NCBI GenBank assembly: GCA_916610825.1
Contig: OU744450.1
Coordinates: 5,022,030-5,086,029, forward strand
Direction: 5' to 3'
Source: Haliclystus octoradiatus
Lineage: Eukaryota; Cnidaria; Staurozoa; Stauromedusae; Haliclystidae
Length of the DNA stretch: 64,000 nucleotides
The position numbers were made by a program, and so were the translations under genes. Within the stretch, counting starts at the first letter, position 1; the number at the start of each line of letters is the position of its first letter. This document shows, one piece after another, positions 1-64,000 of the stretch. The notes beneath the pieces were generated by a model. The model was not told where the DNA came from and made no database searches. It saw nothing but the letters and a program-made list of their open reading frames with translations.

Positions 1-144
1 ATATTTTTGGTTTCTGGCACACTTTTTAACCTCTAATTTTATTAGGTCCTCACTGGTGTGCGGCGCGGAAATGAGGACCGTGATGGATTGAGGCTAGCAG
101 CGCGCATCCAAATGCACTGACGACGCGCGATCCATAATGGTTGA

Positions 145-1178
145 ATGGACTCATCTTAGCCTCATTCCATAAAATTCAGCTAGCAAAGCGATGCTTTCAA
201 AATTGCTCAGGCAGGAATAATCTACATGGCCAATCACAGAGAAGAGCATTCCGTGATGGACATGAACTCATTGATGATTGGTTTTTATATTTCAAGAAAT
301 CAAAAGAAGTTTTTTGCCTTTATGGATTCAAATTTTGGTTTTGAAAATAAGAAACGCACTTCAATACAGAACGTTTATTGATGTAATCAAACTTCAAGCG
401 TGAAAGAAGAAAAATAAAAGGATAATTTAGCTTTAATTCCACATAAACAAAATTGAGCAGTATATACGAGAAATATGTGATTTAATACGGCAAATCATGG
501 GTAGAGCTAGCTAGGCTGTTCAACAAGGCGAGATGTCAGGAGTCTTCGATAGTAAGCTTTGTGTGGCTGCCGCGGTTAAAATCGAAGAGCGTTTGTAAGA
601 CCAGTGCATAGATTATAGAATACATGTATTCTATAATCTATGGACAATGTTAGCCACGAGAAGCACCAATAAAGAACATCTAATTTATGGGCGGATCGGT
701 GGATATAAACCTCGATAATATGCTTGTGGCTGTTGCGACCAAATTCGTCCAGCGTTTGACGTTTGTATATTTTACATTATTGAATTCCAAAATCAAAATA
801 GATATCAAAAATCCACAAAATCAAGCTCGGCACAAACAGAACCAATAAAGTAGAACTGATTGATGGATGGTGAATATAAACTGCGATGATATGCATCATG
901 TAGATGCTTGTAGCCAAATTCGTTCAGGGTATGTGTGTATCTTATTACTCGAAAGATAAAACCACATATTCATAATATTGAAAATCGAAATTTGAAACGA
1001 AAACTCAAAAAAATGTAATACGATCGAAGCCCACGTGATGAAATACCGCTCTGTGATTGGCCAGGTAGGTTTTTCCTGCTTGGCAGTGCATCGCTTTGCT
1101 AGCTGAGTTTTATAAGGACCTCACCGGAGCGTCTGCGTGGAGTTGAGGCCGTTATGGAATGAGGCTAGACTCAACTAG
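145..1178. mobile_element. foldback (inverted-repeat) DNA element, about 1 kb
   Basis: The left arm (about 147-241) is the reverse complement of the right arm (about 1049-1173). Both contain CAGCTAGCAAAGCGATGC or its complement and CCAATCACAGAG. The right arm carries about 40 extra bases relative to the left, and the sequence around 45-100 resembles 1112-1165 in direct orientation, so the ends look duplicated or rearranged. The interior holds two diverged direct repeats (about 661-760 and 840-935, each with ACCAATAAAG and GATGG/GGTGG...ATATAAAC). No transposase is visible, so it is probably non-autonomous. The exact ends and target duplication could not be fixed. Confidence 0.7.
607..642. repeat. 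36-bp perfect palindrome
   Basis: The 36 bases equal their own reverse complement with no spacer; the centre is TACATGTA. It lies inside the foldback element and could form a cruciform or hairpin. Confidence 0.9.
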
Positions 1179-1568
1179 GCGAGGACTCAATTACGGACTC
1201 AACTTCTTCATTTATGCCGAATCGCAGCCAGGATACCTGCTAGTCAAACGCCGTTAGCCTGTGTGAATTACGTCAGCCCTCCACTCCGTGCAGCAATTTT
1301 CAGTATCATGGAGCAAAGCACGGGATAGAGGTTCTTGCCTAGATTCCCGCAGTGGGAAAAACAAATCATAATATGTCTTGCGATGTAGACTTTCCATAAA
1401 TGAAAATATGTTATTGCAGTTGCCAGTCCAAAATTATGGAATGAATTATCTTTCAATATTCGTAGTCAAATTATTCGTAGTAAAAACCACACGATAAATT
1501 GAACTAGTTAGTTAGTGTTCAAAGTTAATGTTATTCCGTCGATTTAATCTATTTATATAGCTGTTATT

Positions 1569-2057
1569 AGCAGCACACAAGTACATGTTTCTGGCCATTA
1601 GCCTTCATCAGTACTGCTCAGTGAGCGAACAAGGAACTGACTTCAGTATACACCTAAGTCAAGATGAGTTATAAATGTGGTGAAAAAATTCCTCACATCA
1701 AAAAAACATCTGTGCCATACCAGAGTGCTCAAACTACCGAAGTAGTGGGCAATGCATAATACAAATAGTATAGACACATCCCGAGTCGATAGTGCTCAAA
1801 ATTGCGCATGCGCAATTGAGACATACATAGCAGCAGACAAGTACATGTTTCTGGCCATTAGCCTTCATCAGTACTGCTCAGTGAGCGAACAAGGAACTGA
1901 CTTCAGTATACACCTAAGTCAAGATGAGTTATAAAAGTGGTGAAAAAATTCATCACATCAAAAAAACATCTGTGCCATACCAGAGTGCTCAAACTACCGA
2001 AGTAGTGGGCAATGCATATTGCAAATAGTATAGACACATCCCGAGTCGATAGTGCTC
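1569..2057. repeat. 260-bp tandem duplication
   Basis: A block of about 229 bp (1569-1797) recurs at 1829-2057 with a period of exactly 260 bp, for example GTACATGTTTCTGGCC at 1581 and 1841. The copies differ at only a few positions. The spacer holds an 18-bp palindrome (1800-1817) centred on TGCGCATGCGCA. Short open frames inside it are chance products. It may be part of a transposon end. Confidence 0.85.
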
Positions 2058-2173
2058 GATAGTGCTATAGCTGTTATTATTATTTATTTATTTATTTGAT
2101 GTTGAAAGTTATTGTGATTTTTATGAGGGCCCGGTGGAAGAGAAGTCTTAGACTTTATTAAGGTTTACAAAAT

Positions 2174-2194
2174 ATGATGATGATGATGATGATG
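2174..2194 (+). repeat. (ATG)7 microsatellite
   Basis: Seven perfect ATG trinucleotide repeats. An ATTT-rich simple repeat lies about 80 bp upstream (about 2075-2096). Confidence 0.9.
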
Positions 2195-2575
2195 TTTCTT
2201 TATTTGTTTGTTTTCATTTATTACCATATACCAGTTATATAAATACAGGTGTGTGTTAAATATTACTTCATTTACATTATTTCGTATTTGTAAATAAAAT
2301 ATTTATTTAATAAATAGTCAGAGAATCAGACAGTCATGTTTGCTACTTGAAGTTTCACGCCGAGGCGATCATCAGGCAATCTATTCCATGATAAAAACAC
2401 TACCTTCTAGATACATGCAAAATAGGGTGCTATTGTTATCTAAAGGCTATTGTTAATTTTATGGATATAGGTTATTCTATTGTTAAAATATTTATTTATA
2501 TTTTTTCAATATTTTTTTATATAGAAACATCTTGCAAGGTCATATTGACCTATTTTACTACGTAATTCGAACGGG

Positions 2576-4730
2576 TTAGGTAACAGATGCGTCACGCCTA
2601 TCGAATGATTTCAGAACAAACTTTCCCCAAAGTCTCGTTATTTCGAATGTTGGTTGTGAAAACAGCACATTTACTTTCTCACTTTCTGTCATTTTGTCCA
2701 AGCTGGTATTCAGCTTTTCTATATCTGCCAGGAATTCTTCTCTTAGATCTCGATTGAAATATAATATGAGATGCATCTCGTCGTCGATGTCGATGTTGTT
2801 ACAAAACTTACAAATTCTATCCTGATAAGGGATATTTGAATATCTTCCAGTCTGAACTCCAAGCATGTGAGCGCTTGTTCTAACTTTAGTAATGGCTAGT
2901 CTGGTTTTCGTGTTAGGATATAAAAGGTAATTTTCAAATTCAAATTTTGTTAATAGTTTTATAGAATTTGAACTGATTTGATTGGTTAGCATTATTTTTC
3001 AAGATGGTTTGTTCGAATTTAATTTTATAGGCGTCTTGAATCTGATATCTAATCGTTACTGCTAATCCTTTTTGTGTGCTTGGATGTTGTTATATATTTT
3101 GACATCAGCAGCAGTAATCGATATAGAAAGATATAGTTTAACTTCACTATGCCACGAAGAAGGAGAGTTTTCAAAGAGTTGTTCACAGAATGTTTTATAC
3201 AACAGGGTGTTTGAGTTAGAGTTTAACACACGAATTAAAAATTTGATTATGTTAATTTTTATACCAATTAGTGAAGGAGGGATACCAAGCTCGCCTCTGA
3301 CTGCTGCTGTAGTAATATTCCCACGAACGTTGAGCACATGGTGCATAATTTTATGTTGGAGAGCCTCGATCACATTGTTATCTTCATGAGATATTGAGTC
3401 TCCCTAAACCTCACTAGCATGAAGAAGTATCGGTTTGACTATTGTTTTGTAAACTGAGTTGTGAATTGCAACGTAGCTCATCGGAAATCCCTTCAAGCAC
3501 CGGTGAGACGAGTTCCAATATTTGAATGCTTTTACACACAGATCTTTTATTCCGTAACATTGCTTGCCTGATTGGTGTAGAGTAAACCCTACGTATTTAT
3601 AGGCTTCTGTATAGGAAAGTTTTTTGTCGCCAATACAAATATCAGGCTGAGTAGCGCAAGTGGTTTGTTTTGAAAATATCATGCATTTTGATTTTTAATG
3701 GTTGACCTCAAGATTCCATTGGGAACAATAAGATAATGTTGTATTCAAGCAGTTTTGAAGGCCTATAGGAAAGTAATACAATATCATCAGCAAACATCAA
3801 ACAATTGAAAGGTTTGTCTAAAAGCATAACTATGTCGACTGAGAAGGTCTCTTTAATATTGTTTGCCAAGTCATTTATAAATATTAAATAAATTCGGACT
3901 GATAATTCATCCCTGACGTACTCCAGTGTTTGGGTAAATTAGTTGGGTTAAACGATCGTGATAAATAATTTTAGCATGAGTTATCTGAGTATAAGCTTCT
4001 GTAACTTGATAAAGATTTCCCTTAATGTTAAGCTGCCAAAGACTATGTTGCCAAACTGAATCGAACGCTTTCCTTAGATCAATAAAACATGCGTACAGTT
4101 TTCCATTACTTTGAGTTAGTATATTTGGATATCAATGTTTTTATACAAAATGACTAATCTGCAGTCCGATGGTTTTGTTGAAATCCAGCTTGAAATCCAG
4201 TAAGCCTTTCATTTATGGTAATACAAAAAAGTTTACCCAAAACACTTGTTAAACTGATTCCTCTGTAGTTGGAGGAATCAAGCCTATTATATATCCAGAC
4301 TTATGAAGGGGAAGAATGTGAGAGACTCTTTCCACGCCAGTTTCGAGAACTTTATTAAAATAATTGTCGCATATCTTGATCAATTTACCTGCAGAATTGA
4401 GGATCATCTCTGGGAGAATACGATGTTTAACAGGGGATTTTTTAGTTTTCAATAATTTTAGGGCATTGATTAGGGAGATGGTACTGATTTAATCTCAACC
4501 TATAATTATAAGTCCTTTTCAAAAGGTTGTTCGCCCATATCTTCTTAAGTAGTACCATTCGAAGCGCTGTGCTCTGAACTTGGTTCTCAAGTCTCTTGAT
4601 TTTTTATTTTCGTTTTCTGCTTTTCGTATCGTAACAAAATGCATCATTCCATTTTGCAGCTTCAGTCCGCACCGCCATTGTTTGACGATGTTTTCACCTC
4701 GCATCATTAACTTTTGCCATTACGTCATAC
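2576..4730 (-). pseudogene. non-LTR retrotransposon (LINE) reverse transcriptase, decayed
   Basis: Read on the minus strand from 4.7 to 2.6 kb, the pieces follow the order of a LINE ORF2. A basic pre-RT linker (4707-4519) comes first. A stretch with LPLHKSG follows (4452-4249), then CFIDLRKAFDSVW (about 4105-4060), the GVRQG...SPNLFNI motif (about 3925-3875), and the catalytic MFADDIVLL (3797-3771). Next is the C-terminal RT/thumb region with YKYVGFTLHQSGK (3682-3404) and a tail with RTSAHMLGVQTGRY and a CKFC...H pattern (2992-2576). Stops and frameshifts separate the blocks, so it is dead. It looks Jockey/CR1-like, but the clade is uncertain. It lies 0.8 kb upstream of the fibrinogen exon. 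Confidence 0.88.
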
Positions 4731-5570
4731 CATAATTATACGATTTCCTCACCAATAAACACAATGTCTATTACGTAGTCTCGCTATTGTTCGAATGGGA
4801 TTCCACGTCTGATGACAGTTCAGTCAAATTGCACGTGCTCATGAATATGCCTCTGCTTAGCCTCTGCTCTGATCTGACGAAGTTGTTTTGGATTAGACAT
4901 TTTGCCGGGTCTATTCGCACGATATCGTGCCAATAGCTAGGTTAATTTAATTACTGGTGTTTTAGATAAAGCCACGGCTGAGTTCATATTTTTATATTAT
5001 CTGATTCTCTAAAATATGCTGTTGTCAAAGATGGTTGTAAATTTTATATTATGAAATTCAAATTGATCCTTTCGGTGACTTGCTAACATATCAATTGAAG
5101 CATTTTACATCATTTTGACCCAATTATAGTAGTTAGTGAGTAGTAAGAAGTTTATGCAAAGACATTTAAGCACATTATATCTGAATTAATCATTTCTCTT
5201 ATACATGTCCTCAATCTCTTTCTGTGATGAAAGTTTATTTTAGAAGTTTGGTAATTCTTCAATTTTCTGATATTGTTGTAAGAAGAGTCAAATAATTTGG
5301 AAATAATGATCTGTTGTCAAGTTGGCAAATGACGACTGAATGTTTGATTCATAAATACATTGAAAAATATATACATTTGAAGGCTTATAATTGACCATTG
5401 CGCACTGCAGGATCAATTTTGAAAACTGAATTGCATTGCTAATGCCTCAAGAGTGTAGTAAATCATTGCGTATCCGAATATCGAGCAGAAAGACCGCTGG
5501 TCAAATATAAGCCTAAACACTTGACAAGAGCTATAGCATGTGATTCTATATTGTTTTTGTTGTTGTCTAG

Positions 5571-5827
5571 GAAACACTGTTGACGCTTTCTCTTCTGCCA
5601 ATGGTATGAAGTTCTCAACTCATGACCGCGATAATGACCCACATACAAATCTTAACTGTGCAATCAACAGAGCTGGTGCTTCATGGTATGAAAGGTGTGG
5701 AAAATTTAATCCGAATGGAATCTATGGTACTCCTTTAGGAAGGAAAGGGGTTCTATGGCGTCCACTAACTACGATTGAGGATATATCATTGAGTAAATTG
5801 CAAATGAAAATCAAAAGATATGGCTGA
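5571..5827 (+). CDS. terminal exon of a fibrinogen-related (FReD) protein
   Basis: The frame from GNTVDAF to the TGA at 5825-5827 matches the end of a fibrinogen C-terminal domain. NGMKFSTHDRDND carries the calcium-site DxD, followed by NCA and WYERC, the usual last disulfide pair, then NGIYG, a GVLW-like stretch and a KLQMKIKRYG ending. A pyrimidine/GTT-rich tract ending in CTAG precedes 5571, giving a good 3' splice site. The intron is phase 1, with the glycine codon split G/GA. FReD proteins are usually secreted lectin-like or adhesion proteins. No upstream FReD exon was found in this window, so this is either the last exon of a gene whose other exons lie left of position 1, or an orphan exon. 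A possible AATAAA signal lies at 6061. Confidence 0.85.
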
Positions 5828-8800
5828 ATTGATTGTTGAGCAAGAATTAAACTTTATTACGTAGTGCCTATAATGGGGCCACTTTACATTGCGCATGTCT
5901 TGAAAAAATAACGCGTGCGATTGTTTTAAGTCTCTCATATGTTGGTAATACAAAATGGCGTCATCTGTTATTGTTATGAAAAAGAAGATGGAAATATTTG
6001 TTTTAAATTTATATGCATGCTTAGATTATTTGAAAGACTTAGGAGAGTATCGCAATTCAAAATAAATAAATCATTTAACATAATTATACACTCGTGTTGG
6101 GTTTATTCCGAGTGGTTACATATTATTGACTGTTTACTTTAAAAGCGTAGGTCATTGTGGCGTTGTCGAAGAAATGGTCAATTACCCAGCTTATTTTTCG
6201 TTCTCGGTTTGATATGTCAGCTTGAAAACTTTGATATACAGTTATAAAATATTCAAATGTTTTATTATTCGACATAAACATTGTCCATAGCATGCTATAC
6301 AGAATTTAAGTTATTTTTTACTATTTACAAAAGCATGGACGGGTTGATTTTATGTAAAATATCAAAACGGCTTATTATTAAAATATTTCATGTTGAGTCG
6401 CTATACTGAAAAGTATAAATTCTGTAAATTTATTATGATCTTTAACATGGAAACGGTAATCTCAAAAACAACAACAAACAAACACCGAGTGTGAATATCA
6501 TTTCTTGCATCGCGGAGATGTGTGAAATGCCGTGACGACATGGCTAAAACAATGGCGAGCACGAAGGATAATGCCAGTTCACTGTAGGAAAATGCCTCGG
6601 AGGGGAATTTTACTCACATTTAGATCTAAAAATAAATAAAAACTGGCCAATCATAGATTTCCCTACCAGGAACTAACTGGGTTGATGACTTCCTTTCACT
6701 ATACTCATCGTTATCTTGATATTTTGCTCGCGATTCAACACGCGATATTTTACTTGGCCATACAAACCCTTGTTGATGAGTTTAAAAATTGACGATGTTT
6801 GACAAGCTTGGAGGGGAATTTCTTAGAAGGTAACTAAAATCTAACACCATTTATATGTTTCGTTTCATGTCAAGATAACAGAATTGGCTGGGTTGGGATG
6901 ATTGATAATGCTTATTTATTATAAATAGTCTATTTTGCTTCAAAATATTAGTATTTTTGCGTGACTTGTGTGATTTTGACGCGCCCGCAAATACGCGATG
7001 GCTCGATTATTGGCACTACGACACTTCTTTACACTGTGCGTTATATGATAATACTATTATAACCAGAAGCATGATGAATTGCTTCAACTTTTACTTCAAA
7101 TTTTTATGATATATATGGTACAAAGCATATGATATGAACTTGCAAGGCTATGATCACGTCCAATCACCCTACGATTTATTTGCACAGACATTTTACACAA
7201 AGCCGACAATAATTATTCTGTAAAAGTATACAAATAATTATATAGAAAACATAAATTGATTCTACTTATTAGTATCTTCAAGTAAAAAGGGGTAAATATT
7301 TGAGACGGATGTTCTATAAATGTAAAACTTAAGAGCCTGATTGAAAAAATGTACGGTGTGATCATGTGATGCAGTTCTCTTATCTTGATTAACTTTCAAA
7401 ATAAAAATCCTCAAATGTTTTATGATAAGGGGCATTTGAGATGTTAAAATAATATCATTTTCTTCAAGTATATTTAGCAAATCCAGGGTCTTGTATCTAA
7501 ACAAACGCATGATTTTCTTCAGATCTCTAAACTTGGCAAAATAGTCAACATATTTAGAACTTTAAACAAAATAAGCAAATTAACGTACGTATAAGCGTAG
7601 TTTTTAGTTTGTAGACAGTAAATAGCAACACAAATGTAATCAATTTTAATAATTCTTCAAACAAGTAATATAAATATGTATACTATAATACCCACGCCCT
7701 TGCGTCTGGTAAATATACAATCACTCAATATAACGTTTAACCGTGCTCTTGCACTCTGCTAAACTGACTGTTAAGGCGGAATTAGCTCGTGTGGTAGAGT
7801 TTAGTGCGTCCAGATCTTTACGTCCAACTCAAGATTGGTCAGTCCGATCTCTTATTCATGTAGTTGCGCGAGGTTCTGAAACACCGACAAATTGAGATGG
7901 ACCAAACTTTTGAGACGGACCCAATTGCCTAGCAACAGCAGCTAGAACCCAGTCTCTGATTGAATGTTGAACAATAGGCAGGTCCACTAAAATTTAAGTA
8001 TGTACTTTAAACATGTCCATACGAAGATCAAAGGATAAGTTTAATATCCCCGACTTTTTTTTTCAAAAATATCGACAAACCATCTAGATATATGTCTTCA
8101 AATGACATTGCGTAACCATGGTTACGAAACGGCAAGTTTTGGTGGGTGAAGGAATGTGACGTCATAATCCGGACAAAGTGAGAAATCTACTATTGACTTG
8201 ATATCCAAAACCGTTCATCCATCAATTCGTCATTTTTTATCCAAATTTTTTGTGAATAGTATAATCAGAACCGCTGATTTTTAAACGAGACTTAGGGTAA
8301 AGTTTTGTTTCTTTTTTCGGTTTGTCCTTTTTGTAGCGAAACAAAACAAATCTTTTCCATATCTTTCTCTCGCGGTTCCCGACCGCAAACGAACAAAATC
8401 AAGTTTTCCCTAGTTCTCAGCCAGGCCGATCTGCACGTGCACGACGTGTGAACACCCTGTTTTTGTCAAAGCCCTTCAAAGTGTTCGTTCACTTCAAAAC
8501 GAAAAGGTTCACTCGTCTTTATCAAAGTCTCACCAAAAAGTAGGCAGCATTCACTTGGAAACATTATGTATATACATTTGATATTTGGAGAAAAAACCTC
8601 ACTCATATATAAACGGCTTAGATCATCACTCGAGCATCAAAGTAGTGTTATTTTTATTTATCAAATCTTCGTTCTTTTATTTCGTCTGTCATGTGTAGTG
8701 GATTGTTTTATGTCTATTGTCTTATCCATACTGTATTTCCTTTGTTAACTGTAAAGCTTCCGTTTGTAATCACGTATACCTTGTAAATGTAAATCACTGT

Positions 8801-11800
8801 CTGTAATGTAATCACTCTCTTCACGTCTGCCCTTCGTGGCGACAACATCTACATTAGCAAAGCTGGTCCACTTTCATAGAGGCTCTGTTTATCAACGGTC
8901 ATATTAACCCTTCATTCATCCTCTCCCTGTTGGTGGCCAGCTACAATTATTACATCAAATATATCTATATCAGAATCTCCTATGTACGCGTGTGGTAATT
9001 AATAGTCATCGACTCATTCCACCCGCTACACATGCATCATCAACTGTTGCTTATGTTATTTATCACCAGAAATAAGCCAGTGAAATCGCATTCAGTGTGC
9101 ATTTATTTGGATTAACAAACACTTTAAATGGACCATTTAACGCTTCACCAATTCTAGATTTGGATTTATTGTAGTAAATCAGAACTCAAATTCATTAAAG
9201 TTGCCGTTTAAATGAAATATTTTACACATCGATCACGCATGCTACGACAATTTACGTCGAAGCGTATAAAATTTTCTGAAAACCGAAAAGCAATTTATGA
9301 TTCAATGTGCATTGATTAACAAATATTTACTTGGACAAATGATTAATCATGCAGTTTGTGTGAAGGCATTGGACGATATTGATGTAGTAGCTATATTTAG
9401 CTATATATCTATGGTATCCCATTGATCAGCGAAGACAGTGAATGTAGTTTTTGTAGCATCATGGTGGAATCATAGCTACAATAAATTTGATCCTATAATA
9501 GGCCATATGATTCGCGAGAAAATAACGTGGATAATTTGCTAATAAATGGTAGATCATATATAACTCCTTTAACTTATTATCCAACTTGTTTGAAAGTTTA
9601 TGTGTGTAATTTGAAATTAAAATAATTTGCTAAGCTAGTCTACCATCCTTGTTCCTTCTCGCTTCGACACTTGAACCATGCTCGAACGTAGACAAAAACA
9701 ACATAAATTGATATAAATATTTCAGAGCGATTTCCATTGATGAATAATTCAGGTCACCGTAATAAGTTTTTTTGAAGTCCGTCTTCAATAATTTGAACAG
9801 GAACAGCAGTTCTAATGGAAATGATTACATTCAAATTTGACGTTTAACGATACCAATAATTACAAAAAATGCTAAAGTCTCTATTGTTTAGCAGAGTGTG
9901 ATTTCGTTCTGTCCGGGATTTGACGTCATAATATAGCAAGCCATTTACAAATCGTTTTGACGTTCTACGAAACTTTTGTATTTAAAACTCAAAAATGAAG
10001 TGTTTTTGGAAATTTTTTTGGAATTTTTATCAGTTTTATGTAATTCTGCGGGTATGATATATCCGAAACACGAATAAAATCAACTTTGAAATTTTTAGTG
10101 GATCTGCCTATTTCAACATGGCGATTTTTAAGGAAGTTTATATGTATTTCCTTGGTGAAAACATAGTGGATATATTCCAATTTTGGAGTTAGTAAATAAC
10201 AAATGAAATACCATACATACAATGAGCTGCTTGTGCTACATTTTTTCCATTTGTTCGGATGAAGAAGTCTACAAGTGAGTTGTTTTTCAACTTACTGAGC
10301 TGAGCACAATTACCTGAACAGTGAAGTGAAGCAAGCGAAATTGTTTGATACACTTTCCGTTCACAATTTTATTGATCACGTGCTGAAGCAACGCTTCCGA
10401 GAAAAAATGTTTCACTGGACGTGAACCCGAGGTAAATATTATATATTGCATGCTTATGAATAAGATATGATAAAATTCCACTCAATTTATTGGCAATTAC
10501 CATTTAGCTTAGCACTTGACAAAGTTTGTCTTGTTTTATAAATAAAATGAAAGGCTACGAATGAATAGGCCTACAGTTCTCATCATTTATTGTAGACTAA
10601 ACAGGAATCATGTAAGCTTGTGACTGTGTTTTGAATGTCACCAATCATTGAAATCTAATTGTGATTTACAATGTAGGTAGTTTAAATACCCTCATCAATA
10701 GACCTTACATTCCATTTAATGATTATCCTACGTACATGTGTTTTTAGACCTACTTATACAAAATAATTCATCTTTAAACAGGCACAATCACATGGTATAG
10801 GCTACATATATGTCATGATATAGGCTTCAGTAGTTTAACGCAACTTTAACAGGGATTGTGATTACTTTCATGATTTATCTAAATGCTGCATACATTTGAA
10901 ATCTGTTGTCTATTATGCCCTTCAAATTCATACTGTAGGCCTCTGCAAGTTCATCTAATATTGCAAAAATACCCCTTAGTAGCAATACATTAAAGTACTG
11001 TAAACATTCTAGTTCAATTGTAGCCTATAATACAGACTTTTGAAGAGTATATTTGCAGTATTATTTTATTGGTCCATTTATAAGATACTTTTTTGGCTAC
11101 TACTTTAGATACTGAATAACTATTCTAGGACCCATAGTGATTATAAACGAATTTGAACAATTAGGTTACCTAAATTATTTTAATACTATTATTTAATATA
11201 CGATGCTAGCAAATAGTAATGAAATATATCTGTTCATTCATAGGAAAGGGTATCAAGGCCACATGATCAAATGGAATCATGGACACTTGATGGACAAATA
11301 ATTTCTTCTCTGAGTTTGGCATTCGATCGGACATCTGCTATGTACCATACGCTTATACCTGTTATGGACGCATAATTCAACATGGTCAACATCAGCATGC
11401 TGTGTACCAACTTAGAACACAATAGTGTGTTTTGGTTTGTTGCTAATAACATGACTGAATTTACCATAAGACCTTTAGTTTACCTTTACTAACTACCTAA
11501 TAATTGTATAATATTTAATGTTCAGAAATAGTTGTTCTCTCACAAATCTACTGCAGTATGTTATTTAAATTGTCAGTAGCTGTATTTTGTACATGTATCA
11601 CATTGATAATACTATGATTACAAATGGTACATTAATATAATTTGTAGGCCTACCATATTTATTACTCCTGTATGATAATTGTAATGTTCTACAGATTCCA
11701 AAATATTTTGTTTGTTTATGAATTCCTATAGTGATGCATCAACATACTAACAAAATGTTAAAACTTTTCTGATCATTATCCTATAATTTCATACAAAAAT

Positions 11801-11860
11801 AGCTTATTATTAAGATTGTTCTCCAAATTGCCGGATAAAAAAGTTGTAGGACTACAACAG
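5828..11860. other. long non-coding stretch
   Basis: About 6 kb with only short chance open frames and no protein similarity I can recognise. Small items seen: a 16-bp palindrome at 8111-8126 (CGTAACCATGGTTACG); a weak tRNA-like A-box at about 7776; and CCCTTCGTGGCGACAACATC at about 8829, which resembles the 3' tail of the SINEs at 12 and 14 kb. Confidence 0.6.
7772..7900 (+). mobile_element. possible decayed tRNA-derived SINE head
   Basis: GGAATTAGCTCGTGTGGTAG resembles a tRNA D-arm/A-box, but the B-box position (GGTCAGTCCGATCTC) is poor and no tail or target duplication was identified. Weak call. Confidence 0.25.
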
Positions 11861-11865
11861 ATCCT

Positions 11866-11957
11866 TCTTTCTTTTCTTTTCTTCCCTTTCTTTCTCCTTG
11901 GGCGCTCCCTTTTCTTCTCCCTTCCTTTTTTTCTCTTTTCCCTCTTTCCCCCCTCTC
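11866..11957 (+). repeat. polypyrimidine (C/T) tract
   Basis: About 90 bp almost purely C and T, interrupted by a short TTGGGCG segment. It directly precedes the SINE at 11975. It could form triplex DNA or simply be an expanded simple repeat. Confidence 0.85.
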
Positions 11958-11974
11958 GGATGGTAAGTTCCCCC

Positions 11975-12333
11975 TAGCCTAGCTCAGATGGCAGAGCAAC
12001 CGAACTTCATATCTGATCGACTGTGGTTCAAATCCCCCTAAGGTCAACTCAGCCTTGACTTTATTTAAAACATCAAAACCATCTGAGGATGGCGGATGGA
12101 ATGGTCCAGAGGGAATTGCATTGTGAGTAGCTGCGGCGCATCGTTGCGCATTGACAATCAAGACCTATCTGCCATGAAATCTGTTGAAATTGATCTGCAG
12201 TCTCGCGGCTGAGATCAACAAGAGCGTTTAAAATCATTGCTCTCAGCGAAAAAAGCCACTCATTTAGAAATAGAAGAGTGGTACGGGTGCCTTCGTTAGG
12301 GCGACACCATCTACATTACTTTACTTACTTTAA
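11975..12333 (+). mobile_element. tRNA-derived SINE, copy 1
   Basis: The 5' head is tRNA-like: A-box TAGCTCAGATGG and B-box GGTTCAAATCC. A body of about 270 bp follows and is nearly identical to the SINE at 14197. The tail carries CCTTCGTTAGGGCGACACC and ends in a TTACTTTACTTACT repeat. The head would fold only loosely as a tRNA and runs straight into the body, so it is not a tRNA gene. A clear target duplication was not found. Confidence 0.85.
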
Positions 12334-12534
12334 ACTGATGTGTAACCTCTTTTAAGGTAAGTTTCTATAACAGTTCTACACTCCCCCTAGATGTCCAACA
12401 TCTTAATCAATTATTAATAGTAATAAGTAAGTAAAAAATAAACTATTTGAAACTAATATAATTAAATGAATATCATATATAAATTTCATGAATAAGGCTG
12501 GATAGCTGAGAAGGGAGTAAAACAAATATTATAG

Positions 12535-13475
12535 TATCATTTGGATAGCGCGGTTCCAAGTCAGGATTGATGGCACTGTAGTAAAGACATTGAAAAAAAC
12601 ACATTTATTTTGCAAGTTTGCTTTAGACCTGTCATCGATATATTTGACAGCATTTGCATCTTCAAGAGTTGGCATTTTTGAACGTGAATGTAGCTTGGAA
12701 TTTACATAAGAATAAAAGCTTTTAAGAGATCCGTTTTCTATTATAGCATCTTCTGATTTAATGCGATCAGATCTGACTGCTGCGTCGTAATTACTAGATG
12801 GTTGTTTGTGGATGAGAGTATTTGCGATACGCAGTCAAAGCCTTTTCTTTAAAGCCAAGGAACGAACTATTTTTGATCTTTTTGATTTAAGAGTATTTGT
12901 ATGACATTTTGGTACATAATTGTCAATGCATGTGTCCAAAATACAACACATTTCATTCCAAAAAGATCTACATTACCATGACAACGCCTTCGTAAATCTA
13001 ACCAGTCTATATGATTTAGCTCAGCAAATAGCACCATAATCTGCTCTTTTGAAATTATTGTGAACTTGAAGAGTATTATCGCTAGACGAACTTGTGGGTA
13101 CACGCGGAGAACGAAATTAATAGAGTTGTGGTCGCATGTGCTAGAAAAAGGAGACACTACCTCAATATCAGAAATTCGTTTTCTGGTAGATGTTAGAACC
13201 AAATCTAAAATGTTATCGTTGCGAGTGGTACCAGGGACAACTTGATGCAGATTATTTTGAAGAACGGTAGATAGAAAAATATCTGCACTCGAACCACTGG
13301 TACTCTCAGGAATTTGCCAATTGATTGAAGGGTAACTAAAATCACCAGTGATAAATAAAGGATAATCAATACCTGTACAAAAGTTAATAGAACGGAATAA
13401 ATACTCATTTTGGCGAGAACAAGTGTTCACATCTAACCAGAGACAGTCAGTGTTATCAAAGTTTATAGACAACAT
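12535..13475 (-). pseudogene. LINE endonuclease and EN-RT linker fragment
   Basis: On the minus strand, 13475-12867 encodes 202 residues with the end of an AP-like endonuclease domain: LFITGDFSYPSINW (the GDFN-like motif), TTRNDNILDLVL and a CDHNSINF block standing for the usual SDH. After frame breaks, 12840-12535 continues as the linker before RT, recognisable by GSLKSFYSYVNSKLHSRS and a KANLQNKCVFFNVFT-like segment. The N-terminal endonuclease and the whole RT are missing. The fragment is truncated at both ends and belongs to a Jockey/CR1-like element. It is not contiguous with the RT fragment at 2.6-4.7 kb. Confidence 0.85.
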
Positions 13476-13825
13476 TTATTTGCGTCGAATCCGAGAGAAT
13501 CAAGTAATGCAATATAGTGAAGTTGCACTTCTGGACATTCAATAGAATTAGTTGGTATAATCAACAGAACAATTCGGAATTTTAAGATCTCATTAATTTT
13601 GGCGATATTTTACTAAAGATATGTTGTTGGCTACATTAACGTTCTCGTCAAAAGAATGCAAGAAACAAGCTATGTTTTCATAATAATTTATACTGTTGTC
13701 TTAGTTTTTGTCCTATTTTCAGTATTATTTTTTTCAATCCCAACACAAAAAAGTATTATGTTTCTAAATTTATATTCTCTAACTTTATACAGTATAACAT
13801 CACATACAAATATCAATTTGCAATT

Positions 13826-14609
13826 TTATTCACACACTTCTATTATCATTTCAAATGCAATTTCCACTCTCTGTATAATCATTCAAGTCTTCATCGTACC
13901 ATAATGAATACACCTCACTTTACTCAAGTAAAAACAGTCACGAGTAGCTATGAATGTGGTTGTCATGCCATTTCCTTCGAATTCCGTGAAAGCTGATTGA
14001 TCAGCAATGATCCTACCACGGAAATCTTTCACTAGAGCTATTCTGTTTGCGTCAGGACCACCCCAATAACATCCGAAGGGCATTGATACATAAGCACATG
14101 TTATTCCACCTTTAATGTGATTCAATCTTATTCTGTAGAGCCCAGTTGTCAGGAGAAAATGGAAACTACCTGGTTTTTCATCTCTGCTTTCAACATAAGG
14201 AGGATTAGCTCAGATGGCAGAGCAACCGAACTTCAGATCGGATCATATCTGATCGACCGTGGTTCAAATCCCCCTAAGGTCAACTCAGCCTTGACTTTAT
14301 CTGAAACATCAAATGAGTACCATCTGAGGATGGCGGATGGAATGGTCCAGAGGGAATTGCATTGTGAGTAGCTGCGGCGCATCGTTGCGCATTGAAAATC
14401 GAGACCTATCTGCCATGAAATCTGTTGAAATTGATCTGCAGTGTCGCGGCTGAGATCAACAAAGAGCGTTTAAAATCATTGCTCTCAGCGAAAAAAGCCA
14501 CTCATCTAGAAGTAGAGGAGTGGTACGGGTGCCTTCGGTAGGGCGACACCGTCTACATTACTTACTTTACTTTCAACATCAATAGGGTGAAGACCTGCTT
14601 TGAGATAAT
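13826..14609 (-). pseudogene. family copy A, exon 2, interrupted by a SINE
   Basis: Minus-strand homologue of exon 2 of the intact genes B-E. The splice acceptor (TTCCATTCCAG) gives a start at 14609. Residues matching MPFGCYWGGPDANR, LVKDFRGRIIAD and FEGNGM are readable. It is dead in several ways: a 373-bp SINE (14197-14569) sits in the coding sequence, a frame change follows DCFYLSK, and a second one near the C-terminus precedes a GTGTGTGAATAA ending. The cysteine found in AFCEYEG of other copies is threonine here. Its exon 1 partner is at 16518-16877. Confidence 0.88.
14197..14569 (+). mobile_element. tRNA-derived SINE, copy 2, inserted in a coding exon
   Basis: Full-length copy of the same SINE as at 11975, with tRNA-like head (TAGCTCAGATGG, GGTTCAAATCC), body and TTACTTACTTTAC tail. 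It is flanked by a perfect 10-bp target duplication, CTTTCAACAT, at 14187-14196 and 14570-14579. Comparison with intact copy B (about 18100-18115, GGCTTCAACATTAATCGA) shows that the insertion is in exon 2 of copy A. Confidence 0.93.
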
Positions 14610-15332
14610 CTGGAATGGAAAGATATGTATAAGTAGCGAAAATTATACATAGGACATCGCGGGGGATACATCCCATTACTTATACGCGGGCTTATACGAC
14701 TCCATTGGTTATTTTGCTTGCTCGTTTAGACTCTGTAAAAGTTACTTTATTTAGTTCAAATATATCAATATTTTTTTTTAAATGACCATGTTGATGATGA
14801 AATCTATCTTGTCAGTAATTCACAATGCGTGGTCAAGCTATCCATATTTGAAACACAGCTTGACGCAATATTCAAGCACTAAATTAGGCACTTTATTAGC
14901 ACATTCGTGTGGCCTGTAGTTGGCAATACGTAAAATTTGAAACATCAATCAAATATGATATGAAATCCAGATTCCAGTATAATAATGCTACTGGTAATTA
15001 ACAAGTCATTCACCTGAAATAAAGTTGGCAAATGTATGAATGTACTATGAACTATTTTTATTAAAACTCGGTGTGCTGCAAGGCACCCTTTTAGATCCGC
15101 CCCTATCGTACTTGTATCGCTCCAGCGCCTCTGAATAATAAAAAATTGTACCGACACATACCGTTCTTGCTACGGCATTAATTAAATCCATGCCATTTCG
15201 AACAATAGAGCTTTTTCACATCAGCGATGTGTGGTTAACAATACATTCCTGTGTAACGGTCATTTTCAACTACACCATCAGGGCTATCAATCTTTTCTTT
15301 AAATAATTCTTGAGGGACATATTAGGAATGTA

Positions 15333-16104
15333 AAGGGAGAATACTGACCGGGGAACGTTGCGCGCGGAACTTGAATTCTTCATACCAAATTCAAGTACTC
15401 GTTTTGAAACAGAGTTGGCCTCGCCTTAATTCTATTGTTTTGAACAAAATAATCAAAAACACGAGACAGGAACAAATGTCGAAGCCGTGAACTCGTGACA
15501 ATCATCAACGAATCAATGTTTTTAAACAACGATTTATTCCATGCATTTAACTCAGATTCGCATAGTTTTATTGAATTATCACATTAGTTTGCTTTTGGTA
15601 TATTTATCCTTGGTTATATTTACTGAAGTTGCCTTGTTATTAGTTGGCAAGCTTTTATGGTCCGATCGTTACATCAACAAAAACATGAAAAAGAACGATA
15701 GTCGATACGCAAGATGACCTAAGATGTCAAGAAACACAAGGATTTGGCTTTATAACGAAAATCAAAATGTTAAACAAGGTTCTTGTTTAGTGTTACTTTC
15801 GTTCAACATATCAATCGAACTGGTCGAACTAAAAACGCTCCTGCACATCATACTTTTTATACTGTTGATCACATAGTAAACAATACATTAAAGTCCAGAA
15901 CATGATAAAATAAGTACGTAGTATAGCTCCCAAATTGTGATTTTAATTTGTTCATTTGAAATACTTTCCATAAAATCAACATACGGCCAGAATAATAAAA
16001 CGAAGCTCACTCACACGCACGGCAGCTTTTCTCAAAGCTTTGTTTAAATTGATGACGTATGAGTTGGTTGAGCGCGCAATGTTCCCCGGTCAGTATTCTC
16101 CCTT
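15333..16104. mobile_element. inverted-repeat element with TA target duplication
   Basis: Terminal inverted repeats of about 33 bp (AAGGGAGAATACTGACCGGG..., one mismatch) at 15333 and ending at 16104. TA dinucleotides flank both ends, as for Tc1/mariner-type insertion. The element is 772 bp with no transposase, so a MITE is likely. It lies in the intron of pseudogene A. Confidence 0.82.
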
Positions 16105-16517
16105 TAATCTGTGAAAAAGTTCTATTGGTTAGAAGAAACAATTAGCAGTTTAATTTAACCATATTCGAAAATAATGAATTAAACTCTATAAAAATAACGA
16201 ATTAATAGATAGATAGATATTTTATAGTAATGAAATGTGATAACATTGAATTGTTTTTCTTTTCTAATCGAATGTACGTCAAGGAAGAAATAAAATTTCG
16301 AACAATGATTTGGCAAATCTGATAAAAATTATCAAATCAAAAAAGGTAAAAAGCAATGTTTTGGAGCTTTGTTCGAAATAAGCATTCTTTCATGCTGGAA
16401 AATCAAGTTGTGGAATATTTTTACAAAGAACTTTTAACCTCTTTATAAGTACATCCTATTTATATGCACTTGCATCATATTTTAGTTATTATATAAATTA
16501 GATATTGATAAACCTAC

Positions 16518-16877
16518 TTTGATAATTCTCGTAGTGTTTTGAACCTTCCTTTGCAACAAGAAAACCTTCTTGTGAAGCTTTTGTTCTGAACAGTTGACAA
16601 GCTACGGTATCCACGATTCCACGTTTACACCAATAACATTCATAGATAATTATTCTGATTCAGCAAAAAATATCCTTGTACATGTGTGCTCCTTTGTGTT
16701 AGAATATATTCGAAACGGTTCCGCAATGTAGAGCATGCAATTAATAGTCTACATGAATTTTCCACGTGTTATTTTGTTTGCTGTACAACATGTTAACCCT
16801 CCCATAAAAAATGCCAGGAAATGTGAAATGTGAAAAACATCATTTTTCAAAATGGAATGTGGTAGCAAATATTTCAT
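16518..16877 (-). pseudogene. family copy A, exon 1, with in-frame stops
   Basis: The minus-strand frame starting at 16877 (MKYLLPHSILKN...) aligns residue by residue with exon 1 of copy B: a hydrophobic leader, then a GG/GD-C region, LYIAEPFRIYSNT and LSMNVIGVNVE. Stop codons interrupt it (for example after KFM and after FFAESE). It is 360 bp against 367 bp in intact copies, so it is also out of frame. A GTAGGT donor-like site follows at 16517. With exon 2 at 13826-14609 it makes a two-exon pseudogene with a 1.9-kb intron. Confidence 0.82.
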
Positions 16878-17584
16878 GTTGGTGGATAAATAAAATATCT
16901 TTTCTACTCTTATGACAACAATATCAACATTTAAGTGGTGATATATAGTTGACATATGTGTATCTGATTATAACCTCATGTTCACCTGATTCGATATAGC
17001 TCATGGATGCACCATATGTAACTATGCTTATTATCCATTGAGACAATGGAAGGGGTTGGATAAACAATAACAAGTCAGCTCAGCACCTGTCTGGCAATTT
17101 CAAGATTGAGATGACCGTTTGATTATTTGGCCATGCCATGACGTAAGTAAAACTGACACTGCCAATTACAATGTCTCATCAAAAAAGATTTTGAAATGTA
17201 TATTAGCAATGTTGATTACAACAATTACGATTTTACTTCCTTTTCATTTCCAATCCCCATTGAAAGTATCCGTGCGGTTTTATACAAGGTACTAGCCATC
17301 AAACACAAATAAACATCAAATAATATACATTTATAAACAGCCCCGATAAAAACAGTCTCTACCTTATCCTTTTTGTCGGCATATGCAAAATCAGATAAAA
17401 AATAATAGATAATACTCAGAGTAATATAAGTTGAACAAGTGCAGCTCAAATGGTAACAACTTCCGACAAAGAACATTCTTATCGGAAGTCGTTGTGTATC
17501 AGTACGACCAACTCGTTTCGTTTGATATATATTATGCTCGCCACATTGTTGAAGATAAACCATCTGTTTTCGCTGCAATTCTAC

Positions 17585-17690
17585 GTGATTTTTTAAGTCT
17601 CTTTCATGGCTCATTACGCATCCAGCGAGTTTGTATCAGAATACATAAAACTCAGCACAGTTTTCTATTAGTTAAATATATATATATAAA
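17585..17690 (-). repeat. solo arm related to the 19.7-kb foldback element
   Basis: GTGATTTTTTAAGTCTCTTT to about 17680 is a diverged direct match to 19793-19885; both contain GTTTGTATCAGA and a TACATAAA stretch. It follows the 3' end of gene B. It is probably half of a foldback element. Confidence 0.55.
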
Positions 17691-17731
17691 AGCAAAGCTC
17701 GTGTGGTATTATCTGTCCATAACAATTGATG

Positions 17732-18144
17732 TTAACATCTTTCAACAAACATTTCAAATGTTGTCTTTCCAGAATTGTCGGTTTCTGAAAGGTTCTTAAA
17801 GTCTTCATCATACCAAAATGAATACCGTTGGTTTTGACTCAATTGACTACAATCATGAGTAGCTACGAAAGTATCCATGCCATTACCCTCATATTCACAG
17901 AATGATGATTCGTCAGCAATAATTTCACCACGAACGTCTTTCACCAACATCAGTCTGTTTGCTTCAGTAGCACCAGCCCAATAGCAGCCAAAAGGTAAGA
18001 ATGAAGGATTGGAACATGCCACTCCACCGCTAAGATGGTGTAATCTGATTTTGTAGAGAGCAGTTGGCAAGAGAAATTTGAAACTACCAGGTCTGTCATC
18101 TCTGGCTTCAACATTAATCGAATTGGAAGTTGCTTTGAAGAAAT
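17732..18144 (-). CDS. family copy B, exon 2 (C-terminal domain)
   Basis: Second, last exon of intact gene B; exon 1 is 20348-20714 and the intron is 2.2 kb. The acceptor TATTTCAG gives a start at 18144. The intron is phase 1, as in C-E, and joining makes a 259-residue protein. This exon encodes PTALYKIRLHHLSGGVAC, LPFGCYWAG, LVKDVRGEIIADESSFCEYE, FVATHDC, RYSFWYDEDF and a cysteine-ending tail (VERC). The five cysteines suggest a disulfide-stabilised extracellular domain. I do not recognise the domain. One codon is missing after GMDT relative to C-E. The last 110 bp are almost identical to D and E, unlike the rest of the exon. Confidence 0.85.
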
Positions 18145-18742
18145 CTGAAATAGAAGCTGCATTTATACATAAAGAATAGAGCCATGAAACGATATTCTAA
18201 AATATCACGAAGGTTTTCTGCGATCTGATTGGTCGAAAGAGCGTGCATGAAATCCTAGGGTAAAACATGGCTCCGAAAATCGGGAAAAACCGCAAGCTTC
18301 AAAAAGTTTGATCTATGATAAAATACAGAATTTATAACTTTTTGATAACAATCCAATAAATATCTCAACAATGGCTACGATTTACAAAACGACATTTAGT
18401 CAAGATGTTTCTATTTATTGAAAAGCGTGGTAAATGAGTTATTGGTCGTGTAACATGCAAAATAAAAACACAGAATGAAAAAGACAATTATAGGCTACGC
18501 TGTTTCAAGGTAAACCTAAAATTTAAATAACAATTACTGCATTAATTTGCTAAAGAACTATTGTACCACTTATATTACAGACGTTCTTGTATATGCTGTC
18601 TTTTTTTTTATTCGACAAAATCTATCTTGTTGTGGGATTCTCTTTATGCTTGGTTTATGAATTGAAATTGAATTTTAAATTGTGAATTCATGAATTGAAA
18701 ATTCGCCGTCGAATGAGATTCTGACATTTGTTTTATTTTAGA

Positions 18743-18931
18743 AAAGGGTTACCACATGCTTGCAAATGTTTGTATTCATATTTACTAAACTCGAAAATGT
18801 TGGGAGACACTCGGGAAGCTAAAAATCACTCGCTCAGAGCTCGTGATTTTTTAGCGCTTCACTCGTGTCTCCCAACATTTTCTCGTTTAGTAAATATGAA
18901 TACAAACATGGCAAGTATGTGGTAACCCTTT
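18743..18931. repeat. 189-bp near-perfect foldback hairpin
   Basis: The left arm 18743-18833 is the reverse complement of 18841-18931 (ends AAAGGGTTACCACAT / ATGTGGTAACCCTTT) with a loop of only a few bases. The core CTAAAAATCAC...GTGATTTTTTAG recurs in the weaker foldback at 19.7 kb. It lies in the intron of gene B. If transcribed it would form a very long hairpin RNA. Confidence 0.85.
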
Positions 18932-19710
18932 ATTGAAAGGAAGAAGCCTCTTTATCATCGGCATCATTCAAGATGAGAGAATAAAAGGAATCGACTTTCA
19001 ACAGACAAGCAAAACAACTGCAATACCAACATCAAAGTGTTTAATTATATATATGTTAATAAAATCATCGAATGTGATACTGATCGCTGGTTACTTGCTG
19101 TTGGTGTTTGTATCAGGCTGCTTGAAATCGTGAGATTACGGATTAGGCTTGAAGCTCCAAAATACAACAAAATAACTACAGAAAGAAGATGGCGTTCATA
19201 TGACGAAAGAGCTTTGTTTGATAGAGCGCTTCAAAATACTCTTCATATTCAAATTAGCAACAAGAAAACACACTTACTTTAAACAACAGATCATAAACTA
19301 TCATGTCTATAAACTCCCTTGTGCAATGTTTATGTCCCTTTTTATATACAGCATTTTTGTCTGTGTTAATCGCCAAAAGCAAGACATTATGTTACGATAA
19401 ATTTCAGCATTTCACTGCTTGAAAAGTATATACGCATATAGGATTGCGTATACAAATAGTTGAATAATAGTAATAATAGCCTATAATACTCTATTTTTTC
19501 CAAGTCTTCTATAAAACACTGTATTCAGACTTAACCAATGCTCTTCGCATTTATTTTCAATCTATATTTTCTTTCCTTTTCATAGTTTGTCCCAGCTTTC
19601 CTCAAAAAATGCAGCGTGTTTCTATTAAAACTCCGCGCTTGTTCTAGTCTTTACGATAACCTCATTTTATTAGCTTTTTAATGTCAAAATAAACAGAATA
19701 TTATTCGTGT

Positions 19711-19856
19711 TAAGTACTCTGATAAGAACACTTTGGGTGCTATGAGCACTGTGCTATGAGCACTGAAGAAGAAAAAATCACTCACGGGACTTGTGATTTT
19801 TAGGCCTCTTTCATGTCTAGTTGCGCACCCAGCGTGTTTGTATCAGAGTACATAAA
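19711..19856. repeat. foldback element, diverged
   Basis: The left arm with AAGTACTCTGATAAGAACAC pairs with the right arm TGTTTGTATCAGAGTACATA. The inner AAAAAATCAC/GTGATTTTT core is shared with the hairpin at 18743. A short GTGCTATGAGCACT duplication sits in the left arm. It also lies in the gene B intron. Confidence 0.65.
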
Positions 19857-20347
19857 GCTGAGCATCGTTTTCCATTGTTGAATATCACTCTTGCAGACAC
19901 AACGGATTAGGTTTGGAAAACTATATTTACTAGAAAAACTTGAACTCAAATTTTTATGGTCATTCTCCCAAACTTCTATTTAAACAAACCCGTCGAAGCA
20001 CAATGGAAGTTACCCCCAGGAGAATGTGTGACGTCACAAGCCTCCTTTGCGTATAAAGCTAGCAACTCGTAGACTATATATTCTGAGCCTTTTCGATTGA
20101 TCAAATTGCCGATTTTAGTCATTATTATTGGCAAGCTAAGAAATCAAATCAATAAATAAACGATAGTGCCGGATTATACCGAATCCTGAGACAAAAATTC
20201 CAATATCATGTGAAAAACCCAATACCAAAACATTTCATGTGATCATTAATCGAAATTCTAATCCCATATTACATACAAAATAGAAAAGTACTGATCAATT
20301 TCATGATCTAACCTTATATTCACATAAAATGTTTGTTAATTTCTTAC

Positions 20348-20714
20348 TTGGAAATTTTCCGATGTAATTTGAATATTCTTTTGCAACTAGAATACCATCC
20401 TCCTCGTTGAAGTTTTCATTTGCTTTCGTTCTAAACAGTTGACACGTTACATTGGTGATGTCTACATCAATAACATTCATAGATAAAAATTCTGATCTAA
20501 CGGCTAATATCATCATGCATCTTCCTTTCGTTGTTCTAGAATAGATTTCCGATGGTTGCGCTGTGTAAAACATACCAATTTTAATGTACAAAAACTGCCC
20601 ATTCGTCATATTTAGCATGCTACGAGTTTGGCAATCTCCCATACAAGTTGCCAGAAAATTCAGGTAGCAACAAACTGCGTACTTGAAAATCACATGTGAT
20701 ATTAACCGCGTCAT
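20348..20714 (-). CDS. family copy B, exon 1 (signal peptide and N-terminal domain)
   Basis: The start ATG at 20714 was chosen because MTRLISHVIFKYAV aligns with MAPQLKYIILKYAV of C and E; an upstream in-frame extension has no counterpart. A hydrophobic segment (about residues 5-24) ends near CMGDC, consistent with a signal peptide. The N-terminal domain keeps the C-x(n)-LSMNVIDVDITNVTCQLF core and a Y-N-Y-I-x-K-F end. That pattern loosely resembles PAN/apple domains; this is inference. Two N-glycosylation sequons (NMT, NVT) are visible. The donor A|GTAAG at 20347 gives 367 bp, the same length as in C, D and E. The gene runs opposite to C-E. Confidence 0.85.
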
Positions 20715-21311
20715 ATTGCTATCATATAAAAATACCATGTATATAAACAACAATCAGAGCTTATGCCTCTGTATTCTCTGAATATAAAATATAATGATTG
20801 AACAAAGTTATAACTATATCATCTCAAATTGATTAGCTAAATAGTTATTTGATGACATCTGCATATATTGTAGTTTAATTATTCAGTAGAAGCAATCTAT
20901 ACGCAGCAATGAACCAAAGTGCTGTAGCCGTGTTAAAAATGCTTTGAGATGTTAACCTTGCATTGTTTTGGTATTGTTGAAATTTCATTAATTCATTGCT
21001 ATATAGCGATATCCCATTATGACAGATTTTTCCGGGCAAGCTGAAATCTGCAAAAGCTTCTTCATAATGATACCATCCAGTGATCCAACCCTCTATATAC
21101 TATTCGACATAGGTGAAAGTGTGCCCACATGCACAATTCGTTCACAGGCACCTACCTTATAATAGATACAAGCTAATCTATAATTAACAACATTAAACAT
21201 ATTCGATTAATACCAGCAATCGTTTTCCGTGAAGGGGGAATAAACAGCATACAGAATTATCACCCAGAAAGTAAACTACAATTAAGTATATAAAAATTAG
21301 ATAATGTTTTG

Positions 21312-22175
21312 TCATTTACATGCTGGTAATTTTATATTAATAATTCTAAACAATAATGAAAAAACAAAATCCTTTGCAATTTGGATGGGGTTTAACGTCA
21401 TTAATGTAGAGCAATCATAATGTAGGTGGTCCTGTTTTCTTTTTTTCACCGTTTTTCGGAATACAGCATAAAATTGCGTTACAGTTGCCTCTAACAATGG
21501 CAATAGATAATCTTTGCAGCAAATAGGCTGTGTAGCTCTTTTTTCGCCAGCTTTTCTTGATATCTTTTTGCCAAGCCGTTTTATAGTTGAAAATCCCACT
21601 GCACCCCAAACTCCAGTGGTTTAGACGAAGAGGGAAAAAGTTGAAGATGGTCGAAGAAATCTGTATTTTGCTATTTTAGAGTTTTCCCCAGCTGCGACCA
21701 CTTTCCCTGCAGACTGACATGATGTCGAAATATAGCATGGGGTGAAGGTGTCTTTGCAGGTAACATATCACACGATCGGCTTCCCAGTTGACCAAGGGCA
21801 CAATGACATCCCATCTGGCCGTTTTCCTGTACGTTCAAGGTTTGCTGGGATGCCGGCTGAGTGAAATGATCTGTGAAAGACGTCGTTGATTTCACCGTGC
21901 CTGGAATATCTCCACTTCTTTTGTTACAGCTCAATCAATGGCTTTAGTACTTGCCAACTTCTTTACCGCATATGCAACGATGTTCTTGCATAATTGGAAG
22001 GACAAGCAGAAAAGATACTCCTAACCTCACGTGCGTATTTTCAAGCTTCAGACCGATAGAGGAAATTGCAAAAGCCTCAAGCCAGGCGATTTCAGATGGA
22101 GATTGAGATGCCAATAAACGGGCTTTGGTGATCAGGTCTTTGTGTATTTGACTGGCTTGAATGTTTTCTGACAAC
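21312..22175 (-). pseudogene. C-terminal region of a non-LTR-type retroelement, decayed
   Basis: Minus-strand fragments in shifting frames: KARLLASQSPSEIAWLEAF followed by a CICGKEV zinc-knuckle-like piece (22174-21944); then, in different frames, SCNKRSG, SAGIPANLERTGKRPDGMSL and PWSTGKPIV (about 21930-21770); then GKKISRKAGEKRAT and LLQRLSIAIVRGN (about 21590-21460). This order (AxLLxxx, CxCG, GLSC, GKRPDG, PW, QRxSxAxQRGN) is that of a C-terminal segment found in many marine-invertebrate RT-containing elements. Several frameshifts and stops show it is dead. The start of duplicated unit 1 lies inside it. Confidence 0.75.
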
Positions 22176-23032
22176 GACCTTAGCTGGATGCAAAGAAAAG
22201 CGTTGAATAATTGACACTTTTTAACTTGTTTTCCTGTTACAATAAATTTCCTTTCACCTATGTTATGGATGTTGTCGTCCGAGCCTCGTTGGACTCCGAT
22301 GATTATTGGGTTTTAGGCCTCGGGATGGAGCCGGCAGGTTCATTTGCGAAGTTGATTTCGGTATGAGGATTCCGCTTCCCACATATAATACAAGACGTAT
22401 CCTCAATCCGACGCTTTTGCCAATAGTATTTCCTATGCAACAAATGTAGCCATTCAAATAGAGGAATTTGTATAATCACATTGTTTGTGATGAATAGAGT
22501 TTATGATGATATTGCAAATAGTATGCATTAATTAACCGTTTGCTTTAACCAGTAAGTTATGTTTCTGCATTTTTGAATAAGAAATGATTGTGCAAAGCAA
22601 AATTTCTTATAGAAACATTCTTATAAAAGGGTTATTCGATTTAGTTTATCATGTTGAAAAATACTTTGCTAAAGTTAAAATGACTACAATGTTACAATGA
22701 TTACTGAAGCATTTTGAAAAATTTGAAATTAAACATGGTACTGATTTTAGCTACCTATTTAACCATTTCAATATATAAGTAGTAACAACATTGAACAAAA
22801 CTTTACAAGTTTAGCTATCATGTTTCAAATTTATGCGGTTACCAAATTCAGTAATGTTTATTAAAGTCAAAGAAGCATTATAGACATAAATGTATGTAGC
22901 ATATGCATACATGTATTTACGCTTAAAACTGAAACGTCAAAATCCCCCCATATTCCATTGTATACTAATAGCATTTCACAGTTTAAAATAAATCCGCCCA
23001 TACCAGTATTGTAGTAATTAATGGTTTGAAAT

Positions 23033-23745
23033 GAAAGTATAAATTAAAGTAAGATTTTGCCAAATATTCTCAAGACTTCCAATTGCAGTTTGATATTAAT
23101 AATCTACTGCAGATATCTATCTCAATATGAACCATATAGAAAATACGTCATACATAAAATGCCATAAGAAAATTGAAACGTAATTATTGAAAGCTAATAA
23201 AAGTGTGTTAAGAAAAATTTCATAATTCTTCCATACCATTCATGCATATATTTCATGATTAAGAAGTATTAATTAAAGTAAAATTCTGGCAAGTATCCTC
23301 AAAACTTCCAGTTGCAGTTTTATATTAATACTCTTTACTGCAAATATCACTAACAATGTGAAAGATATAAAAGAAATTTTCGATACCTTCTTATCCAAAA
23401 AGATTTATTCATCGCCATAAAAATCAATTAAATATCGTAAAAAAAATTGAGGCGTATATAATTATTAAAAGCTAATGAAATGATGTTAATTATAATGTCC
23501 ACTATATACACTGATAATATTTCATGATTTAATAGCATTAATTATTAAAGTAAGATTTTGCCAAACGATTTTCAACTGTTCCAACTGCAGTTTGATATTA
23601 ATAAATCTTTACTGTAGATATTTAGATACTGTAGAAGTCAATATGAACCATAGAAAAAGATTCGTCATTGCTGTTTTATCAAAAAAATACATTAATGCTG
23701 TTTACCGGAATAAATTTATTCATTGGATAGCTAAATGAAGCAATA
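23033..23745 (+). repeat. three degenerate tandem repeats, period about 230-270 bp
   Basis: The phrase TTAAAGTAAGATTTTGCCAA, followed by a TCAA-CTTCCAA-TGCAGTTT-ATATTAATA block and CTGCAGATAT/CTGTAGATAT, recurs at about 23044, 23274 and 23547. The same array occurs in units 2 (from about 37205) and 3 (from about 45360, split by the second BEL element). Confidence 0.75.
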
Positions 23746-23921
23746 ATACACATATTACATTATGTTAATAATTATATCCCCACGTGATAGTAGCGGAAAG
23801 GAAAACATTTGATTGGTCTGGTTTCATTTCGGTTCAACCATAGTATGAATTTTGGATAGGCTTTTATTTTAAAAGCTGGCGGATGAATGTCAAAGCACAA
23901 TTATACAGAGACATTGTTTGA

Positions 23922-23990
23922 CTAACCCTAACCCTAACCTAATACTATTGCGTGGATCGTGGTTTACTAAAATTCTACCACGGTCCACGC
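23922..23990. repeat. telomere-like CCCTAA repeats next to a 14-bp hairpin
   Basis: Three (CTAACC)-type hexamers at 23922-23940 are followed by GCGTGGATCGTGGT (23950-23963) and its near reverse complement ACCACGGTCCACGC (23977-23990). The same pair is found at 38112-38180 and 53520-53588. Confidence 0.8.
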
Positions 23991-24988
23991 CACGCCTTCG
24001 TTGCATTTGTTTGATTGTGGCTTGAATTTTTTTTGAATAAATGTTGAAATTACACTTGGGGCCAGGAGCCGTTAGAGATTTGAGATTTATTTATGTTTAC
24101 ATTTCATTATGATTTTCTAGAAAATTAGAATTTAACTGACAGTTAATTAAACATAAATAATCACAAAGAGTAGAAAGTAGTTTTCGTCATCATCCCAATT
24201 TATGTTTTTGGTTTTGTTCGAGATTTCAAAACACTTGATCATATGCACGGTTCATTGCCTGCACTGCTTTTGCTCTTTATAGCGGTGGCTTTGATATTTT
24301 AAGAAAACCTGATTTTTTCAATTTTACATCGAATTCAGTTGTTTTGTCAAAATTAAATATAGCCTATGTTCATACCACAAAAGAGAGCTTTCGAATGATG
24401 TGGGATGTTCAGGATTTCTTCGTATTGTTTTTGAGATTAGCCCGTAGAAAGTTTTGAAGGTCTTTTTTTATATAGTAGTAGAGAAGTAGAGATTTTAAAG
24501 GCTGAAGATGCAGTCTCCAAATATCCGGGATATGTATTCTATGGGTTGCCTTCGTAGTCTAACTCTACAGTATCGTAAGCGGATTCTTGTGTGTCATACT
24601 ACGCATGTCTATCAGCTATTTTACCCGCAACAAGTATTCAGTTTAAACATCTGTACTTTGCACAATGAAATAATTGTAGTGAAATAATTGTAGTCAGTCT
24701 TAACATTTCAACCGTGTCTAAAGATCGCATAGATGAAATTCACATCATTATTTATAATTATATATAATCAAAAATAATTAATGAATTCCATTTGAGTTGA
24801 TGAATTATTTATTATATGAATGATTTAACAAAGAGAACATATAATTAGAAACTAGCAGGATGAATCTGTTTCTCTAAAGCAGGTTTATATTATATTTTTA
24901 AATTCATTTTATTTCATTTTTGCATACAGCGACTGCAGATGCACACGCTTTACTTACTGTTTTCTAAAGCGAAATTATATCCGCTAAC

Positions 24989-25355
24989 ATGGCGCCGCAA
25001 TTGAAATACATCATTTTAAAGTATGCAGTTTGTTTCTTTATGAACTTTGTGGCAACTTGCATGGGGGATTGCCAAACTCGTAGTATGCCAAATAATATAA
25101 CATATGGGCAAATCCTGAATACTAAAATTGGGATGTTTCACACAGCGCTACCATTTCAATTCTATTCTAACACAACGATGAAAAGATGTACGATGATGCT
25201 TGCTGCTAGATCACAATTGTTATCTATGAATGTTGTTGGTGTAGACATCGCCAATGTTACATGCCAACTGTTCAAAACCAAAGCAAATGAAGAATTCAAC
25301 GAGGATGGTATTCTAGTTGCGAAAGATTATTCAAATTACATAGAAAAGTTTACAG
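24989..25355 (+). CDS. family copy C, exon 1 (signal peptide and N-terminal domain)
   Basis: ATG at 24989, MAPQLKYIILKYAVC; the hydrophobic segment to about residue 25 and the CMGDC junction suggest a secreted protein. The domain after the leader has sequons NIT, NTT and NVT, and the core KRCTMMLAARSQLLSMNVVG...VTCQLF. A PAN/apple-like fold is possible but unproven. The exon ends KFTG with donor CAG|GTAAGA at 25356; phase 1. With exon 2 (25707-26122) the protein is 260 residues. A TATATTATA-like sequence lies about 100 bp upstream. Confidence 0.88.
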
Positions 25356-25706
25356 GTAAGAAAGTAATTGATTTGTTCTGCATGTGAATATGAGTGTAGT
25401 AAATTTCAATTTCAATTGCATTCTCGATTTTATTGTTTTAATGGGTAAGAAAATCATCAATTCAAAAGTTTTTATTACACGCTGCAGTTTCCAAAAATTC
25501 TTTCATAAATCATAGTAAATTGAAATTGAAAAATCTGTCAACATCTTCACAGAATAGCAAACCAAACACTTCTATAATCTGTCAAAATAACAGTGAAAGC
25601 CATACATTCAAATGAATCACTTTGAAACACAAATTTTCAGCCAACTTTTTCCAACTTACCAACTTTTTCATCCGCTTTATTAATGTTTCATACCTTAACA
25701 TTTCAG

Positions 25707-26122
25707 GCTACATCAAAGCAGCTCTTAATCTGATTGATGTTGAAACCAAGGATGACAAGCCAGGAAGTTTCAATTTTATCTTGCCAACTGCACTCTATAA
25801 AATCAGACTACATCACGTCAGTGGCAGAGTGAGATGTGCAGAAGATCTACATTCAATGCCATTTGGGTGTTATTGGCAGGGTCCTAACGCAAACATAATG
25901 ATGTTGGTGAAAGGCTTTCGCGGTGAAATCATTGCTGACGAATCAGCATTTTGTGAATATGAGGGTAATGGCATGGATACAAAGTTTGTAGCCACTCATG
26001 ATTGTTTTCAATTGAATCAAAATCAACAGTATTCAATTTGGTACCACGAAGACTACATTGATCACTCAGAATCTAGCAATTCTGGAAAGACAACAATGGA
26101 AATGTTAGTGGAAATCTGTTAG
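25707..26122 (+). CDS. family copy C, exon 2 (C-terminal domain)
   Basis: Acceptor AACATTTCAG at 25706. The encoded sequence starts YIKAALNLIDVE and contains LYKIRLHHVSGRVRC, SMPFGCYWQGPNAN, LVKGFRGEIIADESAFCEYE, FVATHDCFQL, QYSIWYHEDY and ends MLVEIC. Five cysteines. The last third (HDCFQL to EIC) differs from D and E at many positions, although the remainder of the exon and the flanks are almost the same. The intron (25356-25706) lacks a segment of about 560 bp that D and E have. Confidence 0.88.
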
Positions 26123-26851
26123 CCCCACTGTCAACTATCGGTCATTTGCAAACTTATTTCGATCTCTCCGATTATCGATATACTCCTTTTATGCATTTTA
26201 GTATGGCACTTTTGAAGCAATTTAGAAATAATTAATTATTTGATCAGATCAAACAAGAAACACTGCATAATTATAATACGGTAGTTTGAAAACATTTTAA
26301 CATAAAATCATGAAATATATTCTCAAAAGACGACATTTATTGTATCGGCTTATAAATAGACTCAAATAGAAGTAAATCTACAATCTGTGTAGAAGTATAT
26401 AGTCCAATAGAAAAATTCAAACAACCATATGGACATGCTGACTATCACATTGTTATTGGAAATAGTTTACGATTATTCACTAGGATATTATGAATTACTT
26501 AAATCGAAAACTACTTTAAATTATGTACCCAAACTAGCTGCAGGCTGTTATCGTTAAAACTCAGATAGAAATGAAACCATGTAAAATGTAAACGAGGAAG
26601 CACCGAGATGAATTTAAATACAATTTTATTTCGAACTAAGCTAGGAGACTCCCAACTGTCAGTGAAACAACAAGGCAATGGAGAAAACTATCCTGTAAAT
26701 AAAAGCACATCGAAAACACTTAATAGACATATAGATTAATCTTTGTATTATAAATTGTTTCAGATATGTAAATAGAGTAATTACTTGTAAAGGTTTCTAT
26801 CTAAATAATGAGTTTTTCCGAGTCAAATGGCTTACGTGTATTGTACCTTCT

Positions 26852-27440
26852 TTGAATCGTTTAAAATTGAATAACAGGCAAGTTTTCATTACTGAGCATC
26901 CACAAACCCTGCTGCAAAACGTATGCTTCAACTCAACCATTTACTTTTGCAGGAGGAGGAGAGAAGGATTTAGAGAGTTGAATAAAAATTGTTTCAATTT
27001 TAAATTGGACGAAAATGGAGTAGAGTACGCATCCATTAATCACAATGAGTTTGTCCAATACCACCAAGGTGAATTACACGAGAAATTGGACTACATTGAT
27101 ATATCAGATTATATAAATTTAGCGGGGAAATGATGGATATACAGCTCTGAAGTCTTACCTGGAAAAATACATCCAACTTGTGAGGCGCTTTTTCAGTATC
27201 CAAAAAGTAACTGGAAACCATCAAATATTATTTGGTACGAGAATAGACTACGGGGCATTAATAAACTTGGAGATATGATAAAAGTTATTAGTAAAGATGC
27301 TGGTCTTTCACAGGCGTATCAAATCACTATGTAGGAGCCACCTCCATCACGCTTCTATCAGACACTGATGTGGCCAACATGCATATTATGTCAATCTCCG
27401 GCCACAGAAACGAACAGTTCAAAATGTTCATTTGCCCCTG
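26852..27440 (+). pseudogene. Crypton-type / DUF3504 tyrosine recombinase remnant, unit 1
   Basis: The frame from 26852 reads HPQTLLQNVCFNSTIYFCRR, then REGFRELN, a YHQGEL segment, and stops at TGA 27131-27133. The same frame continues past this TGA with PTCEALFQYPKSNW, IIWYENRLRGINKLGDM and KVISKDAGLSQAY. One frame step later comes NHYVGATSIT and HIMSISGHRNEQF. This order matches KIAA1958/ZMYM-like DUF3504 domains, which derive from Crypton tyrosine recombinases (NHxxRATxIT and GHRNE motifs). The HxxR arginine is glycine in this copy (HYVG). The nonsense codon, the frameshift and the lost arginine make it a pseudogene. No start or upstream exons were identified. Confidence 0.85.
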
Positions 27441-28292
27441 TCCCAATTAAGCTGCTTGTCCTTTTTCATCTTCAGTAAAATCTTTGTTCATTATCATTAT
27501 AATAGTTATACAGCTGCTTGAACTGTTATAAAATTTTTTATGTTATCGTTATTTCAAAAAATTTCTCTATGATTGTGTTGATCTTGATATCTGATTTGTT
27601 CTTTCTTGTGGGTGTTCTTTTATGATCATAATGGTATTATCTGTCACTCGTAAAATAAAATGGCGTGCAACAGAAAGGAAATATTTAGTGATCACGCGGA
27701 CTTGGTTACTATAATCACGCGAATCAATAATCTATGATGGTTATTGGTCGAAAGTGTTTCGCGGCCTTTGTTGAAGAAGTGTAGAACCCTTTAGTCAATA
27801 ACATTTTGATGTTGAAGTTGCGAACTTACAGCCGGAATGAGCTCCTATACTGTTGCGTGATCATGCATTAACAAGGGAGACTACGAATATTATTTTTTAT
27901 TGAAAATTGAAAGCTAGAAAAGAAAAAGAACGCGGAGAGCTAGAGGAAGAAGAGTTGGAAAAATAATTGATATCGAGAAATATTTAAAGAAAATTAAGAA
28001 TAATCAAGAAGAAGAATTAGTTTAATGGCATTGAGAACAATGTAAATAATACAATCAATGACTATTGTACAATTGACAAATAATGAATAAGAAACTATAA
28101 ATTACAATCTGATAATTGCAGGAATGCTGCGTATAGTGAGAACACGAGGAAGGCGTTACAAAATTATGAGCTACCTCTGCGAGTTCGTGTGCTTTTTGCA
28201 ATTCGAGAGTTCTCGTAACCATGTGAGTGCAATGATCAGGCTGTAATTATAGCTCGACCCTATTCATTATTCGTTTTACGACATGATAGATA

Positions 28293-28780
28293 GTGTATGT
28301 CCTACCTGTTCTTCTTTGCAACTGCCAAACAAGGAATGTAAATGAAAGGAAAAACACAGAATTGGACTCCTTTCACAGGCGTCTGTTGAGAAACGTCTCA
28401 CGGCAGAAATATCACTCAGATAGGGGAACGCCATCAAACGAACACATTTACCAAAAATATCACAAGAATCGCTTTTTATTCAGATGCAAACAATCCATGG
28501 TCCCATTTGGGGCACACTATTCACCATGGGGGCCGGAAAAGTTAAAATTGAGACGTACGTTATAATAAGTAAATCTGAGAAAGAATATGGGGAGACCCCA
28601 ATTGAACAAAGCAGGACCAGCTAAGATGGAGATGAGAGAGAGAGATGCATGGACGCATGGACGAGGAGGATGCTAGCGATGGGAAGAAATGGAAGGAGGA
28701 AATCAATAAAGATCAAAAGAGAGGAACTTCAAGACAAACAAACCAGCCGAAGCATCTAATGAACTATGTACTATAGTAAA
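28293..28780 (+). pseudogene. LINE 3'-end fragment (RT C-terminal tail), unit 1
   Basis: The frame 28293-28565 encodes VLLCNCQTRN, ELDSFHRRLLRNV and NEHIYQKYHKNR, resembling the C-terminal part of many LINE RTs (LLYxxxxW, LDxFHRRxLR, ISNxxLY). After stops comes a weaker GRP-containing basic stretch (about 28590-28700). No catalytic motifs are left. Moderate confidence, since the match is short. Confidence 0.5.
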
Positions 28781-30599
28781 CAAAATATGTTCCCAACTAC
28801 GAGCGAAGAGAATTAAGTATATAATAACTCTTCGTTGCAAATTCATAGCTAATTTACCTACATTATGTACGATAATGCATGGTTCGATTATATCGCTCCA
28901 TTGCTTTGTCGTTCATTTCTATTGTTTACAAGAAATCAAGCCTCTAGTAAGTCAGGCGCACAGCATCTATAACCCCTTGTTGCTGCTATTTATTCTTCTG
29001 GTTTCTAAACTGTTAATTTCCTACAAACTAATGACTACAACTGTTGCTACTACTACTAAAAGATGACACCGTGGAAAGGCGGAGGGTATTTGGGGTCGCT
29101 AAGTGGTTCTGAAATGGGCGACAGAGAGAACTAGATTGCGGACGAGAAATGTGTATGGATGTCTCTCGAAAATTAAAAATCAACAATGCAAATACAAAAA
29201 CGTCAATAAAATTATAATAAAATGCCAAACTGAAATGATAATAAAAGAGCAACAGGCCATAACTTATTAATGGTCTGTGCTATTAATGACATGACAAAAT
29301 TATACACATATAGTGCTGTGTGGTCAACATGAAAAGCAGTGAATTGCTTACCAATGTGACACTACGATGAAGTGTCAAATGCATATTGTTGGTAGTGCCA
29401 ATATTGAAAGCGCTCAGTACACTTTGTAATATATACACTGCATGCAAGAGATAGCGCGTAATGATAAGCTCCTTAAGAAAATTGCGTCGTTATTAATTAC
29501 GCAACGGTAATTTGTAGATGACTTCTGTTATTGAATTAAAAGCTGATGATCATTTGAACGGAATAAACAAATAATTTGATTATTTGGCAATTACTTTTAT
29601 TTGAATTGGTATAAATTACTACTGATGGGCAATGATATTTACTTCGGCAATTGTTGCTTTGTTAGGGTTTGTGTCACCGACAAAGTAAATGTTTGTCAGT
29701 CAGCTGATCTGCCAGTTTGTTGGTGATCAGGTCTTTGTGTATTTGACTGGCTTGAATGTTTTCTGACAACGACCTTAGCTGGATGCAAAGAAAAGCGTTG
29801 AATAATTGACACTTTTTAACTTGTTTTCCTATTACAATAAATTTCCTTTCACCTATGTTATGGATGTTGTCGTCCGAGCCTCGTTGGACTCCGATGATTA
29901 TTGGGTTTTAGGCCTCTGGACGGAGCCGGCAGGTTCATTTGCGAAGTTGATTTCGGTATGAGGATTCCATTTCCCATATATAATAAAAGACGTATCCTCA
30001 ATCCGACGCTTTTGCCAATAGTATTTCCTATGCAACAAATGTAGCCATTCAAATAGAGGAATTTGTATAATCACATTGTTTGTGATGAATAGAATTTATG
30101 ATGATATTGCAAATAGTATGCATTAATTAACCGTTTGCTTTAACCAGTAAGTTATGTTTCTGCATTTTTGAATAAGAAATGATTGTGCAAAGCAAAATTT
30201 CTTATAGAAACATTCTTATAAAAGGGTTATTCGATTTAGTTTATCGTGTTGAAAAATACTTTGCTAAAGTTAAAATGACTACAATGTTACAATGAATACT
30301 GAAGCGTTTTGAAAAATTTGAAACTATACATGGTACTGATTTTAGCTACCTATTTGACCATTTCAATATATAAGTAGTAACAACATTGATCAAAACTTTA
30401 CAAGCTTAGCTATCATGTTTCAAATTTATGCAGTTACCAAAATCAGTAATGTTTATTAAAGTCAAAGAAGCATTATAGACATAAATGTATGTAGCATATG
30501 CATATATGTATTTACGCTTAAAACTGAAACGTCAAAATCCCCCCATATTCCATTGTATACTAATAGCATTTCACAGTTTAAAATAAATCAGCCCATACC

Positions 30600-31092
30600 T
30601 ATAGACGCCAATTTTACTAATTTGAATGTGAACGGTACATTGACGAATACATGAAGATAAATAAGCAGGTATAAAGACGACAAATGAATAGACACAATTT
30701 GTTACGGCAATAATAAAGTTTGTTGAATAAAGTTGAATAAACCAATAATCTTGTGAGTTGATTGAAATATATATATATATGATTACTGTACTGTTGATAA
30801 ATCCGTTTTAAACTAGAAAGAGATTAAATTATATTAATTATGATTAACATGACATACTAAAGTAAACAATTTTATAAGTTACGTAAAATAGGATAAATTC
30901 ATACCGTGTGCTCTTTTCCGCGTCTTCACTGTTCTCTTTCTGTTCTACACTGATTGATATCACGTTGACATATTAATAAATGTATGTCACGATTTGTTCT
31001 ATTTAGGAGGATTTTATAATTAAACGAATCAAGTAGTAAGTATAGAGAAAATGAATAGTTCGAGAAATCTATGGGGAAAATTATCGCTTACA
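30600..31092 (-). repeat. 3' LTR of the unit 2 BEL/Pao element
   Basis: 493 bp, same length and near-identical sequence as 36689-37181. In element orientation it starts TGTAAGCG and ends CGTCTATA. Confidence 0.93.
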
Positions 31093-31227
31093 GCCTCCCT
31101 AATTTACGAAGTATCAATTGAGTTAATTAATAATAAAAAGTGATAATTTTCTACGCAATGGTTAAATATATACAAAACTGTTTTGAATCTTCTTCTTCTT
31201 CTTCGATTGTCATTGACATCTGAATCT

Positions 31228-33714
31228 TCACTGATCATCTGCTTCACATATCATGCATAATTTGTTTACAGGTCTCATCAAAATAGACTGCTTAGTTTGA
31301 AGCTTCACGCTTCTAATAATACCATCTTTTCCAGGATACACATCCGTGATACGACCCATAAGCCAATTTCCTCGTGGTTGATCTTCGTCATAAATTAAGA
31401 CTACGTCATTGACTTTGACATTACCATTTGAGCGTTGCCATTTTTGAGTAATAATAATAGTTGGCAAATATTCCTTTCTCCATCTTCTCCAAAACATATC
31501 GGCCAGATGCTGTGTTTGGCGCCATCTTCTTCTTGTGTAATTGTCATGTTCACTGAAGACTCCAGGTGGAAATGTTCCCTTGTAACGCTGTATTAACAAG
31601 TTATTTGGAGAAAGTGCTTGCAAATCGTTTGGATCATCAGACGAAAGAGTCAACGGTCTGCTGTTCAGTATTGCTTCACATTCAGTTATAAATGTATACA
31701 TTCTCTTGCTTTCCAATCGACGTTCTCCTAGTGTTCCAATCACCGCAGCCAGTGCTCGACGTACACTTCTAATAAGGCGCTCCCATACACCACTCATGTT
31801 AGATGCGGTTGGTGTTTGGAAGATCCATTTCGTTGCATATTGATGAAGAAACTTCTCAATCGTACTCTGATCCAGTTGTGACAGTGCATGCTTCAATTCA
31901 CGGTCTGCTGATTTGAAATTTGACCCATTATCACTGCGTAACTCCTTTGGCTGTCCACGGCGGTTAACAAATCTTCTGAGAGTATCGATAAAGTCATTGG
32001 TGTCCAACGATTCAGAAACTTCTAGATGGATTGCCCGTGAATTCAGGCAAGTGAAAATGCAACCCCATCTTTTATGACATTTTCTGCCTTCCTTTACTAA
32101 TAGTGGGCCAAAATAGCCTAATCCAGTATACGTGAATGGAGGGTCATCGGCTTGTAATCTTGATGCTGGTAACTCAGCCATAGAAGGTTGCATTCTTTTC
32201 GCCATGTGCTTTTTACATTGCACACAGCTTCTGATTAGCTTTCTTGCGTTTGGCCTTGCCCCCAAAATCCAGTACTTTTGTCTTAGTTCTGCAAGTACAT
32301 GCTCCAAACTTCCATGAGACAACTTCAAATGAAAATGACGAAGTAATAAATTAGAGACATGATGAGATTTTGGTAGTATAAGAGGATGTTTCGCCTCAAA
32401 GCTAATTGGTGCGTTGTATAATCTTCCTCCAACTCTAAGCTGTCCATCCTTCATAGTCGGTGTTAACTTTACAAGGTTGCTGTCCTTTGATATTGCCTTC
32501 TTTTCTTGAAGATTTTTAATTTCTTTGTGAAAGGATGTATGTTGGACGTAATTGATAACAGAATTTTCAGCATTGATTAATTCTTGCAGTCCAAATGAAC
32601 CTTTCTTGCAGCTTTTAGGATTTTTCAAAAATTGAATAAATCTCTTCAGCCATGCAGTTTTTGTTATCAATTTATCCCAAGATGAATATCTTGTAATGAA
32701 GTCGTCGAACAGTTGTTTACTCTGGTTCTCTGTTTGACTTACGCTGTAGTTACTGCATTTCTTTATTTCTGGATCGTCATCTGATAGAGCTACATCATTG
32801 CTAAATGTATTTATTGGCCAAGCTGATTCTGTCTGGAGTAAAAACTTTGGGCCAGTGAACCATTTAGAATGTTGCCGCAAATTGGATACCGTCGCTCCTC
32901 TGGATACGATATCTGCTGGGTTCATCTTAGTTGGAACATATCTCCATTGCGATTGCTCAGTCGTATCTCTTATCTCTTCTATGCGATTTGCCACAAAGGG
33001 ATGGAATCTTTTGGTTTCATTGCTAATGTATTTCAATACTGTGGTAGAGTCTGTCCAGAAGTAGCTGTCATTTACATTGAGATCCAATTCTCTAAGGACA
33101 CTTGCATGGACTCTTACAGCGATAGTAGCAGCCTGTAATTCTAGACGAGGTATACTTGTTTGTCTTCTGGGTGCTAGTCTTCCCTTAGCAATCACAAAGC
33201 AAAAATTTATGTCTCCACGTAATGATGATGAACGAATATAAGAGACAGCACCATACGCCTTTTCTGAAGCGTCAGCAAAGGTGTGTAGTTGGATGTTCTT
33301 GCTTTCTGGTAGTACCATTAACCTTGGAATGGACATTTCTTCTGCTTGTTGAACCTCAGTAAGCCACAATTGCCATCGTCGTTTATCTTCATCGGACAAA
33401 ACGTCATCCCAATCGATCTTTCTTTGCCAGAGCTCTTGAAGTAGTAGCTTTGCATTCAGTAATATCGGTGCTGCTATTCCAAGTGGATCATATGTTGAAC
33501 TAATAGTTGACAGTATGCCTCTCTTTGTAAGTGGAGATGATGTTGTTATTGCTTTATATCCAAGCGTATCTTCCGTAACTCTCCACTGCACTCCCAACGC
33601 TCTCTGCGGGGCTGTCTCTTGCTTGAATAGGTCTATAGCGGTAGGGGCTTGTTGCGATGCTTCAAATGACGCAACTACTTTTGGAGAGTTGCTTAGCCAC
33701 TTGGTTAGTTTGAA
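31228..33714 (-). pseudogene. BEL/Pao Pol, 3' part: RT end, RNase H, integrase
   Basis: The open frame continues in frame from the TGA at 33715-33717 down to 31228; no ATG is needed because this is the second half of one polyprotein. RNase H is seen by HTFADAS (about 33273), PRLELQAA and FWTDSTT. The integrase zinc region has HLKLSH and CVQCKKH. In the catalytic core the first aspartate is replaced by glycine (GLGYFGP, GGC codon at 32118-32116), while the second D (RSDNG, about 31932) and the E (GVWERL) remain, 49 residues apart. A C-terminal region with WRRWRKEYLP follows. The missing first acidic residue should abolish strand transfer. Host role: none. Confidence 0.92.
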
Positions 33715-36231
33715 TCAACCCTTTTTGAGCAACTTGACTAACTCTTTGCTTAAATTGATAGCTTTTTCTTCGTTGTCAACTGATTTTAGCAAATCATCTA
33801 CGTAAAAATTCCTTTTAACTGTCTTAACTGCTTCGTCACTGTAATTGTCTGCATTGTCAATAGCAGTTTGTTGTAAAGCATATGTTGCGCAACAAGGACT
33901 GTCAGTTGAACCAAAGATGTGTACATTCATAGCATAATCTATAGGGTCTTTTGTTATCTCATTTTCCCACCATAGAAACCGTAAGGAGTGTGTATCAGCT
34001 GGTGTGACTCTTACTTGCAGAAACATTTTGCAAATATCAGCAAGCATGGCTATTTTGTGTTCCCTGAACCTTAGCAATACTCCGATAAGATCGTTAGTTG
34101 AATCAGGCCCATGCATCAGTTCTTCGTTGAGTGATATTCCTTTGTACTTTGCGGCTGCATCAAAGACAACTCTCAATTTTGATTTATTTGGGTTTGACAC
34201 TGCATGATGCGGTAAGTACCATATTTTGTTGCTTTCAACTGCCAATTCTTGGTGTGACAATCTCTTAGCGTGACCTTGTTCTAAATAATCTTGCATTACG
34301 TCTTTATAAGCATTATAATAATTTGAATTCTTTACAAATTTGTTTTTTAACGGCATAATTCTCTTCAGTGCTAACTGTCTGTTGTTTGGTAAACTTGTAT
34401 CAGGCTTACGCCATAACAATCCTGTTTCATAATGCCCTTCTTTTAGAATTGTCTTTTCGCTTAATATTTGCAATGAACGTTTGTCTTCAATGGAATGCGC
34501 TTTAGCTCCAGATGTACCATAGCTTTCTATTGCCCAAAACCGCTCTATGCTCTTATTAAGTATATCATCCTTGATTGTATTAACTGCGTTAGCGGAGAAA
34601 GTTACACCCTCCTCGTTTGATTCCTTTAATTTCCCTAACAGGCACCATCCCAATTTGGTTTTGACAGCTATTGGCTGATTTGGCTTTCCTGAAATGATTT
34701 CATCATGGATCATTGCCTCCGGGACATCTGTGCCAATGATCATCGAAACTGAGCTATAATCTGCTAAGGGTAGCGGAACATTTTTTAGATGAGGGTAGCC
34801 TTTTAGATCTCTTGCCTTTGGTCTTTTAGGCATTGCAACATATAAATCATCTATTGCCCATACAGTTTCTAGTTTAATCCTGGTGTTGGTATCATCATTC
34901 ATTGCAGCTACTTCATAACTAATTTTGGATGCTTCCCTTTTTGTTGAAATGTCACTCACAGTGCTTAGGTTTAGCTCATGTTTATCACCTGTGAGATTCA
35001 ATTTATCTGCTAGCCATTTGCTGCACATGGTCAAAGATGATCCGGAATCAAGCAGTGCATACGTTGTTATCTCCTTTCCATATTTTGCTATTGCTCTGAC
35101 AGCAACTATTTGAGTCAAAGCCGGTGATAAATGTACAGTTGAATTCGTTGTCATGGTTACCGATGGCACTGACGGTTCTTCCAAATTGTTGCTCGTGTTG
35201 CTATCGGATATCACGTGATTGGTTTGTCTACCCTCGTTTACATTCATTGTTGATTCTGTATTATGTAATAGAGTGTGATGCCGACGTTTGCACGATTGAC
35301 ACGTATTTTCACTTCTACATAGGTTAGATGTATGTGAGATTCCCAGGCAGTTAAAACATAGCTTATAGCTTTTTACTACCGTCAATCGTTCTTGGTAGTT
35401 CATATCTAAGAATTTTGAACATTTGTTTATCCGATGGTCTTGCTTACATAACGTACATTCCCTTTGTTTATAAACATTCGATTGCTCAGGAACTGAACCA
35501 ATGGCATTAACTGGGTTCAGTTTTGTCTGGCTGCTTTTCATGTCATTCTTTGCACGACCAAAAACTGGATCGTTCAAAATATCTGCTTGTAAAGCAACGA
35601 ATTTGGCCATGTCTGATAACTCAGGTACTTGACCCTTGATTCGCATCTTAGTGGCAATTGTTGCCCATTTGTTTTGCATGGAATGGGGTAATCGCTTGTA
35701 CACCTGATTTAATGTTATTGAAGCATTGATGTCTGATCGATATCCTGATCTATTTAATGTGTCAACGCAGTCCTGTAATGAATATGAATAATATAGAATA
35801 CCGTTTGCATCATCATCTTGCAACTGCTTTCCTGTTGTTATTTTAGCTATAAAGGCTGTAGCAACTTCGTAGGGGTTTCCGAATTGTTTTTTAAGGATTG
35901 TTAACCCTCTTGTAAATCCATCTTCTAGACCAATACAATTTTGAATTGCAGTTTTAGCCTCCCCCGTACAACTATTGATTAAGTGCCATAACTTTTCATT
36001 TTCATTCAACCCTGTAGGGGCCATCATCTGCTTGAAAGTTTCAATAAATCGTATGTATTCTGTCGCGTCCCCACTAAAGGAAAGGGGGCGAATAGTTGGC
36101 AAACCGATTCTTGCAATTATATTTCCCAATTGATTTGCTTGGTTGTCGTTACTGTTTGCTAAATTTGAATTGGTTGTTAACAATTGATTTATTTTTTGGA
36201 AGCGTGTCAAACCAATCGTGCACTTTTTCAT
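33715..36231 (-). pseudogene. BEL/Pao Gag-protease-RT, broken by a nonsense codon
   Basis: About 838 codons. Gag capsid region: RPLSFSGDATEYIRF (DUF1759-like). Zinc knuckle CFNCLGISHTSNLC is at about residues 291-304 (CX2CX4HX4C). Aspartic protease: ALLDSGSS with D at about 395. RT: LADICKMFLQV and YVDD at about 810-813. The frame ends at TGA 33715-33717, where related elements have a glycine codon (the next residues read FKLTKW); the frame then continues as 31228-33714. This is a single nonsense change. The upstream end overlaps 36149-36649 in another frame. Confidence 0.92.
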
Positions 36232-36649
36232 TTACGGTTAATTGGTCGTTTAGCGGTTTCACAGATGTTATAATTGGTTTAATTTCATTAGTTTCTGTTA
36301 ACTCATGTTCTGAGACTTCAGAGCCGCTGTCATCATTTTCACTGTCATCACAATATTTTAAATCGAGTTCTGATTTCTTCAAGTTCATATTTACTGTCAA
36401 TAACTTTTTTGACATTGTCAATTCCGCTTCTTTCTCGACGTATTTTACGGTCTCGTCTCTTTTGTATTGTGCTAGCTCCAACGCATGCTGTGCCTCTCTT
36501 CGGCGCGTCGAATTTGATGACTTAGATGCTTTTGAGTACCTTGTAGAATGCGTTTTTTGACTTCTAGCCCGGGTTGATCTTTGTTCGATAAGTTGTCCCT
36601 CTAAAGGGGGCATAGAAGTGCCTTCTGCACCTTCGGTACCGCGAGACAT
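36149..36649 (-). pseudogene. BEL/Pao Gag, N-terminal part, out of frame with the rest
   Basis: The ATG at 36649 lies 39 bp inside the 5' LTR and starts MSRGTEGAEGTSMPPLEGQ. 166 residues, highly charged with a likely coiled-coil stretch (RREAQHALELAQYKRDE). The Gag continues only in the +1 frame (33715-36231). The switch could be at an A6 run (CCAAAAAAT, about 36200), either as a one-base insertion or as frameshifting. BEL elements usually have a single long frame, so an indel is the simpler reading. Confidence 0.8.
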
Positions 36650-36688
36650 GCTTTCTTTTAACGGTCAAAGGTATACGTTTAAAACTAA

Positions 36689-37181
36689 TATAGACGCCAA
36701 TTTTACTAATTTGAATGTGAACGGTACATTGACGAATACATGAAGATAAATAAGCAGGTATAAAGACGACAAATGAATAGACACAATTTGTTACGGCAAT
36801 AATAAAGTTTGTTGAATAAAGTTGAATAAACCAATAATCTTGTGAGTTGATTGAAATATATATATATATGATTACTGTACTGTTGATAAATCCGTTTTAA
36901 ACTAGAAAGAGATTAAATTATATTAATTATGATTAACATGACATACTAAAGTAAACAATTTTATAAGTTACGTAAAATAGGATAAATTCATACCGTGTGT
37001 TCTTTTCCGCGTCTTCACTGTTCTCTTTCTGTTCTACACTGATTGATATCACGTTGACATATTAATAAATGTATGTCACGATTTGTTCTATTTAGGAGGA
37101 TTTTATAATTAAACGAATCAAGTAGTAAGTATAGAGAAAATGAATAGTTCGAGAAATCTATGGGGAAAATTATCGCTTACA
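36689..37181 (-). repeat. 5' LTR of the unit 2 BEL/Pao element
   Basis: 493-bp partner of 30600-31092; the target duplication ATACC follows at 37182. Confidence 0.93.
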
Positions 37182-38111
37182 ATACCAGTATTGTAGTAAT
37201 TAATGGTTTGAAATGAAAGTATGAATTAAAGTAAGATTTTGCCAAATATTCTCAAGACTTCCAATTGCAGTTTGATATTAATAATCTACTGCAGATATCT
37301 ATCTCAATATGAACCATATAGAAAATACGTCATACATAAAATGCTATAAGAAAATTGAAACGTAATTATTGAAAGCTAATAAAAGTGTGTTAATTAAAAT
37401 TTCATAATTCTTCCATACCATTCATGCATATATTTCATGATTAAGAAGTATTAATTAAAGTAAAATTCTGGCAAGTATCCTCAAGACTTCCAGTTGCAGT
37501 TTTATATTAATACTCTTTACTGCAAATATCACTAACAATGTGAAAGATATAAAAGAAATTTTCGATACCTTCTTATCCAAAAAGATTTATTCATCGCCAT
37601 AAAAATCAATTAAATATCGTAAAAAAAATTGAGGCGTATATAATTATTAAAAGCTAATGAAATGATGTTAATTATAATGTCCACTATATACACTGATAAT
37701 ATTTCATGATTTAATAGCATTAATTATTAAAGTAAGATTTTGCCAAACGATTTTCAACTGTTCCAACTGCAGTTTGATATTAATAAATCTTTACTGTAGA
37801 TATTTAGATACTGTAGAAGTCAATATGAACCATAGAAAAAGATACGTCATTGCTGTTTTATCAAAAAAAATACATTAATGCTGTTTTACCGGAATAAATT
37901 TCTTCATTGGATAGCTAAATGAAGCAATAATACACATATTACATTATGTTAATAATCATAATTATATCCCCACGTGATAGTAGCGGAAAGGAAAACATTT
38001 GATTGGCCTGGTTTCATTTCGGTTCAACCATAGTATGAATTTTGGATAGGCTTTTATTTTAAAAGCTGGCGGATGAATGTCAAAGCACAATTATACAGAG
38101 ACATTGTTGGA

Positions 38112-38180
38112 CTAACCCTAACCCTAACCTAATACTATTGCGTGGATCGTGGTTTACGAAAATTCTACCACGGTCCACGC
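38112..38180. repeat. telomere-like repeats and hairpin, unit 2
   Basis: Paralogue of 23922-23990, with three CCCTAA-type hexamers and the CGTGGATCGTGGT / ACCACGGTCCACG stem. Confidence 0.78.
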
Positions 38181-39177
38181 CACGCCTTCGTTGCATTTGT
38201 TTGATTGTGGCTTGAATTTTTTTTGAATAAATGTTGAAATTACACTTGGGGCCAGGAGCCGTTAGAGATTTGAGATTTATTTATGTTTACATTTCATTAT
38301 GATTTTCTAGAAAATTAGAATTTAACTGACAGTTAATTAAACATAAATAAACACAAAGAGTAGAGAGTAGTTTTCGTCATCATCCCAATTTATGTTTTTG
38401 ATTTTGTTCGAGATTTCAAAACACTTGATCATATGCACGGTTCATTGCCTGCACTGCTTTTGCTCTCTATGGCAGTGGCTTTGATCTTTTAAGGAAACCT
38501 GATTTTTTCAATTTTACATCGAATTCAGTTGTTTTGTCAAAATTAAATATAGCCTATGTTCATACCACAAAAGAGAGCTTTCGAATGATGTGGGATGTTC
38601 AGGATTTCTTCGTATTGTTTTTGAGATTAGCCCGTAGAAAGTTTTGAAGGTCTTTTTTATATAGTAGTAGAGAAGTAGAGATTTTAAAGGCTGAAGATGC
38701 AGTCTCCAAATATCCGGGATATGTATTCTATGGGTTGCCTTCGTAGTCTAACTCTACAGTATCGTAAGCGGATTCTTGTGTGTCATACTACGCATGCCTA
38801 TCAGCTATTTTACCCGCAACAAGTATTCAGTTTAAACATCTGTACTTTGCAGAATGAAATAATTGTAGTGAAATAATTGTAGTCAGTCTTAACATTTCAA
38901 CCGTGTCTAAAGATCGCATAGATGAAATTCACATCATTATTTATAATTATATATAATCAAAAATAATTAATGAATTCCATTTGAGTTGATGAATTATTTA
39001 TTATATGAATGATTTAACAAAGAGAACATATAATTAGAAACTAGCAGGATGAATCTGTTTCTCTAAAGCAGGTTTATATTATATTTTTAAATTCATTTTA
39101 TTTCATTTTTGCATACAGCGACTGCAGATGCACACGCTTTACTTACTGTTTTCTAAAGCGAAATTATATCCGCTAAC

Positions 39178-39544
39178 ATGGTGCCGCAATTGAAATACAT
39201 CATTTTAAAGTATGCAGTTTGTTTCTTTATGAACTTTGTGGCAACTTGCATGGTGGATTGCCAAACTCGTAGTATGCCAAATAATATAACATATGGGCAA
39301 ATCCTGAATACTAAAATTGGGATGTTTTACACAGCGCTACCATTTCAATTCTATTCTAACACAACGATGAAAAGATGTACGATGATGCTTGCTGCTAGAT
39401 CACAATTGTTATCTATGAATGTTGTTGGTGTAGACATCGCCAATGTTACATGCCAACTGTTCAAAACCAAAGCAAATGAAGAATCCAAAGAGGATGGTAT
39501 TCTAGTTGCGAAAGATTATTCAAATTACATAGAAAAGTTTACAG
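39178..39544 (+). CDS. family copy D, exon 1
   Basis: Intact 367-bp first exon, ATG at 39178, donor CAG|GTAAGA at 39545, phase 1. It differs from C and E by MVPQ at the start, CMVDC in place of CMGDC near the likely signal-peptide cleavage site, and EESKED in place of EEFNED. Three N-glycosylation sequons are kept. It pairs with exon 2 at 40476-40891 for a 260-residue secreted protein. Confidence 0.88.
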
Positions 39545-40218
39545 GTAAGAAAGTAATTGATTTGTTCTGCATGTGAATATGAGTGTAGTATGTCGTAAAC
39601 GTGACTTTTGATAGATCTATACATATAGACTGGTCCAAAAGAATGAAAATTTCGATTTCAATTGCATTCTCGATTTTATTGTTTTAATGGGTTTGAAAAT
39701 CATTAGTTCAAAAGTTTTTATTACACGCTGCAGTTTCCAAAAATTCTTTCATAAATCATAGTAAATTGAAATTGAAAAATCTGTCAACATCTTCACAGAA
39801 TAGCAAACCAAACACTTCTATAATCTGTCAAAATAACAGTGAAAGCCATACATTCAAATGAATCACTTTGAAACACAAATTTTCAGTATAGGTTCTCATC
39901 TAATTAGACTTTATGCCACCGTAATATTTCTGAGATAGTTACCTTTATAGGCATCAAAAATTATTTAAAAATACTTTGCTTAGATTTGATTACATTGTTT
40001 GAAATTTTGAAGCGTTTTCCCTATTGATTCTGTCTATTAATTTGGAGGAGCATTGAGCACCCATTTCCGAACATTTCCTGAACTCAAATTTAGCACTTTT
40101 AATTTTTTTACCTAGAAAAGCAATAAAATTGAGAATGTTATTCAACTTTCAAGCTTTTATTAGTTGATTATGTTTTTCTTGCGCTATTGGTCTTGCTGTT
40201 ATTGTTGATGCAGTTTTA

Positions 40219-40245
40219 TGTGTTGTTGTTGTTGTTGTTGTTGTA

Positions 40246-40287
<42 letters not shown>

Positions 40288-40288
40288 G
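40219..40288 (+). repeat. (GTT)n microsatellite in the gene D intron
   Basis: About 70 bp of GTT repeats, interrupted once (GTAATTGTT). The paralogous array in the gene E intron is at 55580-55631. Confidence 0.9.
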
Positions 40289-40475
40289 CATCATTAACAG
40301 CTACAGATAATGCAATCTAAAAGTTTTGGTTTTGAGGAAATGATGACATTGTTTGTGCTATTGTTTCTATAATAGTATGTGTCATCATGTTGTGATGTTG
40401 TTTTGTTTTTTGTTGATTGATGTGTTACCAACTTTTTCATCCGCTTTATTAATGTTTCATACCTTAACATTTCAG

Positions 40476-40891
40476 GCTACATCAAAGCAGCTCTTAATCT
40501 GATTGATGTTGAAACCAAGGATGACAAGCCAGGAAGTTTCAATTTTATCTTGCCAACTGCACTCTATAAAATCAGACTACATCACGTCAGTGGCAGAGTG
40601 AGATGTGCAAGAGATCTACATTCAATGCCATTTGGGTGTTATTGGCAGGGTCCTTACGCAAACACAATGATGTTGGTGAAAGGCTTTCGCGGTGAAATCA
40701 TTGCTGACGCATCAGCATTTTGTGAATATGAGGGTGATGGCATGGATACAAAGTTTGTAGCCACTCATGATTGTAGTCAATTGAATCAAAACCAACGGTA
40801 TTCATTTTGGTATGATGAAGACTTTGAGAACCTTTCAGAAACCGACAATTCTAGAAAGACAACATTTGAAATGTTAGTAGAAATCTGTTAG
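40476..40891 (+). CDS. family copy D, exon 2
   Basis: Acceptor AACATTTCAG at 40475, stop TAG at 40889-40891, 416 bp as in C and E. The first two thirds follow copy C (LHHVSGRVRCARDLHSMPF, GFRGEIIAD). From THDCSQLNQNQRYSFWYDED onward it follows copy B. Five cysteines are kept. The intron (39545-40475) has a segment not present in C. Confidence 0.88.
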
Positions 40892-41169
40892 CCCCACTGT
40901 CAACTATCGGTCATTTGCAAACTTATTTCGATCCCTCCGATTATCGATATACTCCTTTTATGCATTTTAGTATGGCACTTTTGAAGCAATTTAGAAATAA
41001 TTAATTATTTGATCAGATCAAACAAGAAACACTGCATAATTATAATACGGTAGTTTGAAACCATTTTAACATAAAATCATGAAATTTATTCTCAAAAGAC
41101 GACATTTATTGTATCGACTTATAAATAGACTCAAATAGAAGCTAATATACATTCTGTGTAGAAGTATAT

Positions 41170-41357
41170 TGTAGTGCTACGGCCTTGTATTCGTGATGGC
41201 CTCGTAATCTTGATATAGATAAGTAGCATTGTACATGTAATAGGGGAGTTTATGTATGACTAGCAAACTGGTGTTGTCTCTGAGTTTTCTGAGTTATTAT
41301 TATTACTGTTTAATTCACCATTATTATTATAGTGTCATTGGATAACCGGGCACTACA
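41170..41357. mobile_element. 188-bp solo-LTR-like insertion
   Basis: Starts TGTAGTGC and ends GCACTACA, flanked by a GTATAT duplication (41164-41169 and 41358-41363). The empty site is in unit 1 at about 26395. TG...CA ends and a 6-bp duplication fit a solo LTR; a small inverted-repeat element is the alternative. Unit 3 has the same insertion at 63883. Confidence 0.75.
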
Positions 41358-41806
41358 GTATATAGTCCCTTAGAAAAATTCAAACAATCATATGGACATG
41401 CTGACTATCACATTGCTATTGAAAATAGTTTACGATTATTCACTATGAATTAGTTAAATCGAAAACTACTTTAAATTATGTACCCAAACTAGCTGCAGGT
41501 TGTTATCGTTAAAACTCAGATAGAAATGAAACCATGTAAAATGTAAACGAGGAAGCACCGAGATGAATTTAAATACAATTTTATTTCGAACTAAGCTAGG
41601 AGACTCCCAACTGTCAGTGAAACAACAAGGCAATGGAGAAAACTATCCTGTAAATAAAAGCACATCGAAAACACTTAATAGACATATAGATTAATCTTTG
41701 TATTATAAATTGTTTCAGATATGTAAATAGAGTAATTACTTGTAATGGTTTCTATCTAAATAATGAGTTTTTCCGATTCAAATGGCTTACGTGTATTGTA
41801 CCTTCT

Positions 41807-42395
41807 TTGAATCGTTTAAAATTGAATAACAGGCAAGTTTTCATTACTGAGCATCCACAAACCCTGCTGCAAAACGTATGCTTCAACTCTACCATTTACT
41901 TTTGCAGGAGGAGGAGAGAAGGATTTAGAGAGTTGAATAAAAATTGTTTCAATTTTAAATTGGACGAAAATGGAGTAGAGTACGCATCCATTAATCACAA
42001 TGAGCTTGTCCAATACCACCAAGGTGAATTACACGAGAAATTGGACTACATTGATATATCAGATTATATAAATTTAGCGGGGAAATGATGGATATACAGC
42101 TCTGAAGTCTTACCTGGAAAAATACATCCAACTTGTGAGGCACTTTTTCAGTATCCAAAAAGTAACTGCAAACCATCAAATATTATTTGGTACGAGAATA
42201 GACTTCGGGGCATTAATAAACTTAGAGATATGATAAAAGTTATTAGTAAAGATGCTGGTCTTTCACAGGCGTATCAAATCACTATGTAAGAGCCACCTCC
42301 ATCACGCTTCTATCAGACACTGGTGTGGCCAACATGCATATTATGTCAATCTCCGGCCACAGAAACGAACAGTTCAAAATGTTCATTTGCCCCTG
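41807..42395 (+). pseudogene. Crypton-type / DUF3504 tyrosine recombinase remnant, unit 2
   Basis: Same as the unit 1 remnant, with the same TGA (42086-42088) and the same one-base frame break before NHY. Here the HxxR motif is intact (HYVRATSIT), as is SGHRNEQ. NCKPSN and NKLRDM differ from unit 1. The shared stop and frameshift show that the element was already dead before the duplication; the arginine loss in unit 1 came later. A tyrosine nucleophile after GHRNE is not visible. Confidence 0.85.
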
Positions 42396-43249
42396 TCCCA
42401 ATTAAGCTGCTTGTCCTTTTTCATCTTCAGTAAAATCTTTGTTCATTATCATTATAATAGTTATACAGCTGCTTGAACTGTTATAAAATTTTTTATGTTA
42501 TCGTTATTTCAAAAAATTTCTCTATGATTGTGTTGATCTTGATATCTGATTTGTTCTTTCTTGTGGGTGTTCTTTTATGATCATAATGGTATTATCTGTC
42601 ACTCGTAAAATAAAATGGCGTGAAACAGAAAGGAAATATTTAGTGATCACGCGGACTTGGTTACTATAATCACGCGATTCAATAATCAATGATGGTTATT
42701 GGTCGAAAGTGTTTCGCGGCCTTTGTTGATCCAGAAGTGTAGAACCCTTTAGTCAATAACATTTTGATGTTGAAGTTGCGAACTTACAGCTTGAATGAGC
42801 TCCTATACTGTTGCGTGATCATGCATTAACAAGGGAGACTACGAATATTATTTTTTATTGAAAATTGACAGCTAGAAAAGAAAAAGAACGCGGAGAGCTA
42901 GAGGAAGAAGAGTTGGAAAAATAATTGATATCGAGAAATATTTAAAGAAAATTAAGAATAATCAAGAAGAAGAATTAGTTTAATGGCATTGAGAACAATG
43001 TAAATAATACAATCAATGACTATTGTACAATTAACAAATAATGAATAAGAAACTATAAATTACCATCTGACAAAATTTCAGGAATGCTGCGTATAGTGAG
43101 AACACAAGGAAGGCGTTACAAAATCACGAGCTACCTCTGCGAGTTCGTGTGCTTTTTGCAATTCGAGAGTTCTCGTAACCATGTGAGTGCTATTATCAGG
43201 CTGTAATTATAGCTCGACCATATTCATTATTCGTTTTACGACATGATAG

Positions 43250-43740
43250 ATAGTGTATGTCCTACCTGTTCTTCTTTGCAACTGCCAAACAAGGAATGTA
43301 AATGAAAGGAAAACACAGAATTGGACTCCTTTCACAGGCGTCTGTTGAGAAACGTCTCACGGCAGAAATATCACTCAGATAGGGGAACGCCATCAAACGA
43401 ACACATTTACCAAAAATATCACAAGAATCGCTTTTTATTCAGATGCAAACAATCCATGGTCCCATTTGGGGCACACTATTCACCATGGGGGCCGGAAAAA
43501 TTAAAATTGAGACGTACATTATAATAAGTAAATCTGAGAAAGAATATGGGGAGACCCCAATTGAACAAAGCAGGACCAGCTAAGATGGAGATGAGAGAGA
43601 GAGAGGCATGGACGCATGGACGAGGAGGATGCTAGCGATGGGAAGAAATGGAAGGAGGAAAACAATAAAGATCAAAAGAGAGGAACTTCAAGACAAACAA
43701 ACCAGCCGAAGCATCTAATGAACTATGTACTATAGTAAAC
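43250..43740 (+). pseudogene. LINE 3'-end fragment, unit 2
   Basis: Paralogue of 28293-28780. One A fewer in the GGAAAA run (about 43312) breaks the frame before LDSFHRRLLRNV, which then reads open to 43524. Confidence 0.5.
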
Positions 43741-45653
43741 AAAATATGTTCCCAACTACGAACGAACTGAATTAAGTATATAATAACTCTTCGTTGCAAA
43801 TTCATAGCTAATTTACCTACATTATGTACGATAATGCATGGTTCGATTATATCGCTCCATTGCTTTGTCGTTCATTTTTATTGTTTACAAGAAATCAAGC
43901 CTCTAGTAAGTCAGGCGCACAGCATCTATAACCCCTTGTTGCTGCTATTTATTCTTCTGGTTTCTAAACTGTTAATTTCCAACAAACTAATGACTACAAC
44001 TGTTGCTACTACTACTAAAAGATGACACCGTGGAAAGGTGGAGGGTATTTGGGGTCGCTAAGTGGTTCTGAAATGGGCGACAGAGAGAACTAGATTGCGG
44101 ACGAGAAATGTGTATGGATGTCTCTCGAAAATTAAAAATCAACAATGCAAATACAAAAACGTCAATAAAATTATAATAACATGCCAAACTGAAATGATAA
44201 TAAAAGAGCAACAGGCCATAACTTATTAATGGTCTGTTCTATTAAAGACATGACAAAATTATACACATAGTGTTGTGTGGTCAACATGAAAAGCAGTGAA
44301 TTGCTTACCAATGTGACACTACGATGAAGTGTCAAATGCATATTGTTGGTAGTGCCAATTTTGAAAGCGCTCAGTACACTTTGTAATATATACACTGCAT
44401 GCAAGAGATAGCGCGTAATGATAAGCTCCTTAAGAAAATTGCGTCGTTATTAATTACGCAACGGTATTTGACTGGCTTGAATGTTTTCTGACAACGACCT
44501 TAGCTGGATGCAAAGAAAAGCGTTGAATAATTGACACTTTTTAACTTGTTTTCCTGTTACAATAAATTTCCTTTCACCTATGTTATGGATGTTGTCGTCC
44601 GAGCCTCGTTGGACTCCGATGATTATTGGGTTGTAGGCCTCGGGACGGAGCCGGCAGGTTCATTTGCGAAGTTGATTTCGGTATGAGGATTCCGCTTCCC
44701 ACATATAATACAAGACGTATCCTCAATCCGACGCTTTTGCCAATAGTATTTCCTATGCAAGAAATGTAGCCATTCAAATAGAGGAATTTGTATAATCACA
44801 TTGTTTGTGATGAATAGAATTTATGATGATATTGCAAATAGTATGCATTAATTAACCGTTTGCTTTAACCAGTAAGTTATGTTTCTGCATTTTTGAATAA
44901 GAAATGATTGTGCAAAGCAAAATTTCTTATAGAAACATTCTTATAAAAGGGTTATTCGATTTAGTTTATCATGCTGAAAAATACTTTGCTAAAGTTAAAA
45001 TGACTACAATGTTACAATGATTACTGAAGCATTTTGAAAAATTTGAAATTAAACATGGTACTGATTTTAGCTACCTATTTAACCATTTCAATATATAAGT
45101 AGTAACAACATTGAACACAACTTTACAAGTTTAGCTATCATGTTTCAAATTTATGCAGTTACGAAAATCAGTAATGTTTATTAAAGTCAAAGAAGCATTA
45201 TAGACATAAATGTATGTAGCATATGCATACATGTATTTACGCTTAAAACTGAAACGTCAAAATCCCCCCCATATTCCATTGTATACTAATAGCATTTCAC
45301 AGTTTAAAATAAATCCGCCCATACCAGTATTGTAGTAATTAATGGTTTGAAATGAAAGTATGAATTAAAGTAAGATTTTGCCAAATATTCTCAAGACTTT
45401 CAATTGCAGTTTGATATTAATAATCTACTGCAGATATCTATCTCAATATGAACCATATAGAAAATACGTCATACATAAAATGCCATAAGAAAATTGAAAC
45501 GTAATTATTGAAAGCTAATAAAAGTGTGTTAAGAAAAATTTCATAATTCTTCCATACCATTCATGCATATATTTCATGATGAAGAAGTATTAATTAAAGT
45601 AAAATTCTGGCAAGTATCCTCAAGACTTCCAGTTGCAGTTTTATATTAATACT

Positions 45654-46113
45654 TGTAGAAACTAATTTACCATATTTGTTGTCATGGTAACTTGTTAATT
45701 CACATTGTCTTTGTCATCACCATAGTAACATTAATATTGTCATACGGTCATACAGCACATGTCAAACTGTTTCACATTCACTGTCATAGTTCCTGTCATG
45801 TTGTCAATTCACTAATGGTTATTTGTCTGTTGCCCTAATTTAGTGTTATATTGAGTGTTTGTATTGTGATTGGTCAACTTGTAATCATTGCTGTGTTTTA
45901 ACTAATCTTGTGCTACACTTCCCATCCACTGTTCGTCTTGGGGCCACATAGTACGGTCGTAATAGATTGTTATTAAAATTATACGCTGTAGTTTTCTCTT
46001 GGCCTACTTCTTGTCTTGTTGTTCTTGCGGTCTCAAGCGGACAGTCAAATACAGTTACAGTCCTCTGAAGTCAACGTTAGGCTTTGGAAAGCAAAGCAAT
46101 TATCTCAATAACA
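45654..46113 (+). repeat. 5' LTR of the unit 3 BEL/Pao element
   Basis: 460 bp, begins TGTAGAAAC and ends CAATAACA; same as 52463-52922 by eye. Confidence 0.94.
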
Positions 46114-46131
46114 TGGTCCGTCTTTGGAACC
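46114..46131 (+). promoter_or_regulatory. tRNA primer-binding site
   Basis: TGGTCCGTCTTTGGAACC immediately follows the LTR, complementary to a tRNA 3' end of the form ...GGACCA. The tRNA identity was not determined. Confidence 0.75.
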
Positions 46132-46140
46132 TGAATCAGT

Positions 46141-46794
46141 GGTAAGTTTTTTTTGTGCTTATTTGTTAGCACTCCTTGAGTAGTTATTTTAGTTTGTCTT
46201 TTAGCATACTAGACAAAAACAGAACGCCGTTTCTATTAGCCTGTATCTCAGATTAGATCAGGGATTGAAACCATCCTAGAGTTTTCTTTTGTGCATTGAA
46301 AGCACTTTAGAATAGAACGCAATTTTTTGATCAGTTTTCTTTGTGTTTTTTACAATTAAATTACGCATTAGAATATAACGCATTTTCAAGTTTCTTTTTA
46401 CTTTCTGAATTAGTTTTTTGTTTATTTAGTAGACATCTTCTCTTTGAATATTCCTTTGTTTCCGATCGTTTGACTTTACTCGTGATATATATATCGGCCC
46501 TCTTGCTTATTGGCACGATTCTTCAATAATATTTACTCAACTTTTTAAATTATTTTTGCTAGCGTATTGTGTTGTTTTGCTCATTGGCTGCAGACTTTGA
46601 TGCTTAAGAACATAATATACGTCTATGCCGCATAGCTTAGTAAAGATATAGTATATTCTGTGTGGGATATCAATCTGATTTTCTCTGATCTTTTGACGAC
46701 TTTGGCCTGATATCAGCATTTAGGTCTACAACCAGGCTAGATGCCCAAAACAATGCTTCTTTGTTCTGCTTTTGTGTTTATTTTATTTTGTTAG
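46141..46794 (+). other. probable leader intron of the BEL/Pao element
   Basis: GTAAGT at 46141 fits a splice donor, and a T-rich tract ending TTATTTTGTTAG at about 46794 fits an acceptor. Splicing would join the primer-binding-site leader to a point about 45 bp before the polyprotein ATG at 46840 and remove upstream ATGs. This is predicted from consensus only. Confidence 0.5.
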
Positions 46795-46839
46795 GTTCCA
46801 GTACGTGGTAATAATTTGGTCTGGCTTGGTTGGCACAGC

Positions 46840-49800
46840 ATGAGCAAAAGTAAAGCAAAAGCAGAAATGTACTCGGTGAGTTCAGACGACTTTCTTCGGG
46901 AAGCAAACGAATTTGATCATGCGATCGCACAAGCCGCTAGGAATGTTTCCAAAGTAAATTCAGCAACAAGAAAATACATGATTACCAGGTTAGAGCGTTT
47001 GTTTTCAAGTTTAACTAATGCGACGTACTCTTTAGCCCACGAATCTCCTACCGATATTTCTGTAGAAATAAGTGAGCAATACATTCATAGGGAGGCACTA
47101 TTTTATCAAACTATCGATTTATTACATTCAGTGACTCCTGAGTCACCAGGGTTAACAAGTTCTTTCGTAAATCAGGCTCGTCAATATTCTGATTCCGACG
47201 AGATGCAAAATAAATCTGCAGTTCCTAGAAATCCTAGCAATTTGCCTTCAGTAAGCAAACAAACACCGTCAAGTAGAAAAATTAAGCGACACCATGTCAA
47301 CAAAGGCGGCGCTCCTTTAGATCAAACAAATGTGTTAACAACTAATAAAAGCGAGTCAATTTTAGCATCAATTGCAGATGCGTTATCTGCAATGCAAATC
47401 AAGCTTCCCACGTTTTCTGGTATAGCCATTCAATATCAAGATTTTATTTCTTCCTTTAAAGCACAGGTTGATAGTAGGCATACGTTAAGTTCTGCAACAA
47501 AATTCCATCATTTAGTATCACATTTATCACAAAATGCCTTGTCATCCGTAAACTCATTGCCTCGTGATGATGAAGGGTATGCAACAGCTTTATCAACATT
47601 AGACAAATTGTATGGAAACTCACACAAAATTGCTAGAGCACATTTAGATTTACTTTGTATTGATGAGCCAGTGTCGTATAAATTTCCGCTAGAAGTAGAA
47701 CGGCTTTATCATCAATTATTAGCTGCTTCTTCCACCTTCGATAGATTGAAATATAATAATGATGTAAATTCTACATCCACGCTTTTGAAAATTATAGATC
47801 GTCTGCCTGAACATGCTCAGTATCGTTGGCGAAAACTGAACAATTCACAAAAAACTTTGGCCACTTTTCATGATTTGGTTTTATTCATGGAAAAGGAGAC
47901 AGATTTTGTCAATGATCCAGTATGGTCACGTTTAAGTCACAAAGCAACGGTACATCCTTCCAAAAATATTTCTTCAATAAATGTTACCACCAATCAAAAT
48001 TCTTCAAGTAGTAATAACCCTTTTTGTGTATTTTGTGATCAAAATCATAAATCTCGAAACTGCCCAAATACTGGTTTATCGCAAGATGAAATAATCAAAA
48101 CTTTAAAAGATAACCAGCTATGTTTTCGCTGCTTTTCCCCTGGTCATTTTAGCCAGCGATGTTTTTCACGAACAATATGTTCCATCTGCAATAGAAGGCA
48201 TCATACGTTTTTACACAAAAATGCTCCAACCTTTGTTCAGACTGCACCTGCAGCAGTCACCAATACTATTCATACTTCGTTAGCAGACAGTGCAAAAGTA
48301 CTATTACCTGTTGTTGTTTTAGATGTAATCGGACCAAATGGATCCACTCAAGTAAATGCATTGCTTGACACAGGAAGTCAATTTACATTAATAAATGCAT
48401 CTATATGCCAAAAATTAGGAATTGAAGGACATGTTGACACGTTGAATTTCAATACTGTGTCCAATACCAAAACTGTTCAACAGTGTGGACGGGTTACAGT
48501 CCCAGTGAAATCTTTGACCAAAAATTGTTTTCGATTGACCAATGTTGCATCCGTGAAAGGATTATTTTTACCTTATATTTCCAACATTCCTCCTTCTATA
48601 AAATCCCTTCCCCATATCGCAGAGCATGTTTCTAATTTTGCTCAGGGACGCCTAGATATGCTGATTGGAGCCGATCACAGTGATCTCATCCTTCCAACAG
48701 AAACCATAAATGGAAGCTCTACTAAGGAGCCAATTGTCATAAAAACGCCTTTAGGGTGTTCTCTTTTAGGAGGGGAAAGTAGTTGCAAACATTTAAGTTC
48801 TTCTGGTGGAATTAATGTGATTGCCAATAATTTAGAAACTCCAACCCTACAATCCTTTTGGAACGCGGGTGATCTGTCAGAGGAATATTTTGGTTTGGAT
48901 AAGCCATACTCCCAAGATGATCTTTTTGCTATACAAAATTTGAAGAGCTCGTTAAAAGTTGTAGAAGGGCATTTTCAAGCCGATCTTTTATGGAAAAAAG
49001 ATTTTACAGGGTTACAAAATAACGAAATAGTTGCCAAGAAACGTTTGTCTTCATTAGTTAGAAAATTTGAATTTGATCCTAAGTTCAAGGAAGATTACTG
49101 TAAGGTGATGCAAGGATATATCAATGATGGTTGTGCAGCTCTAGTTCAAGATCCGTCTTTAAGTTCTCGTTATACACATTATTTACCCCATTTTGCTGTT
49201 TTTCATCCACGTAAACCAGATAAGCTGAGAATAGTTTTTGACGCTGCATGTAAATTTCGACAACAATCATTAAATGACCATCTTCTGTCTGGTCCTGATT
49301 TGTTAAATTCACTTGTAGGATGTCTGTTGCGCTTCAGAGAAAATCGATTCTGTGTCCTCAGTGATATCAAAGGCATGTTTCATTGTATAAAAGTAACGCC
49401 AGAACACACAGACGCCTTTCGTTTTCTTTGGTTTTTAGATAATGATTTTTCAAAACCTGCAGTATTTAAAATGCTTGTTCATGTTTTTGGGGCAATTAGT
49501 TCCCCAACTGTTGCAAATGAAGCTTTGCGCAGTATTGCCAACTTTGTTGAGGATCCAAACATTAAAGCAGCCATAAGGGACAACTTTTATGTCGATGATT
49601 TCCTTTACTCATCTGATGATTTACTAATAATGAATGAGGTTGTGTCTAAATTGTATGTTTTATTGCAAAATTTTGGTTTTGTTTTGACCAAATGGATAAC
49701 AAATGCACCATCTGTTTTAAAACATATTCCTGATGTTGATAAATCTGCCACCCAGGTCAAATTAGATTTAGGGGAAGATGCTTCTCAAAGAACTTTAGGT

Positions 49801-52293
49801 GTTGTCTGGGACATTAAACAAGATATCCTTCAATTTGAATTACCATCAAAGCTAGAAGTTACTGACACGAAACGAGGAATCCTTTCCTTAATTAGTTCTA
49901 TGTTTTCCCCTGATGGATTTCTTTCACCAATATACTTAGTTCCCAAATTAATTATGCGTTCCCTGTGGGCATTGAAGATCGACTGGGACGAACCACTACC
50001 ACCTGACCAAGCGTCAGAGTGGAAAGAATGGTTGGATGGCTTAGCATCCTTATCTAAAGTGTCTTACCCAAGATGTTTGAAAGGCCCTGATGTATTATCT
50101 TCACATAGCTCTGTTAGTATTCACACCTTCTGTGACGCAAGTCAAGACGGGATAGGTGTTGTTAGTTATGTAAGAGTTGATCGTAAATTAGAAAGGGGGG
50201 AGGGAAAAATTAATGTTGATTCTGGAGTATTTTGCAGGTTTCTTTTTGCTCGCTCACGCTGTGCTCCGATCAAGTCAGTAACCATCCCACGTCTGGAACT
50301 ACATGCAGCTACATTAGCGGTAAGGACAATCAATCAAATCAAACCTGAATTGCGCATGAAAGTAGATAAGTTTCATTTCTGGAGTGACTCCATGACAACT
50401 CTTGCCTACATTAGAAATTCTAGCAGGCGCTTTCCTGTTTATGTAGCAAATAGAATAAGTGAAATTTCATCTAGCACTTTCCCTGATCAATGGCACCACT
50501 GTCCTGGAAAATTGAATCCAGCTGACATTGCTTCAAGGGGAATCATGCCCTTGGCATTTAAGGAGTCTATGTGGACTGAAGGTCCTGATTTTTTGAAATT
50601 GGATGAATCTTTATGGCCTTCTTTACCAAGTAAAACTATTGATAAGGCTGAAATTGAGCAATTGTCAAATGCTGTTACAAATATTGTTTCCATTGATTCT
50701 GATAACCCTATTGCGTCTTTGATTTGCAAAACACGCTCGTTTTTCAAATTAATATGCATTGTTGCAAGAGTTTTGATGTTCATCTCCAATTGCAAAAATT
50801 CTGTGAAAACAAACAATTTGTCAAATAATAGTTACAATTTAAGAAATCGAAATGTTAAAAATGTTGTTGTTTCAAATGTTAAAAATGTTGTTGTTTCAAA
50901 TGTTAAAAATGTTGTTGTTTCAAATGTTGATGTTTTAACTGATAACTTATTGTTAGAAAGTAAGAGTGTTGTTGTGAAATGTGAACAGTTAAAGGCCTAT
51001 CCGAAAGAAATCAGTGCACTTAAAAATAAATCAAAAATACCGGTAAATAGTAAAATTCTTTTATTAAATCCTTTTCTTGACGACCGAGGAATTATTCGTG
51101 TTGGAGGAAGATTGGAAAATTCGAATCTTCCTTATGATGTTAAACATCCTATTCTTATTCCGAAACAATCTTTTTTGGTAAATTCAATTGTTGAGGATGC
51201 ACATTTATCTTTGAAGCATACCGGTGTTATGTGTATTGTGAATTTTATCAGGCAACATTTCTGGATACCTTCACTAACTTCTAAAGTAAAACAAAGAGCT
51301 CATGCATGTATCCCTTGCCAGAAACTACATGGACGTCGAATGGAACAATTCATGGCACCTTTACCTCATGACAGACTAATACAGACATTCCCCTTTGACG
51401 TAACGGGGGTAGACTACTTTGGGCCCTTTTATGTAAAAGTTTTAAGATCTACTGTTAAGTATTGGGGGTGTATTTTTACCTGCATGTCAATTCGAGCTGT
51501 CCATTTAGAAACCTCCTCCTCCCTAGACACAGATAGATTTATTTGTGTACTGAGAAGATTTTTAGCTAGGAGAGGAAAACCTAGTAAGATTATATCTGAT
51601 AATGGGACCAATTTTGTAGGGGCTGAGACCGAACTTAAGGTGGCGATCTCCAATTGGGATCAAAACCGTGTTTCGCAGTTTCTTCTATCTTCAGGAATCA
51701 CATGGAAATTCAATCCTGCCGGTGCTCCTCATCATGGTGGTGCGTGGGAAAGATTGATTCGATCTGTCAAACATTGCCTGAAAACTGTCCTTGGTAACCG
51801 ATCATATGACCTGGAGACGCTTCAAACATTGCTCACAGAAGTAGAAGCTGTTCTAAATTGCCGCCCTTTGACTGTTCTATCAAATGATCCTTTGGACCTG
51901 GACCCTTTGACGCCAAATCATCTGCTGTTGTTACGGAATGGTGTGTCTCAACCCCCTGGTACGTTTGACGATTCAGATATGATTCTAAGAAAACGCTGGA
52001 GAAAATCGCAAGCCCTCGCTGACTCGTTCTGGACAAAATGGAGTCAAGAATATGTCACCCTTCTCCAAGCAAGACAGAAATGGAAAACCTCCAAACCAAA
52101 TATCCAAGTTGGAGACTTGGTTCTAGTCATGGATGATAATTTAGTTCGTTCCCAATACCCAATGGGAGTTGTGATAGATGCGCCTGATGGGAAAGATGGT
52201 TTGGTACGCCAAGTTAAAATCAAAACTGCAACTGGTCAGCTAGTGCGTCCGCTGACGAAGATATGTCTCTTGGAGGGACAACCCTGTAAATAA
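46840..52293 (+). CDS. BEL/Pao Gag-Pol polyprotein (1817 aa), intact
   Basis: The ATG at 46840 (MSKSKAKAEMYS) is preferred over an upstream TTG. Gag capsid DUF1759-like region IKLPTFSGIAIQYQDF (about residues 187-320). Zinc knuckles: CVFCDQNH then CFRCFSPGHFSQRC (about 428-441), then CSICNRRHH. Aspartic protease LLDTGSQF (D about 510). RT with LSDIKGMFHCI and YVDD (about 917-920). RNase H: HTFCDAS (D about 1099), FWSDSMTT and NPADIASRG. A linker with three copies of an 8-residue repeat (about 1338-1363). Integrase: HLSLKH and CIPCQKLH zinc region, then D1525 (GVDYFGP), D1587 (SDNGTNF) and E1637 (GAWERL). All catalytic acids are present. The polyprotein acts in cytoplasmic particles for reverse transcription and nuclear integration of the element. 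Confidence 0.95.
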   Translation: MSKSKAKAEMYSVSSDDFLREANEFDHAIAQAARNVSKVNSATRKYMITRLERLFSSLTNATYSLAHESPTDISVEISEQYIHREALFYQTIDLLHSVTPESPGLTSSFVNQARQYSDSDEMQNKSAVPRNPSNLPSVSKQTPSSRKIKRHHVNKGGAPLDQTNVLTTNKSESILASIADALSAMQIKLPTFSGIAIQYQDFISSFKAQVDSRHTLSSATKFHHLVSHLSQNALSSVNSLPRDDEGYATALSTLDKLYGNSHKIARAHLDLLCIDEPVSYKFPLEVERLYHQLLAASSTFDRLKYNNDVNSTSTLLKIIDRLPEHAQYRWRKLNNSQKTLATFHDLVLFMEKETDFVNDPVWSRLSHKATVHPSKNISSINVTTNQNSSSSNNPFCVFCDQNHKSRNCPNTGLSQDEIIKTLKDNQLCFRCFSPGHFSQRCFSRTICSICNRRHHTFLHKNAPTFVQTAPAAVTNTIHTSLADSAKVLLPVVVLDVIGPNGSTQVNALLDTGSQFTLINASICQKLGIEGHVDTLNFNTVSNTKTVQQCGRVTVPVKSLTKNCFRLTNVASVKGLFLPYISNIPPSIKSLPHIAEHVSNFAQGRLDMLIGADHSDLILPTETINGSSTKEPIVIKTPLGCSLLGGESSCKHLSSSGGINVIANNLETPTLQSFWNAGDLSEEYFGLDKPYSQDDLFAIQNLKSSLKVVEGHFQADLLWKKDFTGLQNNEIVAKKRLSSLVRKFEFDPKFKEDYCKVMQGYINDGCAALVQDPSLSSRYTHYLPHFAVFHPRKPDKLRIVFDAACKFRQQSLNDHLLSGPDLLNSLVGCLLRFRENRFCVLSDIKGMFHCIKVTPEHTDAFRFLWFLDNDFSKPAVFKMLVHVFGAISSPTVANEALRSIANFVEDPNIKAAIRDNFYVDDFLYSSDDLLIMNEVVSKLYVLLQNFGFVLTKWITNAPSVLKHIPDVDKSATQVKLDLGEDASQRTLGVVWDIKQDILQFELPSKLEVTDTKRGILSLISSMFSPDGFLSPIYLVPKLIMRSLWALKIDWDEPLPPDQASEWKEWLDGLASLSKVSYPRCLKGPDVLSSHSSVSIHTFCDASQDGIGVVSYVRVDRKLERGEGKINVDSGVFCRFLFARSRCAPIKSVTIPRLELHAATLAVRTINQIKPELRMKVDKFHFWSDSMTTLAYIRNSSRRFPVYVANRISEISSSTFPDQWHHCPGKLNPADIASRGIMPLAFKESMWTEGPDFLKLDESLWPSLPSKTIDKAEIEQLSNAVTNIVSIDSDNPIASLICKTRSFFKLICIVARVLMFISNCKNSVKTNNLSNNSYNLRNRNVKNVVVSNVKNVVVSNVKNVVVSNVDVLTDNLLLESKSVVVKCEQLKAYPKEISALKNKSKIPVNSKILLLNPFLDDRGIIRVGGRLENSNLPYDVKHPILIPKQSFLVNSIVEDAHLSLKHTGVMCIVNFIRQHFWIPSLTSKVKQRAHACIPCQKLHGRRMEQFMAPLPHDRLIQTFPFDVTGVDYFGPFYVKVLRSTVKYWGCIFTCMSIRAVHLETSSSLDTDRFICVLRRFLARRGKPSKIISDNGTNFVGAETELKVAISNWDQNRVSQFLLSSGITWKFNPAGAPHHGGAWERLIRSVKHCLKTVLGNRSYDLETLQTLLTEVEAVLNCRPLTVLSNDPLDLDPLTPNHLLLLRNGVSQPPGTFDDSDMILRKRWRKSQALADSFWTKWSQEYVTLLQARQKWKTSKPNIQVGDLVLVMDDNLVRSQYPMGVVIDAPDGKDGLVRQVKIKTATGQLVRPLTKICLLEGQPCK
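50852..50929 (+). repeat. 24-bp tandem repeat, about 3 copies, inside the pol frame
   Basis: AATGTTAAAAATGTTGTTGT-type unit in three consecutive copies, keeping the frame, in the linker between RNase H and integrase. Confidence 0.9.
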
Positions 52294-52462
52294 AGACAGT
52301 AGCTTGTCGCAATATGTAACCCTGTTGGTTAAATTAATAATTAATTTCTAAGAAATAATTTTTTATAGTACGCTACATTGATAAAATAATTGTTACTTTT
52401 CAGTTTGTAAATTAGTTTAAATACGTTTAATATGAAAGACCAAGATATTTCATGGTGGGGAG

Positions 52463-52922
52463 TGTAGAAACTAATTTACCATATTTGTTGTCATGGTAAC
52501 TTGTTAATTCACATTGTCTTTGTCATCACCATAGTAACATTAATATTGTCATACGGTCATACAGCACATGTCAAACTGTTTCACATTCACTGTCATAGTT
52601 CCTGTCATGTTGTCAATTCACTAATGGTTATTTGTCTGTTGCCCTAATTTAGTGTTATATTGAGTGTTTGTATTGTGATTGGTCAACTTGTAATCATTGC
52701 TGTGTTTTAACTAATCTTGTGCTACACTTCCCATCCACTGTTCGTCTTGGGGCCACATAGTACGGTCGTAATAGATTGTTATTAAAATTATACGCTGTAG
52801 TTTTCTCTTGGCCTACTTCTTGTCTTGTTGTTCTTGCGGTCTCAAGCGGACAGTCAAATACAGTTACAGTCCTCTGAAGTCAACGTTAGGCTTTGGAAAG
52901 CAAAGCAATTATCTCAATAACA
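52463..52922 (+). repeat. 3' LTR of the unit 3 BEL/Pao element
   Basis: Second 460-bp LTR; preceded by the polypurine tract and followed by the ATACT target duplication. Confidence 0.94.
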
Positions 52923-53519
52923 ATACTCTTTACTGCAAATATCACTAACAATGTGAAAGATATAAAAGAAATTTTCGATACCTTCTTATCCAAAAAGATT
53001 TATTCATCGCCATAAAAATCAATGAAATATCGTAAAAAAAATTGAGGCGTATATAATTATTAAAAGCTAATGAAATGATGTTAATTATAATGTCTATTAT
53101 ATACACTGATAATATTTCATGATTTAATAGCATTAATTATTAAAGTAAGATTTTGCCAAACGATTTTCAACTGTTCCAACTGCAGTTTGATATTAATAAA
53201 TCTTTACTGTAGATATTTAGATACTGTAGAAGTCAATATGAACCATAGAAAAAGATACGTCATTGCTGTTTTGTCAAAAAAAAATACATTAATGCTGTTT
53301 TACCGGAATAAATTTCTTCATTGGATAGCTAAATGAAGCAATAACACACATATTACTTTATGTTAATAATTACATCCCCACGTGATAGTAGCGGAAAGGA
53401 AAACATTTGATTGGTCTGGTTTCATTTCGGTTCAACCATAGTATGAATTTTGGATAGGCTTTTATTTTAAAAGCTGGCGGATGAATGTCAAAGCACAATT
53501 ATACAGAGACATTGTTGGA

Positions 53520-53588
53520 CTAACTCTAACCCTAACCTAATACTATTGCGTGGATCGTGGTTTACTAAAATTCTACCACGGTCCACGC
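53520..53588. repeat. telomere-like repeats and hairpin, unit 3
   Basis: Paralogue of 23922-23990; one hexamer is mutated (CTCTAA). Confidence 0.75.
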
Positions 53589-54596
53589 CACGCCTTCGTT
53601 GCATTTGTTTGATTGTGGCTTGAATTTTTTTTGAATAAATGTTGAAATTACACTTGGGACCAGGAGCCGTTAGAGATTTGAGATTTATTTATGTTTACAT
53701 TTCATTATGATTTTCTAGAAAATTAGAATTTAACTGACAGTTAATTAAACATAAATAATCACAAAGAGTAGAAAGTAGTTTTCGTCATCATCACAATTTA
53801 TGTTTTTGATTTTGTTCGAGATTTCAAAACACTTGATCATATGCACGGTTCATTGCCTGCACTGCTTTTGCTCTTTATAGCGGTGGCTTTGATCTTTTAA
53901 GGAAACCTGATTTTTTCAATTTTACATCGAATTCAGTTGTTTTGTCAAAATTAAATATAGCCTATGTTCATACCACAAAAGAGAGCTTTCGAATGATGTG
54001 GGATGTTCAGGATTTCTTCTTATTGTTTTTGAGATTAGCCCGTAGAAAGTTTTGAAGGTCTTTTTTATGGGTTTTTTATATAGTAGTAGAGAAGTAGAGA
54101 TTTTAAAGGCTGAAGATGCAGTCTCCAAATATCCGGGATATGTATTCTATGGGTTGCCTTCGTAGTCTAACTCTACAGTATCGTAAGCGGATTCTTGTGT
54201 GTCATACTACGCATGTCTATCAGCTATTTTACCCGCAACAAGTATTCAGTTTAAACATCTGTACTTTGCACAATGAAATAATTGTAGTGAAATAATTGTA
54301 GTCAGTCTTAACATTTCAACCGTGTCTAAAGATCGCATAGATGAAATTCACATCATTATTTATAATTATATATAATCAAAAATAATTAATGAATTCCATT
54401 TGAGTTGATGAATTATTTATTATATGAATGATTTAACAAAGAGAACATATAATTAGAAACTAGCAGGATGAATCTGTTTCTCTAAAGCAGGTTTATATTA
54501 TATTTTTAAATTCATTTTATTTCATTTTTGCATACAGCGACTGCAGATGCACACGCTTTACTTACTGTTTTCTAAAGCGAAATTATATCCGCTAAC

Positions 54597-54963
54597 ATGG
54601 CGCCGCAATTGAAATACATCATTTTAAAGTATGCAGTTTGTTTCTTTATGAACTTTGTGGCAACTTGCATGGGGGATTGCCAAACTCGTAGTATGCCAAA
54701 TAATATAACATATGGGCAAATCCTGAATACTAAAATTGGGATGTTTTACACAGCGCTACCATTTCAATTCTATTCTAACACAACGATGAAAAGATGTACG
54801 ATGATGCTTGCTGCTAGATCACAATTGTTATCTATGAATGTTGTTGGTGTAGACATCGCCAATGTTACATGCCAACTGTTCAAAACCAAAGCAAATGAAG
54901 AATTCAACGAGGATGGTATTCTAGTTGCGAAAGATTATTCAAATTACATAGAAAAGTTTACAG
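54597..54963 (+). CDS. family copy E, exon 1
   Basis: Intact 367-bp exon: ATG at 54597, donor CAG|GTAAGA at 54964, phase 1. The protein matches copy C exon 1 except FYTALP for FHTALP. Signal peptide, sequons and the cysteine pattern are kept. Its second exon lies 8.2 kb downstream (63187-63602) because a large DNA element sits in the intron, so splicing of this copy depends on skipping that insertion. Confidence 0.86.
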
Positions 54964-55579
54964 GTAAGAAAGTAATTGATTTGTTCTGCATGTGAATATG
55001 AGTGTAATAAATTTCAATTTCAATTGCATTCTCGATTTTATTGTTTTAATGGGTAAGAAAATCATCAGTTCAAAAGTTTTTATTACACACTGCAGTTTCC
55101 AAAAATTCTTTCATAAATCATAGTAAATTGAATTTGAAAAATCTGTCAACATCTTCACAGAATACCAAACCAAACACTTCTATAATCTGTCAAAATAACA
55201 GTGAAAGCCATACATTCAAATGAATCACTTTGAAACACAAATTTTCAGTATAGGTTCTCATCTAATTAGACTTTATGCCACCGTAATATTTCTGAGATAG
55301 TTACCTTTATAGGCATCAAAAATTATTAAAAAATACTTTGCTTAGATTTGATTACATTGTTTGAAATTTTGAAGCGTTTTTCCTATTGATTCTGTTTATT
55401 AATTTGGAGGAGCATTGAGCACCCATTTCCGAACATTTTTGAACTCAAATTTAGCACTTTTAATTTTTTTACCTAGAAAAGCAATAAAATTGAGAATGTT
55501 ATTCAACTTTCAAGCTTTTATTAGTTGATTATGTTTTTCTTGCGCTATTCGTCTTGCTGTTATTGTTGATGCAGTTTTA

Positions 55580-55581
55580 TG

Positions 55582-55630
<49 letters not shown>

Positions 55631-55631
55631 G
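55580..55631 (+). repeat. (GTT)n microsatellite in the gene E intron
   Basis: About 17 uninterrupted GTT repeats; shorter than, and without the interruption of, the gene D array. The 7.36-kb element inserted just after it. Confidence 0.9.
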
Positions 55632-55943
55632 CATCATTAACAGGGTAAACGGAAAATTCAACTCGCGTCAGCTCTATTTAGTATCCAGTCTACTTTTTCA
55701 ATAGTACGAGCGCGGTTACGTTTCCACGTAATGTTGCTTTTGCGTCTATCGTCAACTTAATCGCATTCAGTAATGGCGTTTGTCTCGTAGTTTAGTAACT
55801 GCAATATTCAAGGTCAGCAACACAGAGTAGCGTGCTACAACATATAAGCTTTCACGACTGCCTTTACTTCATTGCTCATTATAAGGGGAATATGTAGGAT
55901 AACATATTTTGCGAGGCAAGCGCAATAATGTATGCATCCAGCA

Positions 55944-56230
55944 GAGCGATGAAGTTAGCTGTTATTTTGATATGTTTTTATGAAGCTGATACAAGTTGAA
56001 TTGAGGCTGACACGAGTTGATAGTATAGAAATATAAAAAAGAACAGAAGTAGTTTGTTGTTTATGCTTACGATATACCAAGAAAACCCATCAAAGTATTA
56101 CAGCATCACTTTATATCAGTTTGGATTATTTATGCCCTGTAAGAATGCATTCAGAGCGATGAAATTGGCTGTTATTTTGATATGTTTTTATGAAGCTGAT
56201 ACAAGTTGAATCAAGGCTGACACGAGTTGA
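55944..56230 (+). repeat. subterminal direct repeats of the 7.36-kb element
   Basis: A 77-bp block at 55944-56020 is repeated at 56154-56230 (period 210). Both end GGCTGACACGAGTTGA, close to the TIR's GCTGACGCGAGTTGA. More copies of CTGACATGAGTTGA type occur in the complement near 62650. They may be transposase-binding sites (inference). Confidence 0.8.
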
Positions 56231-58725
56231 GTCATTTTGAATAAACATGCCGAAGAATTGCAGAACAAAAATCCCAAAAAAAATTCGCGAAAAGTTTAGA
56301 TGATGTTCCTTTAGTGTTCAGTAATAATAATAATCAGTAATAATATCTTCAAATATAACGTAAATTATGAAAAAATTGAATTGTTTCTCCCGTTCCCAAT
56401 CAAAGTCGGTCGTAACTTTTAAATCAAACGTCCAATGCATAGAAATGTTTTTTTGGCGGGAAATATGATTCAAATCACACGTGTCGTCAGATCAAAGAGA
56501 TCAATCCTTTTATTGTTCGTTTTAACATGGATCATGGATTTTGATTAATAATTTGAAATGGATCAATCCAGTAGCGTCAGTTGAAAAATTGGAAGAAGAT
56601 GAAGTCAGTACTCTGGAGCTGGATTGTAATCCCATCATAATATAATCTGGTCAAATAGAACAAACCAGTATTAAACCTCAAGCAGCATGGGAATCTCTGT
56701 TTTCAAGACAAGATACCAAGTCAAGCGGGACAGCGAAAGACCTAGATGCAGCTGAAAACCTTATCAGGCATTTCAGCTTGGCAACAACAACAACTTTTGT
56801 AGTGCGGAATACGTACTGCTAGAAGGGTTTTGGAAAAACAGGTATGACAATTAAACAACTGTAAAAATGCAAACAACAAAACTACTTTGGGAATGTCTTG
56901 TTATTTGCGAGAAATCATCTCAATTAAGGAATTTCTTACATCTCAGAACTATCTGATGTGAAGATTCATATTATGTTTAGAACAATGATGTACCGTACAT
57001 AGCTTTGAATCGGAAGGTGTATGTCTGCCAGCATGGGAAATCACAGCCCAAACCAAAAGTTTGCAAAGTAAGCAGTCAGTCATATACAGATCCATCTCTG
57101 CAGCATACAAATTAAACATGATATACAGTAGTAAGAAGAATGCTTGCAAGAGATGAATCTCAAAACGTTTTTTGTATTTTCCCAATTTTTGCCACCTCTG
57201 TACAGCAGCCACCCGTCTATTGCAGCCATGACAATGTTGTAGCAATGTACCATGTGACTTGATGTACTCATTGAATTATCCTTTGAAAGCGTGTTGTCTA
57301 AACAGGAAATGTCGAGGACCCTTCATAAGATTTATTCTAATAAAATACTTGTAGTGGTGATTCCTGCTCCCATGAAATCCATAAACAGTTAGTTAATCAA
57401 TATATTGAGCTAAAGGAACACTTTCGTCATTCTTTTAAAAGTGGAAATAATGGAATGACCTCTCTATTAACGGGACTGGGGGAATTTTTTATGAGAACGG
57501 CCCTTAAAAAAATCCTGAAACGGTCCCTGAAAAAATTGGGAAACAAAACAACAACACAATCTAAAAATGATGTCAATTTTCTGAAGGGCAACAAAGAATT
57601 GTAACTTTGCAAACTATGACCTCCAAACATTTATAACTGTACCATAGAATTTCATTTCAAATATTATATCTAGCTATTATTTCAAATACAAGTGAATATG
57701 AACAAAAAATATATATTAGTCGAATGATAATTTGTAGCAAGTGATGCATTTGAAACATGACACACTCCATTTAATAATGATCAAATATAAGCAGCAAATA
57801 TTATACAGTCAATAATCTTATAATCAATAGTTGTATATCATAAACCTAGAACAGACCCAACTAATGACACACATAATAATCTAGAATACACCATAGCGAC
57901 ATCTGGAGGCTACGCAGTTGACCTCTCCTGAAAATCGAAAATTTGCAACATTAATCTATCCACACTAACTGTCGAGAGTGGATAAATAGAACAAGTAGAA
58001 ACAACAGATAGCCTCCAGGGGTTATTTGAAATATACTACTGATTACAGGGAGGGTCAAATTTTGCTAGAAAGCTTGAATATAACACTATGTTAACAATGA
58101 AACAATCAATTATCATTTGCAGATATGAAGACCTGAATCTGAATCATCCGAATCAGCTCTCTCTCTATAAATTCCGTCAGAACTTTTGAAAGAACTTACA
58201 GTATGATTACAACCAAAATATGATGTTGTTCAATATCTAATGAAAAGTCTGATCTCATGTAGCGGGAAACAATAGGTTGCAGGAGTCAAGTTTGAAACGT
58301 TTTGAGGGTGTATTTAAAGCATAAATGATGAATTAGGCCTACTTGTACTTGCATTAGTTTTATGTGAAATATCATAGCCTTATGGTAATTGCTCTCATAA
58401 ATAAGAAATGTGAATTTTCTGCTAGGGTTTGGCTTATGAATCATAAAAAAATATCGATTTTTATCCGCTTCTGGATGTAAATAGTGTAGGATGTAAATTC
58501 AATGTGAAATAATCAGGGGTCATCAATAAACCAGATTGCAGAGAAGGGTGATTGCACCCCTGAGAAGAAAGAGCGTTCCCTGGAAATGTTTCGGGGCAAC
58601 ATAATTACGTTTCAGTAGTAATTTGCAGACGATTGCTGGTGATATTTCGTTAAATTGGAGATCTCAGAAATTACATCACAAGTGCACAGTTGCGGGTACA
58701 AGGTGGAGGGGTACCAATCATCACA

Positions 58726-58751
58726 GTAGGCCTACTAGCTAGTAGGCCTAC
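58726..58751. repeat. 26-bp perfect palindrome
   Basis: GTAGGCCTACTAG followed by its reverse complement, inside the 7.36-kb element. Confidence 0.88.
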
Positions 58752-59872
58752 AGATGTATCTTTAAATCGTCCCTGAAAAGGTTTGGCACTGGAGGCACAC
58801 TAAGAGTAACAAAAGCTCTACAAACATCAATTATGCGGGCATTTTAATTAGCAATTTTAAAGAACTAGTCACTAAGTTACACTCAATGAGTGTAATTTCA
58901 GCAAAATAATGTAGTATTTATACCCTTACTAAAGCTAGAAAATTGATGGAAAATTGATAGATCCGCTTCGGTGGATCCCTCGTATTTGCCGTATGAGAGT
59001 CTCGTATATTTGCTACTCTCTATAGTTGTATAATCTTCTATCCCTCGTATTTGGAGTTTCACTGTCTCTTATAGTTGCCAAAATATCTGTATTCACTTGC
59101 AATCTGCTATCTCTACTACGCGGTGTTTAGCTATCTCTTGTAGCTGCAACAGGCTCTCCGTTAGAATTTAATCTACTTGTTCTTGCATTAGGACTTGCAG
59201 TGTTCCGTCTGTATTTTGCTACACACTCTCTATAGTTCCTTGTAACCCGGGGGGTAGCTCAAATATGAAGGGAATTTGGAGACGTGCCAATTTTGAGGGG
59301 TCCATATTCCAGCTGAGAAAAGTAGTTTATAGAAAGTTTCAGATTTTGGATATTTTTTGGATCCTTTTTTTAAATTGCTAGAGATTTTTGAAAAAATAAA
59401 TTTGGAATCTGTCTGAAGAACATTGAAATAAAGATAAAAAAGTTGAAATACTTTTTCGTTTTTTAGAACTTCTGGGGTAGCTTTTTCAAGTTTCCAGAAC
59501 TCTTTGGATACTTCACTTTTTCCAAGTGACACTTCGCCCCCAGCCTCCTGTCGATGTAGAGCCAGAGATACACTTTGGGGCTTGTATTTTCAAGTTTATG
59601 CTATGTATATATTGTAGGATTGATTTTGTAATCTTGCGAATTACCGTTGATAATTACATCACAATTTTGAATACCGTAATTAAACACAAACGCTTTGTTT
59701 ATAATTTATTTCGTTTCACTGCTGAGGCCGAGGAGGTAATAAATTGCCGGACTTGTTTAGATTTTCAAGTTTCAACTCGTTCAATTCTTATTTGTGATGC
59801 GGGCCGCGTTTTAATTGACTTTTATGTTGTTGACTGCAAACACATCTTCATTCCTGCAGGCTGTAGGCCTTA

Positions 59873-60737
59873 TTTAAGGGCCATTTACACTGAAGCAAAA
59901 CAGGCTTGGTTCTCGTCAATTAACACCCGAGGTGTTAACAAGAATGCGGCCCGTGCTGACTTTTTTCAAGGTTTACACAGCTTATTAAAAGCTGTTTTCA
60001 AGATCGCCCGTGCCTATTTTTACGCTGGCCGAGATTGAAAACTTACAAACTGAATTATAGGTTTCTCATTATTTAATGGTTTTATCGATGAAATTCGATA
60101 AATTGAGATTCAATCAAGTTAAATAACTTGTCAGGATTCCGTTGAACTGGAAATCACTATGTTTTTCATCAATTATAATATTTATACTTTTGTGACATTC
60201 TTATCTCAATTGAGCAAAATTCATATACATTTGAGTTAGTCTTTCACCTCCTGGACATGCTACCACGCTAGAGCAGTATTTCTGTAACAAAATACACATC
60301 TAAATTTACGCTCCGCACTCGCAGTTACAATTTGCATAATTAAACCTTTATACTACAGAAAATTCATCAATTTTCTACAGAAATACGAAACAAAATATGC
60401 TTAATATGCTTATCTAACTTGCTAATCTTTAGTCTGTTACTGATTTTATTAGAAAACCTCAGAATTCCACTGTAAAGAGACGCAACTTCTACGATGATGT
60501 CATAATTACTGCAAAACGGCACGGTGCCCACTTTTTGAGCGGCCGAGACTACCTCGAGAAATGTTCTCGGCACGATCAAAATAGTAGGCACGGTGCCGCT
60601 TTTCAATGTCTGAAAAAGCCGTTTAGACAGTGTTTTTGCTTGGCCAGTGCTCAAAACCACTTGATACCTTCACACCTTTGATGTGTTAATTGACGAGTAC
60701 CGTGCCTATTTTGCTGCAGTGTAAATGGCCCTTTAGT
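59873..60737. mobile_element. nested foldback element (GGGCCATTTACACTG ends)
   Basis: The left end GGGCCATTTACACTGAAGC with CTCGTCAATTAACAC is matched in reverse complement at 60660-60737. The arms stay partly similar inward (CCCGTGCCTATTTTTACGCT / CACCGTGCCTACTATTTTGA). No clear target duplication was found. The open frames at 59526-60038 and 60367-60660 are by-products of these arms. Confidence 0.78.
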
Positions 60738-61638
60738 TATCGGAACAAACTTCATAGATCAATTTCTAAATTGATGATATTTGCAATCGAAGAATGAAGA
60801 GTTTGTGTACATTTATTTTGATATTATTGCGTTTTCACTGCCGCTTTTGTTACACATCCAGCTATCATTATAATGAGGAAGTGCCGTTTTACAGAAATAA
60901 CAAAAGGGTGTTCTGCTTCAATGTTTCTAGACAAATAGAGTGTTTATCATGTATGGAAACTGTTTGAATAAGCAGCTCCTTTGAAGAATAGCGCGGCATT
61001 GCGAACAAATAAAAAAGCAGTTTTTGGTTATTTTTCTGTTAAAACTTGGCCAATCGAAGAAATAAAGCACTGGAAGGACGCCTCCGGGTTACGACGAATC
61101 CAAAGATATAAGTCATGCATTGATTGGATCTAAAACGGCTTCCCTAATCCCCGCCGTTGTACACATTACAGACACACAAATGGAATAGCGTCAATTTAGA
61201 AGTAGATCTGTTCCCTTGCTTGCTCAAACCACAACAACAAAAGCAGAGACTAGTGAGTAGAGGGGGAATCTTTGCAAGTAGCCTGGCGTACATGGAAGAT
61301 AGGCGGGTTATTTTAAAGTGTACTGCTGAATACAGATACAGGGAGGGTCCAGTCTGACTCTGACTCTATGAGTACTTCATGGATGGCCCTTAAACGTGTG
61401 ATACCGTGTTATATTAAATTGGTTTTACTATTATATTTACACAGTTTCGGAGAGTATTTCAGCAAAGTCCGAGGCAGTTATGTGTCTGACTTTTTAAGAA
61501 GTAAACTTGAATTTGAGCTCAAATGTCTCTGCTTTTTGGAAAAATAATTAATTCAAACTTGAAGGCTCTGGATAAATGATGATGTATCATGTTCTTTTCT
61601 TAACAAAGTTTGTGAATTTCGCCGAACCCTTAGAAAAT

Positions 61639-62432
61639 CGAAGTGGATATAGTCCCGGTAACCGGGTCTTTGGTTGAAAAAAACCAAAGTCCCGTCAGTC
61701 AATTGCGCACGCGCACAACGCCAAGCGTCAAAGCGTGAAACATCAATATCGTGTTTTCATTTCTGTCACGGCTTCTCGATGTAGTGGGATTGAAAATTTT
61801 TTCGTGAAAATTAAATGACATTGATCAATTTGTAATAATGATATACTGATATACATATATATGTGTTCGATAAATATGAAGAAGCACTACTTTAGTTGTT
61901 TTCTTCGAAGTCCTCTACATTATTATTTGAGGAACAACCTGCTTTGGTATAGGGCTAGTCTCGCCGCTATCATGGTGGTGGAACTATGTTGTTGTTGATG
62001 TTATTGAAAGAAAACAATTACAAATGGTTGATCAATGGTGTTTAGGCAATATATAGTATAAGAATTTCAGTCTAAAAATGTGAGATTTGATTTTTAACAT
62101 GTTGAATGTCTTGAATGTTCCGTCGGCCATCGTTCGCTATATTAAGGCGACGTCGATTTAAATAATTTCCCATTTCTGCTAAATCAAGCATATACTATAC
62201 TTCGACAAATGTTGAATCATTTTCACAAGATATCCTATTTGCCACAATGTCATTATCAAATGAATTTGATATCTTTTAAAACTTATAAAATGATGTTACT
62301 TTAAAGTTTAAGAAGATTGAAAGTTTTATTTACATATTTTCAAGACAGAAACGCTATCTGCGCATGCGTATTTCACTGCCGGGACTCTTGCTTTTTTCAA
62401 CCAAAGACCCGGTTACCGGGACTCTATCCACG
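61639..62432. mobile_element. nested inverted-repeat element with CCGGTAACCGG ends
   Basis: The left arm GTCCCGGTAACCGGGTCTTT onward to GGTTGAAAAAA (about 61643-61682) pairs with TTTTTTCAACCAAAGACCCG to about 62431, with one mismatch in about 38 bp. CCTTAGAAAAT flanks both sides (61628-61638 and 62433-62443), a probable 11-bp target duplication. TGCGCACGCGCA (61704) and CTGCGCATGCGT (about 62369) lie just inside the arms. Non-autonomous. Confidence 0.85.
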
Positions 62433-63186
62433 TCCTTAGAAAATTATAGCCTAATATGCTTGTTGTGTAATGTGTGCGACCATGAAATCGCACAAACATC
62501 TTCGCAATATTACCCACATACAAATTAACTAACTAACTGACTTGAAGGTATTGCTTATTTTGTTATTGAGGCACAATGGGGAATTAGAATATGAAGAAAT
62601 CAACGCCAATAACGAAGAAAAGAATGTCAACTCGCGCTAGGCTCATGTCAACTCATGTCAGTTCGAATTCAGACAAACTCACTTGAATATTTTCACTTAT
62701 CCATCTCATCTCAGTTAAATATATCTTCTTCATAAAAATAAATACTTTGTTGCATATAAAGCTGTACTGATTCCATCATTTCAAACAATTTTACATTGTG
62801 TTTCCAACAATTTCATTCTTACAAAATCTGGAAACTGCAAAGTTTAAACCGCCATCGCCATGATTAAAAGCTCAATATGAAGTTATGAACGTCAACTAAA
62901 ACGCCAAGTAGTTTTACGCAGAAAACGCAGCCGCGTCGATAGCATTGAAAAAGTAGACTGGATACTAAATAGAGCTGACGCGAGTTGAATTTTCCGTTTA
63001 CCCATTAACAGCTACAGATAATGCAATCTAAAAGTTTTGGTTTTGAGGAAATGATGACATTGTTTGTGCTATTGTTTCTATAATAGTATGTGTCATCATG
63101 TTGTGATGTTGTTTTGTTTTTTGTTGATTGATGTGTTACCAACTTTTTCATCCGCTTTATTAATGTTTCATACCTTAACATTTCAG

Positions 63187-63602
63187 GCTACATCAAAGCA
63201 GCTCTTAATCTGATTGATGTTGAAACCAAGGATGACAAGCCAGGAAGTTTCAATTTTATCTTGCCAACTGCACTCTATAAAATCAGACTACATCACGTCA
63301 GTGGCAGAGTGAGATGTGCAGGAGATCTACATTCAATGCCATTTGGGTGTTATTGGCAGCGTCCTTACGCAAACAAAATGAAGTTGGTGAAAGACTTTCG
63401 CGGTGAAATCATTGCTGACATATCAGCATTTTCTGAATATGAGGGTGATGGCATGGATACAAAGTTTTTAGCCACTCATGATTGTAGTCAATTGAATCAA
63501 AACCAACGGTATTCATTTTGGTATGATGAAGACTTTGAGAACCTTTCAGAAACCGACAATTCTGGAAAGACAACATTTGAAATGTTAGTAGAAATCTGTT
63601 AG
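63187..63602 (+). CDS. family copy E, exon 2
   Basis: Acceptor AACATTTCAG at 63186, stop TAG at 63600-63602, 416 bp. Like D, its last third is B-like (THDCSQLNQNQRYSFWYDED). Differences from D include YWQRP, KMKLVKDF and AFSEYEG, where a cysteine present in B, C and D is serine. That leaves four cysteines in the domain, so one disulfide partner may be lost or re-paired. Frame and splice sites are intact. Confidence 0.86.
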
Positions 63603-63882
63603 CCCCACTGTCAACTATCGGTCATTTGCAAACTTATTTCGATCTCTCCGATTATCGATATACACATTTTACATGCATTTTAGTATGGCGCATTTGAAGC
63701 AGTTTAGAAATAATTAATTATTTGATCAGATCAAACAAGAAACACTGCATAATTATAATACGGTAGTTTGAAAACATTTTAACATAAAATCATGAAATTT
63801 ATTCTCAAAAGACGACATTTATTGTATTGGCTTATAAATAGACTCAAATAGAAGCTAATATACATTCTGTGTAGAAGTATAT

Positions 63883-64000
63883 TGTAGTGCTACGGCCTTG
63901 TATTCGTGATGGCCTCGTAATCTTGATATAGATAAGTAGCATTGTACATGTAATAGGGAAGTTTATGTATGACTAGCAAACTGGTGTTGTCTCTGAGTTT
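63883..64000. mobile_element. solo-LTR-like insertion, unit 3 copy, cut by the window end
   Basis: TGTAGTGCTACGG to the end of the window matches 41170-41287; the same left flank GTATAT precedes it. Confidence 0.72.

Follow-up and report, generated by a model that had tools for sequence, protein, structure and literature searches.

A short coding tract shared by lectin-type paralogues of Haliclystus octoradiatus and their inverted neighbour points to ectopic gene conversion

The window analysed here is a stretch of 64,000 nucleotides from the genome of the stalked jellyfish Haliclystus octoradiatus (GenBank assembly GCA_916610825.1, contig OU744450.1, positions 5,022,030 to 5,086,029 of the forward strand). 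By comparing one gene unit, D, with the whole 64-kb window, we placed the copies A to E, each with matching exon 1 pieces upstream (Table 1). Exon 1 of copy D has, judged by eye, a signal-peptide-like start. Copy A (13885-16780) is pseudogene-like, and its exon 1 seems, again by eye, to carry in-frame stops.

Table 1. Features of the lectin-type gene units in the window (positions count from the first nucleotide of the window; splice sites were read from the sequence).
Feature	Copy	Position	Strand	Remarks
Exon 2 remnant	A	13885..14196	-	frame disrupted; 3' part without match
Exon 1	B	20348..20714	-	
Exon 2	B	17732..18144	-	inverted copy
Unit-comparison match, exon 2 region	B	18151-17733	-	
Donor-type tract	B	17748..17860 (C6:5039777-5039889)	-	inverted copy; 97% to D
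Exon 1	C	24989..25355	+	
Exon 2	C	25707..26122	+	
Unit-comparison match, exon 2 region	C	~25656-26122		
Presumed native, unconverted tract	C	25994..26106	+	nearest other copies 83%; 80-81% to D, E, B
Exon 1	D	39178..39544	+	donor ACAG/GTAAGA, phase 1
Exon 2, predicted AJLec-type lectin domain with stop codon	D	40476..40891	+	acceptor TTTCAG/GC
Unit-comparison match, exon 2 region	D	~40425-40891		
Candidate converted tract	D	40763..40875 (maximum, 113 bp); 40775-40867 (minimum)	+	
Solo LTR	D	41170..41357	+	188 bp, TG...CA; target duplication GTATAT, 41164-41169 and 41358-41363
Exon 1	E	54597..54963	+	7.4-kb insert in following intron
Exon 2	E	63187..63602	+	
Unit-comparison match, exon 2 region	E	~63132-63602		
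Candidate converted tract	E	63474..63586 (C6:5085503-5085615)	+	2/113 from B
Solo LTR	E	63883..64000, beyond window end to 64070 (extended coordinates)	+	

Several mobile elements lie among these units. A BEL/Pao-type LTR retrotransposon (30600-37181) separates the C and D units, and the aligned pieces of its two LTRs (about 30600-31092 and 36689-37181) match at 100%, which indicates a young insertion. Between the D and E units there is a second BEL/Pao element, covering at least 45654-52809, in which one long open frame runs from 46795 to 52293 and the LTR stretches at 45654-46000 and 52463-52809 are identical. The insert in the E intron (55644-63003) ends in inverted sequences, is flanked by a target duplication of 7-8 bp, ATTAACA(G), and looks like a DNA transposon; its two open frames gave no Pfam match above cut-off. 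The mitochondrial COX1 of the species reads with TGA as Trp, and ARAGORN finds two mitochondrial tRNA genes, with anticodons TCA and CAT, features that are typical of medusozoan Cnidaria.

The assignment of exon 2 to the lectins comes from a sequence search of the PDB and not from Pfam, in which no family scored above cut-off for exon 1 or exon 2 of D and B. An exon 2 profile of four window sequences matched AJLec (PDB 6A56) with an E value of 6.9e-7, the only other row being a ribosomal protein at E 0.46, and a profile with 34 family members matched AJLec at E 1.3e-8. AJLec is a galactose-binding lectin from the sea anemone Anthopleura japonica (PMC6070535), and on this sequence match exon 2 is a homologue of that Ca2+-dependent lectin. 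The likeness takes the form of homology over the domain, the Cys48 and Cys61 positions being conserved in the family and the calcium-ligand motif W-Y-x-E-D-x-x-N-x-x-E-x-D-N-S-G-K being present in B and E and, with R in place of G, in D. There are differences as well. Arg64, which contacts galactose in AJLec (PMC6070535), corresponds to Q in C, D and E, to A in B and to variable residues across the family, and B to E lack the Cys15-Cys156 pair at the aligned positions; we therefore do not claim galactose specificity for these copies. Unlike AJLec, the staurozoan genes have a separate exon-1 part before the lectin exon, for which neither Pfam nor a PDB search by sequence returned a relative.

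We aligned exon 2 of A to E, and then aligned it again with six more copies from the same genome. In the tract at 40763-40875 copy B differs from D at 3/113 and from E at 2/113 positions, against 24/113 for C and D and 23/113 for C and E. Upstream of the tract within the exon (40476-40753) the partners are exchanged: B differs from D at 65/272 and from E at 68/272 positions, and C from D at 6/278 and from E at 10/278. Expressed as divergence, C departs from D and E by 2-4% upstream and by 20-21% within the tract, and B departs from D and E by 24-25% upstream; past the tract, the comparison of B with D/E again gives 5/16 differences over the final 16 bp of exon 2. A preliminary description, made from the letters alone, had proposed that D and E match B at all but some two or three sites over about 110 bp of exon 2, that the part of the exon before this stretch is far more diverged between B and D/E, and that C is nearly identical to D and E everywhere except in this stretch, and the alignment counts bear out all of this. 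Its bounds call for one adjustment. The location and the mosaic structure stand, and the limits given earlier represent the maximum extent: the 5' breakpoint falls between 40763 and 40775 and the 3' breakpoint between 40867 and 40876, leaving a copied stretch of 93 bp at minimum and 113 bp at maximum, wholly within coding exon 2.

The distribution of individual sites is equally discontinuous. All 22 exon 2 sites at which B, D and E agree against C lie inside the tract, and of the 66 sites at which C, D and E agree against B (sites that are gaps in B being left out) 65 lie outside and 1 inside, a split with a Fisher p of 8e-20. In the flanks, C departs from an agreeing D/E pair far more rarely than in the tract (8/2,313 sites 5' and 11/1,374 in the far 3' flank). 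Within the tract, B differs from both D and E at 40785 and 40826. Position 40853 carries a D-only G to A change that gives Arg where 144/145 family copies have Gly.

Clustering of the shared sites was assessed with our own GENECONV-style column permutation, rather than with the GENECONV program itself. With four copies (B, C, D and E; 5,000 permutations) the pairs B-D and B-E both gave p=0.0002, the floor of the test, with mismatches allowed or not. With eight copies (3,000 permutations) the global p values were 0.001 for B-E and 0.0003 for B-D when mismatches were allowed, and 0.011 and 0.24 when they were not, the last of these not being significant. The check suggested in the preliminary description, which was to look for uneven divergence along an aligned exon 2, thus turned out in its favour: divergence is non-uniform and the permutation results for B-D and B-E are largely significant. 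Trees of ten copies conflict in the same manner, the AU test rejecting a C+D+E clade within the tract (p=0.018) and, upstream of it, a B+D+E clade (p=0.009); because the tract is short, these tests of topology are only moderately strong.

A pattern of this kind might arise with no transfer at all, if C had evolved rapidly in the tract or if selection had held or driven B and D/E alike, and the overlap of the tract with hypervariable and possibly selected positions speaks for such a scenario. Synonymous sites argue strongly the other way. By the Nei-Gojobori method, B and D have 0 synonymous differences at 19.3 sites in the tract and 24.8 at 58.2 sites upstream (dS 0 vs 0.63), and C and D have 7.2 at 18.8 sites in the tract and 0 at 59.7 sites upstream (dS 0.53 vs 0). 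Since synonymous sites change partner along with the rest, constraint is not the explanation, and the possibility that the preliminary description had itself named as fatal to its proposal, namely that C alone was fast or that B-D/E identity reflected constraint, is contradicted. A C+D+E clade in the tract, besides being rejected by the AU test, would require a C branch of 0.34 where the branch upstream is about 0, and we regard an origin without transfer as extremely improbable. The same applies to an assembly artefact, that is, to chimeric or collapsed paralogues. Near-identical tandem copies are difficult to assemble and the support described here comes from the assembly, but two copies that lie about 22.7 kb from each other, D and E, contain the tract, and within it D has its private substitution (40853). 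The published H. octoradiatus assembly is described as HiFi-based and manually curated (PMC9975415), which also counts against an artefact and leaves it scarcely credible.

The two other alternatives concern the identity of donor and recipient. A genome search with the D tract returned seven matches, of which D, E and B stand at 97-100% and the next at 83%, with no further B-like, donor-like tract among the seven; a search with the C tract returned ten matches, the closest other copies standing at 83%, and no C-type tract in a B background was present among the matches found. B retains its own version of the tract, as in a non-reciprocal transfer. The B and C tracts lie at ordinary distances from outgroup copies (19/113 between B and F5, 19/113 between C and F5), and, when six outgroup copies are polled at the 22 diagnostic sites, their majority state is that of C at 12 and that of B/D/E at 9, with 1 tied, a split as expected from two long native branches, B and C. 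It is nonetheless conceivable that C was the converted copy, the C/D/E ancestor having had a B-type tract and C having later taken that of another paralogue: some C states look derived, as the outgroup majority at those 9 of 22 sites indicates. The donor would then have to be lost, no other copy among the ten matches exceeding 83% to the C tract, and the identity of B with D/E would still require an earlier transfer of its own. Because C is without a visible donor while D and E have one, movement of B-type sequence into the D/E ancestor takes one event where C as recipient takes two, which makes the latter improbable. Equally improbable, in our judgement, is that a third gene, lost or present only on another haplotype, gave the tract to both B and D/E. 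The 2-3 sites at which B differs from D and E leave room for a donor other than B, and a third gene could sit outside the single assembly that was searched; however, the B tract is at the ordinary outgroup distance expected of native sequence, and the seven genome matches contain no third B-like tract.

Site patterns, the synonymous switch, the conflicting trees, the donor search and a solo LTR common to D and E all support the reading that the preliminary description had favoured: transfer from B, or from a B-like gene since lost, into the ancestor of D and E by ectopic gene conversion, which we consider very probable. The direction of transfer is suggested by one-event parsimony and by the native branches of B and C, which are of ordinary length. 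As for the repair mechanism that may lie behind the tract, a break in exon 2 of the D/E ancestor would have been repaired with the inverted paralogue B, or a lost B-like gene, as template, the 93-113 bp being copied without exchange of the flanks. C would have retained its native sequence, and D and E would have inherited or shared the tract. At present B lies 23 kb from D.

The history of the C, D and E units appears more complicated than this single event. D and E have a solo LTR in common at the same place, with 3 differences, and C is without the insertion, having an uninterrupted site near 26393; near-identical LTRs occur genome-wide, several of them, among the matches listed, paired about 4.4 kb apart. 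By contrast, the 2,313 aligned sites 5' of exon 2 show no D/E excess (C against D and E at 8, D against C and E at 17, E against C and D at 15), so that D and E are not simply sisters along the entire unit, and for this part one has to suppose that C, D and E were later homogenised. E is also unusually diverged 3' of the tract, with 44 E-only sites in 1,374 (64070-65461 in extended coordinates) against 15 in 2,313 in the 5' flank, and the E unit may itself be a mosaic, given the divergence of this far 3' flank from C and D. Altogether, repeated exchange of sequence among the C, D and E units is probable. Upstream of the tract, at 63360-63468, exon 2 of E has eight private differences, all at codon position 1 or 2; several of these states equal those of outgroup copies, and a small mosaic, selection or relaxed constraint may be involved. 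An intron segment of D (39887-40424) was tried as a D/E marker and rejected: its first ~275 bp are a genome-wide repeat, and the segment showed no clean target duplication.

The position of the tract within the domain gives the event a possible functional side. In AJLec the sugar-site calcium is liganded by Glu141, Asp150 and Asn151 and a second, structural calcium by Asn21, Asp142, Asn145 and Glu148, and the site is built from helix 3 and three loops (PMC6070535). The HMMER alignment sets WYDEDFENLSETDNSGK of E (WYDEDFKNLSETDNSGK in B) opposite WYGEDLYNTMESDNSGK of AJLec, and the tract (codons ~96-132) spans the positions aligned with Glu141, Asp142, Asn145, Glu148, Asp150 and Asn151. Copy C reads WYHEDYIDHSESSNSGK: it has Ser where AJLec has Asp150 and Asp where AJLec has Asn145, E having Asp and Asn there respectively; C and E differ by 11 residues within the tract. 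At the aligned positions D and E thus have the complete set of sugar-site ligands (E, D, N) and C an incomplete one (E, S, N). We infer that the helix-3 and loop portion of the predicted calcium/sugar site is encoded by the tract, and that the event would have altered a predicted binding loop, with a possible effect on binding. Since the AlphaFold model of exon 2 from the four window sequences reached a pLDDT of 38.5 and was discarded, this consequence is read from the sequence alignment.

Copies B to E belong to a large family. Searching the genome at the protein level yielded 407 candidates, and 150 places were scored; the 146-copy set used below leaves out three of these places and, besides them, copy A and an interrupted copy at C6:4668746, adds one further copy, and includes 7 copies with in-frame stops, read as X. 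At the structural calcium positions, Asp142 corresponds to D in 145/146 copies, Asn145 to N or D in 141/146, and Glu148 to E in 132/143, and all of 145 copies have D, E or N at the Asn21 position, 5 of them N, so that the predicted second calcium site is found across the family with acidic substitutions. The full sugar-site set of Glu, Asp and Asn occurs in 21/146 copies, including B, D and E but not C. Variation is concentrated around the predicted groove, which holds 14 of the 20 most variable positions, 7 of the 20 being in the tract. Across 43 close pairs pN/pS was 1.18 in the groove vs 0.60 elsewhere (1.13 and 0.60 when the flagged mosaics and B to E are left out; Fisher 4e-5 on rounded nonsynonymous and synonymous counts), for a groove set that was mapped from AJLec but drawn after the entropy table had been seen, and that runs on to codon 63, further than the residues listed in the AJLec paper. 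Synonymous diversity is raised there too (pS 0.073 vs 0.045), which could result from cassette exchange but would not follow from selection on its own.

A scan for mosaics flagged 7/146 copies in four groups (D/E; L076/L081; L103/L104; L026), with the partners in every group on one chromosome and within ~170 kb. None was flagged in any of 20 recombination-free simulations, which used a nucleotide model without selection, and the thresholds of the scan were set with knowledge of the D/E case; the 7 flagged copies come from the 60/146 that have a neighbour under 6% and can be flagged at all. The mosaic-looking members other than D and E, at C2:37458140 (L076), C2:37463673 (L081), C10:16010594 (L103), C10:15995060 (L104) and C4:30476445 (L026), each appear to combine two paralogues of the same cluster. 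Elsewhere the family includes tandem lectin exon copies with identical translations (L114-L116, at C7:5301035, 5345701 and 5397391) and others with one common match score (L140-L143, C2:36158158-36203887), which suggests recent expansion of these arrays.

Ectopic, or interlocus, gene conversion is well known in tandem multigene families, among them MHC class I, the primate opsins and the snail FREPs. The case described here resembles these in its short non-reciprocal tract, its paralogous donor on the same chromosome, its unchanged flanks and the involvement of synonymous sites, and differs from them in that donor and recipient lie in opposite orientations and in that the family is one of AJLec-type lectins in a stalked jellyfish. 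Conversion between paralogues is textbook genetics and the event alone is unsurprising; it is the setting that is of interest. A literature search, judged by titles and the openings of abstracts, yielded no description of an AJLec-type family in Staurozoa. Well over 100 AJLec-type genes, a hypervariable predicted groove, a fixed structural calcium site and diversification due in part to conversion of loop cassettes between paralogues might together constitute an innate recognition repertoire, a tentative proposal made by analogy and one that we hold to be somewhat doubtful. FREPs and 185/333 proteins are the analogies for diversified innate recognition, and the fold here is a different, cnidarian one. 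What the tract adds is the movement of a predicted recognition loop between members of a large family of cnidarian lectins and, with groove-biased amino-acid change and other mosaics in the same family, it makes recognition-loop diversification in an early-branching animal a testable idea.
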